A stretch of DNA of 64,000 nucleotides from Niebla homalea. Taxonomy: Eukaryota > Ascomycota > Lecanoromycetes > Lecanorales > Ramalinaceae. Below the pieces are notes generated by a model that did no database searches, was not told where the DNA came from, and worked only from the letters and a program-made list of their open reading frames with translations. Positions 1-64,000 of this stretch are shown here, one piece after another (position 1 is the stretch's first letter; each line of letters opens with the position of its first letter). Position numbers and translations under genes: made by a program. The stretch lies in the NCBI GenBank assembly GCA_019925105.1, contig JAHGAU010000031.1, positions 322,501-386,500 of the forward strand, read 5' to 3'.

Positions 1-1021
1 AGTTTATAGTAAAAGGATAATATAAAATTAGGGTTAATAAAAAGTTTACCCGATATATATACTTATATAAGTCGATTTTAAGCCAGAACCGTTACTTGAA
101 AGTTATTAAGTAAAGTTAAAGTTTAAGTAATAATATTAATTAATTATAAATTTATTAATATATATTATACTTAATATATAACCGGATATAACTTATATAA
201 TAATAATTATTAACCTGTATTCCGTAAATCCGTCTTATTAATATTAATTATATATAAGGTAAATTATACGTTATTTACGGATTACTATATACTTTTAACT
301 AATATATAAAAGTAAATTTAAGGCTCTTAATAAATATATTAATTCCGATTCTACGGTTAACTTTATTTATAAATTAACTTTAAATTAACTTTTTAACGTA
401 AAAAATTCACCGATTTATTAATTTTTAAAAAGGCAATTCATTATAACGTTATTCATTTATAAAACCGAATATACGGAATAAACGTAAATTTTTAATAAAG
501 CGATCTGGTTAAAGGACTTATTAAAATAAATATAACTTAATAAATCTAAATATATATTTATTATTACGATTTATAATAATAATTAAAAGGTTATTATATT
601 AATTAAAAACCCGGTATATTACGTAAGGATAAAGCATATAAGTATTTAATTATATTAATTACGGGAATAACTTAAAATTAATACCGTTAATCTTAAGTAT
701 ATTTATATTACGGGACAGGTTATTAACGGGTTAATAAAGGCTTTATTTATTAAAACCTTTTTATAATCTAAACGGGCTTTAAGCCTTAAGGAGCTATTAT
801 ATCCATAATTTAAGGACCGTTTATTTACCGACGGCGGACCTAATAATAAGCCGGGTAATAAATAATAATTATATAGGGGAGCTTACCGGACTTAGGATTC
901 AAGGGAGTTACGTAATAAACATAATAACGAGCCACTCATATAAAAGGACATAACGTTAAGGCTATAAAGGAGTTATTTAATAAGTAAAATTTATAGGTTA
1001 TATATAAAGTTTAAAGGGGAG
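1..1021 (+). mobile_element. Ty1/copia retrotransposon relic, 3' part (RNase H end)
   Basis: A very AT-rich, stop-riddled stretch. Conceptual reading of the + strand around 500-760 still shows the conserved end of copia RNase H: an AIWLK-like segment, then IKNPVYY, then VNLKYI and a GLTKAL-like tail with C-to-T damage. It ends in a purine run (about 1013-1021) abutting the LTR at 1022, the expected polypurine-tract arrangement. No intact ORF remains. The pattern fits RIP. The left end lies outside the window. Confidence 0.65.
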
Positions 1022-1182
1022 TATTAAATATATAGGATCGCTATTTAAGAAATTGGATAACGCGGATCAGATTAAATAAGGCGGACGTATTAAACTTAAG
1101 TGGGATAGCGGTATAGGCCTTATATATAGTCTCACTTTATATATAGTAATAATTAAGTAACTTATACCTCTTAACTTCAATA
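1022..1182 (+). repeat. LTR family B (copia), RIP-decayed 3' LTR copy
   Basis: Aligns by eye over its whole length with the undamaged solo LTR at 28064-28225 and the reverse copy at 23136-23290. The shared core begins near GCGGATCAGATTA and runs through GGATAGCGG to TAGTAATAAT. Differences are nearly all transitions towards T/A. The ends TATTAAA and TTCAATA correspond to TGTTGAA and TTCAACA in the undamaged copy. Confidence 0.75.
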
Positions 1183-2520
1183 TCGATTTATTAAGTGCAA
1201 TAAGGCTCTTTAGTCCACTATTAAGTGGCTTAGGTTCAGTAGTAACTCAACGGCTTATTAGCTCGGTTAAGAAGGTGTCAGTTAGTCAGTTAATTAGTGA
1301 GGCTCCTAAGTCCGCTGTTAAGCGGCTTAATTTCAGTAGTATCCTGTCGGCCCTCGCGATGGGGTTCTCGGGGTTGTGGTAACTGCTGTAACGTCGCAGT
1401 ATAATCACGGATAGCTATTATTATGCCAGGGAACTGATCTATAAGGTCTAGTTATGAACGGAATAATAGCTATGGTGGTGGCTATGGTACAGGACGCACC
1501 CATCATATGAGTGTGGGTGCCAAGGAGCTAGTACTCATAGCGCAAGTAGGCCGAGCCTGGGAGCAAGGCCTGCTGGAACCATAACACGATACCCCCCTTT
1601 ACGACGGTAAGCTCCTGCCACCTAGACCAAAACCACCCCTGTCGGACCTGGGTATAGCCTCAAAGAGCCACCGAGTGTATAGTTAACACCTTGAGCATAG
1701 CTGGTGGTTAAGTGTTGAAGGCTAAGTAACCCGGGTGTTGAGAAAAAGCTCCTGAAAAATCGACTGGAAAAGGTGAAAAAACCGAGTATATATATATGAA
1801 AAAATCGACTTCAGTTGAGTCGATTGGCGTGATCTCCGGGGTAAATCCGAGTCGTATACTTTCTGTCGAGAAGGGTTTAATGTAGGGCTACCACCGGACG
1901 CCGTTTTGCAACTGAAGCGATTGACGAGATGTCCGCAGGTGAGCCGGCTGAGTGGCTCTCACCCCTGTAAGTGAGCTGAAGCCGTAGCTGAGTTTTATGG
2001 CTTTCACCCTTGACACGGTCGTCGCACTTGTAGATATTATGTAGATTTCCACCTCTTGCTCCACCCATGGTATTACCTTCACCCGTATCACTACCAGTGT
2101 TAACGTCCACCCAGTTCTAGCCATTTATGGCCTGCAGGGGTCTCCACTCTTGGTTCCTGCAGCTGCTGACGTCTCATGGGCTCGTCATAGCGTGCTTACT
2201 GCACGGCTTGCTGACTGACTAATATGCGTCCTACTTGACGCGATACTCGAGGTAATTGAAGTGTACGTCGTACCACTTTAACAGTACTGTTTTTGGTGAA
2301 GTACGAGTATACGAAAGGCTCACAACCAACCTCTCTATACACAAAGATAGCTATTATTATATCAGGGTACTAGAGTAGGTAGGTCCTAGTAATGAATGAA
2401 TCATAGCTATGAAGGTAGCTATGATACATATGTACGCCAACCCCCCCCCGGGAGCCAGGCCTACCTAATGGGGAAGGTAGGCCGAGGCTGGAGGCATCGG
2501 CCATAACACTCGATCCGAGT
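1183..2520. repeat. Unclassified repeat block with two related hairpin modules
   Basis: No gene is visible. Two related modules, about 1408-1590 and 2346-2520, both start with ATAGCTATTATTAT and contain a nearby inverted copy (AATAATAGCTAT in the first, AATCATAGCTAT in the second). Both later carry a GGCCGAG/GAGCCTGG-type stretch and end near a CATAACAC motif. Between them lie a perfect 8-bp hairpin, AATCGACT/AGTCGATT (about 1804-1826), and a GC-richer segment. The direct arrangement suggests terminal repeats of a small element, but I found no coding evidence and no target duplication. Confidence 0.4.
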
Positions 2521-3084
2521 AGGTCGCCGTTTTACCAATGTTCGGGCTTATTTATTATTTTATTAGCTTTAAAAATCAGAAACTAAATAGTAGATAATTC
2601 AATCTCTATAATGGAAATAAACAGGTATTTCGGAATACTGAAGGCTTAAATAAAATAAGTCTTAAAAGGGTAAACGATTGTATTCGAGTAAGCTTTAAAT
2701 ACAAAATAAAGTACAAAAAGGAAAAGAAAATGAAAAGAATTAAGAAGGACGGGCCCTAAATATCCGATCCATAATACTGTTATCGTGATACTCGAGTGTC
2801 TCGAGTTCCTTGGTATTCCAAATGAGTTGCAAATCCGGTATTGCGACGGGTGTTGTGAAGTCAGGAATTGCGATGGGGTTTGTGAGTTGAAACTCTGACA
2901 TTTATATGGGCATGTGCCAAGGCGCTCAGCCCCCACTATGCCTCTTTTTTTCCCTCCCCCAAGGACGCCTCAAATGCTTCAGGACTTTCGGGTCTAATGA
3001 ACAACTTGCATCGGCTGGTCGAGATCTCAAGCTGATCTATCGTCTTATTCCAATAGGCAGCAGTGTCGCGGCGTCCTTTCTCAT
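2521..3084. other. Intergenic: 3' flank of the HeLo-UBC gene
   Basis: Transition from AT-rich repeat to normal base composition. Short open frames on both strands overlap one another and show no recognisable domain. I see no gene here. It would hold the terminator of the gene at 3085-4671. Confidence 0.5.
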
Positions 3085-4671
3085 TCAAGTTCCGCCGTCG
3101 GTCAGGTCAGACGCCATGGCGTATTGAATCGTGTATTTGCAGGCATTCTCACGATATAAATCAGGGTCTCGAAGGTAGGTTTCCGCGATTTCAGGAACCA
3201 GCGGGTCTTCGAGGCCTGGTTTGTCCAAGATGGACAAGATGCTGAGTAGGATTCTGTCGAACGGCGAGCTTACGGGAGACCATTGATCCCCTAACAGATC
3301 CACGCAGATGTTGCCCAGGTGGTCGATGTTAGGATGATAAATCCGCGTCAGGAGTTGTATTTTGGGTGGCTTGAACGGGAAGTCTTGGGGAATTCGGATA
3401 GTGAGCCAGAACACACCGCCTTCGTAGGGTGTGTTGGGAGGACCCTCGATGCCTCCCAGAAGATGGCACAAATTGTTGTCGACCGGCCAACAAACCAGGG
3501 GTCGCGACTTTGCCGTTGGGAGAGCATCTCGTATGCTTTTTACTAGACACGTGAAAAGTCTCTTGGTCGGAATTACCGCAGGGTTGTAGGACCGAAAAAC
3601 CTCTTGTGTGCTGAAGTCAAGAGCGTCCAATGGACGCGGTGCAGCGAGGACCGCCTCGTCCCACAAAACCGAGTTGCTTTGCCTTTGAATGGCCTCTCGG
3701 ACGTACGAGAGGTGTTCTGGAAACTTCCCTGAGCTCGCCATGTCGACCACATTGTAGGCCCCTAACCGCGATCCATAGGCGGCCAGCTTGGTGTTGTCCA
3801 CAGGCTTGAATGCGTACTTTGGTCTCAAACCCAAATTCGCAATCACACGAGAGTTCTGGGCGAGCCCAGCCGGGAAAGCTGGTGAGTCCGGCTCTTCCGT
3901 GTCGATGGCGTTCTCGTTGGCATCGGCTTCACCCACTGCGGCGAGCTCTGGCGCTGTGAAATACGTCGCATTATCCGACTCTGTACTTCTGTCAAGTATC
4001 GAGACCCCTTCGATCACCGATAGCCGGGAACTTGCAACCTCGAGTGCGTTGCCATTCTCGTCCGTTACGGCATCACAAAGCAACCTTAAGCTTTCCACGT
4101 CCTCCAGAGATTCCACCTCGGTCCGTAGTCTGGCTCGCTGAACTTCCAAGACGCCGAGTTTTTCTGAAACCTTTTCTAGCCCATCGATCAAGCGTGTAAG
4201 ATCTTCGACGCGTCCCTTGAATTCGTCTGCTCCGTAGACTGCCCACTTGATAGCACTCGTGACCGGCGCTTTTCGTCGACGTCCAGCGGCTCCCTGTCTA
4301 AACTGCTCGTAAGTCTGGCCAAAGATGTTCAAACCTGGCGATGATCGTTTACGGAAAGAAATGCGGTCCCTGAAGCGGTCGCTCTCGTGCAAGAGGAAGA
4401 CAATGGCTTCCAAGGTGTTCGCGACGGTACTGCGGATCTGGTCATCGTTTAGAGCAGCATGCTGAACAAGCGGAGCGGCGGCATCGCGAGATCCCAAGCC
4501 GAAGGCCTCTCCCCACAGACAAAAGCGTAGACGTTGCATATCGAGGTTCGCACAGATGATCGCGTAGTCTCTTCCGAACTCACGGGCCGTCATGACAATA
4601 TTGAAGGCGTTTATGCAAGTGGTGAATAATGCCGTCAGGCTGATGGCGCCAATGGCAGCACTGGTAGCCTC
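3085..4671 (-). CDS. HeLo-domain / E2 ubiquitin-conjugating enzyme fusion protein
   Basis: Single-exon ORF of 528 aa from the chosen Met; an in-frame Met 45 nt upstream (4716) is the alternative. Residues about 1-215 look like a HeLo domain, the N-terminal membrane-targeting domain of HET-S-type fungal cell-death proteins: a hydrophobic start (AIGAISLTALFTTCINAF), then FGRDY, LRFCLWGEAFGL, AIKWAVYG and helices ending in a VEDLTRLIDGLEK-type region. Residues about 367-518 are a full E2 (UBC) fold: PYEGGVFWL, FPFKPPKIQLLTRIYHPN (HPN motif), then GNICVDLL with the catalytic Cys near residue 456, QWSP and DPLVPEIA. All key E2 positions are present, so it should be active. The linker (about 216-366) is acidic and low in recognisable motifs. 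No C-terminal amyloid motif is seen. The gene sits alone between RIP-damaged repeats but is itself undamaged. Confidence 0.85.
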   Translation of the reverse strand, partial: EATSAAIGAISLTALFTTCINAFNIVMTAREFGRDYAIICANLDMQRLRFCLWGEAFGLGSRDAAAPLVQHAALNDDQIRSTVANTLEAIVFLLHESDRFRDRISFRKRSSPGLNIFGQTYEQFRQGAAGRRRKAPVTSAIKWAVYGADEFKGRVEDLTRLIDGLEKVSEKLGVLEVQRARLRTEVESLEDVESLRLLCDAVTDENGNALEVASSRLSVIEGVSILDRSTESDNATYFTAPELAAVGEADANENAIDTEEPDSPAFPAGLAQNSRVIANLGLRPKYAFKPVDNTKLAAYGSRLGAYNVVDMASSGKFPEHLSYVREAIQRQSNSVLWDEAVLAAPRPLDALDFSTQEVFRSYNPAVIPTKRLFTCLVKSIRDALPTAKSRPLVCWPVDNNLCHLLGGIEGPPNTPYEGGVFWLTIRIPQDFPFKPPKIQLLTRIYHPNIDHLGNICVDLLGDQWSPVSSPFDRILLSILSILDKPGLEDPLVPEIAETYLRDPDLYRENACKYTIQYAMASDLTDGGT

Positions 4672-5052
4672 CATCGAAGATGTTGATGTCAAGAAATTCG
4701 GGTCGATTGTCAACAAGGGTTTTTCTATCCTGGAGCCTTGGGGAGTAGGAATGGTAGGGTGGTCGCCCGGCGGGCCTCAGCCTGAATTCACGATTGAAAT
4801 ACGACAGAGGCTGTGGCAGCCCTAATGCCCGAAACAAGTACCGAATCTGCCTTGCGTTACAGCAAAAGACTCCTGCAATGAGGATTGCACCACTGTTCTG
4901 GATTTATTGAGGGATAGGGGAAGGAAAGATGCTCCAGGCAGATACGAAGTGTAACGACGTAAAGGAAAGCTGATAACGGAAAAGGTATGCTGGCAACGAT
5001 ACGGACAGGACACACCCGGTTGCCCGCAATAATATGGACATATGACTGTAAA
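4672..5052. promoter_or_regulatory. Upstream region of the HeLo-UBC gene
   Basis: About 380 bp of normal-composition DNA between the gene start and the first family A LTR fragment. It should contain the promoter, and the LTR lies within a few hundred bases of the start codon. No specific motif is identified. Confidence 0.4.
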
Positions 5053-5135
5053 TGTTAGGGTTCAGGGGTATTGGTAACTCAGGAGTAGGCCCTACGGGGC
5101 TTACGCCGGGCTAAGCCCGGGGTTAATCCGGCATC
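5053..5135 (+). repeat. LTR family A, 5' fragment
   Basis: Starts TGTTAGGGTTCAGGGG and matches the first 83 bases of the full copy that follows directly at 5136, then stops in the GGCAYC segment. This is a truncated copy joined head-to-tail to a full copy. Confidence 0.75.
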
Positions 5136-5351
5136 TGTCAGGGTTCAGGGGTGTTGGTAGCTGAGGTGCAGGCCCTACCGGGCCTACCCCGGGCCAAGCC
5201 GGGGGTTAGTCCGGCACCCAGGAGTGTTACCGACTGGGTATATTAGGGCCTTCGGCCCCTTCACTCTTACACCTCTGTACTTTAGTGTCTTTAGTTATAC
5301 GCAATACACCCTTTGCCTTCCAACCACCCCAGAGGGGCTTGCACTCTAACA
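5136..5351 (+). repeat. LTR family A, full 216-bp copy
   Basis: Begins TGTCAGGGTTCAGGGG and ends GCACTCTAACA. The family has TGTTAG/CTAACA terminal inverted repeats, a GGGCCTTCGGCCC hairpin in the middle, and matches copies at 8957, 16056, 16677 and (reverse) 9416. It could be the 5' LTR of the gypsy relic downstream, but the flanking pentamers do not match any partner. Confidence 0.85.
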
Positions 5352-7559
5352 AGGAATTCTTAAAGTAATTAGACCTTTTACGTTAAAAATATAACCTTAA
5401 TGCTTAATACTATAAGGACGTAAACGATAAAGTATAAGTTTTTTAAATAGAATTAAACGATATTAAGAGGGATCTATAATTAAAAACGAATTAAATTACC
5501 CGTTTATAATAATAAAATTATAGTAACTCCCTTCCCCCGGAAGACCTAAATCGTCTTAAAGCGTTAGAAATTTATAACCGTAAATTAAAAGGTTAAAACG
5601 TAAACCTTATTATCGAGCTTAAAAATCTCCAATGGAATAATTTAGCCCTCCCCCCTTATTAATCTACGGCATCCCTTACTTTTTATAAAAAGTTTAAGTT
5701 AATTAAAATTAAGGATCCCGAACCCTTTATAAAGGAAAACCGTAACCAATACCGTTTCTTTAAACGCCGCGTTATTATTAAGCTCCGGACGAACGAGGAT
5801 TAATACCCGACTATATAGGCTTAAATCGACTATATTTTAATATTATTAAATCTTAAAGTCCTTAAATAATTAAAAACGGAATACGACGATAATATTTTAT
5901 TAAGCTTTTAAACCCTTAAGGAATTCTAGACCTTTTTAAACCGAATTTTTAAAAACGTTAATTAAGAGGAAGACCAGATTAATAATTTTTAAGCCTTAAG
6001 AATATTAATTAAGGATAAATTTATAATATTTTACCTCGATTTTACCCGCTTAATTAAAGTCTTTAAGTACGTAAATCTTAAGAAAAACCTGAAAATTATA
6101 GTTCGCGAATTAATTACTTAACTCTTTAACCGGCTTTACGAGAACCTCCTTTAAGGAAGTTATAACCTGGATAACTTAAACGAAACCCGGGTATACTTCG
6201 AGAGGATAAACCGTTTTTAACGTTTAGAATATTACCGTTAATAAAAAACCCTTAACCCGAGTAAAACCCCTATTAAGGAAATTAAGGAGATTATAAGAAC
6301 CCGTATTACTTCCTTTAAACCCCCCGGTAAAACAGGAGGTTTCGGAGGGTCCGGGTTCCAATAAATTATTTCCGCCGTCGCGAAGTTAACTCCCCCTCCG
6401 GACGTTAAATGCTTCACCTATTAAGGGAACTATTTCCAAGCCGATTACCTTAACTATTAACGTAACCAAAACAATACTCGGGAACGTTCCGTTTAAGTTT
6501 ATTATATTACCCCCGATTTAAATAAAGAACCTACCCGTAATTAAGGCGGCCGGATCTTTTATATCCTTAAAGATACCTTATTTAATAATTCGGACGGGCT
6601 ATCAATAAAAGATTAAACTCTATAAAAGTTATTATAAAGGAGGAAAACGCGTATTACTTTTAAATTTTAACGATTAAGTATATTAATAATATTAAAGACC
6701 CCTTTAACGTTTAGGATAATAAACCCTGGATTATTAACGGGTTTATAAGTTATAGAAATTAATATTTTCCTTTATTCTTCTTAATTAATTTAAGCGTTAT
6801 TAATTATTATTTTATTGATAAATAAATTATCCTATGAGTTTACGTAACACTTTAAATTTCTCCTTTAACCCTCTCCCGACCTAAGCCTATTTAAGATTAT
6901 AAGGGTAAATACTTACGGTTTATTACTTATATAATTTATCCCCGGATAACCATAAAAAGCCACTCGGAAAGCCAGTTTTTTATATTTATTACCTAGCTTA
7001 AAATATATAACGTAATCCTTAGAAAACTTTAAATATAACGGCATTACGTATTCGCCCACCCTATAATTAATAAGATTTTCTTTATATTAAATTAATATAA
7101 TTATAACGGGGCCGATTATTAAAATGCGAAGCTTATTCCGGAGTTCTTTTAGACTATAGCCTTAACTTATTAAGCTTTAAATATACTCCCAGAAAGCAAG
7201 AAATTGAAGCTATTAAAGCCCCGGGAAAAGAAAAGGAAACCATTAAACAATCTTCCCCTCCCGGAGCTTATCGATAAAGAGAGGCTTTTCTTAATTAAAG
7301 CTATTAATATAACGGCCTTCCATATTATTATAAGGATTTAAAAGGAGAAAGGGACCTAGACCTTTTATATTTCGGTAGCGGACCTAATTAACTACCTAGA
7401 TTTCCTTAATAATGCCCCAGTTAATATCTCCGCTATAATAACCTATAAGGATAACTTCGCGGAGGAAGCGGCCCCTATAGATAAGATTACGGCTAAACTT
7501 CCAGCGGAATATTACGATTTCTAGGATATCTTTAATCGCGTAGCGGCAGATAAGCTACC
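5352..7559 (+). mobile_element. Ty3/gypsy relic 1 (gag to start of reverse transcriptase)
   Basis: RIP-damaged and without an intact ORF. A gag zinc-knuckle remnant (KCFT..GN.FQADY) is readable at about 6409-6450, with TAT/TAA where Cys/Gln codons are expected. At about 7490-7560 the frame reads LPAEYYDF.DIFNRVAADKLP, the linker that precedes gypsy reverse transcriptase. The frame is then broken by insertion of the small LTR element at 7560 and resumes at 8836. Confidence 0.75.
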
Positions 7560-7703
7560 TGTTAGCGCCTATGCGCACCCCGCAGGGGTGGCCTACCGGG
7601 CCTAACACCACTTATATGGTAATAGCGGCTTACCCCTAAGCGCTATTACCTGCCCAGGTTAGCTACTTTTGCCTCCGTGGCCGAGTGGTTATCCGTCCTA
7701 ACA
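7560..7703 (+). repeat. 5' LTR of the small LTR element
   Basis: 144 bp. Contains a strong hairpin at 7618-7650 (GGTAATAGCG/CGCTATTACC with a nested CTTA/TAAG stem around CCCC) and a CACCCCGCAGGGGTG palindrome near 7577. Its 3' end carries TGGCCGAGTGG (7678-7688), an exact match to a pol III A-box of tRNA-Ser type. Confidence 0.85.
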
Positions 7704-7788
7704 TTGTAATAGCGCACTTCAGGGGCTGTGCACCCCCCGGAGTGAATACATAGGGGCAGGTGGCGGTTCGATTCTCGGAAGACGCAGG
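7671..7788 (+). promoter_or_regulatory. tRNA-Ser-like remnant with pol III A and B boxes across the LTR/internal junction
   Basis: A-box TGGCCGAGTGG (7678-7688) lies in the LTR. A B-box-like GGTTCGATTC (7765-7774) lies 62 bases into the internal region. The layout resembles a class II tRNA 5' and 3' half. Acceptor and T-stem pairing are poor (about 4 of 7 acceptor pairs and 2 of 5 T-stem pairs), so it is not a functional tRNA gene. It could still be a pol III promoter. Confidence 0.45.
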
Positions 7789-7985
7789 CCTTTTCTGCAC
7801 TTCTCAGGATACCGGGTGAGTAAGACACCTAGCGTGGGGCCCGTAACGGCCTTAAACTAGTGGATTTAGGGGCCGGAACGCCCGAAAACTACCGAAACGT
7901 GGGCCAAAAGCGAGCCAATAGGGTACGAGCAACCCTGAAACTTCAAAGTGGGCTTAAGCCAATGAGCTCTTTGCGGGTAACGAGT

Positions 7986-8580
7986 ACCCCACAGGGGGCT
8001 CGAGCAAAACGTGATGCCCTGAGTGGACCGATTATGGTGCCCTCCGGGGATCGGCTTGAATGCGCGATTTTCGAGTGCGGGGCCCTGCGGGGACCGGCTC
8101 AATTGCGGGTCTTTGGTGGTCCGGGTGCCCTTCCACTGTTGGGTATCTGGTCCTAAAGGGCCGGCTGGGTTATGCCCTTGCGGGGGCCTCTGAACCCGAA
8201 AAGTGGGCCATGCCTTGCGGGGCCTCTGAGCCTTTCGAGTGCGGTACCCTTGCGGGGGGACCGGCTCAACCCCGGAACATGCCCTTGCGGGGGCCTCTGA
8301 GTCCAAAGTGGTCACCCCCTGCGGGGGCTCTCACCACTACCGGTAGGTGATCCCCACAGGGGCTCTCACTGAAACCTGAAGTCCGGTGCCCTGCGGGGGC
8401 CGACTTCACCTTGGAGCGCGGTACCCTGCGGGGGACCGGCTCAACCTCGGGACATGCCCTTGCGGGGGCCTCTGAGCCCTACCGAGTGCGACACCCTGCG
8501 GGGGTCGACTCACCCTGGAGTACGGTGCCCCGCGGGGACCGGCTCAACCCCGGTAGGTGATCCCCATAGGGGCTCTCACT
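7986..8580 (+). repeat. GC-rich array of imperfect palindromic units
   Basis: About 15 irregularly spaced copies of a CCCTGCGGGG-type core (variants CCCTTGCGGGGG, CCCCACAGGGG, CCCCATAGGGG). Many are flanked by paired arms such as GAGTGCG/TCGACTC or GGTACC/ACCGGCTC, so single units can fold into hairpins. Unit spacing is roughly 35-50 bp. The same core also occurs in each LTR of the element. Confidence 0.75.
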
Positions 8581-8691
8581 GGATACGGAAGTCGGGCCTT
8601 ACGAGTAGGGCCTCCAGCCTGGGGTAACCCCCCAGAGGCGTGGTTTTAGTAGCCTGTACACTCGGGGACGAGTGCATAGGAGGGGAAGTAA

Positions 8692-8835
8692 TGTTAGCGC
8701 CTATGCGCACCCCGCAGGGGTGGCCTACCGGGCCTAACACCCCTTATATGGTAATAGCGGCTTACCCCTAAGCGCTATTACCTGCCCAGGTTAGCTACTT
8801 TTGCCTCCGTGGCCGAGTGGTTATCCGTCCTAACA
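8692..8835 (+). repeat. 3' LTR of the small LTR element
   Basis: Near-identical to 7560-7703; one visible difference is CCACTTATATGG versus CCCCTTATATGG. It has the same hairpin (8750-8782) and the same A-box-like sequence. The following pentamer CTACC completes the target duplication. Confidence 0.85.
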
Positions 8836-8956
8836 CTACCCCCATACCGGGACTATAATTATAAGATTAACTTAACCTCGGAGGATTCCCCCCTGGAGTC
8901 GTATCTATCTACTTTTAGGCTATAAGCTTCAGAAATTAAAGAAATATATTACCGAG
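8836..8956 (+). mobile_element. Ty3/gypsy relic 1, continuation after the insertion
   Basis: Removing the element and one CTACC copy restores the reading frame from the preceding DKLP into a P.RDY.YKINL-type start of gypsy reverse transcriptase. The relic is then cut at 8957 by a family A LTR. Confidence 0.65.
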
Positions 8957-9172
8957 TGTCAGGGTTCAGGGGTGTTGGTAGCTCAGGAATAGGCCCTACC
9001 GGGCCTATCCCGGGCCAAGCCCGGGGTTAGTCCGGCACCCAGGAGTGTCACCGACTGGGTATATCAGGGCCTTCGGCCCCTTCACTCCTACACTTCTGTA
9101 CTTTAGTGTCTTTAGTTATACGCAATACACCCTTTGCCTCCCAACCACCCCAGAGGGGCTTGCACTCTAACA
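8957..9172 (+). repeat. LTR family A, full 216-bp copy
   Basis: TGTCAGGG start and CTCTAACA end; very close to 5136-5351. The flanking pentamers (CCGAG and CATCC) differ, so it is not a simple solo-LTR insertion. Confidence 0.85.
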
Positions 9173-9309
9173 CATCCAGGAGAATTACCGACTGCGTATA
9201 TTGGGGCCCTCGGCCCCTTTACTCCTGTACCTCTATACTTTAATATTTTTAATTATATATAATAGACCCTCTACCTTCCAACCACCCCAGAAGGGCTTAT
9301 ACTCTAATA
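9173..9309 (+). repeat. LTR family A, 3' fragment
   Basis: Resumes at the CAYCCAGGAG position of the LTR and runs to ACTCTAATA. It shows more transition damage than the neighbouring copy. Confidence 0.75.
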
Positions 9310-9415
9310 AAAAGAAGCTTTTCGGAAGCTCATAAGATATTAATCGGCGCGCTACCCCACTCGGTACTTATAGGGGTCTGTATCTTAAAGACATATGGAG
9401 CTTAAAGACGTAAAC

Positions 9416-9635
9416 TGTTAAAGTGTAAGCCCCTCTGGGGTGGTTGGAAGGCAAAGTTTATATTACGTATAATTACTATAAAGATAATGAAGTATAAAAG
9501 TATAAAAGTAAAAAGGTTAGAGGCCTTAATATACCCAGTCGGTAATACTCTTTGTACCGGAGTAACCCCGGGCTTAGCCCTGGGTAGGCCCGGTAAGGCC
9601 TGTACCTGAGCTATTATCACCCCTGAACCCTGACA
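9416..9635 (-). repeat. LTR family A, full copy in reverse orientation
   Basis: The reverse complement of the family A LTR from TGTTAAAG to CCTGACA, with moderate transition damage. No matching target duplication is seen. Confidence 0.8.
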
Positions 9636-12600
9636 GGAATAATTACTTTTCTTTAAATTTATATAACTTATCGGGAGTAAATAGTTAAAAAAAATAAAAA
9701 TAATTAAAGACTTTAAAAAGTTGTCCTTTAAAATAAAATGTCCTTTCTTAATATTAATTTAAAAATCTTATAAATTGGGTCTACCCAGGATAATTCATTA
9801 AAAATCTAACTTAATAATAAGTATAAAATATTAAATTAAGTATCCGAACTTATGTTTATTATTAAGTAAATTATATAAGACATAGTCCCGTTTATATTCT
9901 TGTTAAAATTATTTATCGTTTTCTTTTTCATAAAAGTATTAAATTAATATTAAAATCTTTATAAAAAGAATATGTAAAAGTAATATTGATAAAGGAATAA
10001 CCCGTAACTCCTATATTTATAAAAATAAAATAAATTCGACTTTTTTTATTTATAAAAGTATATAATACTATAGAAGCTTTCTCTATAAAATAATTATTAT
10101 CCGAATTAATTAATGTTGATATTAATAACTTTTTTCCCTTAACCGCGTTAATATTATGGGTAATTAATTTTTTAAACCTATATTTATTTCCTAGATTTTA
10201 TTAACTTTTATTTTATACTTATTAAAATAAGTCGTTAAGATATAATTAAATTGTTTATAATAATAATAAAGTTTAAAACAGCGTTTATTCTTTAAACGTT
10301 TTCAAAAATTGTTTTTTTTAATTAAAAATACCAGCTATATATATAATCTTTTTTTATAACTTTAATACTATTTCCTTATTCCTTAATTTTATCTTATTAA
10401 TAAGTGATTATTTTTTTCTTCTTTTCAATATCCACGATATTATTAAAGTTAATAATATATAGTTTTAATGGTTTTAAAATAATAAATCCAAGGGTTTATT
10501 CAGAATCTATCTTTAAGTCGCGGTACTATTTAATTATATAAATGATATTATATTTCATTTTTAACGGTATTTAAGGATATTAATAAGTTCAAATATATTG
10601 CTTTTAAAACTTCCGAACTCACCGGTATTATCTTAATAAAACGTATAATAGTTACGGCGTATTTTACCTTATCGATTTACCTTCTTATTAATTTTATTTA
10701 AATAATTTATAATATGCTTTAGTTAAAAACATAAATTATTTAATACCCTTTTATATTATAAATGAATATGTTTTAATACTTCGTTTCTTATATTATTACA
10801 TATAAATATTACTTTAATATTATCCGTAAGGTAATAATTATAATGATTTTTAAAATAATCTTAAATAATAATTTCTTAATCTTTATATAAAATAGTATTA
10901 TTTCTTCTATTCGTCAAATAAAAAATTTTTTTATTTCCAATATAAGTTTTATACGTTTCTTTTTTTCATTAAACATATTAATCTATATTTATTTCTATAA
11001 GTATACATTATTTATATATATTAACTTAATTAATTTAAGAGTATTCTTGAGTTAATTATTAATATGTTTCATTGAAGTATCAAAGTTTATGCTTTTAATA
11101 TAAAATCGGTAAATCTTAACTATAATAATAATTTTAAAATTATTAATATACATAACTTCCTTAATAAATTTAATACCTTTATTACGTTTAACTGAAGGTC
11201 AATTATGTTTTTTTAGGTTTTTATCAAGGTCATTTTATAACTATTAAAGTAAATAATATATAGTTTTAAAATCTTAAATAATTATCCCGTTCTTTTTATA
11301 TATAAACTTATTAAATAATAGAATTATAAAACGTAAATTAACTTATTTGGAAAAGGGGTTGTCGGGGGTGAAGTCCGTTACATTTATATTATTATTATTA
11401 ACTTTGAATTTCAAGGAGTTAAAAAACTTATAAGATAAGTCCTTTCTAAAAATTAAGTTAAGTGAAAGAATAAACTACTTTATACGAGATAATAAAAGTA
11501 AAGGAAGTATAGGGTATATTCTTAATATCGTAAATAATATAAGTATACGGGGATAGGATTATAGCGATAACCCCTATAATAGGCCCTGAAACGCGATTTC
11601 GCCCGGGAGATTAAAAAATATCTTTAAAATTAAATAACTATCTTCTATAATTACTTTCTTAAACTCCCTTAAGCCCCCGTTAATGTAATTAGCTTCACGG
11701 ACCTGTTTATAAAACTTAAGTTCTTTAAATATTAAACAAGCTAATACCGGTACTTTTTCCCTTTTATTTAAGGTTAGAACCTTAAGGCGTTTAAAAGGTA
11801 GAACGGTTTAAAATTAATTTTTAACCTTATTATTATCGTTACCTTATAATCGATAACCGGGTATTTAAGTAAAAGTATTAGCTTTATTAAGTTATTTACC
11901 CGGGCGGTAAATAACTTTAAAATTAAACTTAAAGCGGATATTTAAGTATTTAATTTAACGTTTAATAAGCTTTTAACTTTTAATAAAGTACTTTAAGGCT
12001 TAATTATGATTAAAAATTCAGAGAAACTTCTTTATTATTTTTAATTTAAGTTATTTATTCTTTAAGTACCGGATAATAACGAAGAGTTCTTTATTATAAA
12101 TATTATAATTATACTGAACCGGTAATATATTCTTAAAGTAATAGGCTACCGGGTATAACTCCTTACCCGTATCGTATTCAGAAAAAATACCGTTAGAATC
12201 GTAATTTAAAAAATCCGTTTTAAGGATCGTTTCTTTATCGGGATTGTAATAAATTAATACGGAAGTTATAATAAGAGCTTTTTTAAGTATAATATAAGCT
12301 TTTTAATATTCCGGGGACTATAAGAATAAGGTTTCCTTTTTAATAAGCTTTAAAAAGGGCTTTATTATCTTAAAGAATTAAGGGATAAATCTTTAATAAA
12401 AATTATAAAAACTGATAAATCCTTAAAAAGCTTTAAGGTTAAGGGGAACCGGTTAATCCTTAATTTTATTTACTTTATTAAGGTTTATTTTTAGCCCGTT
12501 AATATTAAGAATAAGACTTAAAAACCTAATTTATTATACTTTAAATACTTCCAGATAATTAGTTATAAGCCGGCGTTACGTAAACGTTTTGATATTAAGC

Positions 12601-14000
12601 GTATATAACGGGTATATTCTTTTTTAATAATACTATTTAAGTAAGTTTAAATAATGTTATTTAAAGAATTAAATAAAACCTTATTTATATATTATTAATA
12701 TAAGGCGGGGCTATTAATTAAGTTAAAAGGTATAACTTTATACTTAAAGGCGCTTAATAAAATAACGAACATCGTAAAGTTTTTATTCTCCGGGTATATA
12801 TAAAGTTTATTAAAGGTTATAATAATATTTAAGCGGGTAATCTACTTATAACTAGTAACTCGGAATAGTACCTCCTTAATTAAGAGAATAAAATATTGGT
12901 TCCTTCTAATAATAACATTAATATTATAATAATTTACGTATTATTATAAATCGCCATTAAACTTAGAAGTAAAAAAGATAAAGGGTTTATAGGGGGCTTT
13001 ATTAAGCTTAATAAATCTTTTTTCTAAGTTCTTAATAATATATTCCTTTAATTTTTAAAGTTTATAATTCAAAGCGGATAAATATAACTCCGGGGTAAAA
13101 TCCCTTTTAAAATTAAGTTAATCTTATAATTATAGTCCCGGTACGGAAATAATTTATTTATTATTACGTGATTAAAAATATCCTTAAAATCATAGTATTT
13201 AGCCGAAAAATTAACTATAATCTTATTTATAAAGGCCGCTTTTTTTTATAAAGTTATCCTTATAAATTATTATAATAAAGATATTAACTAAGGTATTATT
13301 AAGGAAATTTAAGTGGTAATATAAGTCCGTTATAGAAGTATAAAAGGTTTTAATCTTTTTTCTTTTTAAGTTTTTATAATAATATAGAAAGTTACTATAT
13401 TAATAACTTTAATTAAAAAAACTTTTCTTTTTTAATAGGCTCCAGATAAAGAAAATCGCTTTATACTTTCTGTCTCTTTTCAGGGGGCTTAAAAGGTATT
13501 TTCTGTTCCTTTTACCGGGTTTTAAGTAAGTTTAATCTTTTATTTTTCAAGAATACGTTTAAAGCTTAATAAATTAAGATTATAATTCGAAGGAATTCCG
13601 AAATAAACTTTACGCTTTAATAATTAACTTCTTTATAATTATATTAATTCAAAATAAAGAATCTATTATTGATAGTGAAATAAACGAATACGTAATACCG
13701 TTTTATTTAAGGTTTTTTAAGGATCGAATTATATATTTTAAGCCGGATAATAAATATAAAAGATTAGCTTTTTAAGTAACCTGGAAAGGGGGAAACCAAG
13801 GAAGACATAGAACTTGCGGTTAAGTACAGGAAGGAATGAAAACATTAAAAGGGTTAATTAAGGGTGGAATTACTTCCTATATACTTTAAAAAGGGAGAGT
13901 AAGGCGAATTATTATAGTAAAGATCCTATACCTTACTTACTTACATAGGGGTTATAGCTTATCTTGAATCGTATTTTATTGCTTTATACTATTTTATTAC
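9636..14000 (-). mobile_element. Ty3/gypsy relic 2 (pol, reverse strand)
   Basis: Reading the minus strand at about 12,850-12,480 gives a degraded gypsy reverse transcriptase: a YKVIPFNLINSPALYQ-like segment (the family's MPFGLTNAPATFQ block), then a YLNSIII stretch where the catalytic YLDDII is expected, then KYLKYNKLGF. Stops are frequent. Both boundaries are approximate; the lower-coordinate part should hold RNase H and integrase, which I could not trace with confidence. Confidence 0.6.
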
Positions 14001-15440
14001 TTTTATTTTTTTATTATTTTTTATTTCTTTTAATGGTCTTAAGAAGGCTTTTATTTACTCATATATATTAAGGAACTCAGTTGAACTATACGATTTAATC
14101 GTAAATAACCTACCATATTAAAAGAAACGATAAAAATATTATATAAAACCGATCTTTATTGTTATTATATTATATATATATAATAAAAACAATAAATTAT
14201 AAATTTATATATATTTATAGAATATTCTTAATTATTACTTATCTATTGAATAAATATTAAAATCGGGAAAAATAAAAATATTTAATTAACTTTTTTTAAG
14301 TACCTTTATTTAAATATTCTTATTATTATATTCGATTAATACGGAGACCCCGTTTATATATATTAATAAGATATTATTAATATTTATTCAATAACTATTA
14401 ATAATTGGAAATTAAAAAGTGGACAAATGGGTAACGCCCTTAAAACGCCTTAACTATAAAGGCATAATAATATCCTTTATATCGATAATAGGCTTATACC
14501 TTAATTAAGAAAAAATCGTATATATTATTAGATGTTTTAAACTATTATTAAGGAAGATGTAATTAATATATTAATATAAAACGTTTTCTTAAAACGGAAG
14601 AAATTAAAGCAATTAAAGAAAAAAATAGAAAAAAAATTAATTACCTTAAATAACGTAAAACTACTATTTAATAATTAATAATTATAATATTGGAACTATA
14701 AGACTTAATAACCTATACCGAGCAATTAAACCCAATTAAAATATAAATTTTATTAAATTATTTTAAGTAATTAAACTTAATTAAATCCGATTAAATTATA
14801 AGTTTTAATATTTTATTCCGAGCGATCGAACCGTATATTATAAATAAAACTCCTTAATTTAATTTAAAGTATTATATATATTTCTTAAGAACGTAAGGTA
14901 AATTTTAATAATTTACTTTAAATAAATAATTTATATTAATAAATATATAAGACTCCTTAATAATTATAGGAATAATTAAACTGAATTATGTATCTTAATA
15001 TTAAAGGTAATAAAAACAAGATTCCTTAATAAGGCTTAAATAGTTATATATACCTTTTAAAAAGACATTCCTTATTAAAACGTAAATTATTAAGTTAAAA
15101 GTTACTTAACTTATAATTAGGTTTTAAATTACTTATAAAGGTTTAAACCGGTCTCTAGAACTCCTAGGAAATAACCGTTAACCATATAATACGCTAATAA
15201 GACGTAATATGCCCTTTATTTCGAGTTATAAATTAAACGATTAAAATTAAAAAACCAGAAAATAAATTAAGAAAATAAATAATAAAAAGAAATAAATAAT
15301 AAAAGTGATTAAAAGAATTAATAGATAAATAAAAACAGAAAATTAAGTATATTTATAATAATAACTATCACATATATATATTAAGAATATTAGCTATAAC
15401 CTATAACGGTTACCGACGTAAAACTTATTTTAATTAACGG
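14001..15440. other. AT-rich, unresolved repeat DNA
   Basis: Very high A+T with abundant TA dinucleotides and stops in all frames. Presumably decayed transposon sequence, perhaps the upstream part of the integrase relic that follows. No signature can be named. Confidence 0.4.
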
Positions 15441-16055
15441 TATCCTTTTTAAGGCATTTTTATATAAAGGGTTAAAAGAATAAAAATAGATACCTAAGTT
15501 CTTTATATAATTTATATAGACTTTATTATCGCTTTATTAAATTAATATAATTACGATATACTCCTTATTGTTACCGATAAGTTCTTTAAGCGGGTATTTT
15601 TGCTCCCCGGTAATATTAAATTTAAGGCTAATAATTAAACAAAGTTATTACTAGCCGAATTAATAAAATAAGGATAAGGAATTATTTTTAATATTATATT
15701 AAATAGAGATCGTAAATTTATTTTTATATTTTAAAAATCCATATTTAAAGAAATGGATATTCGTATTCTTACGTTTAACGTATATTACCCTTAAATTAAC
15801 GGTTAGTTAGAACGGATTAATTAAGCGGTCGAAATCGCATTACGTTATTTCGTAATTATATATCCGGATTATAGCTAGATAGATATTATCCTATATGTTT
15901 AAAGCATCTTAAATAATTTAAAGTTAACGTTAATTAAATTTATTCCGAATAAAATTTATTATAATATAAATATCCGTAACCCTTTAAACCTTTTAATAAC
16001 CTCTTTAATTCCTAAGTATAATATACTTTAATTATAGAATCGTAAAGAAGCATAA
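15441..16055 (+). mobile_element. Ty3/gypsy relic 3 (integrase)
   Basis: The + strand frame reads a decayed integrase catalytic core: a DFIIALLN..YDILLIVTDKF segment, then NRDRKF (family SDRDPRF), then YYPQINGQLERINQAVE (family YHPQTDGQTERVNQ). Cys/Gln/Arg codons are mostly converted to stops or T/A codons. The relic is cut off at 16056 by a family A LTR. Confidence 0.75.
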
Positions 16056-16271
16056 TGTCAGGGTTCAGGGGTGTTTGTAGCTTAAGAGTAGGCCCTACCG
16101 GGCCTACCCCGGGCCAAACCCGGGGTTAGTCCGGCACCCAGGAGTGTCACCGACTAGGTATATCAGGGCCTTCGGCCCCTTCACTCCTACACCTCTGTAC
16201 TTTAGTATCTTTAATTATACGCAATACACCCTTTGCCTTCCAACTACCTTAGAGGGGCTTGCACTCTAACA
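16056..16271 (+). repeat. LTR family A, full copy
   Basis: TGTCAGGGTTCAGG start, GCACTCTAACA end, 216 bp. It directly abuts the TA-flanked inverted-repeat element. No matching flanking pentamers (CATAA versus CTAAC). Confidence 0.85.
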
Positions 16272-16676
16272 CTAACCGGACAAACTCCCTAACCGGACAC
16301 GCTAAGCCCGATTTAGATTGCTTTTTTTCTTTTCTTTTTTTTTCTTGGTCTTCAACCTACTTATTATATCCTTATTGCTCTACAAATAACACTTATAGAC
16401 CGGCAATTAATAGGATCTGGATAGTCTTACCCTCACCCTCAGTAAGCCCGTTACTATGTCCTCCAGCAAGCCTATTACCAGGCCCTTTACCAAGCCCTTT
16501 ATTAAACCCTTTATTAGGCCCTTTATCAAAACGCGATGATTTAAGGCTTATCGCGGTAAGGGCATATAAGGATCAGGTATGGCCTTATGTTGAAGGGTTT
16601 AAGTAACGGCTTGCGGAAGGATTAACTGAAGGGCTTGCTGAAGGGTTTATTCATCTGTGAGGTTGAGGGTGAAGGT

Positions 16677-16892
16677 TGTTAGGGTTTAGGGGTGTTGGTA
16701 GCTCAGGAGTAGGCCTTACCGGGCCTATCCCGGGCCAAGCCCGGGGTTAGTCCGGCACCCAGGAGTGTCACCGACTGGGTATATTAGGGCCTTCGGCCCC
16801 TTCACTCTTATACCTCTGTACTTTAGTGTCTTTAGTTATACGCAATACACCCTTTGCCTTCCAACTACCCCAGAGGGGCTTGCACTCTAATA
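16677..16892 (+). repeat. Solo LTR family A with intact target duplication
   Basis: 216 bp from TGTTAGGGTTTAGGGG to GCACTCTAATA. It is flanked by the exact 5-bp duplication AAGGT (16672-16676 and 16893-16897). This copy proves family A is an LTR with TG..CA ends (CA mutated to TA here) and that it inserted into the GGTGAAGGTAAG-type repeat. Confidence 0.9.
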
Positions 16893-17005
16893 AAGGTAAG
16901 GGTGAAGGTAAGGGTGAAGGTAAGGGTGAAGGTAAGGGTGAAGGTAAGGGTGAAGGTAAGGGTGAAGGTAAGGGTGAAGGTAAGGGTGAGGTAAGGGTGA
17001 GGCTA
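16893..17005. repeat. 12-bp minisatellite (GGTGAAGGTAAG)n
   Basis: About nine tandem units, nearly perfect, inside the inverted-repeat element. In one frame it reads as a Lys-Gly-Glu-Gly repeat, which I do not believe is a protein. The part to the left of the LTR insertion (about 16650-16676) carries one more degenerate unit. Confidence 0.85.
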
Positions 17006-17162
17006 TGTAAAACCTACTGACTGACGGTCTGTAAGCGTCATTCATAGAGTAATAAGGATGTAATAAATAGGTTGAAGATTAAGAAAAAAACCAAAAGATA
17101 AAAAAGCAATCCAAATCGGGTTTAGCGTGTCCGGTTAGGGAGTTTCTCCGGTTAGGGGGTGA

Positions 17163-17222
17163 ACCCTTCTAAGGAGTATTACCGACTGGGTATATTAGGG
17201 CCTTCGGCCCTTTGACTCCTAT
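17163..17222 (+). repeat. LTR family A fragment, left of the copia insertion
   Basis: Matches the middle of the family A LTR (AGGAGTATTACCGACTGGG, GGGCCTTCGGCCC, GACTCCTAT). The rest of the same LTR continues at 22840, so the copia element at 17223-22839 split it. Confidence 0.8.
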
Positions 17223-17458
17223 TGTCAGCCTAGGTGTAGGCATGGTGGTAGTGTTGCGGGCATGGAGTGTCACTGAGCCGTTATGCGAGCGGTGCCAAGA
17301 CACTCTCATAACACGTGTATATCTCATTACCTGGCCGTATATCCCAGACTAGCTGGGTATATCCTGCAGTCTTCTTTTATAGATCCATCTTTATAGATCA
17401 TATTCAATTTATACTACCCTATTATACAATTTATACTTATACGTCCATACGTATAATA
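17223..17458 (+). repeat. 5' LTR of the copia element
   Basis: Starts TGTCAGCCTAGGTG and ends CGTATAATA (CGTGTAACA in the 3' copy). This LTR keeps its first half better than the 3' LTR, while the 3' LTR keeps its second half better, consistent with uneven RIP. Confidence 0.85.
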
Positions 17459-17472
17459 GTTATAAGCCCGGT
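17459..17472 (+). promoter_or_regulatory. Candidate primer-binding site (initiator tRNA-Met internal fragment)
   Basis: GTTATAAGCCCGG directly follows the 5' LTR. It equals, after one G-to-A change, the complement of the anticodon region of initiator tRNA-Met (GGTTATGAGCCC). Some fungal and yeast copia elements are known to prime from such an internal tRNA fragment. Confidence 0.45.
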
Positions 17473-20400
17473 TATATATACCTAGTGCATCTATTAGAGA
17501 TTCGAATTATTCATTTAATAATTAAATCGCGTAGATATAGCCTTTAAGCTATATACTTAAAGGATAACATATAGAGACTTAAGCAGAAATTATAAAGGGA
17601 CCGACCTTTCTCCTTTCTTGTTAATTAATCAATTTAAGATAAGCTCTTATAAAGTAAAGCTCGTTAATTCTAAAGATTAAGACGCATAATTATCTATCGT
17701 TAAGGGAAAGGCAACGGGATACCATATCTGGGATCTCGTAAACCCTACCCTTAATATTAAGCTTAAAGCATTAATAAAGCCCGATAAACCAGAAGTTCCT
17801 TAGGTCTTAGGCGATTAAGTTATAAATACTATAATTATATATAAGATACGTATGATATAGTATAAGAGTTACGTATTACGGTAAGAAAAGCAGGATACTT
17901 TATTAACGAAGCTTAACGATTTTATCTATTTATTAATTAATAAGGTAAATCTTATATACCTTTAGGACGTAAAAGTCCATCTATGGGACTTCCTTTAAGC
18001 CCTTTAATTAAAAATAGTACCTTTAAACTCCGCCCGCTTTTTAAAAGTAGAAAAGGAGTATTATCATATTAAGACCGGTCCTGGATCTTAATAAAGTCCT
18101 GAATCCTAAGTAGATAAATAAATATATATACTTGCTTAAGCCAGGAACAATCGTCTTATAGAAACCTTAGACGATAAACGCGTATTCCGCGATTTTCTAA
18201 TAGTAATAAAGAGATATACATTAATATTGTCCTAGATATATAAGTTCAATATTGGGAACGTAGCAGATTATTCCGTGGCCCTCGCCACCGCTAAAGAGCA
18301 ATTCAGATACCATATCCGGCTTTACGACGTAAAGAAGATGACTTTAACGTATTTAGCGTTTATAACTAGCGATAAGAAAACCGGTAGCAATAATACTTTA
18401 AAAGAATTAATAAAATTAACCTATAAGGGTAATATAGCTAAGCTAATTAAATACCTATATAATATAAAACATTAATTCAGCGAATATAATTACTTTCGAG
18501 GTAATCGGCTTAATAGGCCATTAAATTTCAAACGAGACTCAGTTATCATGAAAAAGGTAAAAGATAAACTTAAGGATTAAAAGACCAGGGAGAGGGTTAA
18601 TAAGGCTCTTAAGAAGTCCAGAAATATCGAGTAAAAGGAAAAGTTATTACCGGTACTATTAAACGATAAGTACGGAGCTTTTACTATCTTAGGAAATATA
18701 AATCTTAAATCGTCCTGGATTATAAATAGCGGCTCTATAGTTTATATTTATAATAATATTATAAGAGACCGCTTTATTAAAGAAGTGAATGGCGAAAATA
18801 ACACTATCGTTATAAGCATTAGAAATAATAAAGTTAAAGCATACGGAAGTATTACCCTTCGCGTCAATAAGCCTATTAAAAGAAAGGCCAAAATTACCTT
18901 TATAAAGGTGGCCTATATCCCAGACTTTATAATAAACTACTTATTTAACAGTGTTCTTAAGCAAAAAAATATATACTTTAAATAATAAGAACGTATGCTT
19001 ATCTATAAAGGATAGCTTATAATGCTATTGAAATATACCGATAGTCTCTATATCCTCGAAGATAATATTGAATAACGAGATATTAATAGTGCTTTTATAG
19101 TTAATAAAACTGTCTTAAAACGATTAATAAAGTTATTAATAAAGTTAGGAATAGTAGCGGAATAACATTAACTCCTTATTTATATTAATAATAATTCTAT
19201 TTAATACTTCGTAGGAGCAGCTAAAAAAGTAAAGATTATAGATAAAGAGAAGGTTCCAAAAATAAGTAATTATAAAGTCTATGCCTTATTAAAGGCTTAT
19301 TGAATCGTATTAAGGTTATTATATAAAGTAGAAACCTCATTAATACCTTTCTTTTAAATCATTTATAATCTTATGTAAATAAGTATTATAATGAACCGTA
19401 ATTAATAAGTATTATATATCGCTTATTCTGAATACGATTTTTAAATAATATATACCCATAGGTATAAGTCAAAAGCGAGTAATATTCTACGGAAAGCCAT
19501 TAAAACGATTAAGACCCGATTTTATTATAACGTAGCCTTTATTCGATTAAACGGTAAGATATTATTGGGATCTGAGTTTAATAGCCTTATCGATGAGCTC
19601 GGTATCACCTTTAAGCCGTCAGCACCAGACACCATAACATAAAACGGACATTCGGAACGGAAGGGTGGACTATTAGTTATTAAAGCACAGGCAATAAGAT
19701 TATAAGTAAATTTGCCCCAGTTCCTATAACCATGGATTATGCAAACGGCCGGTTTCCTTATAAATCGAATACCAATAAAAAAGCACTTATAGGCTATACC
19801 ATTCAAGAAAGTTATAAATTTAAAGTTAAACCTTTAATACTTAAAACAATATAGCTATAAGGCATACCTATTCGATAAGTCCATCCTAAGGAAAGAAAAG
19901 CTCGTATTAAGAGCATATATTGGTTTCCTCGTTGGCTATTATGGTACCAATATCTATAATATCTGGATACCCAGCCAAAAAAAGTTATCCGTACCCGAGA
20001 CGTCTTCTTTAACGAGAAAGAATTCTATAAAGCAGGTGAAATCAATGTAACTTAAATCGAGAATAAGTTATTCCTCGAGGTTTTATTAATAGATATTATA
20101 TACCTTATAATAACGATTAATAGTAAGGAAGGTAAAGAAGATAAGTAAAACGGAATCACCGGGATAAAACCTTTAAAAGAATATAAAGAATAATAACAGT
20201 TATATCCCTCTTTATTAACTTTAACGTCCACGAACTATAACTCCATAGACGAGGATAACGCCGGGGGTAATAATGGTGACGGTAATAGTTCTGGGGGAAG
20301 TAATAGTAACGGTAATAAAGGTAACGTTCCACCTACTTCAATATTAACTTTAAAGCCTACCTTAAAGCCCAGAAAGAGAGATAATAATAAATCGGACTTT

Positions 20401-22612
20401 AATATAAATAATATTATTAAAAAAAAAAGGACCGGACGAGGTATAAAAAAAGTAAGTTATACTATAGCTCTTAATTCAGTTAAAAACGGTTTAAAGCTAT
20501 TATATTACGTAGTATTTACTGCCTTCCTATTATTATTTAAGCTCTATAAGAATAATAAGATATCTTCTTATTTACTGAAGTTAATAATTAAGGGCACGTT
20601 CTACCGTAATACCTTACCTTCTGAGCCGAAATACTATCGTTATATGCTAAGATACCCGCATACCGTAAGCTTTAAGTTAGTAATCGAAATAGAGCTTAGC
20701 TTACTTAAGGCAAAAGGAACATGGAAAAAGGTCCCACTCGATCATACAGAAAAAGCGAGTAAAATACCCATCCCAACCACTTGGGTATTCAAGTATAAAT
20801 TTAATAATAAAGGGTATCTTATAAAGTATAAAGCGAGGCTTTATATAAAAAATGATTTACAAAAGACCGAATAAGATAAATTTGCCGCTACCCTGGCAAT
20901 ACGAGTCCTAAGAGTACTTATGGCTATTATAGTTATATTCGATTTGGAAATAAGGTAGTAGGACGCCATTAATGCGTTTATTAATAGTAATATAAACGAA
21001 CTTATATATATTAAATTACCGGAAGGATACGGGGGTAAAGTCTTACTTCTCCTACTTCGAGCCCTATATAGGCTAAAGTAATTATTAATATTATAGTTCC
21101 GGAATCTCTTATAAATATTAATAAATTTAAACTTAAAATAAGTCCCGGAAATTAAATATTTCTTTATTAACGACTATATAATAATTTTCTTCTTTATAAA
21201 TAATATCGTTATTATTTATAATCGAGAGAATAGTTAAAAAGTAAATAACTTTTAAAGTTAATTCTTTTAAAGATATAAAATAAGAAACTAAAGTAAACTT
21301 AAGTAATTCCTAGGCATAAAGATAGCATAAAATAGATTAACTTATTAAATCCGCTTATGCCAGGATAATTATATCGATAAGCTTACGGTTAAATTTAATA
21401 TTATAATAATAAACCGAGCTCCTAAAGTACCTTTATATAATACCGATATATTTATTAAGAATACCGATTAAGCAATATTTTAAGAAATCTATATATATTA
21501 ATAGTTCATCAGCTTAATTAACTTTACTACCGTAACGACGAGAATAAATATAGCCTTCTCAGCCTTAAAGCTATCTAAGTTCCTTATAAACCCGTTACGA
21601 TATTATTAAGAATCAGCTATACGAGTATTATAGTACCTCGCTTATATAAAGTACTATATAATCGTCTATAACGGGCGTATTAAAGATCCCCGCATTGTAT
21701 TTATAGCTTTATCTAACGTATCCTTTACTGACGATACAGAGATACGGTATAGTTTATAAGGCTATATCTTTAAGCTCTTTAAGGGCTTAATTAATTGGAA
21801 AGCAATAAAATAAAAGACAATAACAATAAGCTTTATTAAAGCTGAATTCTTTGGTTTTACCCTTATAATAAAAGAGCTTATATAATAGAACCGTTTCTTT
21901 AAGTTAATTGTACTGGATTTATCGTATTCGCCAAAGATCGAGTATAACAATACTTAAATAATCCGTATAGTTTAAGGGATAAACTTACAGTTTACAATAA
22001 AACTCCGTTATATAAATATATATCATTATTAACTACGATAAGAATATTAAAAGAAAACGATTAATATTAAGTATATATTAATAGTAAAGATATTAGCGGA
22101 CGGCCTTATAAAGCCCTTGTTATTATAGAAATATAAGGATTCATTAAACTCTTAAGCCTTAAAGACGAAAAACCCCAGGAGAACCCCATATCGTGATACG
22201 ACTCGGCAAAACCCCAGAGACGTCGTTTTCGAGAGATTCAGCTCTTAAAAAATCACGACTATAAACCGGGTATACGATAATTTTTCCGGGTTCCCTTATT
22301 TTTACGATTTCCTCAATTTATAACTTTTTCTCGGCGTATACCTAGTAATAACTACTTAATAATATTTTATAGGATAATGCTCGGAGCTTTATTAAGTAAA
22401 TATAAAGCTCCGGAGCTGGTTAATATACCAAAGTTTTATTATTATTATTGCTTTCCGGGTTAACAATTTTTTTTATTAAAACTTTAATTTCTTAAAAAAC
22501 GTACCCTTCCTTATATAAGTTTCTCGGTCCATTAATAAGCTCGATTACAATAAAAGAAGTAACTATATAAGGATATCTAGGATCATTATTAAATAATAAT
22601 CTTAAGGGGGTA

Positions 22613-22839
22613 TATTAGCTTAGGTATAAATATAGTAATAATATTACGGGCATAAAGTATCATTAAGCCGTTATGCGAGCGGTATTAAGATACTCTTATA
22701 ATACGTGTATATCTCATTACCTGGCCGTATATCCCAGACTAGCTGGGTATATCCTACAGTCTTCTTTCATAGATCCATCTTCATAGATCATACTCAATTC
22801 ATACTACCCTATCACACTCATACGTCCATGCGTGTAACA
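22613..22839 (+). repeat. 3' LTR of the copia element
   Basis: Starts TATTAGCTTAGGTA (TGTCAGCCTAGGTG in the 5' copy) and ends CGTGTAACA. It is followed by CCTAT, the target duplication. Confidence 0.85.
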
Positions 22840-22925
22840 CCTATACTTTTATACTTTAATATCTTTAATTATACGCAATACACCCTTTGCCTCTTAACCA
22901 CCCTAAAGGGGCTTGCACTCTAACA
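22840..22925 (+). repeat. LTR family A fragment, right of the copia insertion
   Basis: Continues the split LTR: CTATAC...TTAATTATACGCAATACACC to GCACTCTAACA. Joined to 17163-17222 it forms the 3' part of a family A copy. Confidence 0.8.
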
Positions 22926-23135
22926 GGGTTCAGGGGTAATGATAGCCCAAGTACAGGCCCTACCGGGCCTACCCCGGGCTAAGCCCGGGGTTATTCCGGG
23001 ATAAGGAGTATTATTAATTGGGTATATAAGGGCCTCCGGCTTTTTTATTTTTATACTTTTATACTTTAATATCTTTAATTATACGTAATATACCCTTTAC
23101 CTTCTAACCACCCCAAAGGGGCTTATACTTTAACA
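22926..23135 (+). repeat. LTR family A, nearly full copy
   Basis: Begins GGGTTCAGGGG directly after the previous copy's CTAACA, so it lacks only the first five or six bases, and ends ACTTTAACA. Moderate transition damage. Confidence 0.75.
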
Positions 23136-23290
23136 GTTAAAAGGTATAAGTTACTTAATTATTATTATATATAAAGTAAAACTATATGCAAGGCCCTATG
23201 CCGCTATCCCACTTGGGTCTAGCACGTCCGCCTTATCTAATCTGATCCGCGTCACGTGATCTCCCAAGTGGCGATCCTGTACATTCAACA
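23136..23290 (-). repeat. LTR family B copy, reverse orientation
   Basis: Reverse complement of the solo LTR at 28064-28225 over almost its full length, ending at ATTCAACA (TGTTGAAT on the minus strand). The left part is RIP-damaged and fused to the family A copy; the right part is almost undamaged. It marks the boundary with the gene-rich region, about 260 bp from the ligase gene. Confidence 0.75.
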
Positions 23291-23550
23291 ACTAAGTCCT
23301 CTCTCTCTTGCTCGTCTGCCGCTTCTCTGGTAAGATCATCTGGCTGTGGTTCCTTTGCCTCCACGCCAGCATAGACTCCGCTCATCAACTGCACGAAGCT
23401 CACTGTCCGTAAATGAGAAGTCATCCCGCGGCTCCAAAAGCTCTCATTACTCATGTATCCTCAAACAAGACCTCAATCTATCAGGTTAAGCCAAGTGCGT
23501 TGCCAATGATATGTACAGAGTCTACACCAATCTAGTTCAACCCCTACCGT

Positions 23551-25266
23551 TCACAGCTTCGGCCTGCCAACCTGACACTCCCCTTCTTCTGCAGCCTTCA
23601 TCTTGAGGACACGTCTTAAGATTTTTCCACTCGCGCTCTTGGGAATTTCATCGACGAACCTGACGCCGCCCCGCAGCCTTTTATGGTTGGCGACTTTGGC
23701 TTGCATCCAGCCCTGTATGTTCTGCACAGTCCTCTCATTCCTCTCCACACCAGCCTTTACAGCAATGTAAGCCCGGGGTAATTCAGTAGCTTGTTCCTTG
23801 TCGTATACGCCAATCACCGCAACATCATTGATCGCATCATGACTCAGCAATAGTCCCTCCAGCTCAGCCGGCGGTACCTGAAAGCCTTTGTATTTGATGA
23901 GCTCCTTCACGCGATCCGTGATGAAGAAGTTGCCATCCTCGTCCTGATGTCCTACATCTCCTGTCTTGAAAAAGCCATCTGGTGTCAACGCATTCCGTGT
24001 AGCTTCTGGGTTGTTGTGATAGCCCTTGAAGATGTTGGGGCCCTTGATCCACAATTCACCAGTTTCTCCCACGGAGACTTCCTGTTCATCGGGAGACATG
24101 TACTTCGCTGTCTGATTGGGCAGCATCGTACCGACAGCCCCGATGCTCGTATACCACCTTTCCCAAGGTTGAGTGTGCGTACTGGGACTCGTTTCGCTCA
24201 AGCCATAGCCTTGCTTGATTGGAACCTTGATGCGCTGGTAGACCGAGTCCACCAGTTGTCTCGTCAAGGGCGCAGCCCCACTGTTCATCATGCGCAGACT
24301 GCTTAGATCATACTTCTCTACGACAGGGTGCTTGCCAAGAAGGAGAATCACTGGAGGCACAACGTATGCAAATGTGATACTGTATTTCTCAATGTTTGCG
24401 CAGAATTTCTCGATGTCAAATTTAGACATGACGGTCAGAGTCCAGCCAGAGTACATGCACTGATGGACGAGGCAATTCAGTCCTAGACAATTGAGTCTCC
24501 TGTAGTCACCAAGATGGGGAAGAACCTTACCGTAGATATGAAAGAAGGGCAAAAACCCCAATATCTGATCTCCCTGTCCATCCTTGCCTCCATTCCAAGT
24601 TAGGTTGCCACCTTCTCCAGCGCTCAGTTGTAGTATGTTGGATACGATATTCGAGTGAGTAAGCATGACGCCTTTGGGATGGCCAGTCGTACCGGAGCTA
24701 TATGAAAGAAAGGCAAGATCGTTCTGTGGATCAACCGGTGTCCTTCGGTAGCGTTTGGTGCCTGCAAGGTTCTTGACGGACGAAAAGTGCTTGAACCTAG
24801 CTGACTCATCTCTCTCGTCACCGATCAAGACAATTCGATCCTCTGCAATACCAACTCGTTGCGCTGCTTGAATGGCGACGGGTAGAATGGCCTTTTGCGT
24901 GATCAAAGCACTGGCCCCTGCATCCTTCAACTGAAACGCCAATTCGTCGACCGTATACCCCGGGTTCGCCGGTGAGATGATTCCTCCCGCCCAGTGAGTT
25001 CCCCAAGTGACAATCGGCATATCAATTGAGTTTGGGGTGAAGAGGCCCATTACGTCGCCCTTCTTCCACTCCCATACTGATCTGAGCCCCTTCCCAAAGT
25101 CAATGGCTGCGTCTTTGACCTGAGCATAAGTGTAGGATCGACCCGTATCTGTATCTTTGTATATGAGCTTCGTATCAGGGTATGGTCGGTCTTTGTTCTC
25201 AAATAGGTGGCCCCAAATATCTACATTGGGAACGTCGATCTTCGGATACAGTGATTCCGTAGGCAT
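23551..25266 (-). CDS. 4-coumarate-CoA-ligase-like acyl-CoA synthetase, probably peroxisomal
   Basis: ANL-superfamily adenylating enzyme: activates a carboxylic acid with ATP and transfers it to CoA. The P-loop-like AMP-binding motif YSSGTTGHPKGV is at residues 188-200; GYGLSE and the TGD/ITDRVKELIKYKGFQV region follow, and the C-terminal catalytic Lys context PKSASGKILRR is present. One 48-bp intron (24483-24530, GTAAGG..CTAG) has no stop and keeps frame. Splicing it restores the family's FFHIYGL block and gives 555 aa. The C-terminus ends PKL, a variant of the SKL peroxisomal signal. The substrate cannot be told from sequence. It is divergent from ATP11 with about 250 bp between start codons. 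Confidence 0.9.
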   Translation of the reverse strand: MPTESLYPKIDVPNVDIWGHLFENKDRPYPDTKLIYKDTDTGRSYTYAQVKDAAIDFGKGLRSVWEWKKGDVMGLFTPNSIDMPIVTWGTHWAGGIISPANPGYTVDELAFQLKDAGASALITQKAILPVAIQAAQRVGIAEDRIVLIGDERDESARFKHFSSVKNLAGTKRYRRTPVDPQNDLAFLSYSSGTTGHPKGVMLTHSNIVSNILQLSAGEGGNLTWNGGKDGQGDQILGFLPFFHIYGKVLPHLGDYRRLNCLGLNCLVHQCMYSGWTLTVMSKFDIEKFCANIEKYSITFAYVVPPVILLLGKHPVVEKYDLSSLRMMNSGAAPLTRQLVDSVYQRIKVPIKQGYGLSETSPSTHTQPWERWYTSIGAVGTMLPNQTAKYMSPDEQEVSVGETGELWIKGPNIFKGYHNNPEATRNALTPDGFFKTGDVGHQDEDGNFFITDRVKELIKYKGFQVPPAELEGLLLSHDAINDVAVIGVYDKEQATELPRAYIAVKAGVERNERTVQNIQGWMQAKVANHKRLRGGVRFVDEIPKSASGKILRRVLKMKAAEEGECQVGRPKL

Positions 25267-25515
25267 GATAGGCAGAAAAAGATCACAGGCTGCATCAACG
25301 CCCGTCTGCTAATGCCTGTATTTGAGTCTGCCTCCCCTGAGCCCAGCTTGGGAGAACATTGTACAGAGGTAGAGTGGAAAATGCGGGGAAGCGCCAGAGG
25401 AGGCGGAGCGGAAATCGGAAGTGAATTGCCGAGGTGGTGAATGATAGGGCTGAGTGAGGCTTAGGGCTGAGACTTAGGGCTTAGTACTATTCCGTAGGTT
25501 GTTACAGATGTTGAA
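25267..25515. promoter_or_regulatory. Shared divergent promoter region, ligase / ATP11
   Basis: 249 bp between the two start codons. A short direct repeat GGGCTGAG..GCTTAGGGCTGAGACTTAGGGCTTAG lies at about 25447-25483. No specific factor site is recognised. Confidence 0.4.
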
Positions 25516-26610
25516 ATGCATTTTCTAATGATTAATATTTCCAGATCGTCAGCCAACGCCAACGCCACAGCCCGTCAAGACCTTGCAGGCGGGCACATGA
25601 CTAGCTTGAAGGCCATTACAGGTCGTCCGGCCTTTGGAGCAACTGCGCCACGCCTGCTGAATCCTCAGCGGCGATGGGCGCAAGTGCACGATGTCAGATT
25701 TCTGGTGACGCATCAGCAGAATGCAAGAGTCGTTGAGAAGTACAAGGACAAGCTGCAGCGCAAAGCAAAAGAGTCAGTGGTAGTCAAAGCCTTTCAAAGC
25801 TGTTTGCCGACTGACTGCCATTCCAGGGAAGGTCTCAAGGACGTTGACGAGCTGAAGGCTGCCTACCAGACCAAGATAGAATCGCAGCGCAAGAAAGCTC
25901 TCACACCTACAGTGGACTCTGTATTGGACAAAACAGACAGTACGCCAACATCTGGCTCTTCGCGCGGCACTTCGCCATACCCAGCCCCGCCTCCCCCTCC
26001 GCAGCCAGCAGCCTCCGGCTCATCCTCCACTTCCAAAAAGGGGGTACCTCCCGGCGTCAAGACCCTTTCTTCATACATCGACGTTGCCAAAACGCTGGAG
26101 CTGCCTCAGCGCGAGATCGAATACCTGTGGCGGCTACGACACGCATCGGACAAGCAATCGCTGTGCGCCGTCATCTCCAACAACATCTACTCTCGCATCG
26201 AATCCACAGCACGGCAACATCCTCAATTCATCCTCCCGCTCCCCCGGGAAGGGAACGGCGCCGAGATACACTTCTTACAATGGACGTTCCCAACCCCTAC
26301 AACCGCAACAGTGCTCTTCACCCATCTGGCCGAGTTCAAGCTGCGAGGAGAGTTCGCGCAGCCTCACACCACCTGCACACATCATCTGGACTTGCGGCAA
26401 CAGAAGGGACTTGTGCTGTTGCAAGGCACTGTCGCGGAGGGCCGAGGTCTCACCGTCGATGAGGGCAGGTGGCTGCTCATGTGCTTGCAGAAATTCTACG
26501 GGGGTGAGGGAGAGCAGCCGGCAAAACGGAGGCTGTTGGAAAGCTTCAGTGGTGGTGACGAGGCATTCAAGGTGGAGGAACTTCTCGAAGAGGCAGAAAA
26601 GATTGTTTGA
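25516..26610 (+). CDS. ATP11: Mitochondrial F1-ATP synthase assembly factor ATP11
   Basis: Chaperone that binds the F1 beta subunit during ATP synthase assembly in the mitochondrial matrix. The C-terminal two thirds match the ATP11 family: VKTLSSYIDVAKTLELP, IEYLWRLRHA, then a beta-rich stretch with FLQWTFP, and LRGEFAQPHTT. The N-terminus is rich in Arg/Ser/Ala and suits a targeting peptide; Met29 (MTSLKAITG) is an alternative start. A 54-bp intron without stops (25773-25826, GTCAGT..CCAG) joins KAK to EEGLKDVDELK, restoring the conserved helix, so the protein is about 346 aa. A Pro/Ser-rich linker (SPYPAPPPPPQP) precedes the core. Confidence 0.9.
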   Translation: MHFLMINISRSSANANATARQDLAGGHMTSLKAITGRPAFGATAPRLLNPQRRWAQVHDVRFLVTHQQNARVVEKYKDKLQRKAKESVVVKAFQSCLPTDCHSREGLKDVDELKAAYQTKIESQRKKALTPTVDSVLDKTDSTPTSGSSRGTSPYPAPPPPPQPAASGSSSTSKKGVPPGVKTLSSYIDVAKTLELPQREIEYLWRLRHASDKQSLCAVISNNIYSRIESTARQHPQFILPLPREGNGAEIHFLQWTFPTPTTATVLFTHLAEFKLRGEFAQPHTTCTHHLDLRQQKGLVLLQGTVAEGRGLTVDEGRWLLMCLQKFYGGEGEQPAKRRLLESFSGGDEAFKVEELLEEAEKIV

Positions 26611-28053
26611 GCGGTATTCTGATGAGCAGATGGGCCTTGATCCAGCGACGTTCTCTCGAAACGGACCTCTGAGGTATGCCTAGATAGCGCATCAGGTATG
26701 GCCTACACGAGTGGCAGGGTACTTTGTCTTGCGTTCAAGGAGAAAGGATGTTTACCCCACTTCTTTACCTTCCAGAATCTTACACAGCGCCGACATATCG
26801 ATGTCAATGCCCAACTGCTCCTCCATGATCTTTACCGTTATTCTGTCCGCCCCCGCTTCGATCAATCCACGCATGGGGCGCGCAGCCAGGGCAAGCAATT
26901 CATTGGATGCTGCCACACAGGTGTGCTTCATCTTGATCAGGTTCGCCAGACGCCTTGTCTCTGTGCAGGCGAATATAGCCGACCACGAAGGGCAACTGGT
27001 TCTCCTTTTCGATGTAACAACCACCGTAAACCTTCACAAGCAGTGGATTGCACGCCTCATGTACTTGACGGAGAAGCCTCCAACACCATCTGTGCATCAA
27101 GAAATAATCAAACGACATCTCAACTTGTTCCGCGTTTAAAGCGTTTGCCAGGATTTCCAGAAAGTCCAGAGCTGGGATTGACGTGGAGCGCCATTTAGGC
27201 ATGTTGATCAGGGAGCCAGACTTTGACTGCTTGACCCTCGTTCTGCCTTTACTGTCTGTAGCTTCTGTCGTGCCCCCCTCATCATCCTCACTATGGTCCA
27301 ATTTCGATTGGAAGATTAATTCTATTGCTTCTCTCGTCCAGGACACCGTCGCTTCGTTGTTCGTGTACCTCGGAGCACACAATTTAGCCGTTGGACACAG
27401 CTCGGAAAGACCCCTCGGACCCTTCTTGGAGGCGACCGTGGCGTTTGCCCTACGGTCCCTGCCAAAATTGGCCGCTGAGTAACCCATATTGAGCCCGTAA
27501 CGTTTGAGGTATCCTTCCGGATCCGTGGGGCGGTCACCAACAAAGAAGGCCTCTGCGCTTTGCATAGAAATGATCAATTCCATGTCCTAAGTGAATCGCA
27601 GGGTCAGCATTGCTTTGTAGGACATGAAACTCACGAAACACGGATAAATGTGGAGCGAGGGTCTCAGTAGTGTACTTACCCTCCATGGCATAGGCAGAAG
27701 TTGTTCTTGACGCGCAGCGTTATAGAGCTGTGCAACGTAGATCAAGGAACCCCATGCGTTGCTAAATGTGACTCCAAGCTCTTGCGCCCGCATTCTGAGG
27801 CTGAACAAAATCAGCCCGCACAGAAGAGGGTTTGCTTTGAGCATGCCATATGGTTTTGGGACCGGCAGCATGCGTGCCTGAGGGAACTACTTGGACTTAG
27901 TGAACGATGTCAGCATCTTTGAGGAGACTCTACCTCTTGGAGTCTTTCTGCGACAATGTCCTTGTCCAACCAGTCCTGGACCACTCTGATGAAGTCTTTG
28001 AGAGACTCATCGTTCGACGAAGGCCAATTCTCAATCCGAAGTGACTCATGGAA

Positions 28054-28208
28054 CTGCAGAGTATGTTGAATGTGCAGGATCGCCACTTGGGAGATCACGT
28101 GACGCGGATCAGATTAGATAAGGCGGACGTGCTAGACCCAAGTGGGATAGCGGCATATGGCCTTGCACATAGTCTCACTTTGTACATAGTAATAATCAAG
28201 CAACTTAC
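28054..28208 (-). other. Candidate new intron created by the solo LTR
   Basis: On the minus strand, a consensus GTAAGT donor lies inside the LTR (28208-28203) and a TGCAG acceptor lies in the host exon just past the target duplication (28058-28054). Removing these 155 bp leaves a net gain of four codons (LKLRG replacing Q) and restores the reading frame exactly. Predicted only. Confidence 0.4.
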
Positions 28209-28225
28209 ACCTCTCAATTTCAACA
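28064..28225 (+). repeat. Solo LTR family B, undamaged, inserted in an exon
   Basis: 162 bp from TGTTGAATGTGCAGG to CTCAATTTCAACA, with perfect TGTTGAA/TTCAACA terminal inverted repeats. Flanked by the exact 5-bp duplication GAGTA (28059-28063 and 28226-28230). It is the cleanest member of the family also seen at 1022 and 23136. No RIP-like changes are visible. Confidence 0.92.
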
Positions 28226-28619
28226 GAGTATTTCTAATTGTGTTTTTCAACATGTTTGCGGCTTGCATGAGCTGCTGAAACGGCTGCTCTGTAGCGTCCT
28301 CAAGAGCGCGTTGGGCATCAAGGAAACATTGCACCGCAAACACGAGCCCTACAGAGACGAGGGAGTCTGGTCTAAGCTTCTCTATTTCCCGAATGAGGTC
28401 ATCCAACACGAGCGGATGGCTGCTACTGATCCTGCCGAAGAGAACAAGGTCAGGGAGGCTCTCAAAGAGATTAAGCTGGTCGTCTTTAAATCTGTCTCTG
28501 GGTGATTTATTGGACCATAAAGTTTCCGTATCGCGAGTTCCAAGATGCCCCAGTATGGAGGCTATAATGTTGTATAATTTTTTCCGGTGGAGAGTGTCAC
28601 ACCTTGATTGGTCTCGCAT

Positions 28620-29257
28620 CCAGGAGTCCCCTGCTCGTAGGCAGAGACATGGCGGGAGTGTCCATCACGCAAGAAAGATGAGAATTCACCCTGTGCCAAA
28701 GGTGCGTGCATCATGGGTATGGATCAATGAAACAGAATGTGCTCGAAGAGAGAACCGTCCCTGACGATGAAGCAGGAGCCGTCGACTTCCTTGCCGTCCC
28801 TTGAGATACTCGATCATGGTCTGCTTTGCCTGTCCCGAAGCGTCGAGGATACTGGTAGTCTGGGAAGTCAACAATATTAAGAGTGTACGGATCCGTACAG
28901 AGTTCAGAGCCGTTCTGTAGAAAGTGGAAAACAAGATGCACGGAATAAGTTCCGTATGCCAAGCCTGTTCCCAATGTTTGGTGGGAAGGTGAATACCTAC
29001 CTACGGAGGAGAGGGGCAAGGGCAATGGCGCAATGCAATGTCGACAACCACCTTCAGACCCGTGGCTTGCTTGCGAAAGATCTAGCTTCGGACTACCGAC
29101 GTCATGCAACATTGAGAGGGCGGAAGATACGTCTACACAGTACGAAGCTCATCCGGTTGGCTCTTTGCTTAGCTTGGGCGTCACCAGAGGTTTTAGACCC
29201 AGTCTCTTGATTGCAATCAAAGACCAAAGCTTCCATCCGTTCACTACCTCGCTCTGC
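28620..29257. other. Region with weak coding signal upstream of the DUF6604-like gene
   Basis: Two overlapping minus-strand frames (28711-29112 and 28686-28934) run here, probably containing missing 5' exons of the DUF6604-like gene, but neither shows a recognisable domain and no confident splice pair was found. It also includes the 3' flank of the FAP1 gene. Confidence 0.3.
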
Positions 29258-32200
29258 TCACTGTTCAAATGCCAGCTCAGCATCCTTGCCATTCATGACG
29301 TGTGTCTCTTCCGTTGAGCCATTTCTGTTACTACCTGGGCTCTCTTCCCTTGCCATCTCCTGTTCCCAGTCATCGACTACTTCCTCCGTCAGTGCTTTCT
29401 TCATGCCGTCCTTCTTCTTTTTCGAATTGAGAGTGGACAGTACTGTAAATTGGGACTTTTGACCTAGACCGCTGTGGGGCCTCAAGGTTCTCGGCGTTGT
29501 GGACTTTGCAGCGACTCGACTCCACCCATCATTGTTTGCTGCCTCGTCCGTTTCTCGGCGAATGACATTCAAAGATGAGTCGAGAGAGCAGAGCTGAATG
29601 GATGCTGCAAGTTGCTTGGAGGACGTGGTGGCACTGATAGGGGACTTTATTGATTTCACGGCCGCTTCAATTGCAGAGCTTGAGATGACTGTCGAGACAG
29701 CTGCGGCACGAGCCTTGATCACGACCTCTTCGCTTGGGAGGAAAGAAATGTCATAGGCAAAACCTGGCGTAGAAGTGAAGGTTGCGGAGTAATGGTTGCG
29801 GAGTTCATCCAAGGTAAGGCCAAAGCGAGGGGAGGAAAGCAACAAACCACTGTAAGGTTCGCTATTGGCATGAAGTCGTCTCACGGGCTCTGCTACAGTC
29901 ACAGCGGCAGCAGCAACTGATGCCTCCGCGTTCCGGATCCGAACACACTCAGCCATTGTCTTCATCGGCGCCATAATGAAGCGGGGAGTCTTGAAGATAC
30001 AGACATGTCGATGAGGTTCAGGATCAACACTCTCACTATCAAATCCAAAGTCTTCAGCCAGGGAGTGTAGGAATGCTCGTTGAGAACTTGGCATGGGCTT
30101 GAATCGAAGACGCTTCTCATCCTCGTCCGCTGCAAACACACGATATTCTCTTTCTTGAATCTGCGCCCATCTGCTGCTTTCGCGGTACATCTTCAGTGTC
30201 TCGATGGAGTAGGGGACATGATCATCTTTGAGAGTATTAGAATCAATATTCAGAGCTTGAGCGAGTCGTTGATTCCTTGCAAGCCTTGCGCACTCATCGT
30301 CACAGCTGAGCGATTTCTTACTGTTTCCCTCACTGTTCTTTGAAGCATTGCATTTGATTTCTTGTTTGACATGCTGACACTCACAGGTGATGAACATCTT
30401 GTTCTGGCAAGGCTTGTCTTCTTTGCAAGCGGCCGGGGCATGACATCGCTCTTCACAGGAATGCCCACAAACCTTCTTCGCCTTTCCGCAAGCCTGTTGA
30501 CAAGCTACTCCAACGTCCTCGCATTGACCAGGCCGATGGCATTGATTACGACAGAAGTGAGACCCACACCTGAGTTTCCTACCGCACACCTCTCCACACC
30601 GAGCTTCGGTCAAGAAACAAGGCTGGTTTTTGAGGGTCCTCTTCCCACATAGACATGGTTTCTGCTGCAAGAAGGGGCATTTGGGACATCTCTCAGAGTC
30701 TCCATGACAGTTGTGCGGGACTCTAGGATGTCCACACGCTTTGGGTCGTTCACACTCGAACCTGCAAGCTGGTGAAGACGTGCCGCATGGCAAGGGAGGC
30801 TGCAAGACAGTCTTCCCGCAATTGCAACTCACTTCCTCGAAGATGGCTTCTCGACAGCTATTGCACGCCCCTTTGTGGCAAAGCTCTGGACATTCATGAT
30901 TGCCACATTTGAGCAGGCGCCCGCAGACGCGAGTGCAGATATGCTCAGGCTCGTAACCTTCATCCAGAAGACGAGAGGCTCCCAGTGGCTTTAGCTTTCG
31001 CCTGGTGGCTTGACGTTCGGCAGCTTTGCGCTCTCCAGTACAACATCGCTCACCACACTCATGGCGTCGACAGTTCAGATTCGCTCTGCAAGCTCTGGTG
31101 CATTGCGGCGGCTCCTCAAGCCCCTGATGGCATAGGGTGGTGGATTTTGTCCGGCCGCATCGACAGGCAATTTCCATGGTCAACAGGCATGGAAAGCACG
31201 GGTCCGAATGACAGATGCGTTGACATTCGTGTCCGCAAGGCAAGGGCTTGTCGCACTGCTTGCTACAGTTCGGTATCGGGTCTTCGCATGAAGTACGAGG
31301 TGTCGTCAGAATGGCGTCGAGTGCTGTCTTACCGCAAGGGCAGCGGGAGACAAGCGATGGAGACTGAGGGCATAGTTGTGGGTTGAGGTCCTGAGGATGG
31401 CATTTTTTCTGGCATTTATGCTTGCCGCAGTCGAACAGGCGTCCACAGAAATCTCCGCATTCAAAAGCACCTGTCCAATCTGTCGGTCCATCGGTGGAGC
31501 TGTCTGCACGTATGCTCGGCTTCTCCTCTCCTCGATTGCAGCACAACAAAGTCTGCTCGGAGTTGCCACAGTAGCATCGACATTCCATCGTAGTCTCGCA
31601 GGCGCCACAAAGCCCCTCATGACATGGCCTTGCACAGTAGTGTTCGCTGCAGGGCATCATATCTCCACAGATCTCTCCACAGCTCCACCCAGATTCATAA
31701 TTGGTATCGACGCACCTTCTCGAGGTCGAGCTCTTCCCACAAAAGCAACTCTGCACTGGTCCCATTTGCTTGCAAGGAGGGCAAGGACCAGCATGACATA
31801 GCAGATCACAGGGATGTGGACAGGGTTTAGGTAAGATCCTGGGTTTGGTGCAGCTCTGGCCACATGAGTGGGGGGGTAAGCCGGAGATAGATATTGGATC
31901 CTCGTCTTTTCCGCACCAACAGAGATATGCAGAGGGGAGGCTCTCTTTGGGAAGATTGCAGCCAGGACATCTCCACTGCCTTGCTGGGGGTAGATCACCA
32001 TTCTGGTTACGTTGCTGGGCAAGGGTAGAGCCTTCGTTTGTAGCCCACTTCTTTATACAGCCCAAGTGAAAGACGGTCCAGCAGGTAATACACGACCATA
32101 CCTTGGAGTGAGACGTGATATCATCGCTGCAAATTGCGCATTCGTAAACCCTGTTCGTGATATCTTCGTGCGTTCTTGTCGCGATGTCATGAGCTTGTGA

Positions 32201-32638
32201 TTTCTTGATTGATGCTCGCCGAGCTCCTGCCTTGCCTTTCACATGGTTGCGTGCCTTGGGATGGTTGGTGGAGACTCTGGCTTGATGAGGCTGACCGGGC
32301 ACAAAGGAGGGGGCATCAGCCTGCAAGGACGATAACCCCGGTGGAAGTATTGCTGGAAGTATTGGTGTCTCAGGTTGAGCGGTGAGCCTGCCACCGAATT
32401 GTCTTCTTGGAATCCCAGCAACGACATTGTCTCCATTTTCATTTCCCTGAGCCAGCGAAGTTCCTATCGTGTTTCCACCAGTGCTGTTGCCGCCCCTTCC
32501 TCGGCCTCTTCCCCCCGCCCGTCCCCGACTTCTTCCTCTACCATCACCCCTACCTCGTCCAGACACTGTAGTCGAGTCTATTGGGCCACTCCCAGCGTTT
32601 GGAGGCTCTGTGGCGGCTGGAGGTGTCGTTAAGGGCAT
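29258..32638 (-). CDS. FAP1: FAP1-like NF-X1-type zinc-finger protein
   Basis: Uninterrupted 1126-aa ORF. Gly/Arg-rich N-terminus (RGG-type, residues 27-50), then a RING-like finger (about 167-235: CAIC...CWTVFHLGC...RWRCPGC), a long series of NF-X1 Cys/His repeats of the form CG..C...CH.G.C (about 235-760), and an R3H-like segment (SSQRAFLHSLAEDFGFDSESVDPEPHRHV, about 860-900) followed by a conserved C-terminal region. Yeast FAP1 binds FKBP12 and counters rapamycin; metazoan NFX1 is a transcription repressor and possible E3 ligase. The architecture is complete and of usual length. Confidence 0.92.
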   Translation of the reverse strand: MPLTTPPAATEPPNAGSGPIDSTTVSGRGRGDGRGRSRGRAGGRGRGRGGNSTGGNTIGTSLAQGNENGDNVVAGIPRRQFGGRLTAQPETPILPAILPPGLSSLQADAPSFVPGQPHQARVSTNHPKARNHVKGKAGARRASIKKSQAHDIATRTHEDITNRVYECAICSDDITSHSKVWSCITCWTVFHLGCIKKWATNEGSTLAQQRNQNGDLPPARQWRCPGCNLPKESLPSAYLCWCGKDEDPISISGLPPHSCGQSCTKPRILPKPCPHPCDLLCHAGPCPPCKQMGPVQSCFCGKSSTSRRCVDTNYESGWSCGEICGDMMPCSEHYCARPCHEGLCGACETTMECRCYCGNSEQTLLCCNRGEEKPSIRADSSTDGPTDWTGAFECGDFCGRLFDCGKHKCQKKCHPQDLNPQLCPQSPSLVSRCPCGKTALDAILTTPRTSCEDPIPNCSKQCDKPLPCGHECQRICHSDPCFPCLLTMEIACRCGRTKSTTLCHQGLEEPPQCTRACRANLNCRRHECGERCCTGERKAAERQATRRKLKPLGASRLLDEGYEPEHICTRVCGRLLKCGNHECPELCHKGACNSCREAIFEEVSCNCGKTVLQPPLPCGTSSPACRFECERPKACGHPRVPHNCHGDSERCPKCPFLQQKPCLCGKRTLKNQPCFLTEARCGEVCGRKLRCGSHFCRNQCHRPGQCEDVGVACQQACGKAKKVCGHSCEERCHAPAACKEDKPCQNKMFITCECQHVKQEIKCNASKNSEGNSKKSLSCDDECARLARNQRLAQALNIDSNTLKDDHVPYSIETLKMYRESSRWAQIQEREYRVFAADEDEKRLRFKPMPSSQRAFLHSLAEDFGFDSESVDPEPHRHVCIFKTPRFIMAPMKTMAECVRIRNAEASVAAAAVTVAEPVRRLHANSEPYSGLLLSSPRFGLTLDELRNHYSATFTSTPGFAYDISFLPSEEVVIKARAAAVSTVISSSAIEAAVKSIKSPISATTSSKQLAASIQLCSLDSSLNVIRRETDEAANNDGWSRVAAKSTTPRTLRPHSGLGQKSQFTVLSTLNSKKKKDGMKKALTEEVVDDWEQEMAREESPGSNRNGSTEETHVMNGKDAELAFEQ

Positions 32639-33184
32639 TGTCCGTCAATGGCTTATTCAAGATCCGTCCCTCATGCCAGGGTGTCGCGGTGGTGCAGCAC
32701 GTATTGAAAGCAAAACAATTCAAGCTCTAGTTTTTCAGTCCCCACCAAATGTCGTTGTCGTGAGGTGTTTGCGCACCCCACTGCAGGTTGCAATGTGGAA
32801 ATGAGAATGGAAGCTTCGAAAAATCAGCTTTGGTGTATTGAGAAGAAAAAGGAAGCATGCACGGTAGCAAATCACAGAAAATAAATCTAAAGATGTGTCA
32901 AGGTTAGTGGCGAATCTCGGGGCAAATATCTGCTCCTTCTCTTTCGCCGTTTCACCTTGTTGTCAGATTGTCGGGTGACTCATCATGACTTCGTACCTTG
33001 CTTAGGCTCAGGCCTCCGTATCACAAATAGTTACTGCCAAGACTGCATAGCTTTTGGTGACTTGGCTTCGGAGTAATACATTTGCATTAAATCTAAGTAT
33101 CTACAATGCAGCTAGGCGTTCCACCAAAAATAGGTCCTCAACAGGTCCTCAATAGGACGGGTATCACAAGTTAGAAAAATTGGA
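32639..33184. other. Intergenic: FAP1 promoter and BEM46 3' flank
   Basis: No gene seen. The FAP1 upstream region lies at the left; the 3' untranslated region of the hydrolase is at the right. The pair AATAGGTCCTCAACAGGTCCTCAATAGG near 33130 is a short tandem repeat. Confidence 0.45.
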
Positions 33185-34231
33185 TCATGCTGTCGTCTTG
33201 TTGATGAAGTCAATAATGTACGAAAAATAGCCAGGCTCCCCGACAGACTCATTGTGAGTTCCATTCGGCAATTCACGCCAGGTGACAGACTTGCTTCGGC
33301 ATACAGAGCGGAGTAACTTCATGTGGGAAGGCCTGTTTCATCCTATTTAGCACAAGAACAAGCCAGTGAAGAGGAGAGGGTTTGGCTCACGGTATGATCT
33401 CGTCCTTGAGGCCGCTCAGGAAGAGGATTGGAACTTCAGTGATGCGGGGCAGGATCTCCTCAGTAGCCCATTTCTGGTGGCACAGAGGAGCGAGATATCG
33501 GGCAGGTGGAAAGGCACTACTGATCATCAGCTTGTCCAAAGCAGATCCCTCCATACATGGACTCACTGTGGGATGACCTTCTGCAAACTTGCAAATGTAT
33601 TCTCCAAAATCAATCCCTTGACATCCTTTGCCCTTTGATTCTTCGCGACAAGATCTGCAGCAACAGCCCCTCCAAGGCTCTGACCATATACCACAATATC
33701 GTTGCCCCTGGTATCGTTGTGCTGCCTCACGTAGTCGAGGGCGGTCTGAGCATCGATTTTCATACCAGCCTCGTCCGGGTCACCCGTGCTGAGCCCGTAT
33801 CCTCGATACTCGAGCATGAAGATGTAGCAGCCGGCATTCTCTTCAATGACCTTGCCAATAGGTATGCGATGACCGATGTTGCCTGCATTGCCGTGAAACA
33901 TCACAACAGTCACCTTCCTGGCGAGACCTCTGTTCGAGGGCCGAAGGAGGAAGGCCGAGAGGTGTTCGCCGTCTGGGGTGATGATGCGTAGATCTTCATA
34001 GTCGGAAACGCCAAATTGGTTCGGACGGGGGACGCCCTCTTCGGTGCGTGCGCCAGCTGGAAGGTATCGAGGGTAGATGATCTCACTGTGGCTCAGTCTC
34101 AGCAAATGAAGGGGGAGGCTTTGGGTTAGAATCACGGACTTCTGCTTCCAGTACAGAGCCCCGGTTGCCAAAGTCACAATGCCAGAGATTGCGAGCGCTG
34201 GGATACGCAGATACCCTAGTAGAGCGCTCAT
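33185..34231 (-). CDS. BEM46/ABHD13-type alpha/beta hydrolase
   Basis: Three exons: 34231-33567, 33519-33391 and 33332-33185, with introns 33520-33566 (GTGAGT..TCAG) and 33333-33390 (GTGAGC..ACAG). The protein is 313 aa. An N-terminal membrane anchor (about residues 8-25) is followed by the hydrolase fold: FHGNAGNIGHR (oxyanion HG), EYRGYGLSTG, then the nucleophile elbow GQSLGG. After splicing, PILFLSGLKDEIIP supplies the acid region and NGTHNES the catalytic His. Fungal BEM46 sits at the plasma membrane/ER and affects polarity and ascospore germination; substrates are unknown. Divergent from PRE3. Confidence 0.88.
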
Positions 34232-34679
34232 TTCGTAGCTAAGAGTTCTTCAAATTGATGACGGAGGTACAGGTGACGGTTGCTTCATGTTTTGCGGAGA
34301 CTGCAAGCTGCATTCCACTTAATAGTCGATATATAGAATTGTGACAAGAGCCCTATAGCAGAACTTCGCGACGCGGTCTCGGCGTGTGTCGTAGCTGAGA
34401 CATGATGATTGTCGCAGCATGACGATCTTGCCAAGCCTTGCAAGCCTCTCTTTCTCCCGGCCGAGGTAGAACTGGCCGGGGTAGAACTAGCCTGGGTCCG
34501 CGAAAAGCGCCTTTTGTTTGACGCAGTTGCCGCCAGATCTTTTTCTTGCGCGTTTCGAGCTGCCTTGAGCTTTTGGCATGATGCCAATGCAGTATTGTGC
34601 TCTTTGACCTACCGCCTTCGCCTCTTCTTCACATAAGCTCCTCCTTTGCCCTTTCATAGTATTGCAGGAATTTGTCAAG
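34232..34679. promoter_or_regulatory. Divergent promoter region, BEM46-like / PRE3
   Basis: 448 bp between start codons. A repeated GTAGAACTGGCCGGGGTAGAACTAGCC pair occurs at about 34465-34491. I found no yeast-type proteasome (PACE) element, and short frames here lack domains. Confidence 0.4.
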
Positions 34680-35613
34680 ATGGTCCGTCCATCAGGCATG
34701 CTCGGCGAAGGTACGTAGGTCCAAATGCAGCATTCGGGTCCAGCTGATCCCAGCCATACCAGATGGGATACACGTGGATATGAATCACCTAAAGACAGGA
34801 GAAGTAAAGTGAGCTCTCTCCAATTTCACATGCATCATTTCCTTAGCTAACACTCCTTCATAGCTTAGGAACCTCAATGTCCGCCCCCTTCACTTCCCTT
34901 CCCCAAAATCATGACTGCTCACACCTCCAAAAAGCATGGCCATAACTTTCCGCGACGGCGTCATCCTCGGCGCAGACTCTCGCACCACCACAGGCGCTTA
35001 CATAGCCAACCGAGTAACGGATAAGCTGACGCAGGTGCACGACACGATATGGTGCTGCCGGTCGGGCTCCGCAGCAGACACGCAGGCCGTCGCCGACATC
35101 GTGAGCTATCATTTGGGACTGTATGGGGTGATGCATGAGGAAGGGCCGACAACGCAGACGGCGGCGGGGCTGTTCCAGGAGCTGTGTTATGATAACAAGG
35201 ATCGGCTAAGGTATCAATTCAACCCAAGATCTCGCGACTGCCACTGCGAGGTGAGAAATCACAAATGACTGACAATGATGGGATGTAGCGCCGGCATGAT
35301 CATAGCAGGATACGACCAGAGGAACGGCGGGAACGTCTACAGCATACCTCTGGGCGGCTCATTACACAAGCAGCCATACGCGATTGGCGGTTCAGGTAGC
35401 ACATACATCTATGGATACTGTGATTCGTATTGGAAGGAAGGTATGAGCGAAGAGGATGGCATTGGTTTCGTGAAGGGAGCATTGAGGGAAGCCATTAAAT
35501 GGGATGGGAGTTCGGGCGGTGTCATCAGGTTGGTCGTTCTGACGAACAATGGAGCTGTTCGGCATTTGTACCTACCAGACCAAGGATATAAAGGTCCAGG
35601 CAAGGGAGCGTGA
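34680..35613 (+). CDS. PRE3: 20S proteasome subunit beta1 (PRE3/PSMB6, caspase-like)
   Basis: Five predicted exons: 34680-34710, 34763-34808, 34864-34878, 34935-35210 and 35289-35613, giving 230 aa. Catalytic beta subunit of the 20S core that cleaves after acidic residues. After removal of a 28-residue propeptide the chain starts at Thr29 (LGT|SIMAITF), the nucleophile; the invariant Asp (GADSRT), Lys (TDK) and the SGSA and GSGS loops follow, and the tail [11 protein letters not shown] matches. Exon 3 is only 15 nt and encodes the catalytic Thr. Its flanking intron 34879-34934 has a weak donor (GTCCGC) and acceptor (AAAAAG), so that junction is the least certain. Confidence 0.92.
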
Positions 35614-36638
35614 TATGAATTGATTCATGAGCTACACAAAATGTCCTTCGCCTCGCAGCTCTAAGCCACCCGTGATCCCTGATCGCTAAAGATACCATGC
35701 CACCTTGACTTGTCTCCTTAGGTTTCCATCTCCTTCTGTGTGACTATATCATTCGTTCTTGATGCGAGGAGACGTTGGGTGAGTCATTGGGACTTGACTC
35801 TCGTGGGAGCCGCGCTCATCCAGGAGACTCACATAAGCAGGCCTTCTGGGATATTCACCGAAGGAAAGATTGTGAAAAGAAACAGACAGACTGGGTGGGA
35901 AGAAGGGTAGAAGTTCAACGCGTTGGCACAATTTTGCGGGCTCTTGTTCTGGAAAGGGGTTGCTATCTGCATCATGAGATGGGAATATGTGAGTTCAGAG
36001 ATCTAGCAGGGCCATGAGCAGCGGATAGCACCATCAGATAGCACCATCAGATCTATGATCCAAGTTATTGAACATTTGTGAAGGCTGGCGAAGGCTGGCG
36101 GCAGCTGGCGGCAGCTGACGGCGCCAACAAGGGTTTTGGTCCGGAAATGGACCGCTGGACGTTTAGAGTAAGAAACTAAAATTGGAACGTGCTTCGAGTC
36201 TAATTTCGCTAGGTATAGATCTATATTATAAACGACGTCGCGCCTAGGTGCAAAGGGCAACGGCGTGTCATATATAGAACGACCAAAGTATACAACACAA
36301 TTCGCCGACTGAACATCAAGCGCAATAATAATACACCATCTCGTTCTCATCTTGACTGATCGTCGCCCGCGACGTCATCCGTCCCCTTCTTTCTCGCCTA
36401 ACCTACTCGTATCAATCTCTATTTTCTACTCGTAGTCAACTCTCATTGACGCTTCCCAAGGTAGAATCTTGTAGCAATGATCCCGCAGGTTAGTAGCTTC
36501 ACTCTCGTCCTTGACCTTTATCTTCCCTTACCTGCAGTACAATGCGTCTCCTCTCTCTCTATCTACAGCCTGAAATTCGGCAATGCTAAATACGAGGCCG
36601 TTTCTCCTGGTAGTCAATCAAACCTGCGCTTCTCCAAG
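35614..36638. other. Intergenic and probable 5' leader of the PHO80-like cyclin
   Basis: Starts with the PRE3 3' flank. A small tandem repeat (GAAGGCTGGC x2, GGCAGCTGGC x2) is at about 36080-36120. Pyrimidine-rich tracts at about 36360-36460 look like a promoter/transcription start. A likely leader intron, GTTAGT..CTGCAG, lies at 36489-36537; the upstream ATG at 36477 reads openly through it. Confidence 0.4.
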
Positions 36639-38095
36639 ATGAACATCACCGAAGCCTCAATTGTGGAACCTCCACATTCTCGCCCTGACCTACAACAATA
36701 CGTCCAGCATTCCAATACGCCGTCCACTTCCAGCAGTACGAGCGCCAGCACATCCTCCATAGCCCCTCAGGCTACCCCTCCTACCGCCGTTCCTCGAGCC
36801 CAAGAAGCTCCCCACATTCGTTTTCGAGGCGCCAGTACACCACAAAGACCTCAACATGATACAAGCCGAAGCCATGACCCAACTCCGCAATCTCACATCC
36901 ACGAGCAGCGTCGTCCCAACATCCCTCCGCCTTCGCCAAGGCTACAACCCACACATCCATCCACTCTCTCCTTGAACAGTTCCCTGACCAACTCACCAAG
37001 CCGCATAAAAGTCAGGGACCTGAGTCACATTCAGAGCTTTGCCAGCGAGGAGGTCCTGACAAGATCCCGCCATCCGTCCCGCCATTCGTTGAAGGGTAGG
37101 CTGGATAGCGGGCAGCAATATGAGATCAGTGCAATGCCCGTCACTGACATCATCGAGATGGTCGCTGGTCTCTTGACTAAGATCACCACCACCAACGATC
37201 GCCTACACAGACAAGTCCCCACGGCTGACGGGGCCCCACTGACGCAGCAAGCATCAAGCGTGCTGGCCTTTCATGGAAAGAACGTCCCCACTATCACTAT
37301 CGCCAGCTACTTGACCCGGATCCACAAATACTGCCCTACCACCTACGAAGTCTTCCTCAGCCTACTGGTCTACTTCGATCGCATGACCGAGATGGTCAAC
37401 AATGGCTCCCTCTCCAGCTTTCCCCCCATGGAATCACCAGTCGGGACTGGAGCCCCTCGGAACGCCAATTCGGACTCACATGATTCCACACACACCCTGA
37501 ATCAGGACTCGCTCATGACAACACCTCCTCCAACCTACGACTACCATGAGCTGTCAAGTACGAACCCACCCGCGATGAGGCCGAATGTATCGCAAGGGGA
37601 TGCTATGGACATTGCCCACTACTTCGTGGTCGACAGTTATAACATCCATCGTCTAGTGATGGCCGGTGTAACATGCGCCAGCAAGTTCTTCTCCGATGTC
37701 TTCTATACCAACTCTCGTTATGCGAAGGTGAGCCCTTGTTCCCCCTGTGCCTCTCGCGTTTCCCTTTTCATCTCACCTCCGTCTCTACATCCGAGGAAAT
37801 TGCGCAGGCTGCACACTCACTAACAAGCACTCCCTCCCTCCAGGTCGGCGGCCTCCCCCTCGTCGAGCTTAACCATCTCGAGCTCCAATTCCTCCTCCTC
37901 AACGACTTCCGCCTCTCCATACCGATAGAAGAATTGGAAGCCTACGGCACCATGCTGGTGGAATACTACGCCAGCGAGATCGTGAGCCAGCAGCAGCAGC
38001 AGACCCAATCTCCCACTCAACGTCAGGGTCCAGCACAGCAGACTGCCCTTCCGGCAGAGGGAATCTACATGCATCAGACGCCGACCCCGCCTTGA
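36639..38095 (+). CDS. PHO80/PREG-like cyclin (PHO85-type CDK partner)
   Basis: Two exons, 36639-37727 and 37844-38095 (intron 37728-37843, GTGAGC..CCAG), 446 aa. The start is chosen at MNITEASIV; an in-frame ATG at 36477 is upstream but runs across an intron-like stretch. Residues about 1-165 are Ser/Pro/Thr-rich and disordered. The cyclin box follows (DIIEMVAGLLTKI, FHGKNVPTITIASYLTRI, EVFLSLLVYFDRM, SYNIHRLVMAGVTCASKFFSDVFYTN, VGGLPLVELNHLELQFLLLNDFRL), typical of PHO80-family cyclins that control phosphate signalling with PHO85. An insertion (about 275-330) splits the box, as in filamentous fungi. A Gln run lies near the C-terminus. Confidence 0.88.
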
Positions 38096-38849
38096 AGAAA
38101 GAAAGAAGAGACTTCGAACTCGTGAAAAAGAGCCTGGTGCATGAAATGGGCACGTGGATGGGCTTTTCATGCCGGTCTGAAGCTCACGTGAATCGGCTCT
38201 TACTGGGCTACTTACTGGTTTGCGTCAAAAGGATGTGGGGAGGGAGGTTTGCCATGAGCAATTTCGGAGCATACACTGCCTTTTTCATCATACCCTTCCT
38301 TTTCGAGCGTTGATGAGAACAATGACGGGGCTTTTTTCTTTCTTCTTATGTTTGCTAGAGAGTCGTCTCCACAAGGAGACCCTGCACGCAGAATGAGGTC
38401 GGGAATGTGGAAGAGGGGAGGGCGGGAATTAACTCATCGGTTGAACATACGCATTTGCCTGCGAGCGGATAATGGATAATCTGGAGCGAGCGTTTCATTT
38501 CCGTAGAGCATGATGGCTGCATGAAAGCCCAACCTTTGACTTGCTGCGTGTGTGACTTGAGGGGCGAGTGCATCGATCAGGGAGAGAAGGGGGGGTTTGC
38601 ATTCGTTGAAGTTGGGGGCCAGCCATTTTGACGAGATTCCTAATGAAGTATACAAACACACAAACACTTATTTATTGAATTATGAAGCATACATGCCCCA
38701 ATTGATGATGATTTAACCTACCTATTATCCTCTATGATTGATCTCTAATCCCAACACTTGGCATGATGCGTACAAGCTTTCTTATTCAGTGGCTACACCG
38801 AACGACCCTCTGAGCCATCCCATCTGAAAAATGCATCCTCCCCATCAAA
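38096..38849. other. Intergenic between convergent PHO80-like and HEL2 genes
   Basis: Contains both 3' flanks. Short frames overlap one another and carry no domains. No gene called. Confidence 0.45.
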
Positions 38850-41420
38850 TCATCCAAACTTATACAACATCTGCTTCTTCCCCTGCTGCTTCCCCTTCTT
38901 CTTCCCCCCAGCCGTGCCCTTTCCTGCAGCATCCACAGCCTCGTTCCCATCGCCGTCCCAAGACACCTGTGCATCATGACCCCATCCGTCACTCCCACCA
39001 CCAGCACCACCACCAGCAGATGGAGGAGCCCACGGATTACCCACAAGCGGGGTATTCCTCCCGCTCTCGTCCCACCGGACCGTCCCCTTTGTCTTGCCTG
39101 CCATCAGGGTATTCGGTTTCTTTGCGGAGGGGAGGGCGGGGAACATATCCGTTGCGCCTGCATCCGCCTGTCTATGTGCCCCACCAATCGCTCGAGCAGG
39201 CGCTGGTGAGGCTCGTGCCGATGACGCCGACGAAGAAGCGCCGGTGACCCAAGGGGTGGTGGTACCGACCCTGGCTATGGATCCGGTGTTGGAGATGGCC
39301 GGGAAGGGGTTCGCTGCTGATGCTGCCGCATTGCCGGAGGAAGAAGAGGAATTGCCCCAACTTCCTTGCTTACTCACGGCAGAACGACTGGATTGAGCGG
39401 TCGAGCTCTTCAATTTGAGGACGCGATGGCCACCGCCGACACTCCCTGCACTCGCTGAGGAGGTGCCGGCGGGTAGGGAAGGATAGTCTTCATTGATGGC
39501 ACGCCAATCATTCCAGACCTTGAGGAGACCTTGACGTTTCGCTTCGTTTTCGTAGATGTCTGCGAGCTCCTTGATGAGTTTGCCGAGGTCGGTGGAGGAG
39601 CAGTCGAAGAGGGTGAAGAAGCGGTCGAGTAGCTGTTGGGCGGTGAGGGATGAAGTGCGGTAGGCTGAGACGGAGTCACGAAAAGTGGAGGATTTGGGGG
39701 AGTCGTTGTGCAGGAGGGTGGAGGCGCGGTCGATGATGGCCGTGTGTTGGAGTTGGCGGGCTTGTTGTTGAGGTGTTTGATTCGGTGGGGGTGCTGAACC
39801 AGCATTTGAGGGGGAGGTTGAAGATGGATTGAGGTTGAGGTGGTCTATGGCAGGGAATGATGGGTTGGGTGAGGTCGAGTTGCGTGCAGCGGTGGTTGTC
39901 TCTGGTCGCGAGGAAGAGGTGGGTCCGGCGGCGTAGGCATCGGTTGATGTCAATTGTCCTCCAAACGTCCTCGCGGTGGCAGACTGGGTGTTTTGGATGA
40001 GCTGCTGTCTATGATATGCAAGCTCATCCCTTCGCATAGGCTGAGCGGCAGATGGAGGCAAGGCTTCCGTGTTGGGATCACGTCCTCGGCCTCGGCCTCT
40101 CCCTTCCCTTTCTCCTCTGCCTCTTTCCCTTTCCTCTCTACCTCTTCGCGGTTCCTGGTGAGGTGCACGGTAATCAAAAGCTGAGATATCAACTCTCCTG
40201 GCATCCCTCCTGGCATCCTTGGTCAGACCGTTCGGATGAACTTCGAGTTGATGTGCCTTCAGATCCATCTCGGACTCAAAGACGACGAACTTCTTCTCCA
40301 AACATTCTTGATCTGCGCACATGAAATGATCACTCCGGAAGTGTTGCTCCAAAGAATTGTAGTCGACGTAATACTGCTGCTTACTGCCGCCATTCCTCCG
40401 ATCGCAGATGTGACATCTCTCATGTTTGTCTCGACAGTGGACGTACAATTCATCGTCCCCATAGAATCTCTGTCGGCAGAAGCCGCATTCCGGATGCCCC
40501 TTGAAGCCGCTCTGGTCGACCGCACCAGGGTGATCGTCTCCAAACTTCTCATGCTTCCGTAGCTCTTGAGGCGTGAATAGCTCATGCTCATGTGTAAAGA
40601 CCTTCTTGTTTCTTGTGCATAGGTCGCAAAGGACCTTGTGATGAACAGACTTGACATGTCGATGTAGGTCCGGCCAGCCCCAGCAGGCAACATCACAGTC
40701 GTGGTCTGGGCAATTGTATCGGAGGAGCAGGAGAGTATCGGCGTGTATGTCCTTTTGAGTGTATTTGATGCCTAGAGTTTCATCACTTTGTTCATAATCA
40801 TGGTCGGTAAAGTCTTCATATCGTGTGGTGGCGTTGTCGGTGAAGACAACATATTTCGCTTCTGTCTGGAGAGAGGTCAGGATTTGGATCATGTAATGAG
40901 GGACACTGATAAGACCCACCCGACAATGTGCACAAGCCCTGGTCTTGTACAAGGCTCTCAACCTCAATGCACAGATATGACAGGTCCGGTGGTTGCACGG
41001 AGCAATTGAATTGTGCACAACAGGCGATGCACAAATGAAGCAGACGTCGGCTTCAATGTCATCGTCACCTGCTTGTGCCTTTCCCTTGTTCAACTCCTCG
41101 CTGTCGCCTACAGTGAGTGCGGCGTCTCTGGTCAAGCGATGACCAGAGACGCCGCCACCTCCAAGATCGTCCGCAGGTGGTCGAGGGGGAGCTGGACGTG
41201 GGGGTAAGGGAGACTGCTGATGTTGGCTGTTGCGTTGTGGAGCCTCGTGAGGCCGTGTGCCATGACCTCCGCGTCCCCGACCTCCACCACGAGAGGTGAA
41301 TGGGATTTGGGCCCCCCTTGCGCCACGTCTGCTCCCTCTACCTAGATTAGCAGTGTTCTGCTGAGCAGCCGGTGGAGCCGTAGGGGGGTTCGGTGCAATG
41401 GTTGAAGCTGCGGAAGCCAT
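38850..41420 (-). CDS. HEL2: HEL2/ZNF598 E3 ubiquitin ligase (collided-ribosome sensor)
   Basis: Two exons, 41420-40920 and 40865-38850, about 838 aa; start MASAAST chosen over a leader-like extension to 41603. HEL2 ubiquitinates small-subunit proteins of stalled, collided ribosomes and starts ribosome quality control. Gly/Arg-rich N-terminus, RING finger at about 127-168 (CFIC...CNHRTCHICALRLR...CAHC), then several C2H2-type fingers (C.DHDCDVACWGWPDLHRHVKS, CDLCTR, HPECGFC, HCRDKHERCHIC) and the ARRVDISAFDYR segment. The C-terminus ends KKQMLYKFG, similar to HEL2. The 54-bp intron (40866-40919, GTGGGT..CCAG) keeps frame and lacks stops; splicing restores AHCRTEAKYVVFTDN. Confidence 0.92.
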   Translation of the reverse strand: MASAASTIAPNPPTAPPAAQQNTANLGRGSRRGARGAQIPFTSRGGGRGRGGHGTRPHEAPQRNSQHQQSPLPPRPAPPRPPADDLGGGGVSGHRLTRDAALTVGDSEELNKGKAQAGDDDIEADVCFICASPVVHNSIAPCNHRTCHICALRLRALYKTRACAHCRVGLISVPHYMIQILTSLQTEAKYVVFTDNATTRYEDFTDHDYEQSDETLGIKYTQKDIHADTLLLLRYNCPDHDCDVACWGWPDLHRHVKSVHHKVLCDLCTRNKKVFTHEHELFTPQELRKHEKFGDDHPGAVDQSGFKGHPECGFCRQRFYGDDELYVHCRDKHERCHICDRRNGGSKQQYYVDYNSLEQHFRSDHFMCADQECLEKKFVVFESEMDLKAHQLEVHPNGLTKDARRDARRVDISAFDYRAPHQEPRRGREERERGRGEREGRGRGRGRDPNTEALPPSAAQPMRRDELAYHRQQLIQNTQSATARTFGGQLTSTDAYAAGPTSSSRPETTTAARNSTSPNPSFPAIDHLNLNPSSTSPSNAGSAPPPNQTPQQQARQLQHTAIIDRASTLLHNDSPKSSTFRDSVSAYRTSSLTAQQLLDRFFTLFDCSSTDLGKLIKELADIYENEAKRQGLLKVWNDWRAINEDYPSLPAGTSSASAGSVGGGHRVLKLKSSTAQSSRSAVSKQGSWGNSSSSSGNAAASAANPFPAISNTGSIARVGTTTPWVTGASSSASSARASPAPARAIGGAHRQADAGATDMFPALPSAKKPNTLMAGKTKGTVRWDESGRNTPLVGNPWAPPSAGGGAGGGSDGWGHDAQVSWDGDGNEAVDAAGKGTAGGKKKGKQQGKKQMLYKFG

Positions 41421-42154
41421 TGTTGCCGGAAAGAGGGGAGCGGCTGAGATGGGTTTGAAGACTCTCGCAAGTAGAGAACTTTGAGAGAAATTGAGCACTG
41501 TAGTTTGGGGCTGCTCTTTTCCGATTGGTGTATCTTGTTGTTGTTTCTGGTGGAACAGGACGAATTGAAGGCGTACGAAGTAGATGATTAGGGCAAAAGG
41601 CAATTTGGGGATGATGGAGTGCCAAGACGAGGCTGTGACTTCTTATCGATTCCCCTACCTTGTAAAGATATAGATTACTTTTTAGCACACAATACACAAC
41701 TCGAGCAGCGTGATAAATTTGATTGACATAATTCAAGGTATTAGATATTGATGCGAGATTGTCCAAACAGTGTTTAGAATATCGTTGCTGACAAATCCAA
41801 CATTGCGACCATTCTACTCTGTACCACAGCCCTTGAACAACCATCGAATGTGCATGTGCCACGACGAATCCATTGAAAGCACTTTGATCCAAGCTTGACG
41901 CTTCCCAGCATGTAGGCCTCCCTCAAGTAAAGCAGTATGATTATGATCGCAAACAAATCACAGAACCCATGATGTACTTTTGGTTCCGAACAAGACGCCA
42001 GACGATGTAGATCATGGATCATTTCCCAACTCCATCGCTGTAGGAATTCAGTCAGTGGTCTGTCTACCTTTTCTCTCTTTGATAATGACTTGCGATAACT
42101 TGCGATACACGGCCGATGACGCTGTTGGTCACTGTACTGTTATTCAACACAATC
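41421..42154. promoter_or_regulatory. HEL2 upstream region and SWIB-gene 3' flank
   Basis: The HEL2 promoter and leader occupy the left part; the 3' untranslated region of the SWIB gene lies at the right. A minus-strand open frame here (41347-41892) has no domain and is not supported. Confidence 0.4.
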
Positions 42155-43222
42155 TCACTCGTCTGGGGCGTATAGATTTTGGTTGAGGATTTTGTTCATG
42201 GTGAACATATGGACCTTGTCTTGCTTGAAGACGGCCCGTAAGCCGTCATCACAGAGGATCCAGCGTTTGTCCTTTTGGTCTTGCAACCCGTGTTCCCGGA
42301 CGTATGCCCATATCTTCTTGACCGTTTGGGGTCGTGACAGCTGCCATTATGAGTGACTGACAGCCCGTAGTACTCTCAGGGGCAACTCACCTTGACTTCA
42401 TTGTTCAATAGCTGAGATAGTGGAGCCGACAGCACGAGCTCTTTCTGATGTGCGTTAGTCATTGTTACGGGCATTCGGGGGGGAGGGCAAGTTGAATCAC
42501 ATGAAAGCCGGTATTACGATTGACCTTCTTCTCCTTGACGTCTGACCCAGACGCTTCCATCTCGCTATCATCTTCAGCCTTTACCCTGCCCGCGCTCTTC
42601 TTCTTTGGGGTTTTCTTCTTGACGGGCTTCGAGCTTTTGGCCCCACCCCCCCTTGTAGATCGCATGCGGCTATTCTCCATGGCTTGTAGTTTGGCAGCAT
42701 AAGCGGCGTCGCTATCTTGCTCCACCTTCCGCTTTTTCTTTGGCTTAGGGGAGTCCATCACAGTGGACAACTCCTCCTCGTCGTAATCCTGCTGCTGCCT
42801 TTTGGTGACCGCAGGCGAGTCGGAGTTGGGGTTTTCAGACAGTGCAGGGGAGCCTTCTGGACTGGAAGGCACATGGCCGTTGGTCTGAGGGGGCTCTTCT
42901 GCTGTCTGCAACTCCGCCATAGATTTGTCAAAGCGGGCCATGATGAGTTCCTTGATGGCATCCTGAAAAGCGGTCAGTCATTGGGTCCCTCCATCATGGT
43001 GAAATCTGTCAGAACCTTTTGAGGTGTAATGTCATGGTCGACAGCAGCCTGAAGACCTTTGCGGATGCGCTTCTCTGAGATGGTATTAAGGTCACTGACT
43101 TCGAGAATGCCGTCAATTATGGGTAGATAAGTCGCCTTCTGGGATTCCGAGACTGTTTGTTACATTATTAGCAAAACCGGATTCTCTGAAATTATTTAGC
43201 TACCTCTAGACTTACGAGACAT
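42155..43222 (-). CDS. SWIB/MDM2-domain chromatin protein (UAF30-like)
   Basis: Five predicted exons: 43222-43216, 43152-43016, 42962-42501, 42444-42391 and 42340-42155, all with GT-AG introns of 50-63 bp, giving 281 aa. The N-terminal DEK-C-like helices (about 1-60: YLPIIDGILEVSDLNTISEKRIRKGLQ) precede an acidic/basic low-complexity linker with nuclear-localisation clusters (PKPKKKRKV, KKKTPKKK). The C-terminal SWIB domain is at about 203-281: LSAPLSQLLNN, RPQTVKKIWAYVREHGLQD and DDGLRAVF. Yeast relatives UAF30 and TRI1 act in rDNA transcription or chromatin. The first exon is only 7 nt. Divergent from eIF3b. Confidence 0.88.
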
Positions 43223-43978
43223 ATTGCAAAGGTCTGTATTAGCTAAAGAATGGTCCCTTGAAACGGAAAATATTCAACCCTGGATTTTCGCACGCTCCAA
43301 AATCCAAGGCCTGTGCAGAAGCAAGCTAGTTCTAAGTGCTTCCCAGGCAAAAGAAACCCCTTGAAGCAATGGACTATCTGGGTTCCATTGCGTGATCAAA
43401 AAGACAGCATCTAGCGGTCTGGCAGTCTAATAAGGGTGCATGAAACGAGACTGGAAGAATTGATACTGCGAGAATCTGGGGTAATGTGAATTCTAGATCA
43501 ATGTGGAGTCTCCACTGCAGGTTAGAGAACTACTACGGAGTAGGCAGATGCTGAATCTGATAGCTCCGCAACCAAATATGTGACAAGCTGAGATTCAGGA
43601 GATCGAAGAATATTAGAACATGAAGAACATGTGGCTGGTCGGGGATCCAATTGATGTTTTGCAGTTGTCATTTGATCCTTTGGGGGAAGTTTTAGGTTGC
43701 TGATGCGCATCACGCTCATTCGTCCTTCTGCTTCATTGGCTTGCATGATGACAAGCGTCATCGGCTTCGGGGAAGAGATTCGGGTGCGGTTCTAGCCGCA
43801 GATGCCACAGATGTGGATGGGGGGGGCGAGGGGGGCTAGACTGCTTTTGGGCGCATGTCAAGAAATGTCAAATGACCCACAAAAGCCATATTCCATACAT
43901 TTCCCTTATCATTCCCATATCATCTGATCGACACTTATTCCCAACTCGCAGACATTATTTCCAGTATCTTCTTTCAGT
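43223..43978. promoter_or_regulatory. Divergent promoter region, SWIB gene / eIF3b
   Basis: 756 bp between start codons with no supported gene. A run of G near 43820 and pyrimidine-rich DNA at 43890-43975 precede the eIF3b start. Confidence 0.4.
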
Positions 43979-46449
43979 ATGGCGCCTGGTTACGATAATC
44001 TACGCGAAGATGATGATGGGTACGATTCTGCAGATGATCTGCAATTCGAAGGTTTGTTTGCACGCTGACCAAGGGGTCCCGATGGCCATGCAACGTAGCT
44101 CACAGGCTTTGTAGACCTCCGAGAACAGCACAATGTCAGACTAGAAGAGGGACTAGACGGCTTCGTAGTTGTCGATGGTCTTCCCTTGGTCGCCCCTGAT
44201 GCCAAAGCAAAATTACAAAAATTCCTCACCGGCAAATTGAGCACACCCGCATTCAAGATCAAGGAAGATGGCTTTTTCATGCCATTCAATGAAGCTGGCG
44301 ATAAATCAGAAGGGTGAGTCGCCCCCTGATATCACCAGCTTTTTCTCCCTAACGGCCATAGCTTTGCCTTTGTGGAATACCAAACTCCTCAGCAAGCAAT
44401 TGCCGCATGCAAGGCTGTACACGGCACCCCCATCGATCGGAGACATACCTTTGGAGTCAACAAGATCACAGACATAGATCGATACGGCAGGGAAGGCAAG
44501 GTCAATGAGGACTACGAGCCTCCGAAGCTTGACGAATTCCATGAGAAGGAGCATTTGCGCTGGTGGCTAGGCGATCCCAATAGCCGAGACCAATTTGTGC
44601 TCTACAGAGGGGATGGGGTCGGCGTGTATTGGAACAAGAAAAAGGACAACCCGGAACAGATTATCGATCGGCAGCATTGGACGGAGAAATTCGTGCAATG
44701 GTCACCACTGGGGACATATCTCGCCACCATTCATATACGGGGCATGCAGCTGTGGGGTGGCCCTTCGTGGTCACGACAAACTAGATTTCCGCATCCATAT
44801 GTTGATTTGGTCGACTTCTCTCCCAATGAAAACTACCTCTGCACCTGGTCATTCCGCCCGATAGAGGTAGCAGAGGACGACCCAATCCTGTCACAGGACG
44901 AGGATGGGAAGAACTATATCATCTGGGATCTCTCGACCGGACGACCATTGCGCTCGTTTGCAATGTACGATCTCGCTACTGCACCGGAAGGTCCAGACGG
45001 TCAGCCAGTTAAGAAGCAGGTTCCCTGGCCGGCATTTAAGTGGTCAGCCGATGACAAGTATGTGGCACGCATGAAGGAAGGAGAGGGGATCCATGTCTAT
45101 GAGCTTCCATCCATGAAGGCCATGGACAAGAAGATGGTAGGATTCAATTCCCTCCAACCCGCCAAGGCAGCAGATGTCTGCAGAGTATGAGGCTAATATG
45201 CATCTAGGTATCTATCGAGGGAGTCATGGATTTTGAATGGGCACCGGCTACCCCCCAACGTGACGGCGTCAAAGCCTACGAGCAGCTGTTATGCTTCTGG
45301 ACTCCTGAGATCGGCAGCAACCCGGCCAAGGTCGGTCTCATGAGCATACCATCCAAGGAGATCGTCCGGACTCGAAATCTCTTCAACGTCACAGATGCCA
45401 AGCTCCACTGGCAGTCGCAAGCTGCTTATGTCTGCGTCAAAGTCGACCGGCATTCCAAATCCAAGAAGTCGCTGGCGACCAACCTGGAGATCTTTCGGGT
45501 CAAGGAAAAGGGTGTGCCCGTCGAGGTGGTGGATTCCATCAAGGACACCGTCATCAACTTCGCATGGGAACCCAAGGGGGACCGCTTCGTTCTCATCACC
45601 ACGGCAGAAGTTGTCATGACTACCGCCGTACCACCAAAGACGTCGGTGTCCTTCTTCTGTCCGGAGAAGGTCAAGGGGGCTGGGGTGGGCAACTTCAAGC
45701 ACATCCGCACGGTGGAGAAGAAGAACAACAACGCCATCTTCTGGTCGCCCAAGGGACGATTTGTGGTGGTGGCGACGGTGATGTCGCAGCAGAGCTACGA
45801 TCTTGACTTCTGGGACATGGATTACGAAGGCGATCGACAGGAAGGTGACAATAAGGACTTGACGGCCAATCTGGTGCTCATGAACACGGCTGACCATTAT
45901 GGCGTGACGGACGTGGAATGGGATCCGACAGGACGGTACGTCACAACCGGTGCCAGCGTCTGGAAACACACGGTATGTTGTCTTTGCTTCGAGTTCTTGC
46001 ATTGGAAGCCGTATTGACATTGCTGTGTCCAGATGGAAAATGGGTACCAATTGTTCGATTTCAAGGGTGAGATGCTTCGGGAAGAACACATTGACAAATT
46101 CAAGCAACTGCTCTGGCGACCGCGGCCTGTGAGTCAGCTATCGAAGGAGGAGCAGAAGAAGATTCGGAAGAATCTCCGAGACTATTCCAAAGACTTTGAG
46201 GAACAGGATCGGATTGAGGAAGACAAGGAGAAAGGGGCGATTGTGGATGAGCGGAGGAGGTTGCTGAGCGAATGGATGGCATATCTGAAAAGAGAGAGGG
46301 AAGAGGTGAGCGAAGAGCGAAGAGAGCTTGGACTGGATGTCGAAGAAGAAGAAGAAAAGAAGGCTCAGCCAGACGGGGAGGAGAAAGGTGGGAAGGTGGT
46401 GGAGGAAATCATCGAGGAGGTGCTGGATGAAGTGGAGGAAATCATGTAG
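43979..46449 (+). CDS. PRT1: Eukaryotic translation initiation factor 3 subunit B
   Basis: Five exons: 43979-44051, 44106-44313, 44362-45136, 45208-45972 and 46033-46449, 745 aa, all junctions GT-AG. eIF3b is a core eIF3 subunit that binds the 40S ribosome and organises initiation factors. The acidic N-terminus ([16 protein letters not shown]) leads into the RRM (about 30-120: [29 protein letters not shown]). The beta-propeller follows ([79 protein letters not shown]). The C-terminal helix ends in an acidic, Glu-rich tail. Length and order are as usual. Confidence 0.95.
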
Positions 46450-47179
46450 AATGGAATGGAAGAGAGAATGTAGCGATTTCGCATGAGCGTGGATGAAGAT
46501 CCGAATTCTCCTCTTTGGCTTTGGCTTTGGCTTTCGACTGCAACGACATCGCTATGGTGGTGCCAAGGAAATATAATGTTTCCATGCTGGTATTGATTTT
46601 TGGTGGTGAACCCCTCAAAGCCAAGACTTAGTTCTATGTATTATTATAATAAATTATCGTTGCCATGATGCAGGGCCTGAAGCGAGATAATCTAACTCGG
46701 ATCTTCATCCAACATGCAACTACATCCGCATTGCAGTTGCAGATTTATACCCCAGCAAGCGCCAAAATTCATAGAAGATATGATATGCCCAGTTTCGAGG
46801 ATAAGGTCGGATTACGAAAACGAAGTCTGACTTGGCTCCAACCGACTCCCACCGACTCCCACTTTTCCTTTCCCCACTTGTCTCACTCTATCATAATCAT
46901 TATAACTACTTTCACCTGCACAAACAACGTCTCTTGCCCAATTTCAGCAGCATCTCTCACTCATCACTAATGCACTGCTCACATTCAATCTTCATAGCTA
47001 CTCTCTACCCTACATACCCTCGACCTTGACGCTCCTGTGCCCCTCACTCGTTGCCTTCACCACCTCCTACAGTATATCTCACTATTCACCCTCCCTACGA
47101 CCAATTTGCCATCTCCAATTCCCAACCTCCAAACCTCCAATTTCCCCCAAACCCTCTCACCCCCTCTCCTTCCGCACCA
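46450..47179. other. Intergenic and promoter of the Na+/H+ antiporter
   Basis: The 3' flank of eIF3b followed by an unusually C- and T-rich stretch (about 46,820-47,175) typical of fungal promoters and leaders. The antiporter frame stays open upstream to 47051, but that part is low-complexity. Confidence 0.4.
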
Positions 47180-48691
47180 ATGTCCTCCTGGTTTCACTCC
47201 CACCTCGAGCCCACCCCTGCGCACATCACCTACCTCCTCTTCGCCAGCTTCCTAATCATCTACGCTCTCTTCTCCCACTTCATCCGCAATCGGCTGCACC
47301 TGTCCGAACCGCCTCTCGCCCTCCTCTTTGGCATCATCTTCGGCCCCCGCGGTGCCGACTTCATCGACCCGACCTCATGGGGCATCGAGGACAACATCAC
47401 GCAGGAAGCCACCCGCGTGATCGTCGGCCTGCAGGTCCTAACCGTGGGGGTCGATCTGCCTAAAAACTACTTCGGCCGGCACGGGAGGAGCGTGGCGGTG
47501 ATGCTGGGGCCGGTCATGTTGGTCGGGTGGGTCATTTGCACGGGCTTCGTGTGTTGGATCCTCCAGACGAATCTCACGACGGCGATGGTGGTCGGGGCGT
47601 GCTTGACGCCCACGGATCCCGTGCTCGCTGCGGCCGTGTTGGCGGAGAGTACATTCAGTGTGAGGGTCCCGGCGCGGCTGAAGCACCTGCTGAGTGCGGA
47701 GAGTGGGTGCAATGATGGGGTGAGCTTCCCATTTCTGTATATCGGCCTGATGTTGTTGATCAAGGCGAGTAAAGGGGAGGCGGTCAAGGAATGGTTCTTG
47801 GGCACGGTGCTGTGGCAGTGTCTGCTGGGTACGGTGATTGGCCTGTGCATCGGGGTCTTCTTCAATCGGGTGCTGAGGTTGGTGGAGCGCTACAATTACA
47901 TCGATCGCGCCGGCTTCCTGGTATTTTACTTCCTCCTGGCTGTCTTTGCGGTCGGCATCGCAAGCACCCTGGGCGTCGACGACTTCCTGGTCGCCTTCGG
48001 TGCAGGCTATGGCTTCGCGAGGGACGGCTGGTTCCGGAAGAAGATGCGACAGACCAAGCTGCCCGCCATCATCGATCTCATCCTCAATGCCAGCATGTTC
48101 GTCTACGTCGGCACCATCATCCCTTGGGACCACTACACTCCGACAGCTGCCACCCCGAGTCTCACCCCAGGCCGGCTGGTCGGCCTGCTTGTCCTCATCC
48201 TCCTCTTCCGTCGCATCCCCATCGTCCTCGCCATGAAGCCATGGACGCCCGACCTGAAGACCTGGCGCGAGGCCCTCTTCTGCGGACACTTCGGCCCCAT
48301 GGGCCTGGGAGGCTTGTTCCTCGCCATCGAGGCCCGCGAGCAGCTCGAGGACGAGACAACCTTGCGGGATCCGCGTACGCCAGCGCATTCACCACACAAG
48401 GAAGCGGTCGAAATGGTCTGGCCGGTCGTCTGCTTCATCGTGTTCGGCTCCACGCTGGTGCATGGATTGAGTGTGGCGGTGATCAGCCTGTTCAGTCATT
48501 TCAGCAGACACAAGGATGAGCGCACCCCTCTGCTGGCGCAGGAGAGGGAGGGTCTGGGCGGGATGGTGCATGGTGAGGGGAACGGTGAGAGCGAGGGCAC
48601 TGTGAGTGGTACTGATAGCAACGACGATGATGATGATGAGGTGAGGGAGCCGCATAGACCGACTCATGATTTGATTCCGGGATTGAGATGA
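47180..48691 (+). CDS. CPA1-family Na+(K+)/H+ antiporter, short form
   Basis: Single exon, 503 aa, starting MSSWFHSH. About 12 membrane segments can be traced (LLFASFLIIYALF, VMLGPVMLVGWVICTGFVCWIL and so on). The CPA1 signature region includes LSEPPLALLFGIIFGPRGADF, GLQVLTVGVDLP, the ion-binding stretch ACLTPTDPVLAAAVL, and LLSAESGCNDGVSFP. It exchanges Na+ or K+ for H+ across the plasma membrane or an endomembrane, giving salt and pH tolerance. Fungal NHA1/SOD2 proteins often have a long cytosolic tail; this one has only about 60 residues after the last membrane segment, with an acidic DDDDDE cluster. An antisense open frame (47438-48388) is an artefact of GC-rich coding. Confidence 0.92.
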   Translation: MSSWFHSHLEPTPAHITYLLFASFLIIYALFSHFIRNRLHLSEPPLALLFGIIFGPRGADFIDPTSWGIEDNITQEATRVIVGLQVLTVGVDLPKNYFGRHGRSVAVMLGPVMLVGWVICTGFVCWILQTNLTTAMVVGACLTPTDPVLAAAVLAESTFSVRVPARLKHLLSAESGCNDGVSFPFLYIGLMLLIKASKGEAVKEWFLGTVLWQCLLGTVIGLCIGVFFNRVLRLVERYNYIDRAGFLVFYFLLAVFAVGIASTLGVDDFLVAFGAGYGFARDGWFRKKMRQTKLPAIIDLILNASMFVYVGTIIPWDHYTPTAATPSLTPGRLVGLLVLILLFRRIPIVLAMKPWTPDLKTWREALFCGHFGPMGLGGLFLAIEAREQLEDETTLRDPRTPAHSPHKEAVEMVWPVVCFIVFGSTLVHGLSVAVISLFSHFSRHKDERTPLLAQEREGLGGMVHGEGNGESEGTVSGTDSNDDDDDEVREPHRPTHDLIPGLR

Positions 48692-49105
48692 GAAGGAATA
48701 GGCATTGGCTTGTACGATGGAGAGGTGGCATTCAATTGCATGTACGAAAGTATGGATGACGAAAGCATGGACAACTAGAGCATGCATAGCGATGGGGGGT
48801 GGCTGTTCATTTGCTTCAATTTATTAAGGCATGCTCTCTATCCCGATTTTGAACTCCTTTTGCACGCCATGCAATCGCTCAGGATCAATTTGGGCCACCA
48901 GGGCACTTGGTCGCTCATCAGCAAGTCTGATTCGTCATTGTCATTTCATCGTCCTCAACACCCCCTTCCCCCCCCCCACCCACTCAAAAGAACCACACCT
49001 CCCCCTCCTTCCCGACCTTCATCCGATTATGCCACTCGCTCCCATCCTTCCTCCTCTCCCTCCTCTCCCCTTCCAACCCCACATACCCTCCCTTCGTCCC
49101 CATCG
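48692..49105. other. Intergenic between antiporter and small lipidated protein
   Basis: Includes the antiporter 3' flank and a C-run at about 48962-48981. The part at 48984-49105 may be the C-terminal coding part of the next gene if the frame shift noted there is genuine. Confidence 0.35.
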
Positions 49106-49429
49106 TCACACCGCCAAACGTCCGGGATCGCTGCTGCACCATCCCTCCCCCGGGGCCGCCGCCGCCGCCGGAGGACTCCTCTCCCGACTGACCAGTTTCG
49201 AGTGCGGCGCGATCTCCCACGTGGCCGCCCTCTTCCGGTCGTGCTGCTCCCGCTTGTTCTTCTGGGATTTCGTCGTGGGCGGCGCTTTCGAGAGGAGCGG
49301 GGTGCCGTGCTCGTGGATGTCGTAGAAGGTGTGGGCGCGGGCGGTGAGGATGGGGCGCGGGGGGGGGCCGGAGGTGGTGTGCGGCATGGGGGAGGGGGGG
49401 AGGCAGGGGTGGGAGGATACGCAGCCCAT
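49106..49429 (-). CDS. Small predicted N-myristoylated/palmitoylated protein, possibly frameshifted
   Basis: 107-aa ORF starting MGCVSSHPC: Gly2 and Ser6 fit N-myristoylation, Cys3 fits palmitoylation, so membrane attachment is likely. A middle segment (TFYDIHEHGTPLLSKA, KKREQHDRKRAATWEIA region) looks protein-like. After LVSRE the frame enters a GGC/GCC run and ends soon after. A different frame continues cleanly (FGGVTMGTKGGYVGLEGE, EWHNRMKVGKEGEVWFF) to a stop at 48984. I suspect a one-base problem in the GC-rich run at about 49143-49170, giving a protein of roughly 149 aa. Family not recognised. Confidence 0.45.
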   Translation of the reverse strand: MGCVSSHPCLPPSPMPHTTSGPPPRPILTARAHTFYDIHEHGTPLLSKAPPTTKSQKNKREQHDRKRAATWEIAPHSKLVSRERSPPAAAAAPGEGWCSSDPGRLAV

Positions 49430-51840
49430 TTGGTTGTGGGGTCTGGTTGTGGTTGTGGGTTTTAGTGAGATGAGAGGTATGCTCCAGCTGGAAAAGGGAG
49501 TGAATGATTGTGTGTGTCGCGGAAGGCTGAATGCTTGCGATTATCAAGAACGAATGATTGTATGCGCGGATGGGGAAGTCCCGTTGTGAGATTGGCCACC
49601 AGGGCGACAAGCGAGGTGAAATGGTTTTTTGGCACGCAAGAGAGATGATGAACAAAAAAGAGAAGAAGAATGGCTTGGTTCTTGAAGGTTTGATCAAAGA
49701 GCAAAAGCACCAAGCAAGAAACAAACAAGACAAACAAAAAGACAGAAAGCCGGAGTGAAGGTCCCTATTATCAATTGTACTGCTGCGTTCACATTACTAT
49801 TATTATTGTGTTGTGTGTCGGAGGAGCAAAGCACGACTCGAGATGATTGGCTGTCGGACCTGCAAAAATCGTGATTATTTTTACCAAAGCGCGTGGCAGA
49901 AGAATGGGATGGATTGGGTTCTTTGACATGAAAGCGCTGAAGACTTGAAACAAAACTAATTCGATCCTCCCAAGAAGTGTTTGTAAGAATAGATAATCCA
50001 TGGATATTAATGTCAAGAGCGGTTGCAAAAGTCCATTGATTGAAGCTGTTTTTGTCAGTACTCGCAATGGTGGCATTTGGAGGGCGCTCCGATCAGATAC
50101 AATCGTGGAGGTGCCAATCTCCGCAGGTTCGGATCTGGACGAGGCACTTTTGCTCTGGTCTTTGTGCATACTGATGACAGTCATGACAGAAGTTTGAGCG
50201 TGCTCTCAAAAGTGACAATTATGTTGAATGTTTGAGCCTTGGCAAAAAGGGCCTTGAACTAAACTGGACTGAGCATAGCCGCACTCCAATTTATTTTCTT
50301 TGTGTACTGACCCCAATTTTTGCATTCAACCCAAAAAGATTCACAACACGCATGAGACCCCCTCTACACTCACAGACGCACACATAAGCCGCTCACTACC
50401 CTACCGATTTTTGGAAATGGCTAATCAAAGCTTTTAGGATATTCGATCACGATTTATACGCGTCTTTGAGCCCTGAGGTTAAAAGCCCAAGGTCAATTGC
50501 CCATGGCGGCGACGAGGTGCCTGCATATCGTCGTCGTTTAGAGTTCTATGTGCGCTGCGTCGGCGCCATAGTGCTTGAGTCCACGCACAACGCGTTCACG
50601 ACGAGACTGAGGCTGTTAGTACCTGTTGGATCTCCTGCCAGCTCGCGGCTTTTCCTTGACTGGACGCCTCTGAGCAGCTTGAGACACCCAGCGGGGAACA
50701 AGATGGTTGTGCACAGACGAATTCTTGGCCCCTTGCATTGGTTGGCACCACTCGTCTCGGACGAGCTGGTCCGTTAAGGGTTCACCGCGTCCTTGCGTAT
50801 TGCATCGCTGGAGGAACGTGAAAACTCTGACAAGTCTGCCGAACGAGGGATGGGCTAGGGACCCAGAGGGGCGAAGATCCCGTCAGGAGGTCATCCTGAA
50901 AATTTCTATCATCTACCTGAGGTCAATAGACCAAGGTCAAAATCGCGGGATCACAACAAGCATAATACTTGAACCCTCCACATTACACACCGTACACATA
51001 CATATACCCAAGACTCTATGGTCGCGACGCGTGTATCAACTACAGGCTCACGATTCAATACAAGAATATCCCCAAAATTTTGAACCCTGAGCGTCGGCTT
51101 TTCGGACTTGTGGTTCCAACAACCCTTGACAACAAGGTCGGCTGGAAGGGTTGAGGCACCCAATATACGCAACGCCACCGAGGGTATTATACGGTGTATA
51201 CGGGTTGTTACTACCTTGACTAGAAGTCCAAGGCCAACTCGAGATCCTTTGACTAGGTCTTGGATTCTGGGTTAGGCTCTGAGTCTGTGGTTTTAAGGGT
51301 TGCGGATTAGGCTATTTGGCTGTTTGTCCGTAACCTTAGGTAGTCTACACAAAGGATACACATATACGTATAGTACCTGAAGGGAAAAAAGTAACGGTTG
51401 GCAACCGTTACATGGTCCCCTCCTACGTATGCCAGACTCTTTTCCTTGTTTTTCCTACAGGGTTTTCAAGGTTTTTAGTGAGCTGGTGGTATTAGTACAC
51501 AAGTACCAGAAATACGTATAGCAGTAGATGATTCTGTCTCTGGGCCCTCACGGGCCTGTACCGACTATAATCTTCTTACCTTAATCAAATAATCGGCGCA
51601 ATTGCCTTAATAAACCTTAGGTTATTTAAATCTATTGACTAAATGTTATCTTATCTAAAACAATTGTCTAAAAGAAACCTTATCATTCTTGCATTCCATC
51701 TTGCATGCTAGCATAAACCTTGCTAGAATAGGTAAAAACGGCTCTTGCGTCATGATTTACGATTGCGTCTGCACGCCCCCGTCTATTTCATCATGTGGTC
51801 AACGACTCGCTTCCTCAATTCTTGAAAGACGCCCTGCAAT
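49430..51840. other. Long intergenic region without a supported gene
   Basis: About 2.4 kb. A 103-aa + strand frame at 50466-50777 has no recognisable domain. A perfect 21-bp palindrome (10-bp arms GTAACGGTTG/CAACCGTTAC) is at 51391-51411, followed by CATGGTCCCC. The DNA becomes AT-rich at about 51560-51700. This may include old LTR-type sequence, but I found no partner repeat. Confidence 0.35.
51391..51411. repeat. Perfect 21-bp palindrome
   Basis: GTAACGGTTG, one central base, CAACCGTTAC. The sequence GTTACA followed by TGGTCCCC recalls an LTR end followed by a primer-binding site, but no matching LTR start was found. Confidence 0.5.
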
Positions 51841-52530
51841 ATGTCAACCGCCTTCCAGCTTGGGGCCTTAGCCCAGCACATCTATACCCTCAACCGCCTC
51901 CTCAATTGGCCGGTTCCACTCCCCGAGCCCGTTCCCACCAGCTGGCACTTCAAATATCTCACCACTCTTGCTCTTTCACTCTCCACCATCTCCTTCTCCC
52001 TAGCCTGTCTCACTCATCTTGTTGCCCACCTCACCCAACCTCAATCCCGCAAATCCAGTCTTCTTCGTTCACTGCGCAATGTGCAAGACCTCATCGGTCC
52101 AGTCGCCGCAGCGGGGGAGATCCTGGTGACGACGCTCTACTTTGGTATCAAGGCAATCAGCAGGGACCTGGTCATCCCCGATTGGGCCAAGCTTCCCCTC
52201 ATGCTGGATCTGAACCTGCACTTCTTCCCCACCATCCTCCAATGCGGGAATGCACTGCTGTTTTCTTCTCCGAGGCAGTGGCGGGCTGTGAGTGTGCGGA
52301 GAGCTGCGGGGGTCGCTCTGTCTGCCGCAGTGGCTTACTGGACAGTGTGTGAGCGGTCGAAGGCGACCAGTGGGATGTATCCCTATCCGGTCATGGAGGA
52401 AGTTGGGGGTGTGGGTGGAAGGCTTGCGTTGTTCGCGGTGAGTGCAGGGCTATTGATGGGCAATATGCTGGGGATGAAGTGGGTTTATGGGGTCACACGT
52501 GGGTCCGACGAGGCATCCAAGGAGGAGTGA
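51841..52530 (+). CDS. FAR-17a/AIG1-like integral membrane protein
   Basis: Single exon, 229 aa. Matches the FAR-17a/AIG1 (ADTRP-like) layout: WHFKYLTTLALSLSTISFSLACLTH (first membrane pair), then LIGPVAAAGEILVTTLYFGIKAI, DLVIPDWAKLPLMLDLNLHFFPTILQ, and two more hydrophobic stretches near the C-terminus (about six in all). The conserved Thr (residues 90-100 region) and His (DLNLHFFP) match the residues known in animal AIG1/ADTRP as the catalytic pair for hydrolysis of fatty-acid esters of hydroxy fatty acids. Fungal function is untested. The C-terminus is short and acidic. Confidence 0.8.
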   Translation: MSTAFQLGALAQHIYTLNRLLNWPVPLPEPVPTSWHFKYLTTLALSLSTISFSLACLTHLVAHLTQPQSRKSSLLRSLRNVQDLIGPVAAAGEILVTTLYFGIKAISRDLVIPDWAKLPLMLDLNLHFFPTILQCGNALLFSSPRQWRAVSVRRAAGVALSAAVAYWTVCERSKATSGMYPYPVMEEVGGVGGRLALFAVSAGLLMGNMLGMKWVYGVTRGSDEASKEE

Positions 52531-54012
52531 GCTGGGGATCTGTGACAAGGAAGTGACTCGTGGATCTGGTTTCAACAACGGACCTCAACCCCTGATTTTT
52601 CCAAGCTGCTTTCGATCGCTCATCATTGGACTCCCAACCTCACCCAAGTGGCCTCTGGCGAAGTCTCACCTATCTTCGTGTCTCTCACCTCTGACTTCTG
52701 CTCCCAATTCAATCCTAGACATCAGTAATGGCTGAATTAAGCATCACCCAATCTTGTGGCGTCCTTTCAGGAACCGCAGCCACTGCGTTTTGGTAGTTGA
52801 GACCAAGGAGTCTGAATCCTGCCGAAGTTTCGTAAGTTTCCTCCCAAGAGACAACCCCATGTGAGCATTCACTGACCATATCTATAGCCCCAGGATAGAA
52901 GCAAATGACTGTTCACCTTCGGTGTTGGAATGACCGCTGCCAAAAAAGCGGAATGGTAATGATCTGGTCATCCCTCCTGGCCTCTCGTTAGACTCAATCG
53001 CCAGACTTTCCCAAACATTGTTCATTGAGCCTTTGGAGTAGACAGCACTCAATCCGTCAACCCCCCCCCCCCCCCTTTTTTTCAATTTCTTTTTCAATGC
53101 CCAGCCGTGTTGCGGACAGATCAGATCCGCGTTGGTGGTAAGGTAGAAGAACGGCAAGGAGGTCCAACGCCGCCGGAAATCTGGGGAAGCCACCAAAAGG
53201 GGGGCAGGCACCATTATCATACAAGCAATAATATGTAGAATAACGGAGCTCGGCCGGTAGAACTCTCAGTGCTGCCGGTTTTTAGTGTGCAACAAACAAA
53301 AAAGCTTTGTGATGATCTGGAAATAAAGGCGATAATATTAATGAAGCACACAGCCCCGCTTCCAACATTTCCAACGCCACAGACTTACTGGGGGTTATGC
53401 TGATTCGGGTGAAGGTGTGAAATGGTCTATCATAGTAAGGTGGGAGGGAAGTGGAAATCCCGTTTGAGCAAGGCAATAATGGAAGTTGCCCACTTCAACG
53501 CCAGAGGCTCCAAGGTTTGCCCGTTTAAGGGTAAACTAAGGATCTCTACCGTCGAATTGGGGAGCAAAGCAAAGAGTCGAAAAACCCGGAATCAAGATCC
53601 CCAACGCCAGAGACTCCAGGATTTGCTTGTTCGGGCAAAGAGGGTGGGGATCTCCTCCATTGGGACTGGCCCATCAAAGCAGGATACGGTAATTCAGGGA
53701 CGTCAGCATTACAGTGTGGAAGAAAAGGGTGTACAGTAGTAGTACGCATTTGCTCGATAAGATATTAGAATGCTTGCCACCGTCATTATCATCAGTACAT
53801 GGAATGAAAGGAAAAACCGGCATGAAGATCCTGCTTCACGCCTCCGCCAGATTGCCAAAGCCAATTAACCAGCGCCCAACGCTTGATTTCAGATATCGTA
53901 GAACTCGTCAGCTGCGCGCCCTTTCCCTGCCATTAGTTTGCCAGAACTCTGCCAGTATTCCACCCTTGGGCTCAGCAACGGAAGCCCCGCTCGTGAGCGC
54001 TCCCAAATTCCC
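52531..54012. other. Intergenic, with a C15-T7 tract and a short imperfect duplication
   Basis: No supported gene. A homopolymer tract C15 followed by T7 lies at 53061-53082. A roughly 40-bp imperfect direct repeat (AACGCCAGAGRCTCCARG core) lies at about 53491-53530 and 53600-53641. Short frames across it have no domains. Confidence 0.4.
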
Positions 54013-55640
54013 TTACTCAAGAAATAAAATCACTTCCCCCTTCTCATTCCTCCGCAACCGCAAGCCCTTCCACAATTCCTTCTCCTCCTCCCCCTTATCC
54101 GCCGTCCGCATCATCGCTCTGCCCCCGCCACCCCGTTCGCGATGATATCGCTTTAGGGCTTTATGCACGCTCATCCCCCTCTCGCTCTCTTCGCCTTTGT
54201 TAACAAAGCTCATGAAGAGATGGGCGCGAGATTGGTAGGGGATCAGCTGCTGGGAATCTCCTCCCCCTGCATTCCCCCTTGTTGAGGAGGAAGCATGCTC
54301 AATGGCCTTTTGCGGTTTGCGCTCCTTGTGGTGATGGCGCGATGTGGTATCGTCGTGGTGATGGCTACTCCGATGTTTCTTCCGCCGGGGTTTCGACTCG
54401 TCCGATTCGCGGCAGTGGCGGGATTTGGCTAGCGCTGTGGATGTGGACGCTGGAGGGGCTCTTCGATCGCTGCGGTCGCGGTCTCGGTCTTTGACCATGA
54501 GGCTCTGCGACATGGATGATGAGCCAGGCCGGGAGCGCTTGACGGGACTGGGCGGGTCATTGGAATCGTCGGGGCTGGGTGGGAAGGCTGATTTGGAGAG
54601 CAAGCGGTTTAGACCGCCCGTGAGGCCAGAGTGAAGGACCCTTTGCTGTTGCCGGGGATGACCTCGGGGTAGGGCTGGAGGGATGTCCGACATGATGGCA
54701 TCTTCAGAGGAATCGCGGCGGGTTGTAGATAAGTCCAAGTTGTCGACCTGGTGGCGCTTGCGCTTCTTCTTGTCCGAGGATTTGGTATGGGATTGGGAGA
54801 TATCGTTGTCGGCATCGTAGGAGGTGAGGTCTTTGTGCAGGTCCCTAGCGGAAGGGGTTATGTATTCGACCTTAGGGCGCGCTTTGCGGTGTGTTGAAGG
54901 GATGGGATCGCGGCCGTACGAGACGCCGTATTTGTGGTAGTCCGGGTCCATTTCTGTGATTGTTTGCTTTCGGCCAATATCTGAACCGATTATGGAGGGT
55001 GTGTAGTCCATGCTTTTGGACTCGCCCGGTGTCAGTGAGACTTTGGAGGCGTTGGGTGTATCTTCGGTCACCAGAAAATCGAAAACGTTGACGTTCGATT
55101 GGGTGGGGACAGCAGGAGGAGGGGTGGGGGCTTCAGGAGGTGCGGCGACAATGGAGATGGCGTTACCGGTATCTGGGTCTGGGGCGTCCTCAACGTAGGC
55201 TTTTGGTGGAGCTTGCCATTCAATCGAAGGTGTGTAGGGTGATTTCTTTGATTTCTTCTCCCTGTAAAGCGCCCCTTCGGTCTTCTGGGCTTCGGTGATA
55301 CACGACTGTCCAGCAGAAGATCAGTTGTCGGTCGGCAGGTTCATGCTGCTTTCGACAAGGGGTAAAGATATATAGAGTGGAATGGATCGGGGCTGAGCAA
55401 GGTTTCAAAAGATGCACACACGGTATGAGATCTATATTCTGTGCCTCGAAAGTGCGTCATGCAATCCAGGCAGGTGAAGGAGGCACTTCTGCATTGATTT
55501 CGATGAGGGTCCAGTTTCTTCTTGGTTAGAACATCTCCACAACCCTGGTGACAGATGCTGCGTATTAGTTGTGGACTGCGTCTGCCTGGATGCCCAAGGG
55601 AAAGTCAATTGTCTCTTACCTCACACGAGAAGGACACCAT
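54013..55640 (-). CDS. LYAR-type C2HC zinc-finger nuclear protein
   Basis: Three exons: 55640-55620, 55544-55422 and 55305-54013, with introns 55545-55619 (GTAAGA..CCAG) and 55306-55421 (GTGTGT..ACAG), 478 aa. The N-terminus is a LYAR-type zinc finger: MVSFSCEGCGDVLTKKKL, HRNQC, then SFTCLDCMTHF and a conserved ITEAQKTEGALY segment. LYAR proteins are nucleolar and act in ribosome biogenesis and growth control. The rest is basic, Ser/His/Arg-rich and disordered, with a C-terminal conserved piece (RAHLFMSFVNKGEES, HKALKRYHRER, KELWKGLRLRRNEKG). The first two exons were assembled from splice signals and family match; most of the length is one long exon. Confidence 0.85.
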
Positions 55641-55919
55641 CGTAGCGGAGATAGAGATTGAAAGGAGAATTTGAGCAGGATAGAAGAGTGCTGGAGGAAT
55701 GCAAAAGTAATCACTCCAGTCAACTTTTATTATTTACCGTGTCTGAACAGCTGACGCACCATTGTCCATTGGCGCAAACCGAGTTTCCGTTGAGCGCGTT
55801 GAAGGGGCTAAGGTACGGCCTACCGCGGCCCGGATCGAGTTCATTTTTAGAGTTCAGCGGTTGGCTATCCTGCTATGGGCTAGTTCTAGCCGACGTCAAA
55901 TTCTTCATCAAATTTGTAG
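55641..55919. promoter_or_regulatory. Upstream region of the LYAR-type gene
   Basis: About 280 bp between the LYAR start and the copia remnant. The remnant's coding trace may begin slightly earlier (from about 55,760), where an open frame runs without a clear motif. Confidence 0.35.
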
Positions 55920-56098
55920 AATTAGGGAACGAGTGTCACAAAACACATTGAAAATTTGACATCACTTCATGCGCGATTTCATTGACTCTGGCAAAACCAA
56001 ATTCATCCCTATCAGTGAATAAGACGACCTGGCCGATCTGTTCACGAACAAGTTGCGACGCCCTACCTTCGAAACATTTGATGAGTATATTGGGGAGT
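55920..56098 (+). mobile_element. Copia remnant: RNase H C-terminus
   Basis: Reads FMRDFIDSGKTKFIPIS, then LADLFT and LRRPTFETFDEYIGEC before a stop, the usual copia polyprotein end. Isolated stops interrupt it. A purine stretch (TTGGGGAG) leads into an LTR-like start at 56099. Damage is light compared with the left compartment. Confidence 0.7.
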
Positions 56099-56283
56099 GT
56101 TGATTGTGTGCTTCCTTTGGTTCCTTTGTGTCAAACATCCAGATGGAACTAGAAGCCTATGGTTTCATCTTTTGTTTGTTACGCCCGTTTGTATCCGTAT
56201 GCCTTGTTCTTACCAGTAGATATATTACTGGCCTCTCATTAGATAGATTTGTGGTTCCTTAACCAATTCCATTTTCATGAACA
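56099..56283 (+). repeat. 3' LTR of the copia remnant
   Basis: Starts TGTTGATTGTGTGC just after the polypurine-like tract and ends at TCATGAACA, about 185 bp. No second copy is in the window, so the end is inferred from the TG..CA rule and from the following family A-like piece. Confidence 0.5.
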
Positions 56284-56373
56284 CTTACTCCTTCACCTTT
56301 CTGTGCTTTGGTGTATTTAGCTAAACGCAATACACTCTTCACCTTACAGCCACCTAAGGAACCTTGCACTCTA
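56284..56373 (+). repeat. Diverged 3' part of an LTR family A-like copy
   Basis: CTTTGGTGTATTTAGCTAAACGCAATACAC through CCACCTAAGGAACC to TTGCACTCTAATA parallels the last 80 or so bases of the family A LTR with several differences. It is the only family A-like piece in the gene-rich compartment. Confidence 0.6.
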
Positions 56374-57042
56374 ATAGGCCCAAGAAGTTGGCGATATCTC
56401 CTTGATTCCATCATGTATCACGAGCCATACATCTTTTTCCACGGTACAGGTCTCATCTGGCAGGATGGAGTCGACCCTGAGTTAAAGAAACTTGACTCCC
56501 TCAACGATGCTCCGAGCGATCTTCTCACATCTCTCTCCATTAACGTGTCGCAACCCGAAGCCCTCATGACTTGGCTCAGCACGAATAATGCCGCTCTAAT
56601 CACCAACCTCTCCGTCTTTGTTGAGGCGGTGGTCTTCGATTCGCCTAGTCCACAGCAATGGTGCCGACTCTTCGACAAATTGCAGCAAGAAGCAACGAGT
56701 CTTCAACAGTTGACCGTCTACTGGGACGCAGAGGGACCGTGGGGCACGCCGAAACCGTGGAAGATGGTGGACGTAGAGCATTTTGGACTGGGAAGAAGCA
56801 TTGTCTTCCTCCGCGGGCTGGCACAGCTTAAGGTGAAGGAATCGGTGGAGATTGGCGGGTTCTATGCCTACCACTGGCGGCAATATTTGGAGGAGAAGAT
56901 AGGTTTGAAACCGGTTGAGAAGAATGGTTTGGACAGTCGTTGGGAGGGGGCGCGTCGAGATTACCAGATTGGCACGGAGCGGCTGAACCCTTGGGTTAAC
57001 ACTGAGCATGGGAGTTTACCATCAGGAGTGATGGGGCGATGA
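56374..57042 (+). pseudogene. 5'-truncated gene fragment beside transposon remnants
   Basis: An open frame continues to 57042. The protein-like part begins about SWRYLLDSIMYHEPYIFFHG right at the LTR boundary and has conserved-looking blocks (LTSLSINVSQPEALMTWL, LTNLSVFVEAVVFDSP-like, LQQLTVYWDAEGPW, GLAQLKVKESVEI). It resembles the C-terminal part of fungal proteins with a DUF7730-type or F-box-associated region, but I do not recognise it firmly. The first 22 residues of the open frame (from 56308) are LTR sequence, so the true 5' end was lost or replaced. Confidence 0.5.
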
Positions 57043-57516
57043 GTGCGCCGCTGGGACTGGGCGAGTGTCACCGGTACGTTCCATCCGTCAACCGTCGACA
57101 CTCAAGCTCCCTGATCTGAGCCGTAACTCATTTGTGCGACGGCATCCCAGAGGTATCGATCCAGTGTGGAGAGTGAGGATGGACAATAATTCTTCACTAG
57201 TGGATGATCACATGTCACGCCCTTTTGCGCAGATACGGTATGAGAGTAGAGCACAAGGCTCAGGCTTGACAACTCTGTCAATTTCCGTCTTCGACAAAGC
57301 AGGAGCAATGACCTCGAATGATAGAATTAATCGCTTAGAAAGCAGCTCTAGTCAGACGTAGAATTCTACGATTCAACCCCTGATCCACCATGACGCAGAT
57401 TGGTTATTTAAGTACCTGCGTACCATCCGTTAATGAGCATTGTCTTGCAGTTACTCGGTACATTTGATCTATTTTGAGATTGTGTATATGCATGATCCAA
57501 TGATCCATGCCTTCCT
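57043..57516. other. Intergenic between convergent gene fragment and aminotransferase
   Basis: About 470 bp holding the 3' flanks. A 98-aa frame (57065-57361) lacks a domain and is not supported. Confidence 0.4.
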
Positions 57517-58764
57517 TCATGGTAGTCTGTCTATGGTGCCGTTGACTTTGGCGTTTTCTACCGTCCCATTTATATCGTGACCGTTTATAAATCCCTCTGC
57601 CTCTTCGACAAAATGCAGCCAGCCGAAGCTGTCCTTGATCTTTCCCTGCTGTATGCCCTTTAATGTATTCAGTAGTTGAACGCATGCTGGGCCTGGTTCA
57701 TCTGAGCCGTTTTGGTACAAGAATTTGTCCTTTTTTGATTTCATCGTTATCGACTTGATGGGCACCAATGCTGCGGCCGTGCCAGCGGCCATAACCTCTG
57801 TGAACTCAGGCAACTCTTCATACTTGATAGGTCGACACTCGACGGTCCAGCCGAGTGATTTTGCGATCTGACACACACTGTCGCTGGTCACACTCTTGAT
57901 CACATTCTTGCTATCCGGTACGACGACTGTATAACCGTTTCCATCCTGTTTGACGCCCACGAATCCGCTGGTGGAAAATTCTTCGATTTCGCTTCTTGTT
58001 TGACTGTCCAGATGCAATGTGATTCCAAACCCCTCTTCCCTGGCCTTTTCACTCCAGCGCAACACGGGAGCATAGTTGCCTCCAACCTTGGCACTGCCTG
58101 TTCCTTCCGGTGCCGCCCGATCAAACTCTTCCAGAACCAGCGCTGCGACCGGATGTACCCCATGATAGACTCCAACCGGCAGCACGAACACGCAGAATGT
58201 ATACTCTTCAGGCGGGTTCAGGCCCAACTGCGCCGAACTTCCAAACAACAGCGGCCGCACGTACATGCTGGCCCCAGTCTCATGGGGAGGCACAAACTCG
58301 GCATTCAGCGCCACCGCCGTCTCGCAACACTGCAGAAAGAGTTGGGGCGGAACGGGAGGGACGGATATAAAGGAGGCCGAGTGAGCCATGCGATCGGCGT
58401 TCATGTCCGGGCGGAAGATGGCGATCCGATCGTCGGCGGGCATGCGGAAGGTCTTGATGCCCTCGTAGGCTTGCTGGCCGTAGTTGAGGCCGGGGGCCAT
58501 GCCGTGGATGGAGAGGTAGGGGGATTGGACGAATTGGGGAGGCGTCCATTTGCGGGTCTTGACGGAGTAGTGGGATTCGATGTGGCCATTGACTGTGATA
58601 TACCATCAATGAGAGGTGAACGGCGGGTCTAGGGCTTCTTGGGTGTACCTTCGCGAACACGGAATCCAACATCATTCCAATCTGATTGTACATTAGCTAC
58701 GTAGCCAATTGAAGGGCCGTACGCCCATACCAATGGTGTTGACTGGGGGCGGAGGGAAAGACAT
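57517..58764 (-). CDS. Class IV (branched-chain-type) PLP aminotransferase
   Basis: Three exons: 58764-58731, 58681-58649 and 58592-57517 (introns 58682-58730 and 58593-58648, both GT-AG), 380 aa. The N-terminus MSFPPPPVNTIDWNDVGFRV and then NGHIESHYS match fungal BCAT-like enzymes. Fold-type IV features: YGQQAYEGIKTF, MYVRPLLFGSS, and GTGSAKVGGNYAPVL with the PLP Lys at about residue 191. EEFSTSGFVGVK and MAAGTAAALVPIKSI bind cofactor phosphate and substrate. It moves amino groups between branched-chain amino acids and 2-oxoglutarate. No mitochondrial leader is evident. In some fungi such paralogues serve secondary metabolism, but no cluster is visible here. Divergent from ERV2. Confidence 0.9.
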
Positions 58765-59254
58765 CTCCAGTGCATGGATGAGGAGACTCCAAAAGAAAAA
58801 AAAAGGAAAAAAAGAAGAGTAATCAAGCGAAAACAGATTCCCTACTCGTACATGCTGACACAGACCGACGGACCGTCGAACTTCTTCTCGAAAGAGTAGA
58901 AATTGACGCTATGGTGCGAGATCGGCATGCAGGCCCCCTGCGTAGCGTGCATCAAAGCCACGAAATCTCGTCTGTCCTGTCCGGACGATCTGCCGATTCA
59001 CCAACGTTTCAACTCTGTTTCATGGCAGATTCATCATTCACATCGGTCCGCTGGCGCACCTTCACTCCTCCATAAGGGATTCGATTCCGATCAAGAGCAG
59101 CGCATGCAGATCTGGTTGACAGTCGCTGTGATGGATTGATCGTTCTATTGAGCGGCACTCGCCCTCATCTCCCTCATCTTTCCCATCTCCCTTATCTTTC
59201 CACATCCTCCTCCGCTCCCTGAACTCCTCTCCAGCAAGGGAACGCCCCCCCAGG
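58765..59254. promoter_or_regulatory. Divergent promoter region, aminotransferase / ERV2
   Basis: 490 bp between start codons. An A-rich/CT-poor block at about 58792-58822 lies just upstream of the aminotransferase, and a pyrimidine-rich block at 59165-59235 precedes ERV2. No specific site named. Confidence 0.4.
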
Positions 59255-60055
59255 ATGATGGCACACCCCACCAGCACCAGCCCGTCCCCCCTCCCCCTCA
59301 ACAAACGCGCCATCTCCACCATCCTTGGCGCCCTCTGCATTATCTTCCTCCTCTCCCTCACCTTCAGCCGCACCACCACTACCACCACCACCACCACCTC
59401 CCCCCCAAATATCCTCGCCTCAACCTCCTCTTCCTCCTCCTCCTCCGCCCCACTCCACCACATCGCCGTCTCCAACTCCATCCTCAAGGGCGACGTCATC
59501 GCCAGCAGCAAGATCGAAAACGCCACCGCGAAGGCCGAGCTGGGCCGCGCCAGCTGGCACACCTTCCACACCATCATGGCGAAATTCCCCGATCGGCCGA
59601 GCGAGGAGGAGCAGACCGCGCTGGCGAGTTATATCCACTTGTGGGCAAGGCTGTATCCGTGGTATGCCCTTACCCCCCCCCCACTTTTTCCATCCTCTCA
59701 ATCTTGGCCCTTGTGGGCAAAGCTTCTTTTTTTTCTTCGTCAGGCGTGTGAGATCCCGCCGTTGTGAAATTGGTTTTTTTTTTACTGATGATGATGGCTG
59801 GCTTGTAGCGGCGAATGCGCATCCCACTTCCGCACCATCCTCACCAAGTACCCGCCGCAGGTATCGACGCGCTCCACTGCGGCGGCGTGGGCCTGTCACG
59901 TCCACAACGAGGTCAATCGCTCCTTGGAGAAGGACGAGTTTGATTGTTCCAAGATTGGCGATTTCTACGATTGCGGCTGTGCGGATGAGGTGGAAGCGGC
60001 GGTGACGGGGAAAGGGGGCAAGGGTGCGGCGGATGGTGGGGGCGGGGAGGGTTGA
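59255..60055 (+). CDS. ERV2: ERV2-type FAD-linked sulfhydryl oxidase (ER)
   Basis: Two exons, 59255-59661 and 59809-60055 (intron 59662-59808, GTATGC..GTAG), 217 aa. ERV2 oxidises thiols in the ER lumen and passes electrons to oxygen through FAD. A signal anchor (about 18-38: AISTILGALCIIFLLSLTFS) is followed by a Thr/Ser-rich stalk. The Erv/ALR fold reads GRASWHTFHTIMAKFP, LYPCGECASHF (CxxC at residues 136-139, created by splicing), WACHVHNEVNRSL (FAD-binding HxxxN) and then C-terminal DCGCADE, a CxC shuttle pair. The second Cys of the active pair and the FAD motif are intact. The tail is Gly-rich, with no ER-retention signal. Confidence 0.92.
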
Positions 60056-60357
60056 TTTGGTTGGGGTGAAGAATGGGTGAGTACCTTACTGGCTGTTCAG
60101 TGAGATCATGTGGGTTGGGGAGGGAAGGAGATGCTGATGTATGTCTTGAATAGGCCTATCAAAGGGGAATGAGTGCGGGGGGTTATGTACAGCGATTTTG
60201 GTGTTGGTATACCCATGATTTAACGTTAGCGGGGGGAATTCGTGTTTCTGGAATGGAATACATTGGATCAGGATTGTGCGTTGCCTGTGCATTTACGTGG
60301 ATCCTGCGCTTGCCAAAGCTGCTTACGTCCATGTGCCCAACACGCGACATCGCCGCT
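60056..60357. other. Intergenic between convergent ERV2 and metallo-beta-lactamase-fold genes
   Basis: About 300 bp of 3' flanks. Short frames overlapping it are not supported. Confidence 0.4.
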
Positions 60358-61569
60358 TCAGTCCACACTTTCCTCCAGGAGCGCGTGCTGCTTCCATCCC
60401 GCCCCGCGGACTTGGATCTTCATGCTCTCCAGCATCCGCCGCTTGAGATGCGGGTCCCGCACCTCCATCCCGGGGAAGGCGCCGTATGTGGTGTCGAAGT
60501 CCAGGTCCTTGATGGCTTGCCACATGGCGTGGATGGTGTCAGGCGGGAGGGGGATGCAGTTCGGGATCGACCATTGGAAGCTGTAGGTTGTTTGGCCTGG
60601 GGGGCGGGGCGCAGGGGTGTGTGCGGACTGTATATGAGGATTAAGAAGGTGTGGAGTGTGAGTAAGGACCCCAGTGGAAGCGTAGGAGAGTGGGTTGGGG
60701 TTGGAAAGGGGCCGCAAGAGACCAAGATGAGGGCTAGGGAAGGCTGGTGGAAGAAGAACCTGAAGGTGGGCGAACACACAACAGATTGAAAGAGGGGAGG
60801 ACTTACAGGCACAGTCACGATCGTATCGGAAATGAACAGATAATGCTCCCAGTGCAACACCAGACTCCCCGGGAAATGCCCGCCCGTCTTGATAACCGTC
60901 ACGCCGGGCAGGATCTCCTTCCTCGTCCCCACAGGACCTTTGATCAACCTGAGATTCATGCCGGGGTATGGCTGCTGGCAAAGCCATTCCTTGTCGTCGG
61001 CAGCTATGTATATAGGCACCCGCAGCGCGTACGACAACAAGGCATATGTCGTGTAATAATGCGGATGCGATATGACGACAGCTCTCAGCGGGCTCGGTGG
61101 ATACGAAAGGAACCCGAATTGGGCAACAGCGTCAGCATCCGTGTTGGCCACCATATCCCACATGACTGTGCCGTTGGGCGTTTGGAGTAGGAATGCTCGC
61201 TGTCCGATGGCGAACTGTGGCTTGTCAATTCGTAGCCCCTGGACAGCGAATGTGGAAGATGACAAGGTACCTTGGGCACCGTCCAAAACCAGTTGATGCG
61301 ATGATCCTTGGTATCCCGTCTCCATTGGGTCTCATGCTCGGAAGCCAGCTCGGCCATCGTGGTCCATGATTGTCCGCTCGCTGGAACGAATTGGCGGGGA
61401 TCCTGTGGGGAAGTCCAATATTGTGTTAAGCATCAAATGCTCACAGCTGAACGAGATAGGCAAATTTGATACATACATCACAAATCTTGCAACGCGAAGG
61501 TGCCTTTCCATTAACAGCGTCATATTGAGACCCGCAAGCCGTACATATGGGATGATTTACCGTGGGCAT
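60358..61569 (-). CDS. Metallo-beta-lactamase-fold protein with N-terminal zinc ribbon
   Basis: Four exons: 61569-61477, 61402-61271, 61220-60807 and 60627-60358, with GT-AG introns of 50-179 bp, 302 aa. Starts MPTVNHPICTACGSQYDA and continues to CKICDDPRQFVP, a four-Cys zinc ribbon. The lactamase-like part follows: FAIGQRAFLLQTPNGTVMWD, then AVVISHPHYYTTYALLSYAL (HxH present, but Tyr-Thr replaces the usual Asp-His of HxHxDH), TGGHFPGSLVLHW (second His) and YLFISDTI (bridging Asp). The fold looks complete but one metal site is altered, so the chemistry may differ from standard hydrolases. Function unknown; similar two-part proteins are common in ascomycetes. Confidence 0.82.
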
Positions 61570-61988
61570 AATGGGATGATATGGCGTAAACATAATGGGA
61601 GGGAGAACGAGACGGGAGAGGGTCCACCGACAATACAGGTTGAATTCAATCGCCGACGGGACTTCCCAGGGTGATGCAAGGATGAAGAATATAAACGGAA
61701 CGAGAAAATCACCAGGAAGAATTGGAGACAGTAGACATGAAATACAGAATCCCTATTTTGCAATGACGAAGGCCATCCTGCGTCTTTCTCGAAATGGGAT
61801 CAGAGCTGTATATATAAATGGCGGATGCAGGTGATATAAGTTGTAGAAATTGAACAACAAGCAGAATTTGGTACTTATCGTGTATGTCGGAATCGCCGCT
61901 GGTCATCGCTGACGTTTGTCGTCCAGCGTCCTATCACGATAATCTCATACCCCGCAGCGCCAACGCTAGAGAACATAAGACCCGACAA
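61570..61988. other. Intergenic region between metallo-beta-lactamase-fold gene and FAR1-domain gene
   Basis: About 420 bp carrying the promoter of the left gene and the 3' flank of the right one. A tandem ATAATGGGATGATATGG-like pair lies at 61567-61600. No gene seen. Confidence 0.4.
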
Positions 61989-63236
61989 TCAAAGGCTTGC
62001 ATTCGAGCCACCGGGACTCCCACTCATACCCTGAACAGCACCCAGAATCTGGGTCAGCATGTTTTTCTGATCTCTCTGATCCTTCTCCATTCGTTCAATC
62101 CTCGCCATGAGGATCTGTCCGCTCGGGGGTTTCTGGCCAGGCTGCGCAGGAGCCGTTCCATTGACCCCATTGGCCGGTTGAACTTGTGGCGTTGGCGTTG
62201 GAGCGGGAGACCGATTGAGCAGATTCAGCGACGGCAAGGTGGCTTCACTTCGGGGACGGACAGGAGAAGAATTGAAGGCCCCTCCAAGATATTGAGAGCC
62301 GGTCAATGCTCCAGCTATGTGTGCGCCAGGGTCGTTCTCCGGTAAAGACGGATGCGAGAGCGAAGAGGGTTCCACGCTGTTTCGATAGTCATTCAATAGT
62401 TGTTGATTGGTCACTGACATGCTTAGACCCTCGGGGGGTGGACGTTCCAACGATGATAGCTGTGGATCGAGAGTTGGTGTCTGGGATTGCACTGGTTCGG
62501 TCCGCTGTCTGCGCTTCCTCCTTTTGTTCGTCACTTCCTCACCGTCGGGGACCCAAGCCCATCTCCCGCGATCATTCGGGCCAGGTATGAGCCCATTAGG
62601 GTCTTGGATTGGCTCTTGCGGGGGCAGGCCGGCAGCAACCCGGGCTTCCTCCTGCAATGTCTTGTGTTTCTTGCGCGCGTTGTAGACGTCGCGCGTCAAG
62701 ACTTTAATGTCGGGCCATAGCCTCCGTAACTCCTCCATCGTTTCCGAGGGGCTGCTGCCGCTGTCGCACATGTCATGCACCTTCTGCAGCTGGGTATCCG
62801 TCATCCTCCTCAACGTTGGGTGTGCACTCAGATCATCGGAAGGCCCATGGTTGTGGTCCGGGTTGTCGGTCTCGACGTGCCATGTTCCATCCTTCTTGAC
62901 CGACGCGATCATCTTGAACGGGCATCCCAATAACCTGCTCTCCCCCCTCTTGCGCTTCCTCTGATCGGGGGTGAGATTCCTCCGGTTCTCGTATGAACCA
63001 CCTCGATCGCATTTGAGCCACAGTCGGTTGAAGCGTGACCGAGCAATGACCACCGCGAAGCCTTGTTCTGCTGCCCAGTCCTTGACTCCCGTTAGCACTT
63101 CATCCCGACTGTCAAATCTGGAGTCGGGCATGGGAGCCAGAGAGCGAGGCTCAGGAGGTGGAGCAGAGGATTGCACATGGTTGGATTCCCTGACAGGTGA
63201 ACTCGGACGAAGAACCCCGAACATCATGAAAGGCAA
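61989..63236 (-). CDS. FAR1-domain (MULE-transposase-derived) DNA-binding protein
   Basis: Single exon, 415 aa. Residues about 41-132 fit the FAR1/WRKY-GCM1 zinc domain: FDSRDEVLTGVKDWAAEQGF, RLWLKCDRGG (Cys76), LLGCPFKMIA (Cys105), TWHVETDNPDHNHGP (His128, His130). This domain is the DNA-binding part of Mutator-like transposases and of transcription factors derived from them. No transposase catalytic core follows; instead there is a helical segment (MTDTQLQKVHDMCDSG), a basic patch (NKRRKRRQR, about 235-245), and Pro/Ser/Gln-rich DNA ending in a coiled-coil-like ILMARIERMEKDQRDQKNML. Likely a nuclear regulator. Nothing in the flanks suggests a live element. Confidence 0.8.
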   Translation of the reverse strand: MPFMMFGVLRPSSPVRESNHVQSSAPPPEPRSLAPMPDSRFDSRDEVLTGVKDWAAEQGFAVVIARSRFNRLWLKCDRGGSYENRRNLTPDQRKRKRGESRLLGCPFKMIASVKKDGTWHVETDNPDHNHGPSDDLSAHPTLRRMTDTQLQKVHDMCDSGSSPSETMEELRRLWPDIKVLTRDVYNARKKHKTLQEEARVAAGLPPQEPIQDPNGLIPGPNDRGRWAWVPDGEEVTNKRRKRRQRTEPVQSQTPTLDPQLSSLERPPPEGLSMSVTNQQLLNDYRNSVEPSSLSHPSLPENDPGAHIAGALTGSQYLGGAFNSSPVRPRSEATLPSLNLLNRSPAPTPTPQVQPANGVNGTAPAQPGQKPPSGQILMARIERMEKDQRDQKNMLTQILGAVQGMSGSPGGSNASL

Positions 63237-63575
63237 CGCAGATACGCCCAGGTGGTGATATCAAAATGGATTAGACTGATTGAGTGTTGACGATTTACTT
63301 GGTTGAGCTGGGGCGTGTGGGCAAAGCAAAGAATAGACGTGCCGAATTTGCAGTGTCGTGGATTTAGAGATGTGACGCTAAAGAGACTTAGTCAGCTCTC
63401 ATTTATTGGCTCTAATCCGTATGGGTCTATGGACGTATTAGTACTTTAGTAGCAAGCATTAAGCTTAATTTAGACTTTAGGATGCTGGTTTCACACATTT
63501 CCAATAATGATGTCACCCTACGATGGTCGCTTCATAACTGTAGGTGGACTATTTGCTCTAATGTGCGTTTCATGA
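63237..63575. promoter_or_regulatory. Upstream region of the FAR1-domain gene and 3' flank of the edge gene
   Basis: About 340 bp, no gene seen. Confidence 0.4.
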
Positions 63576-64000
63576 CTAGGGCTGTCCATCATCCTTGATT
63601 CCTAGGTTTCCTAATCGATCATCCTCTGGCTGGATCCAAATTTCAATGTCTCGATTGACGGCGATGCGGCTAGGGGCACGATACGTTAGTCAATCATAAT
63701 GTTGAGGTCCGATACCAACTTCGTTCAATTGGGGTGGGAGCATACCCACTCCCCAAGGAAGGGGACGTCTACACTTACGCATCACTTCCCGCCCTTGACT
63801 TCCTCATCTTCTGCCTCTGCAAAGGATATGATGCACTACCATTCGACTCCGGCGTTCGTGGCCAATCGCCGATATTCTCGGCTAAAAAGTCCAACTGCTG
63901 GATGCAGACGCGGCAGTGGTTTCTGCACCGTCCAGTAAACCAGCGACGTGCCCACACAAACCAGCTCCCGAACGCGCCGATTGCCATGACGCCAACTGCA
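63576..64000 (-). CDS. Partial gene at the window edge, unknown function
   Basis: Two exon pieces: at least 64000-63779 and 63669-63576, with intron 63670-63778 (GTAAGT..CTAG). The start lies beyond the window. The visible protein has a hydrophobic stretch (MAIGAFGSWFVWARRW) and then, after about 40 residues, a conserved-looking run across the junction (SRAGSDA|RIAVNRDIEIWIQ) before a stop. It could be a small membrane-associated protein. Not recognised. Confidence 0.45.

Follow-up and report, generated by a model that had tools for sequence, protein, structure and literature searches.

A fungal protein family carrying a HeLo domain and an E2 ubiquitin-conjugating domain in one chain

One gene of Niebla homalea encodes a HeLo domain and a complete E2 ubiquitin-conjugating (UBC) domain in a single chain, and it belongs to a protein family in which the E2 active site and the hydrophobic HeLo N-terminus are conserved and the RING-docking loop is variable. 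The gene lies in the window analyzed here, a stretch of 64,000 nucleotides (contig JAHGAU010000031.1, positions 322,501 to 386,500). On the minus strand, an ATG at 4674 opens an intron-free single frame of 529 amino acids with no internal stop, and the stop codon ends at 3085 (3085..4674). The original prediction of an undamaged ORF holds, and its minus-strand frame is real, but the end it gave, 4671, falls three bases short of the ATG. Homologues P0002-P0005 are 79-82% identical to the query and cover 100% of it. Because homologues align across the HeLo domain, the linker and the E2, we read the two halves as one gene. A search of the 50.6-Mb N. homalea assembly (52 contigs), in which the best candidates were scored, listed 23 matches, of which this gene alone is full-length; the others each correspond to a HeLo part or an E2 part.

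The HeLo domain spans residues 7-199 (4078..4656, minus strand). It matches the Pfam HeLo profile (PF14479) at 124.5 bits, against a cut-off of 23.2 (E = 6.5e-36), and residues 7-203 match the solved HeLo chain of HET-s (2wvn) at E = 4.1e-13. A HeLo domain had been predicted at this end of the protein, and the profile search, which found HeLo-family similarity, left that call standing. Chance resemblance was rejected on these E-values and on conservation. Residues 6-24 (4603..4659, minus strand) form a hydrophobic stretch in the place of the HET-S membrane-targeting helix and are the protein's top 19-residue Kyte-Doolittle window (1.65, compared with 1.10 beyond residue 35). Among the 83 members with a complete start, the N-terminal window exceeds 1.6 in 81 and is the whole-protein maximum in 77. 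Two models of the whole protein were predicted (mean pLDDT 62 for the first and 78.6 for the second), the second being mostly confident and mostly helical; a helix is modeled at residues 13-24, and residues 1-8 fall below pLDDT 50.

Glu32 of the query aligns with a proline of the solved small-s chain, which we infer to be HET-s residue 33. The H33P change explains the loss of HET-s toxicity, according to the available part of PMC10197012. None of the ten commonest states of this column is proline: 27 of 111 rows have a gap, nine residues account for another 83, and a single row lies outside these states. HET-S and HET-s of Podospora anserina share with the query the HeLo domain, by profile and by match to a solved chain, and the hydrophobic N-terminus; they differ in having their own C-terminal amyloid domain where the linker and E2 stand here. 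As had been predicted, the protein has no HET-S-type C-terminal prion-forming domain: its C-terminus is the E2, and Pfam at E values up to 1 yields only HeLo and UQ_con. Amyloid control was rejected on this basis at the level of Pfam families, and a short amyloid motif may be present in the linker. The same Pfam scan found no kinase family of the sort that follows the helical bundle in MLKL. A PADLOC search of the protein gave no matches, and an NCBIfam search gave one at chance level (E = 0.061).

The E2 fold occupies residues 368-521 (3112..3573, minus strand). UQ_con scores 121.6 bits against a Pfam cut-off of 27, and only E2 chains, with no HeLo chain, appear among the rows listed by Foldseek (first model) and VIA (second model, whole protein), so the call of a complete C-terminal UBC domain stands. 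The predicted HPN motif and catalytic cysteine are both present. His447-Pro448-Asn449 (3328..3336, minus strand) is kept in 112 of 112 members, and Cys457 (3304..3306, minus strand), which aligns with position 85 of UBE2D2, in 110. The QWSP motif that had also been noted is present in the query but is not a family constant, Pro467 being found in 50 of 111 aligned members. Like Ubc4/Ubc5 (UBE2D) enzymes, the domain has the fold, HPN, catalytic cysteine, Asp490 and the Pro-Leu-Val-Pro-Glu-Ile-Ala segment; unlike them, it is fused to HeLo, its RING-docking loop is variable and it changes fast. Two members similar to each other, P0032 and P0034, retain HPN and have arginine at the catalytic cysteine position. 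They are natural candidates for non-catalytic E2s, and some lineages may therefore do without catalysis.

Between the two domains lies a linker block (residues 271-332; 3679..3864, minus strand). A profile of residues 268-335 matches 98 of the 112 proteins that have both domains, and in 98 of 98 the match falls between them. The block is variable overall, with a mean entropy of 2.44 bits and most columns varying. Gln273, Arg276 and Gly301 are nevertheless near-invariant, Tyr300 and Leu304 are favored, and residues 291-330 are modeled at pLDDT 90-94. A search of PDB sequences for a known domain here gave no convincing match; the top one, a designed TPR protein, had E = 0.052. The linker bears on whether the fusion could be an artefact of gene modeling or assembly, with two adjacent genes read as one. 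Fusions of that appearance do occur among the matches, for example in P0106, where an acyl-CoA dehydrogenase is followed by a complete Ubc4-like tail. For the present gene, the intron-free single frame, the homologue alignments that run across the joint and the occurrence of the linker block in 98 of the 112 members make an artefact, or two separate genes, extremely improbable, and we rejected both.

The search for further HeLo-UBC fusions revealed a large family. The query protein retrieved 116 proteins and a 37-row profile retrieved 122 (120 listed), giving 126 distinct proteins; each search scored about 8,000 candidates with a full-length query, which favors proteins with both domains. All 126 and the query were then scored with HMMs built from our own alignment of 37 family proteins. 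Both domains were present in 112 of these 127, a proportion that reflects the full-length-query search and is not a fusion rate. The remaining 15 comprise one protein with HeLo alone and 14 with UBC alone. Among the latter, seven (P0100 and P0111-P0116) have their start within the linker or close to it and seem to be N-terminally truncated, the linker profile matching four of them; five are acyl-CoA dehydrogenase fusions (P0103-P0106 and P0109), and the others are P0108 and P0117. The Ubc4-like sequence that ends P0106 has its own methionine, which suggests that models of neighboring genes were merged. A Pfam scan of ten members of 596-1087 amino acids found both domains in all ten. Some members carry extra repeats, either ankyrin (P0061 and P0092) or TPR (P0082 and P0127). 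Five named members come one each from Lecanoromycetes, Eurotiomycetes, Leotiomycetes, Dothideomycetes and Sordariomycetes, so the fusion is widespread and no peculiarity of the N. homalea locus. Public database entries already bear automatically assigned names, one of them "prion-inhibition and propagation-domain-containing protein".

We examined the origin of the fusion using trees of each domain. A quick UBC tree held 134 rows, made up of 125 homologues with at least 110 aligned residues and nine E2s from the N. homalea genome. In it, the HeLo+UBC label on 112 rows required eight changes, and starred branches force at least seven of these. The smallest clade holding all 112 had a support of 26 and took in seven others, P0100 and P0111-P0116. 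Because these seven look N-truncated, they were counted as family in a thinned tree (75% identity cut; 65 of 125 rows and four of the nine own-genome E2s). In this more careful UBC tree, a single branch splits 62 family rows from seven other E2s, with weak support (79/14; 82% of bootstrap trees). A HeLo tree separates 102 rows of the homologue set from three own-genome paralogues, its sole outsiders, by one change (SH-aLRT 90). With branch support of 79/14, the trees are compatible with a single fusion event but do not prove one.

Conservation is uneven along the protein. Over 111 aligned members, mean column entropy reaches its minimum at the E2 active site (residues 443-460; 0.92 bits), followed by the HeLo N-terminal helix (residues 5-30; 1.24 bits) and the C-terminal part of the E2 (residues 475-520; 1.29 bits). 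The rest of HeLo averages 1.83 bits. Loop 7 of the E2 averages 2.53 bits; some members have insertions in this loop, where the alignment is uncertain, and part of the variability may come from that. In UbcH5, loop 7 contacts RING E3s, and Phe62 and Pro95 are RING-contact positions of that enzyme. The equivalents are loosely kept, Phe62 in 46 and Pro95 in 50 of 111 members; in the 47 closest rows they are kept in 33 and 36, respectively.

The E2 half also differs between relatives more than an ordinary Ubc4 does. Six close kin (P0002-P0007) share 76-80% identity with the query in the HeLo half, 74-87% in the linker and 76-83% in the E2, and the E2 half is 42-57% identical to the other 30 rows of alignment A1. 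By comparison, two exon matches of the ordinary Ubc4 of the same genome to a Podospora Ubc4-like tail show 100% and 91% identity; a third match extends across an intron and shows 49%. Measured by these protein identities, 42-57% versus 91-100%, the E2 half thus appears to change fast for an E2, with its active site kept. Such a pattern might be expected of an integrated sensor, in which the E2 half would serve as a fast-evolving bait or monitor: parasites or viruses that target ubiquitin enzymes would disturb it and thereby free HeLo to kill. P0032 and P0034, which keep the E2 domain without its cysteine, would fit such a role. The active site is the best-conserved part of the protein, however, a pattern more in line with catalysis than with a bait alone. 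No attacker is known, the rate of change rests on protein identities, and we consider a sensor quite unlikely.

The reading that we tentatively favor, without holding it to be probable, is that the family is a conserved Pezizomycotina effector in which HeLo delivers a Ubc4/UbcH5-type E2. The original prediction had proposed that ubiquitin transfer could control HeLo or that HeLo could recruit the E2. From the features of the sequence we infer enzymatic activity, membrane docking, substrates and a part in cell death. Once activated, the HeLo domain would dock either at the plasma membrane or on other HeLo assemblies, and the tethered E2 would ubiquitylate membrane or HeLo proteins within reach, its own chain probably among them. 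The resulting ubiquitin could promote or limit regulated cell death. Because HeLo would do the targeting, the usual RING-docking surface would become expendable for the E2. HeLo is read as a possible E3 substitute, bringing a working E2 to its substrates, because the family conserves both the active site of the E2 and the N-terminal helix of HeLo and lets the E3-docking loop vary. Against the effector reading stand the arginine of P0032 and P0034 at the catalytic position, the absence of NLR and E1 families from the 11 other window frames scanned, the distance of about 34 kb to the one RING E3 frame seen, and the uncertain alignment of loop 7 in members with insertions; not all HeLo proteins need be killers. 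An ordinary membrane-anchored E2 for trafficking or quality control, with HeLo as an adaptor and no role in death, would account for the ankyrin or TPR repeats of some members, which are typical of adaptors, and toxicity is unproven by sequence. However, the hydrophobic N-terminal stretch of killer-type HeLo domains is strongly kept, and we regard such an enzyme as unlikely.

The E2 could instead act in cis, in the manner of MLKL control, by ubiquitylating its own HeLo domain and thereby switching it off through turnover or licensing it, with activation consisting of changed self-modification. HeLo and UBC divergence are in step (Spearman 0.71 over 5886 pairs), as any single gene tends to show. 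Precedent comes from MLKL, the necroptosis executioner, whose activity is set by ubiquitin in the available parts of PMC8184782 and PMC8816944: ubiquitylation licenses its membrane assembly (PMC8184782), and ubiquitin on its HeLo domain directs it to endosomes (PMC8816944). The acceptor lysine in the present protein is hypothetical, and we hold self-control in cis to be rather unlikely. As in the HeLo-E2 protein, a 4HB/HeLo-type domain and a signaling domain share one chain in MLKL; in contrast, its partner is a pseudokinase, and it is ubiquitylated by separate enzymes, ITCH among them (PMC8816944, available part).

The surroundings of the gene are of RIP type, as had been predicted. The adjoining AT-rich, repeat-holding block (5001..23000; repeat families D1-D5) has a composite RIP index of 0.50-1.29 in 18 of 18 1-kb bins (5,001-23,000), compared with -0.51 and -0.53 in the two bins of the gene itself. 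Within the block, repeats D1-D3 (5057-5363, 8957-9321, 16056-16904 and 22837-23147) are 78-228 bases long, with copies 60-92% alike to the reference, and the nearest copy starts about 380 bases upstream of the ATG. No other complete frame of at least 150 amino acids was found between 4,717 and 23,550, where the upstream flank is partly N. Of 36 other window frames of at least 150 amino acids, 11 were scanned with Pfam, and none of these 11 matched an NLR or E1 family. A ZNF598/Hel2-type RING E3 frame (38850-41417, minus strand; PF23202, E = 6.8e-25) lies about 34 kb from the HeLo-E2 gene and is probably an unrelated housekeeping gene. A Na+/H+ exchanger in the window has its best named relative, 70% identical, in Protoblastenia rupestris (Lecanorales) and a top match of 85%; by this one gene, the host is probably a lichen former. 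At locus L006, a HeLo frame (329-1018 of that locus, minus strand; PF14479, E = 8e-45) and a divergent NB-ARC frame (1495-2109, plus strand; E = 1e-9) are separated by about 0.5 kb, an arrangement reminiscent of the het-S/nwd2 gene pair. At locus L008, HeLo-like pieces (2-700 of that locus, minus strand) are followed by a same-strand NB-ARC frame (1378-2250; E = 1.1e-5); together they are probably one HeLo-NLR gene that introns or breaks interrupt.

The single-chain design has a partial counterpart in BIRC6/BRUCE, which likewise joins an E2 to a domain for cell-death control but is giant and anti-apoptotic, with a BIR domain and no HeLo. In P. anserina, HeLo proteins are joined to second modules (Rho, Pkc-like and P-loop; PMC3689799, Table 5), E2 being absent from the partner domains given in the available part of that paper. 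The same part reports that seven of nine HeLo-domain genes are upregulated during P. anserina incompatibility and that the genes induced in P. anserina as well as in N. crassa show an enrichment for ubiquitin-degradation domains. In the literature searched, mostly non-subscription and available in part, neither a HeLo and E2 pairing nor ubiquitin enzymes with fungal HeLo effectors are described. Within the available text, PMC6525431 includes both Pfam numbers in a table of counts, each in a row of its own, without pairing them. Papers on fungal immunity and NLRs likewise present no pairing in their available text: "ubiquitin" appears zero times in PMC10197012 and PMC12881547, and twice in PMC9815663, for Crinkler/ubiquitin-clan annotation.

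The sequences suggest that fungal cell death and ubiquitin are connected in a way that has drawn little notice. They could represent an old, undescribed class of immune effector that couples a necroptosis-type domain to a working E2, with HeLo in place of an E3 and membrane assembly triggering local ubiquitin transfer, although we think so strong a reading rather improbable. Ubiquitin controls MLKL in animals, and HeLo-E2 proteins pose the same question for fungal HeLo effectors. Their one-chain design, occurrence in five classes and intact active site make that question directly testable. If the reading is true, fungal cell death would parallel necroptosis in the control of the killing domain as well as in the domain itself.
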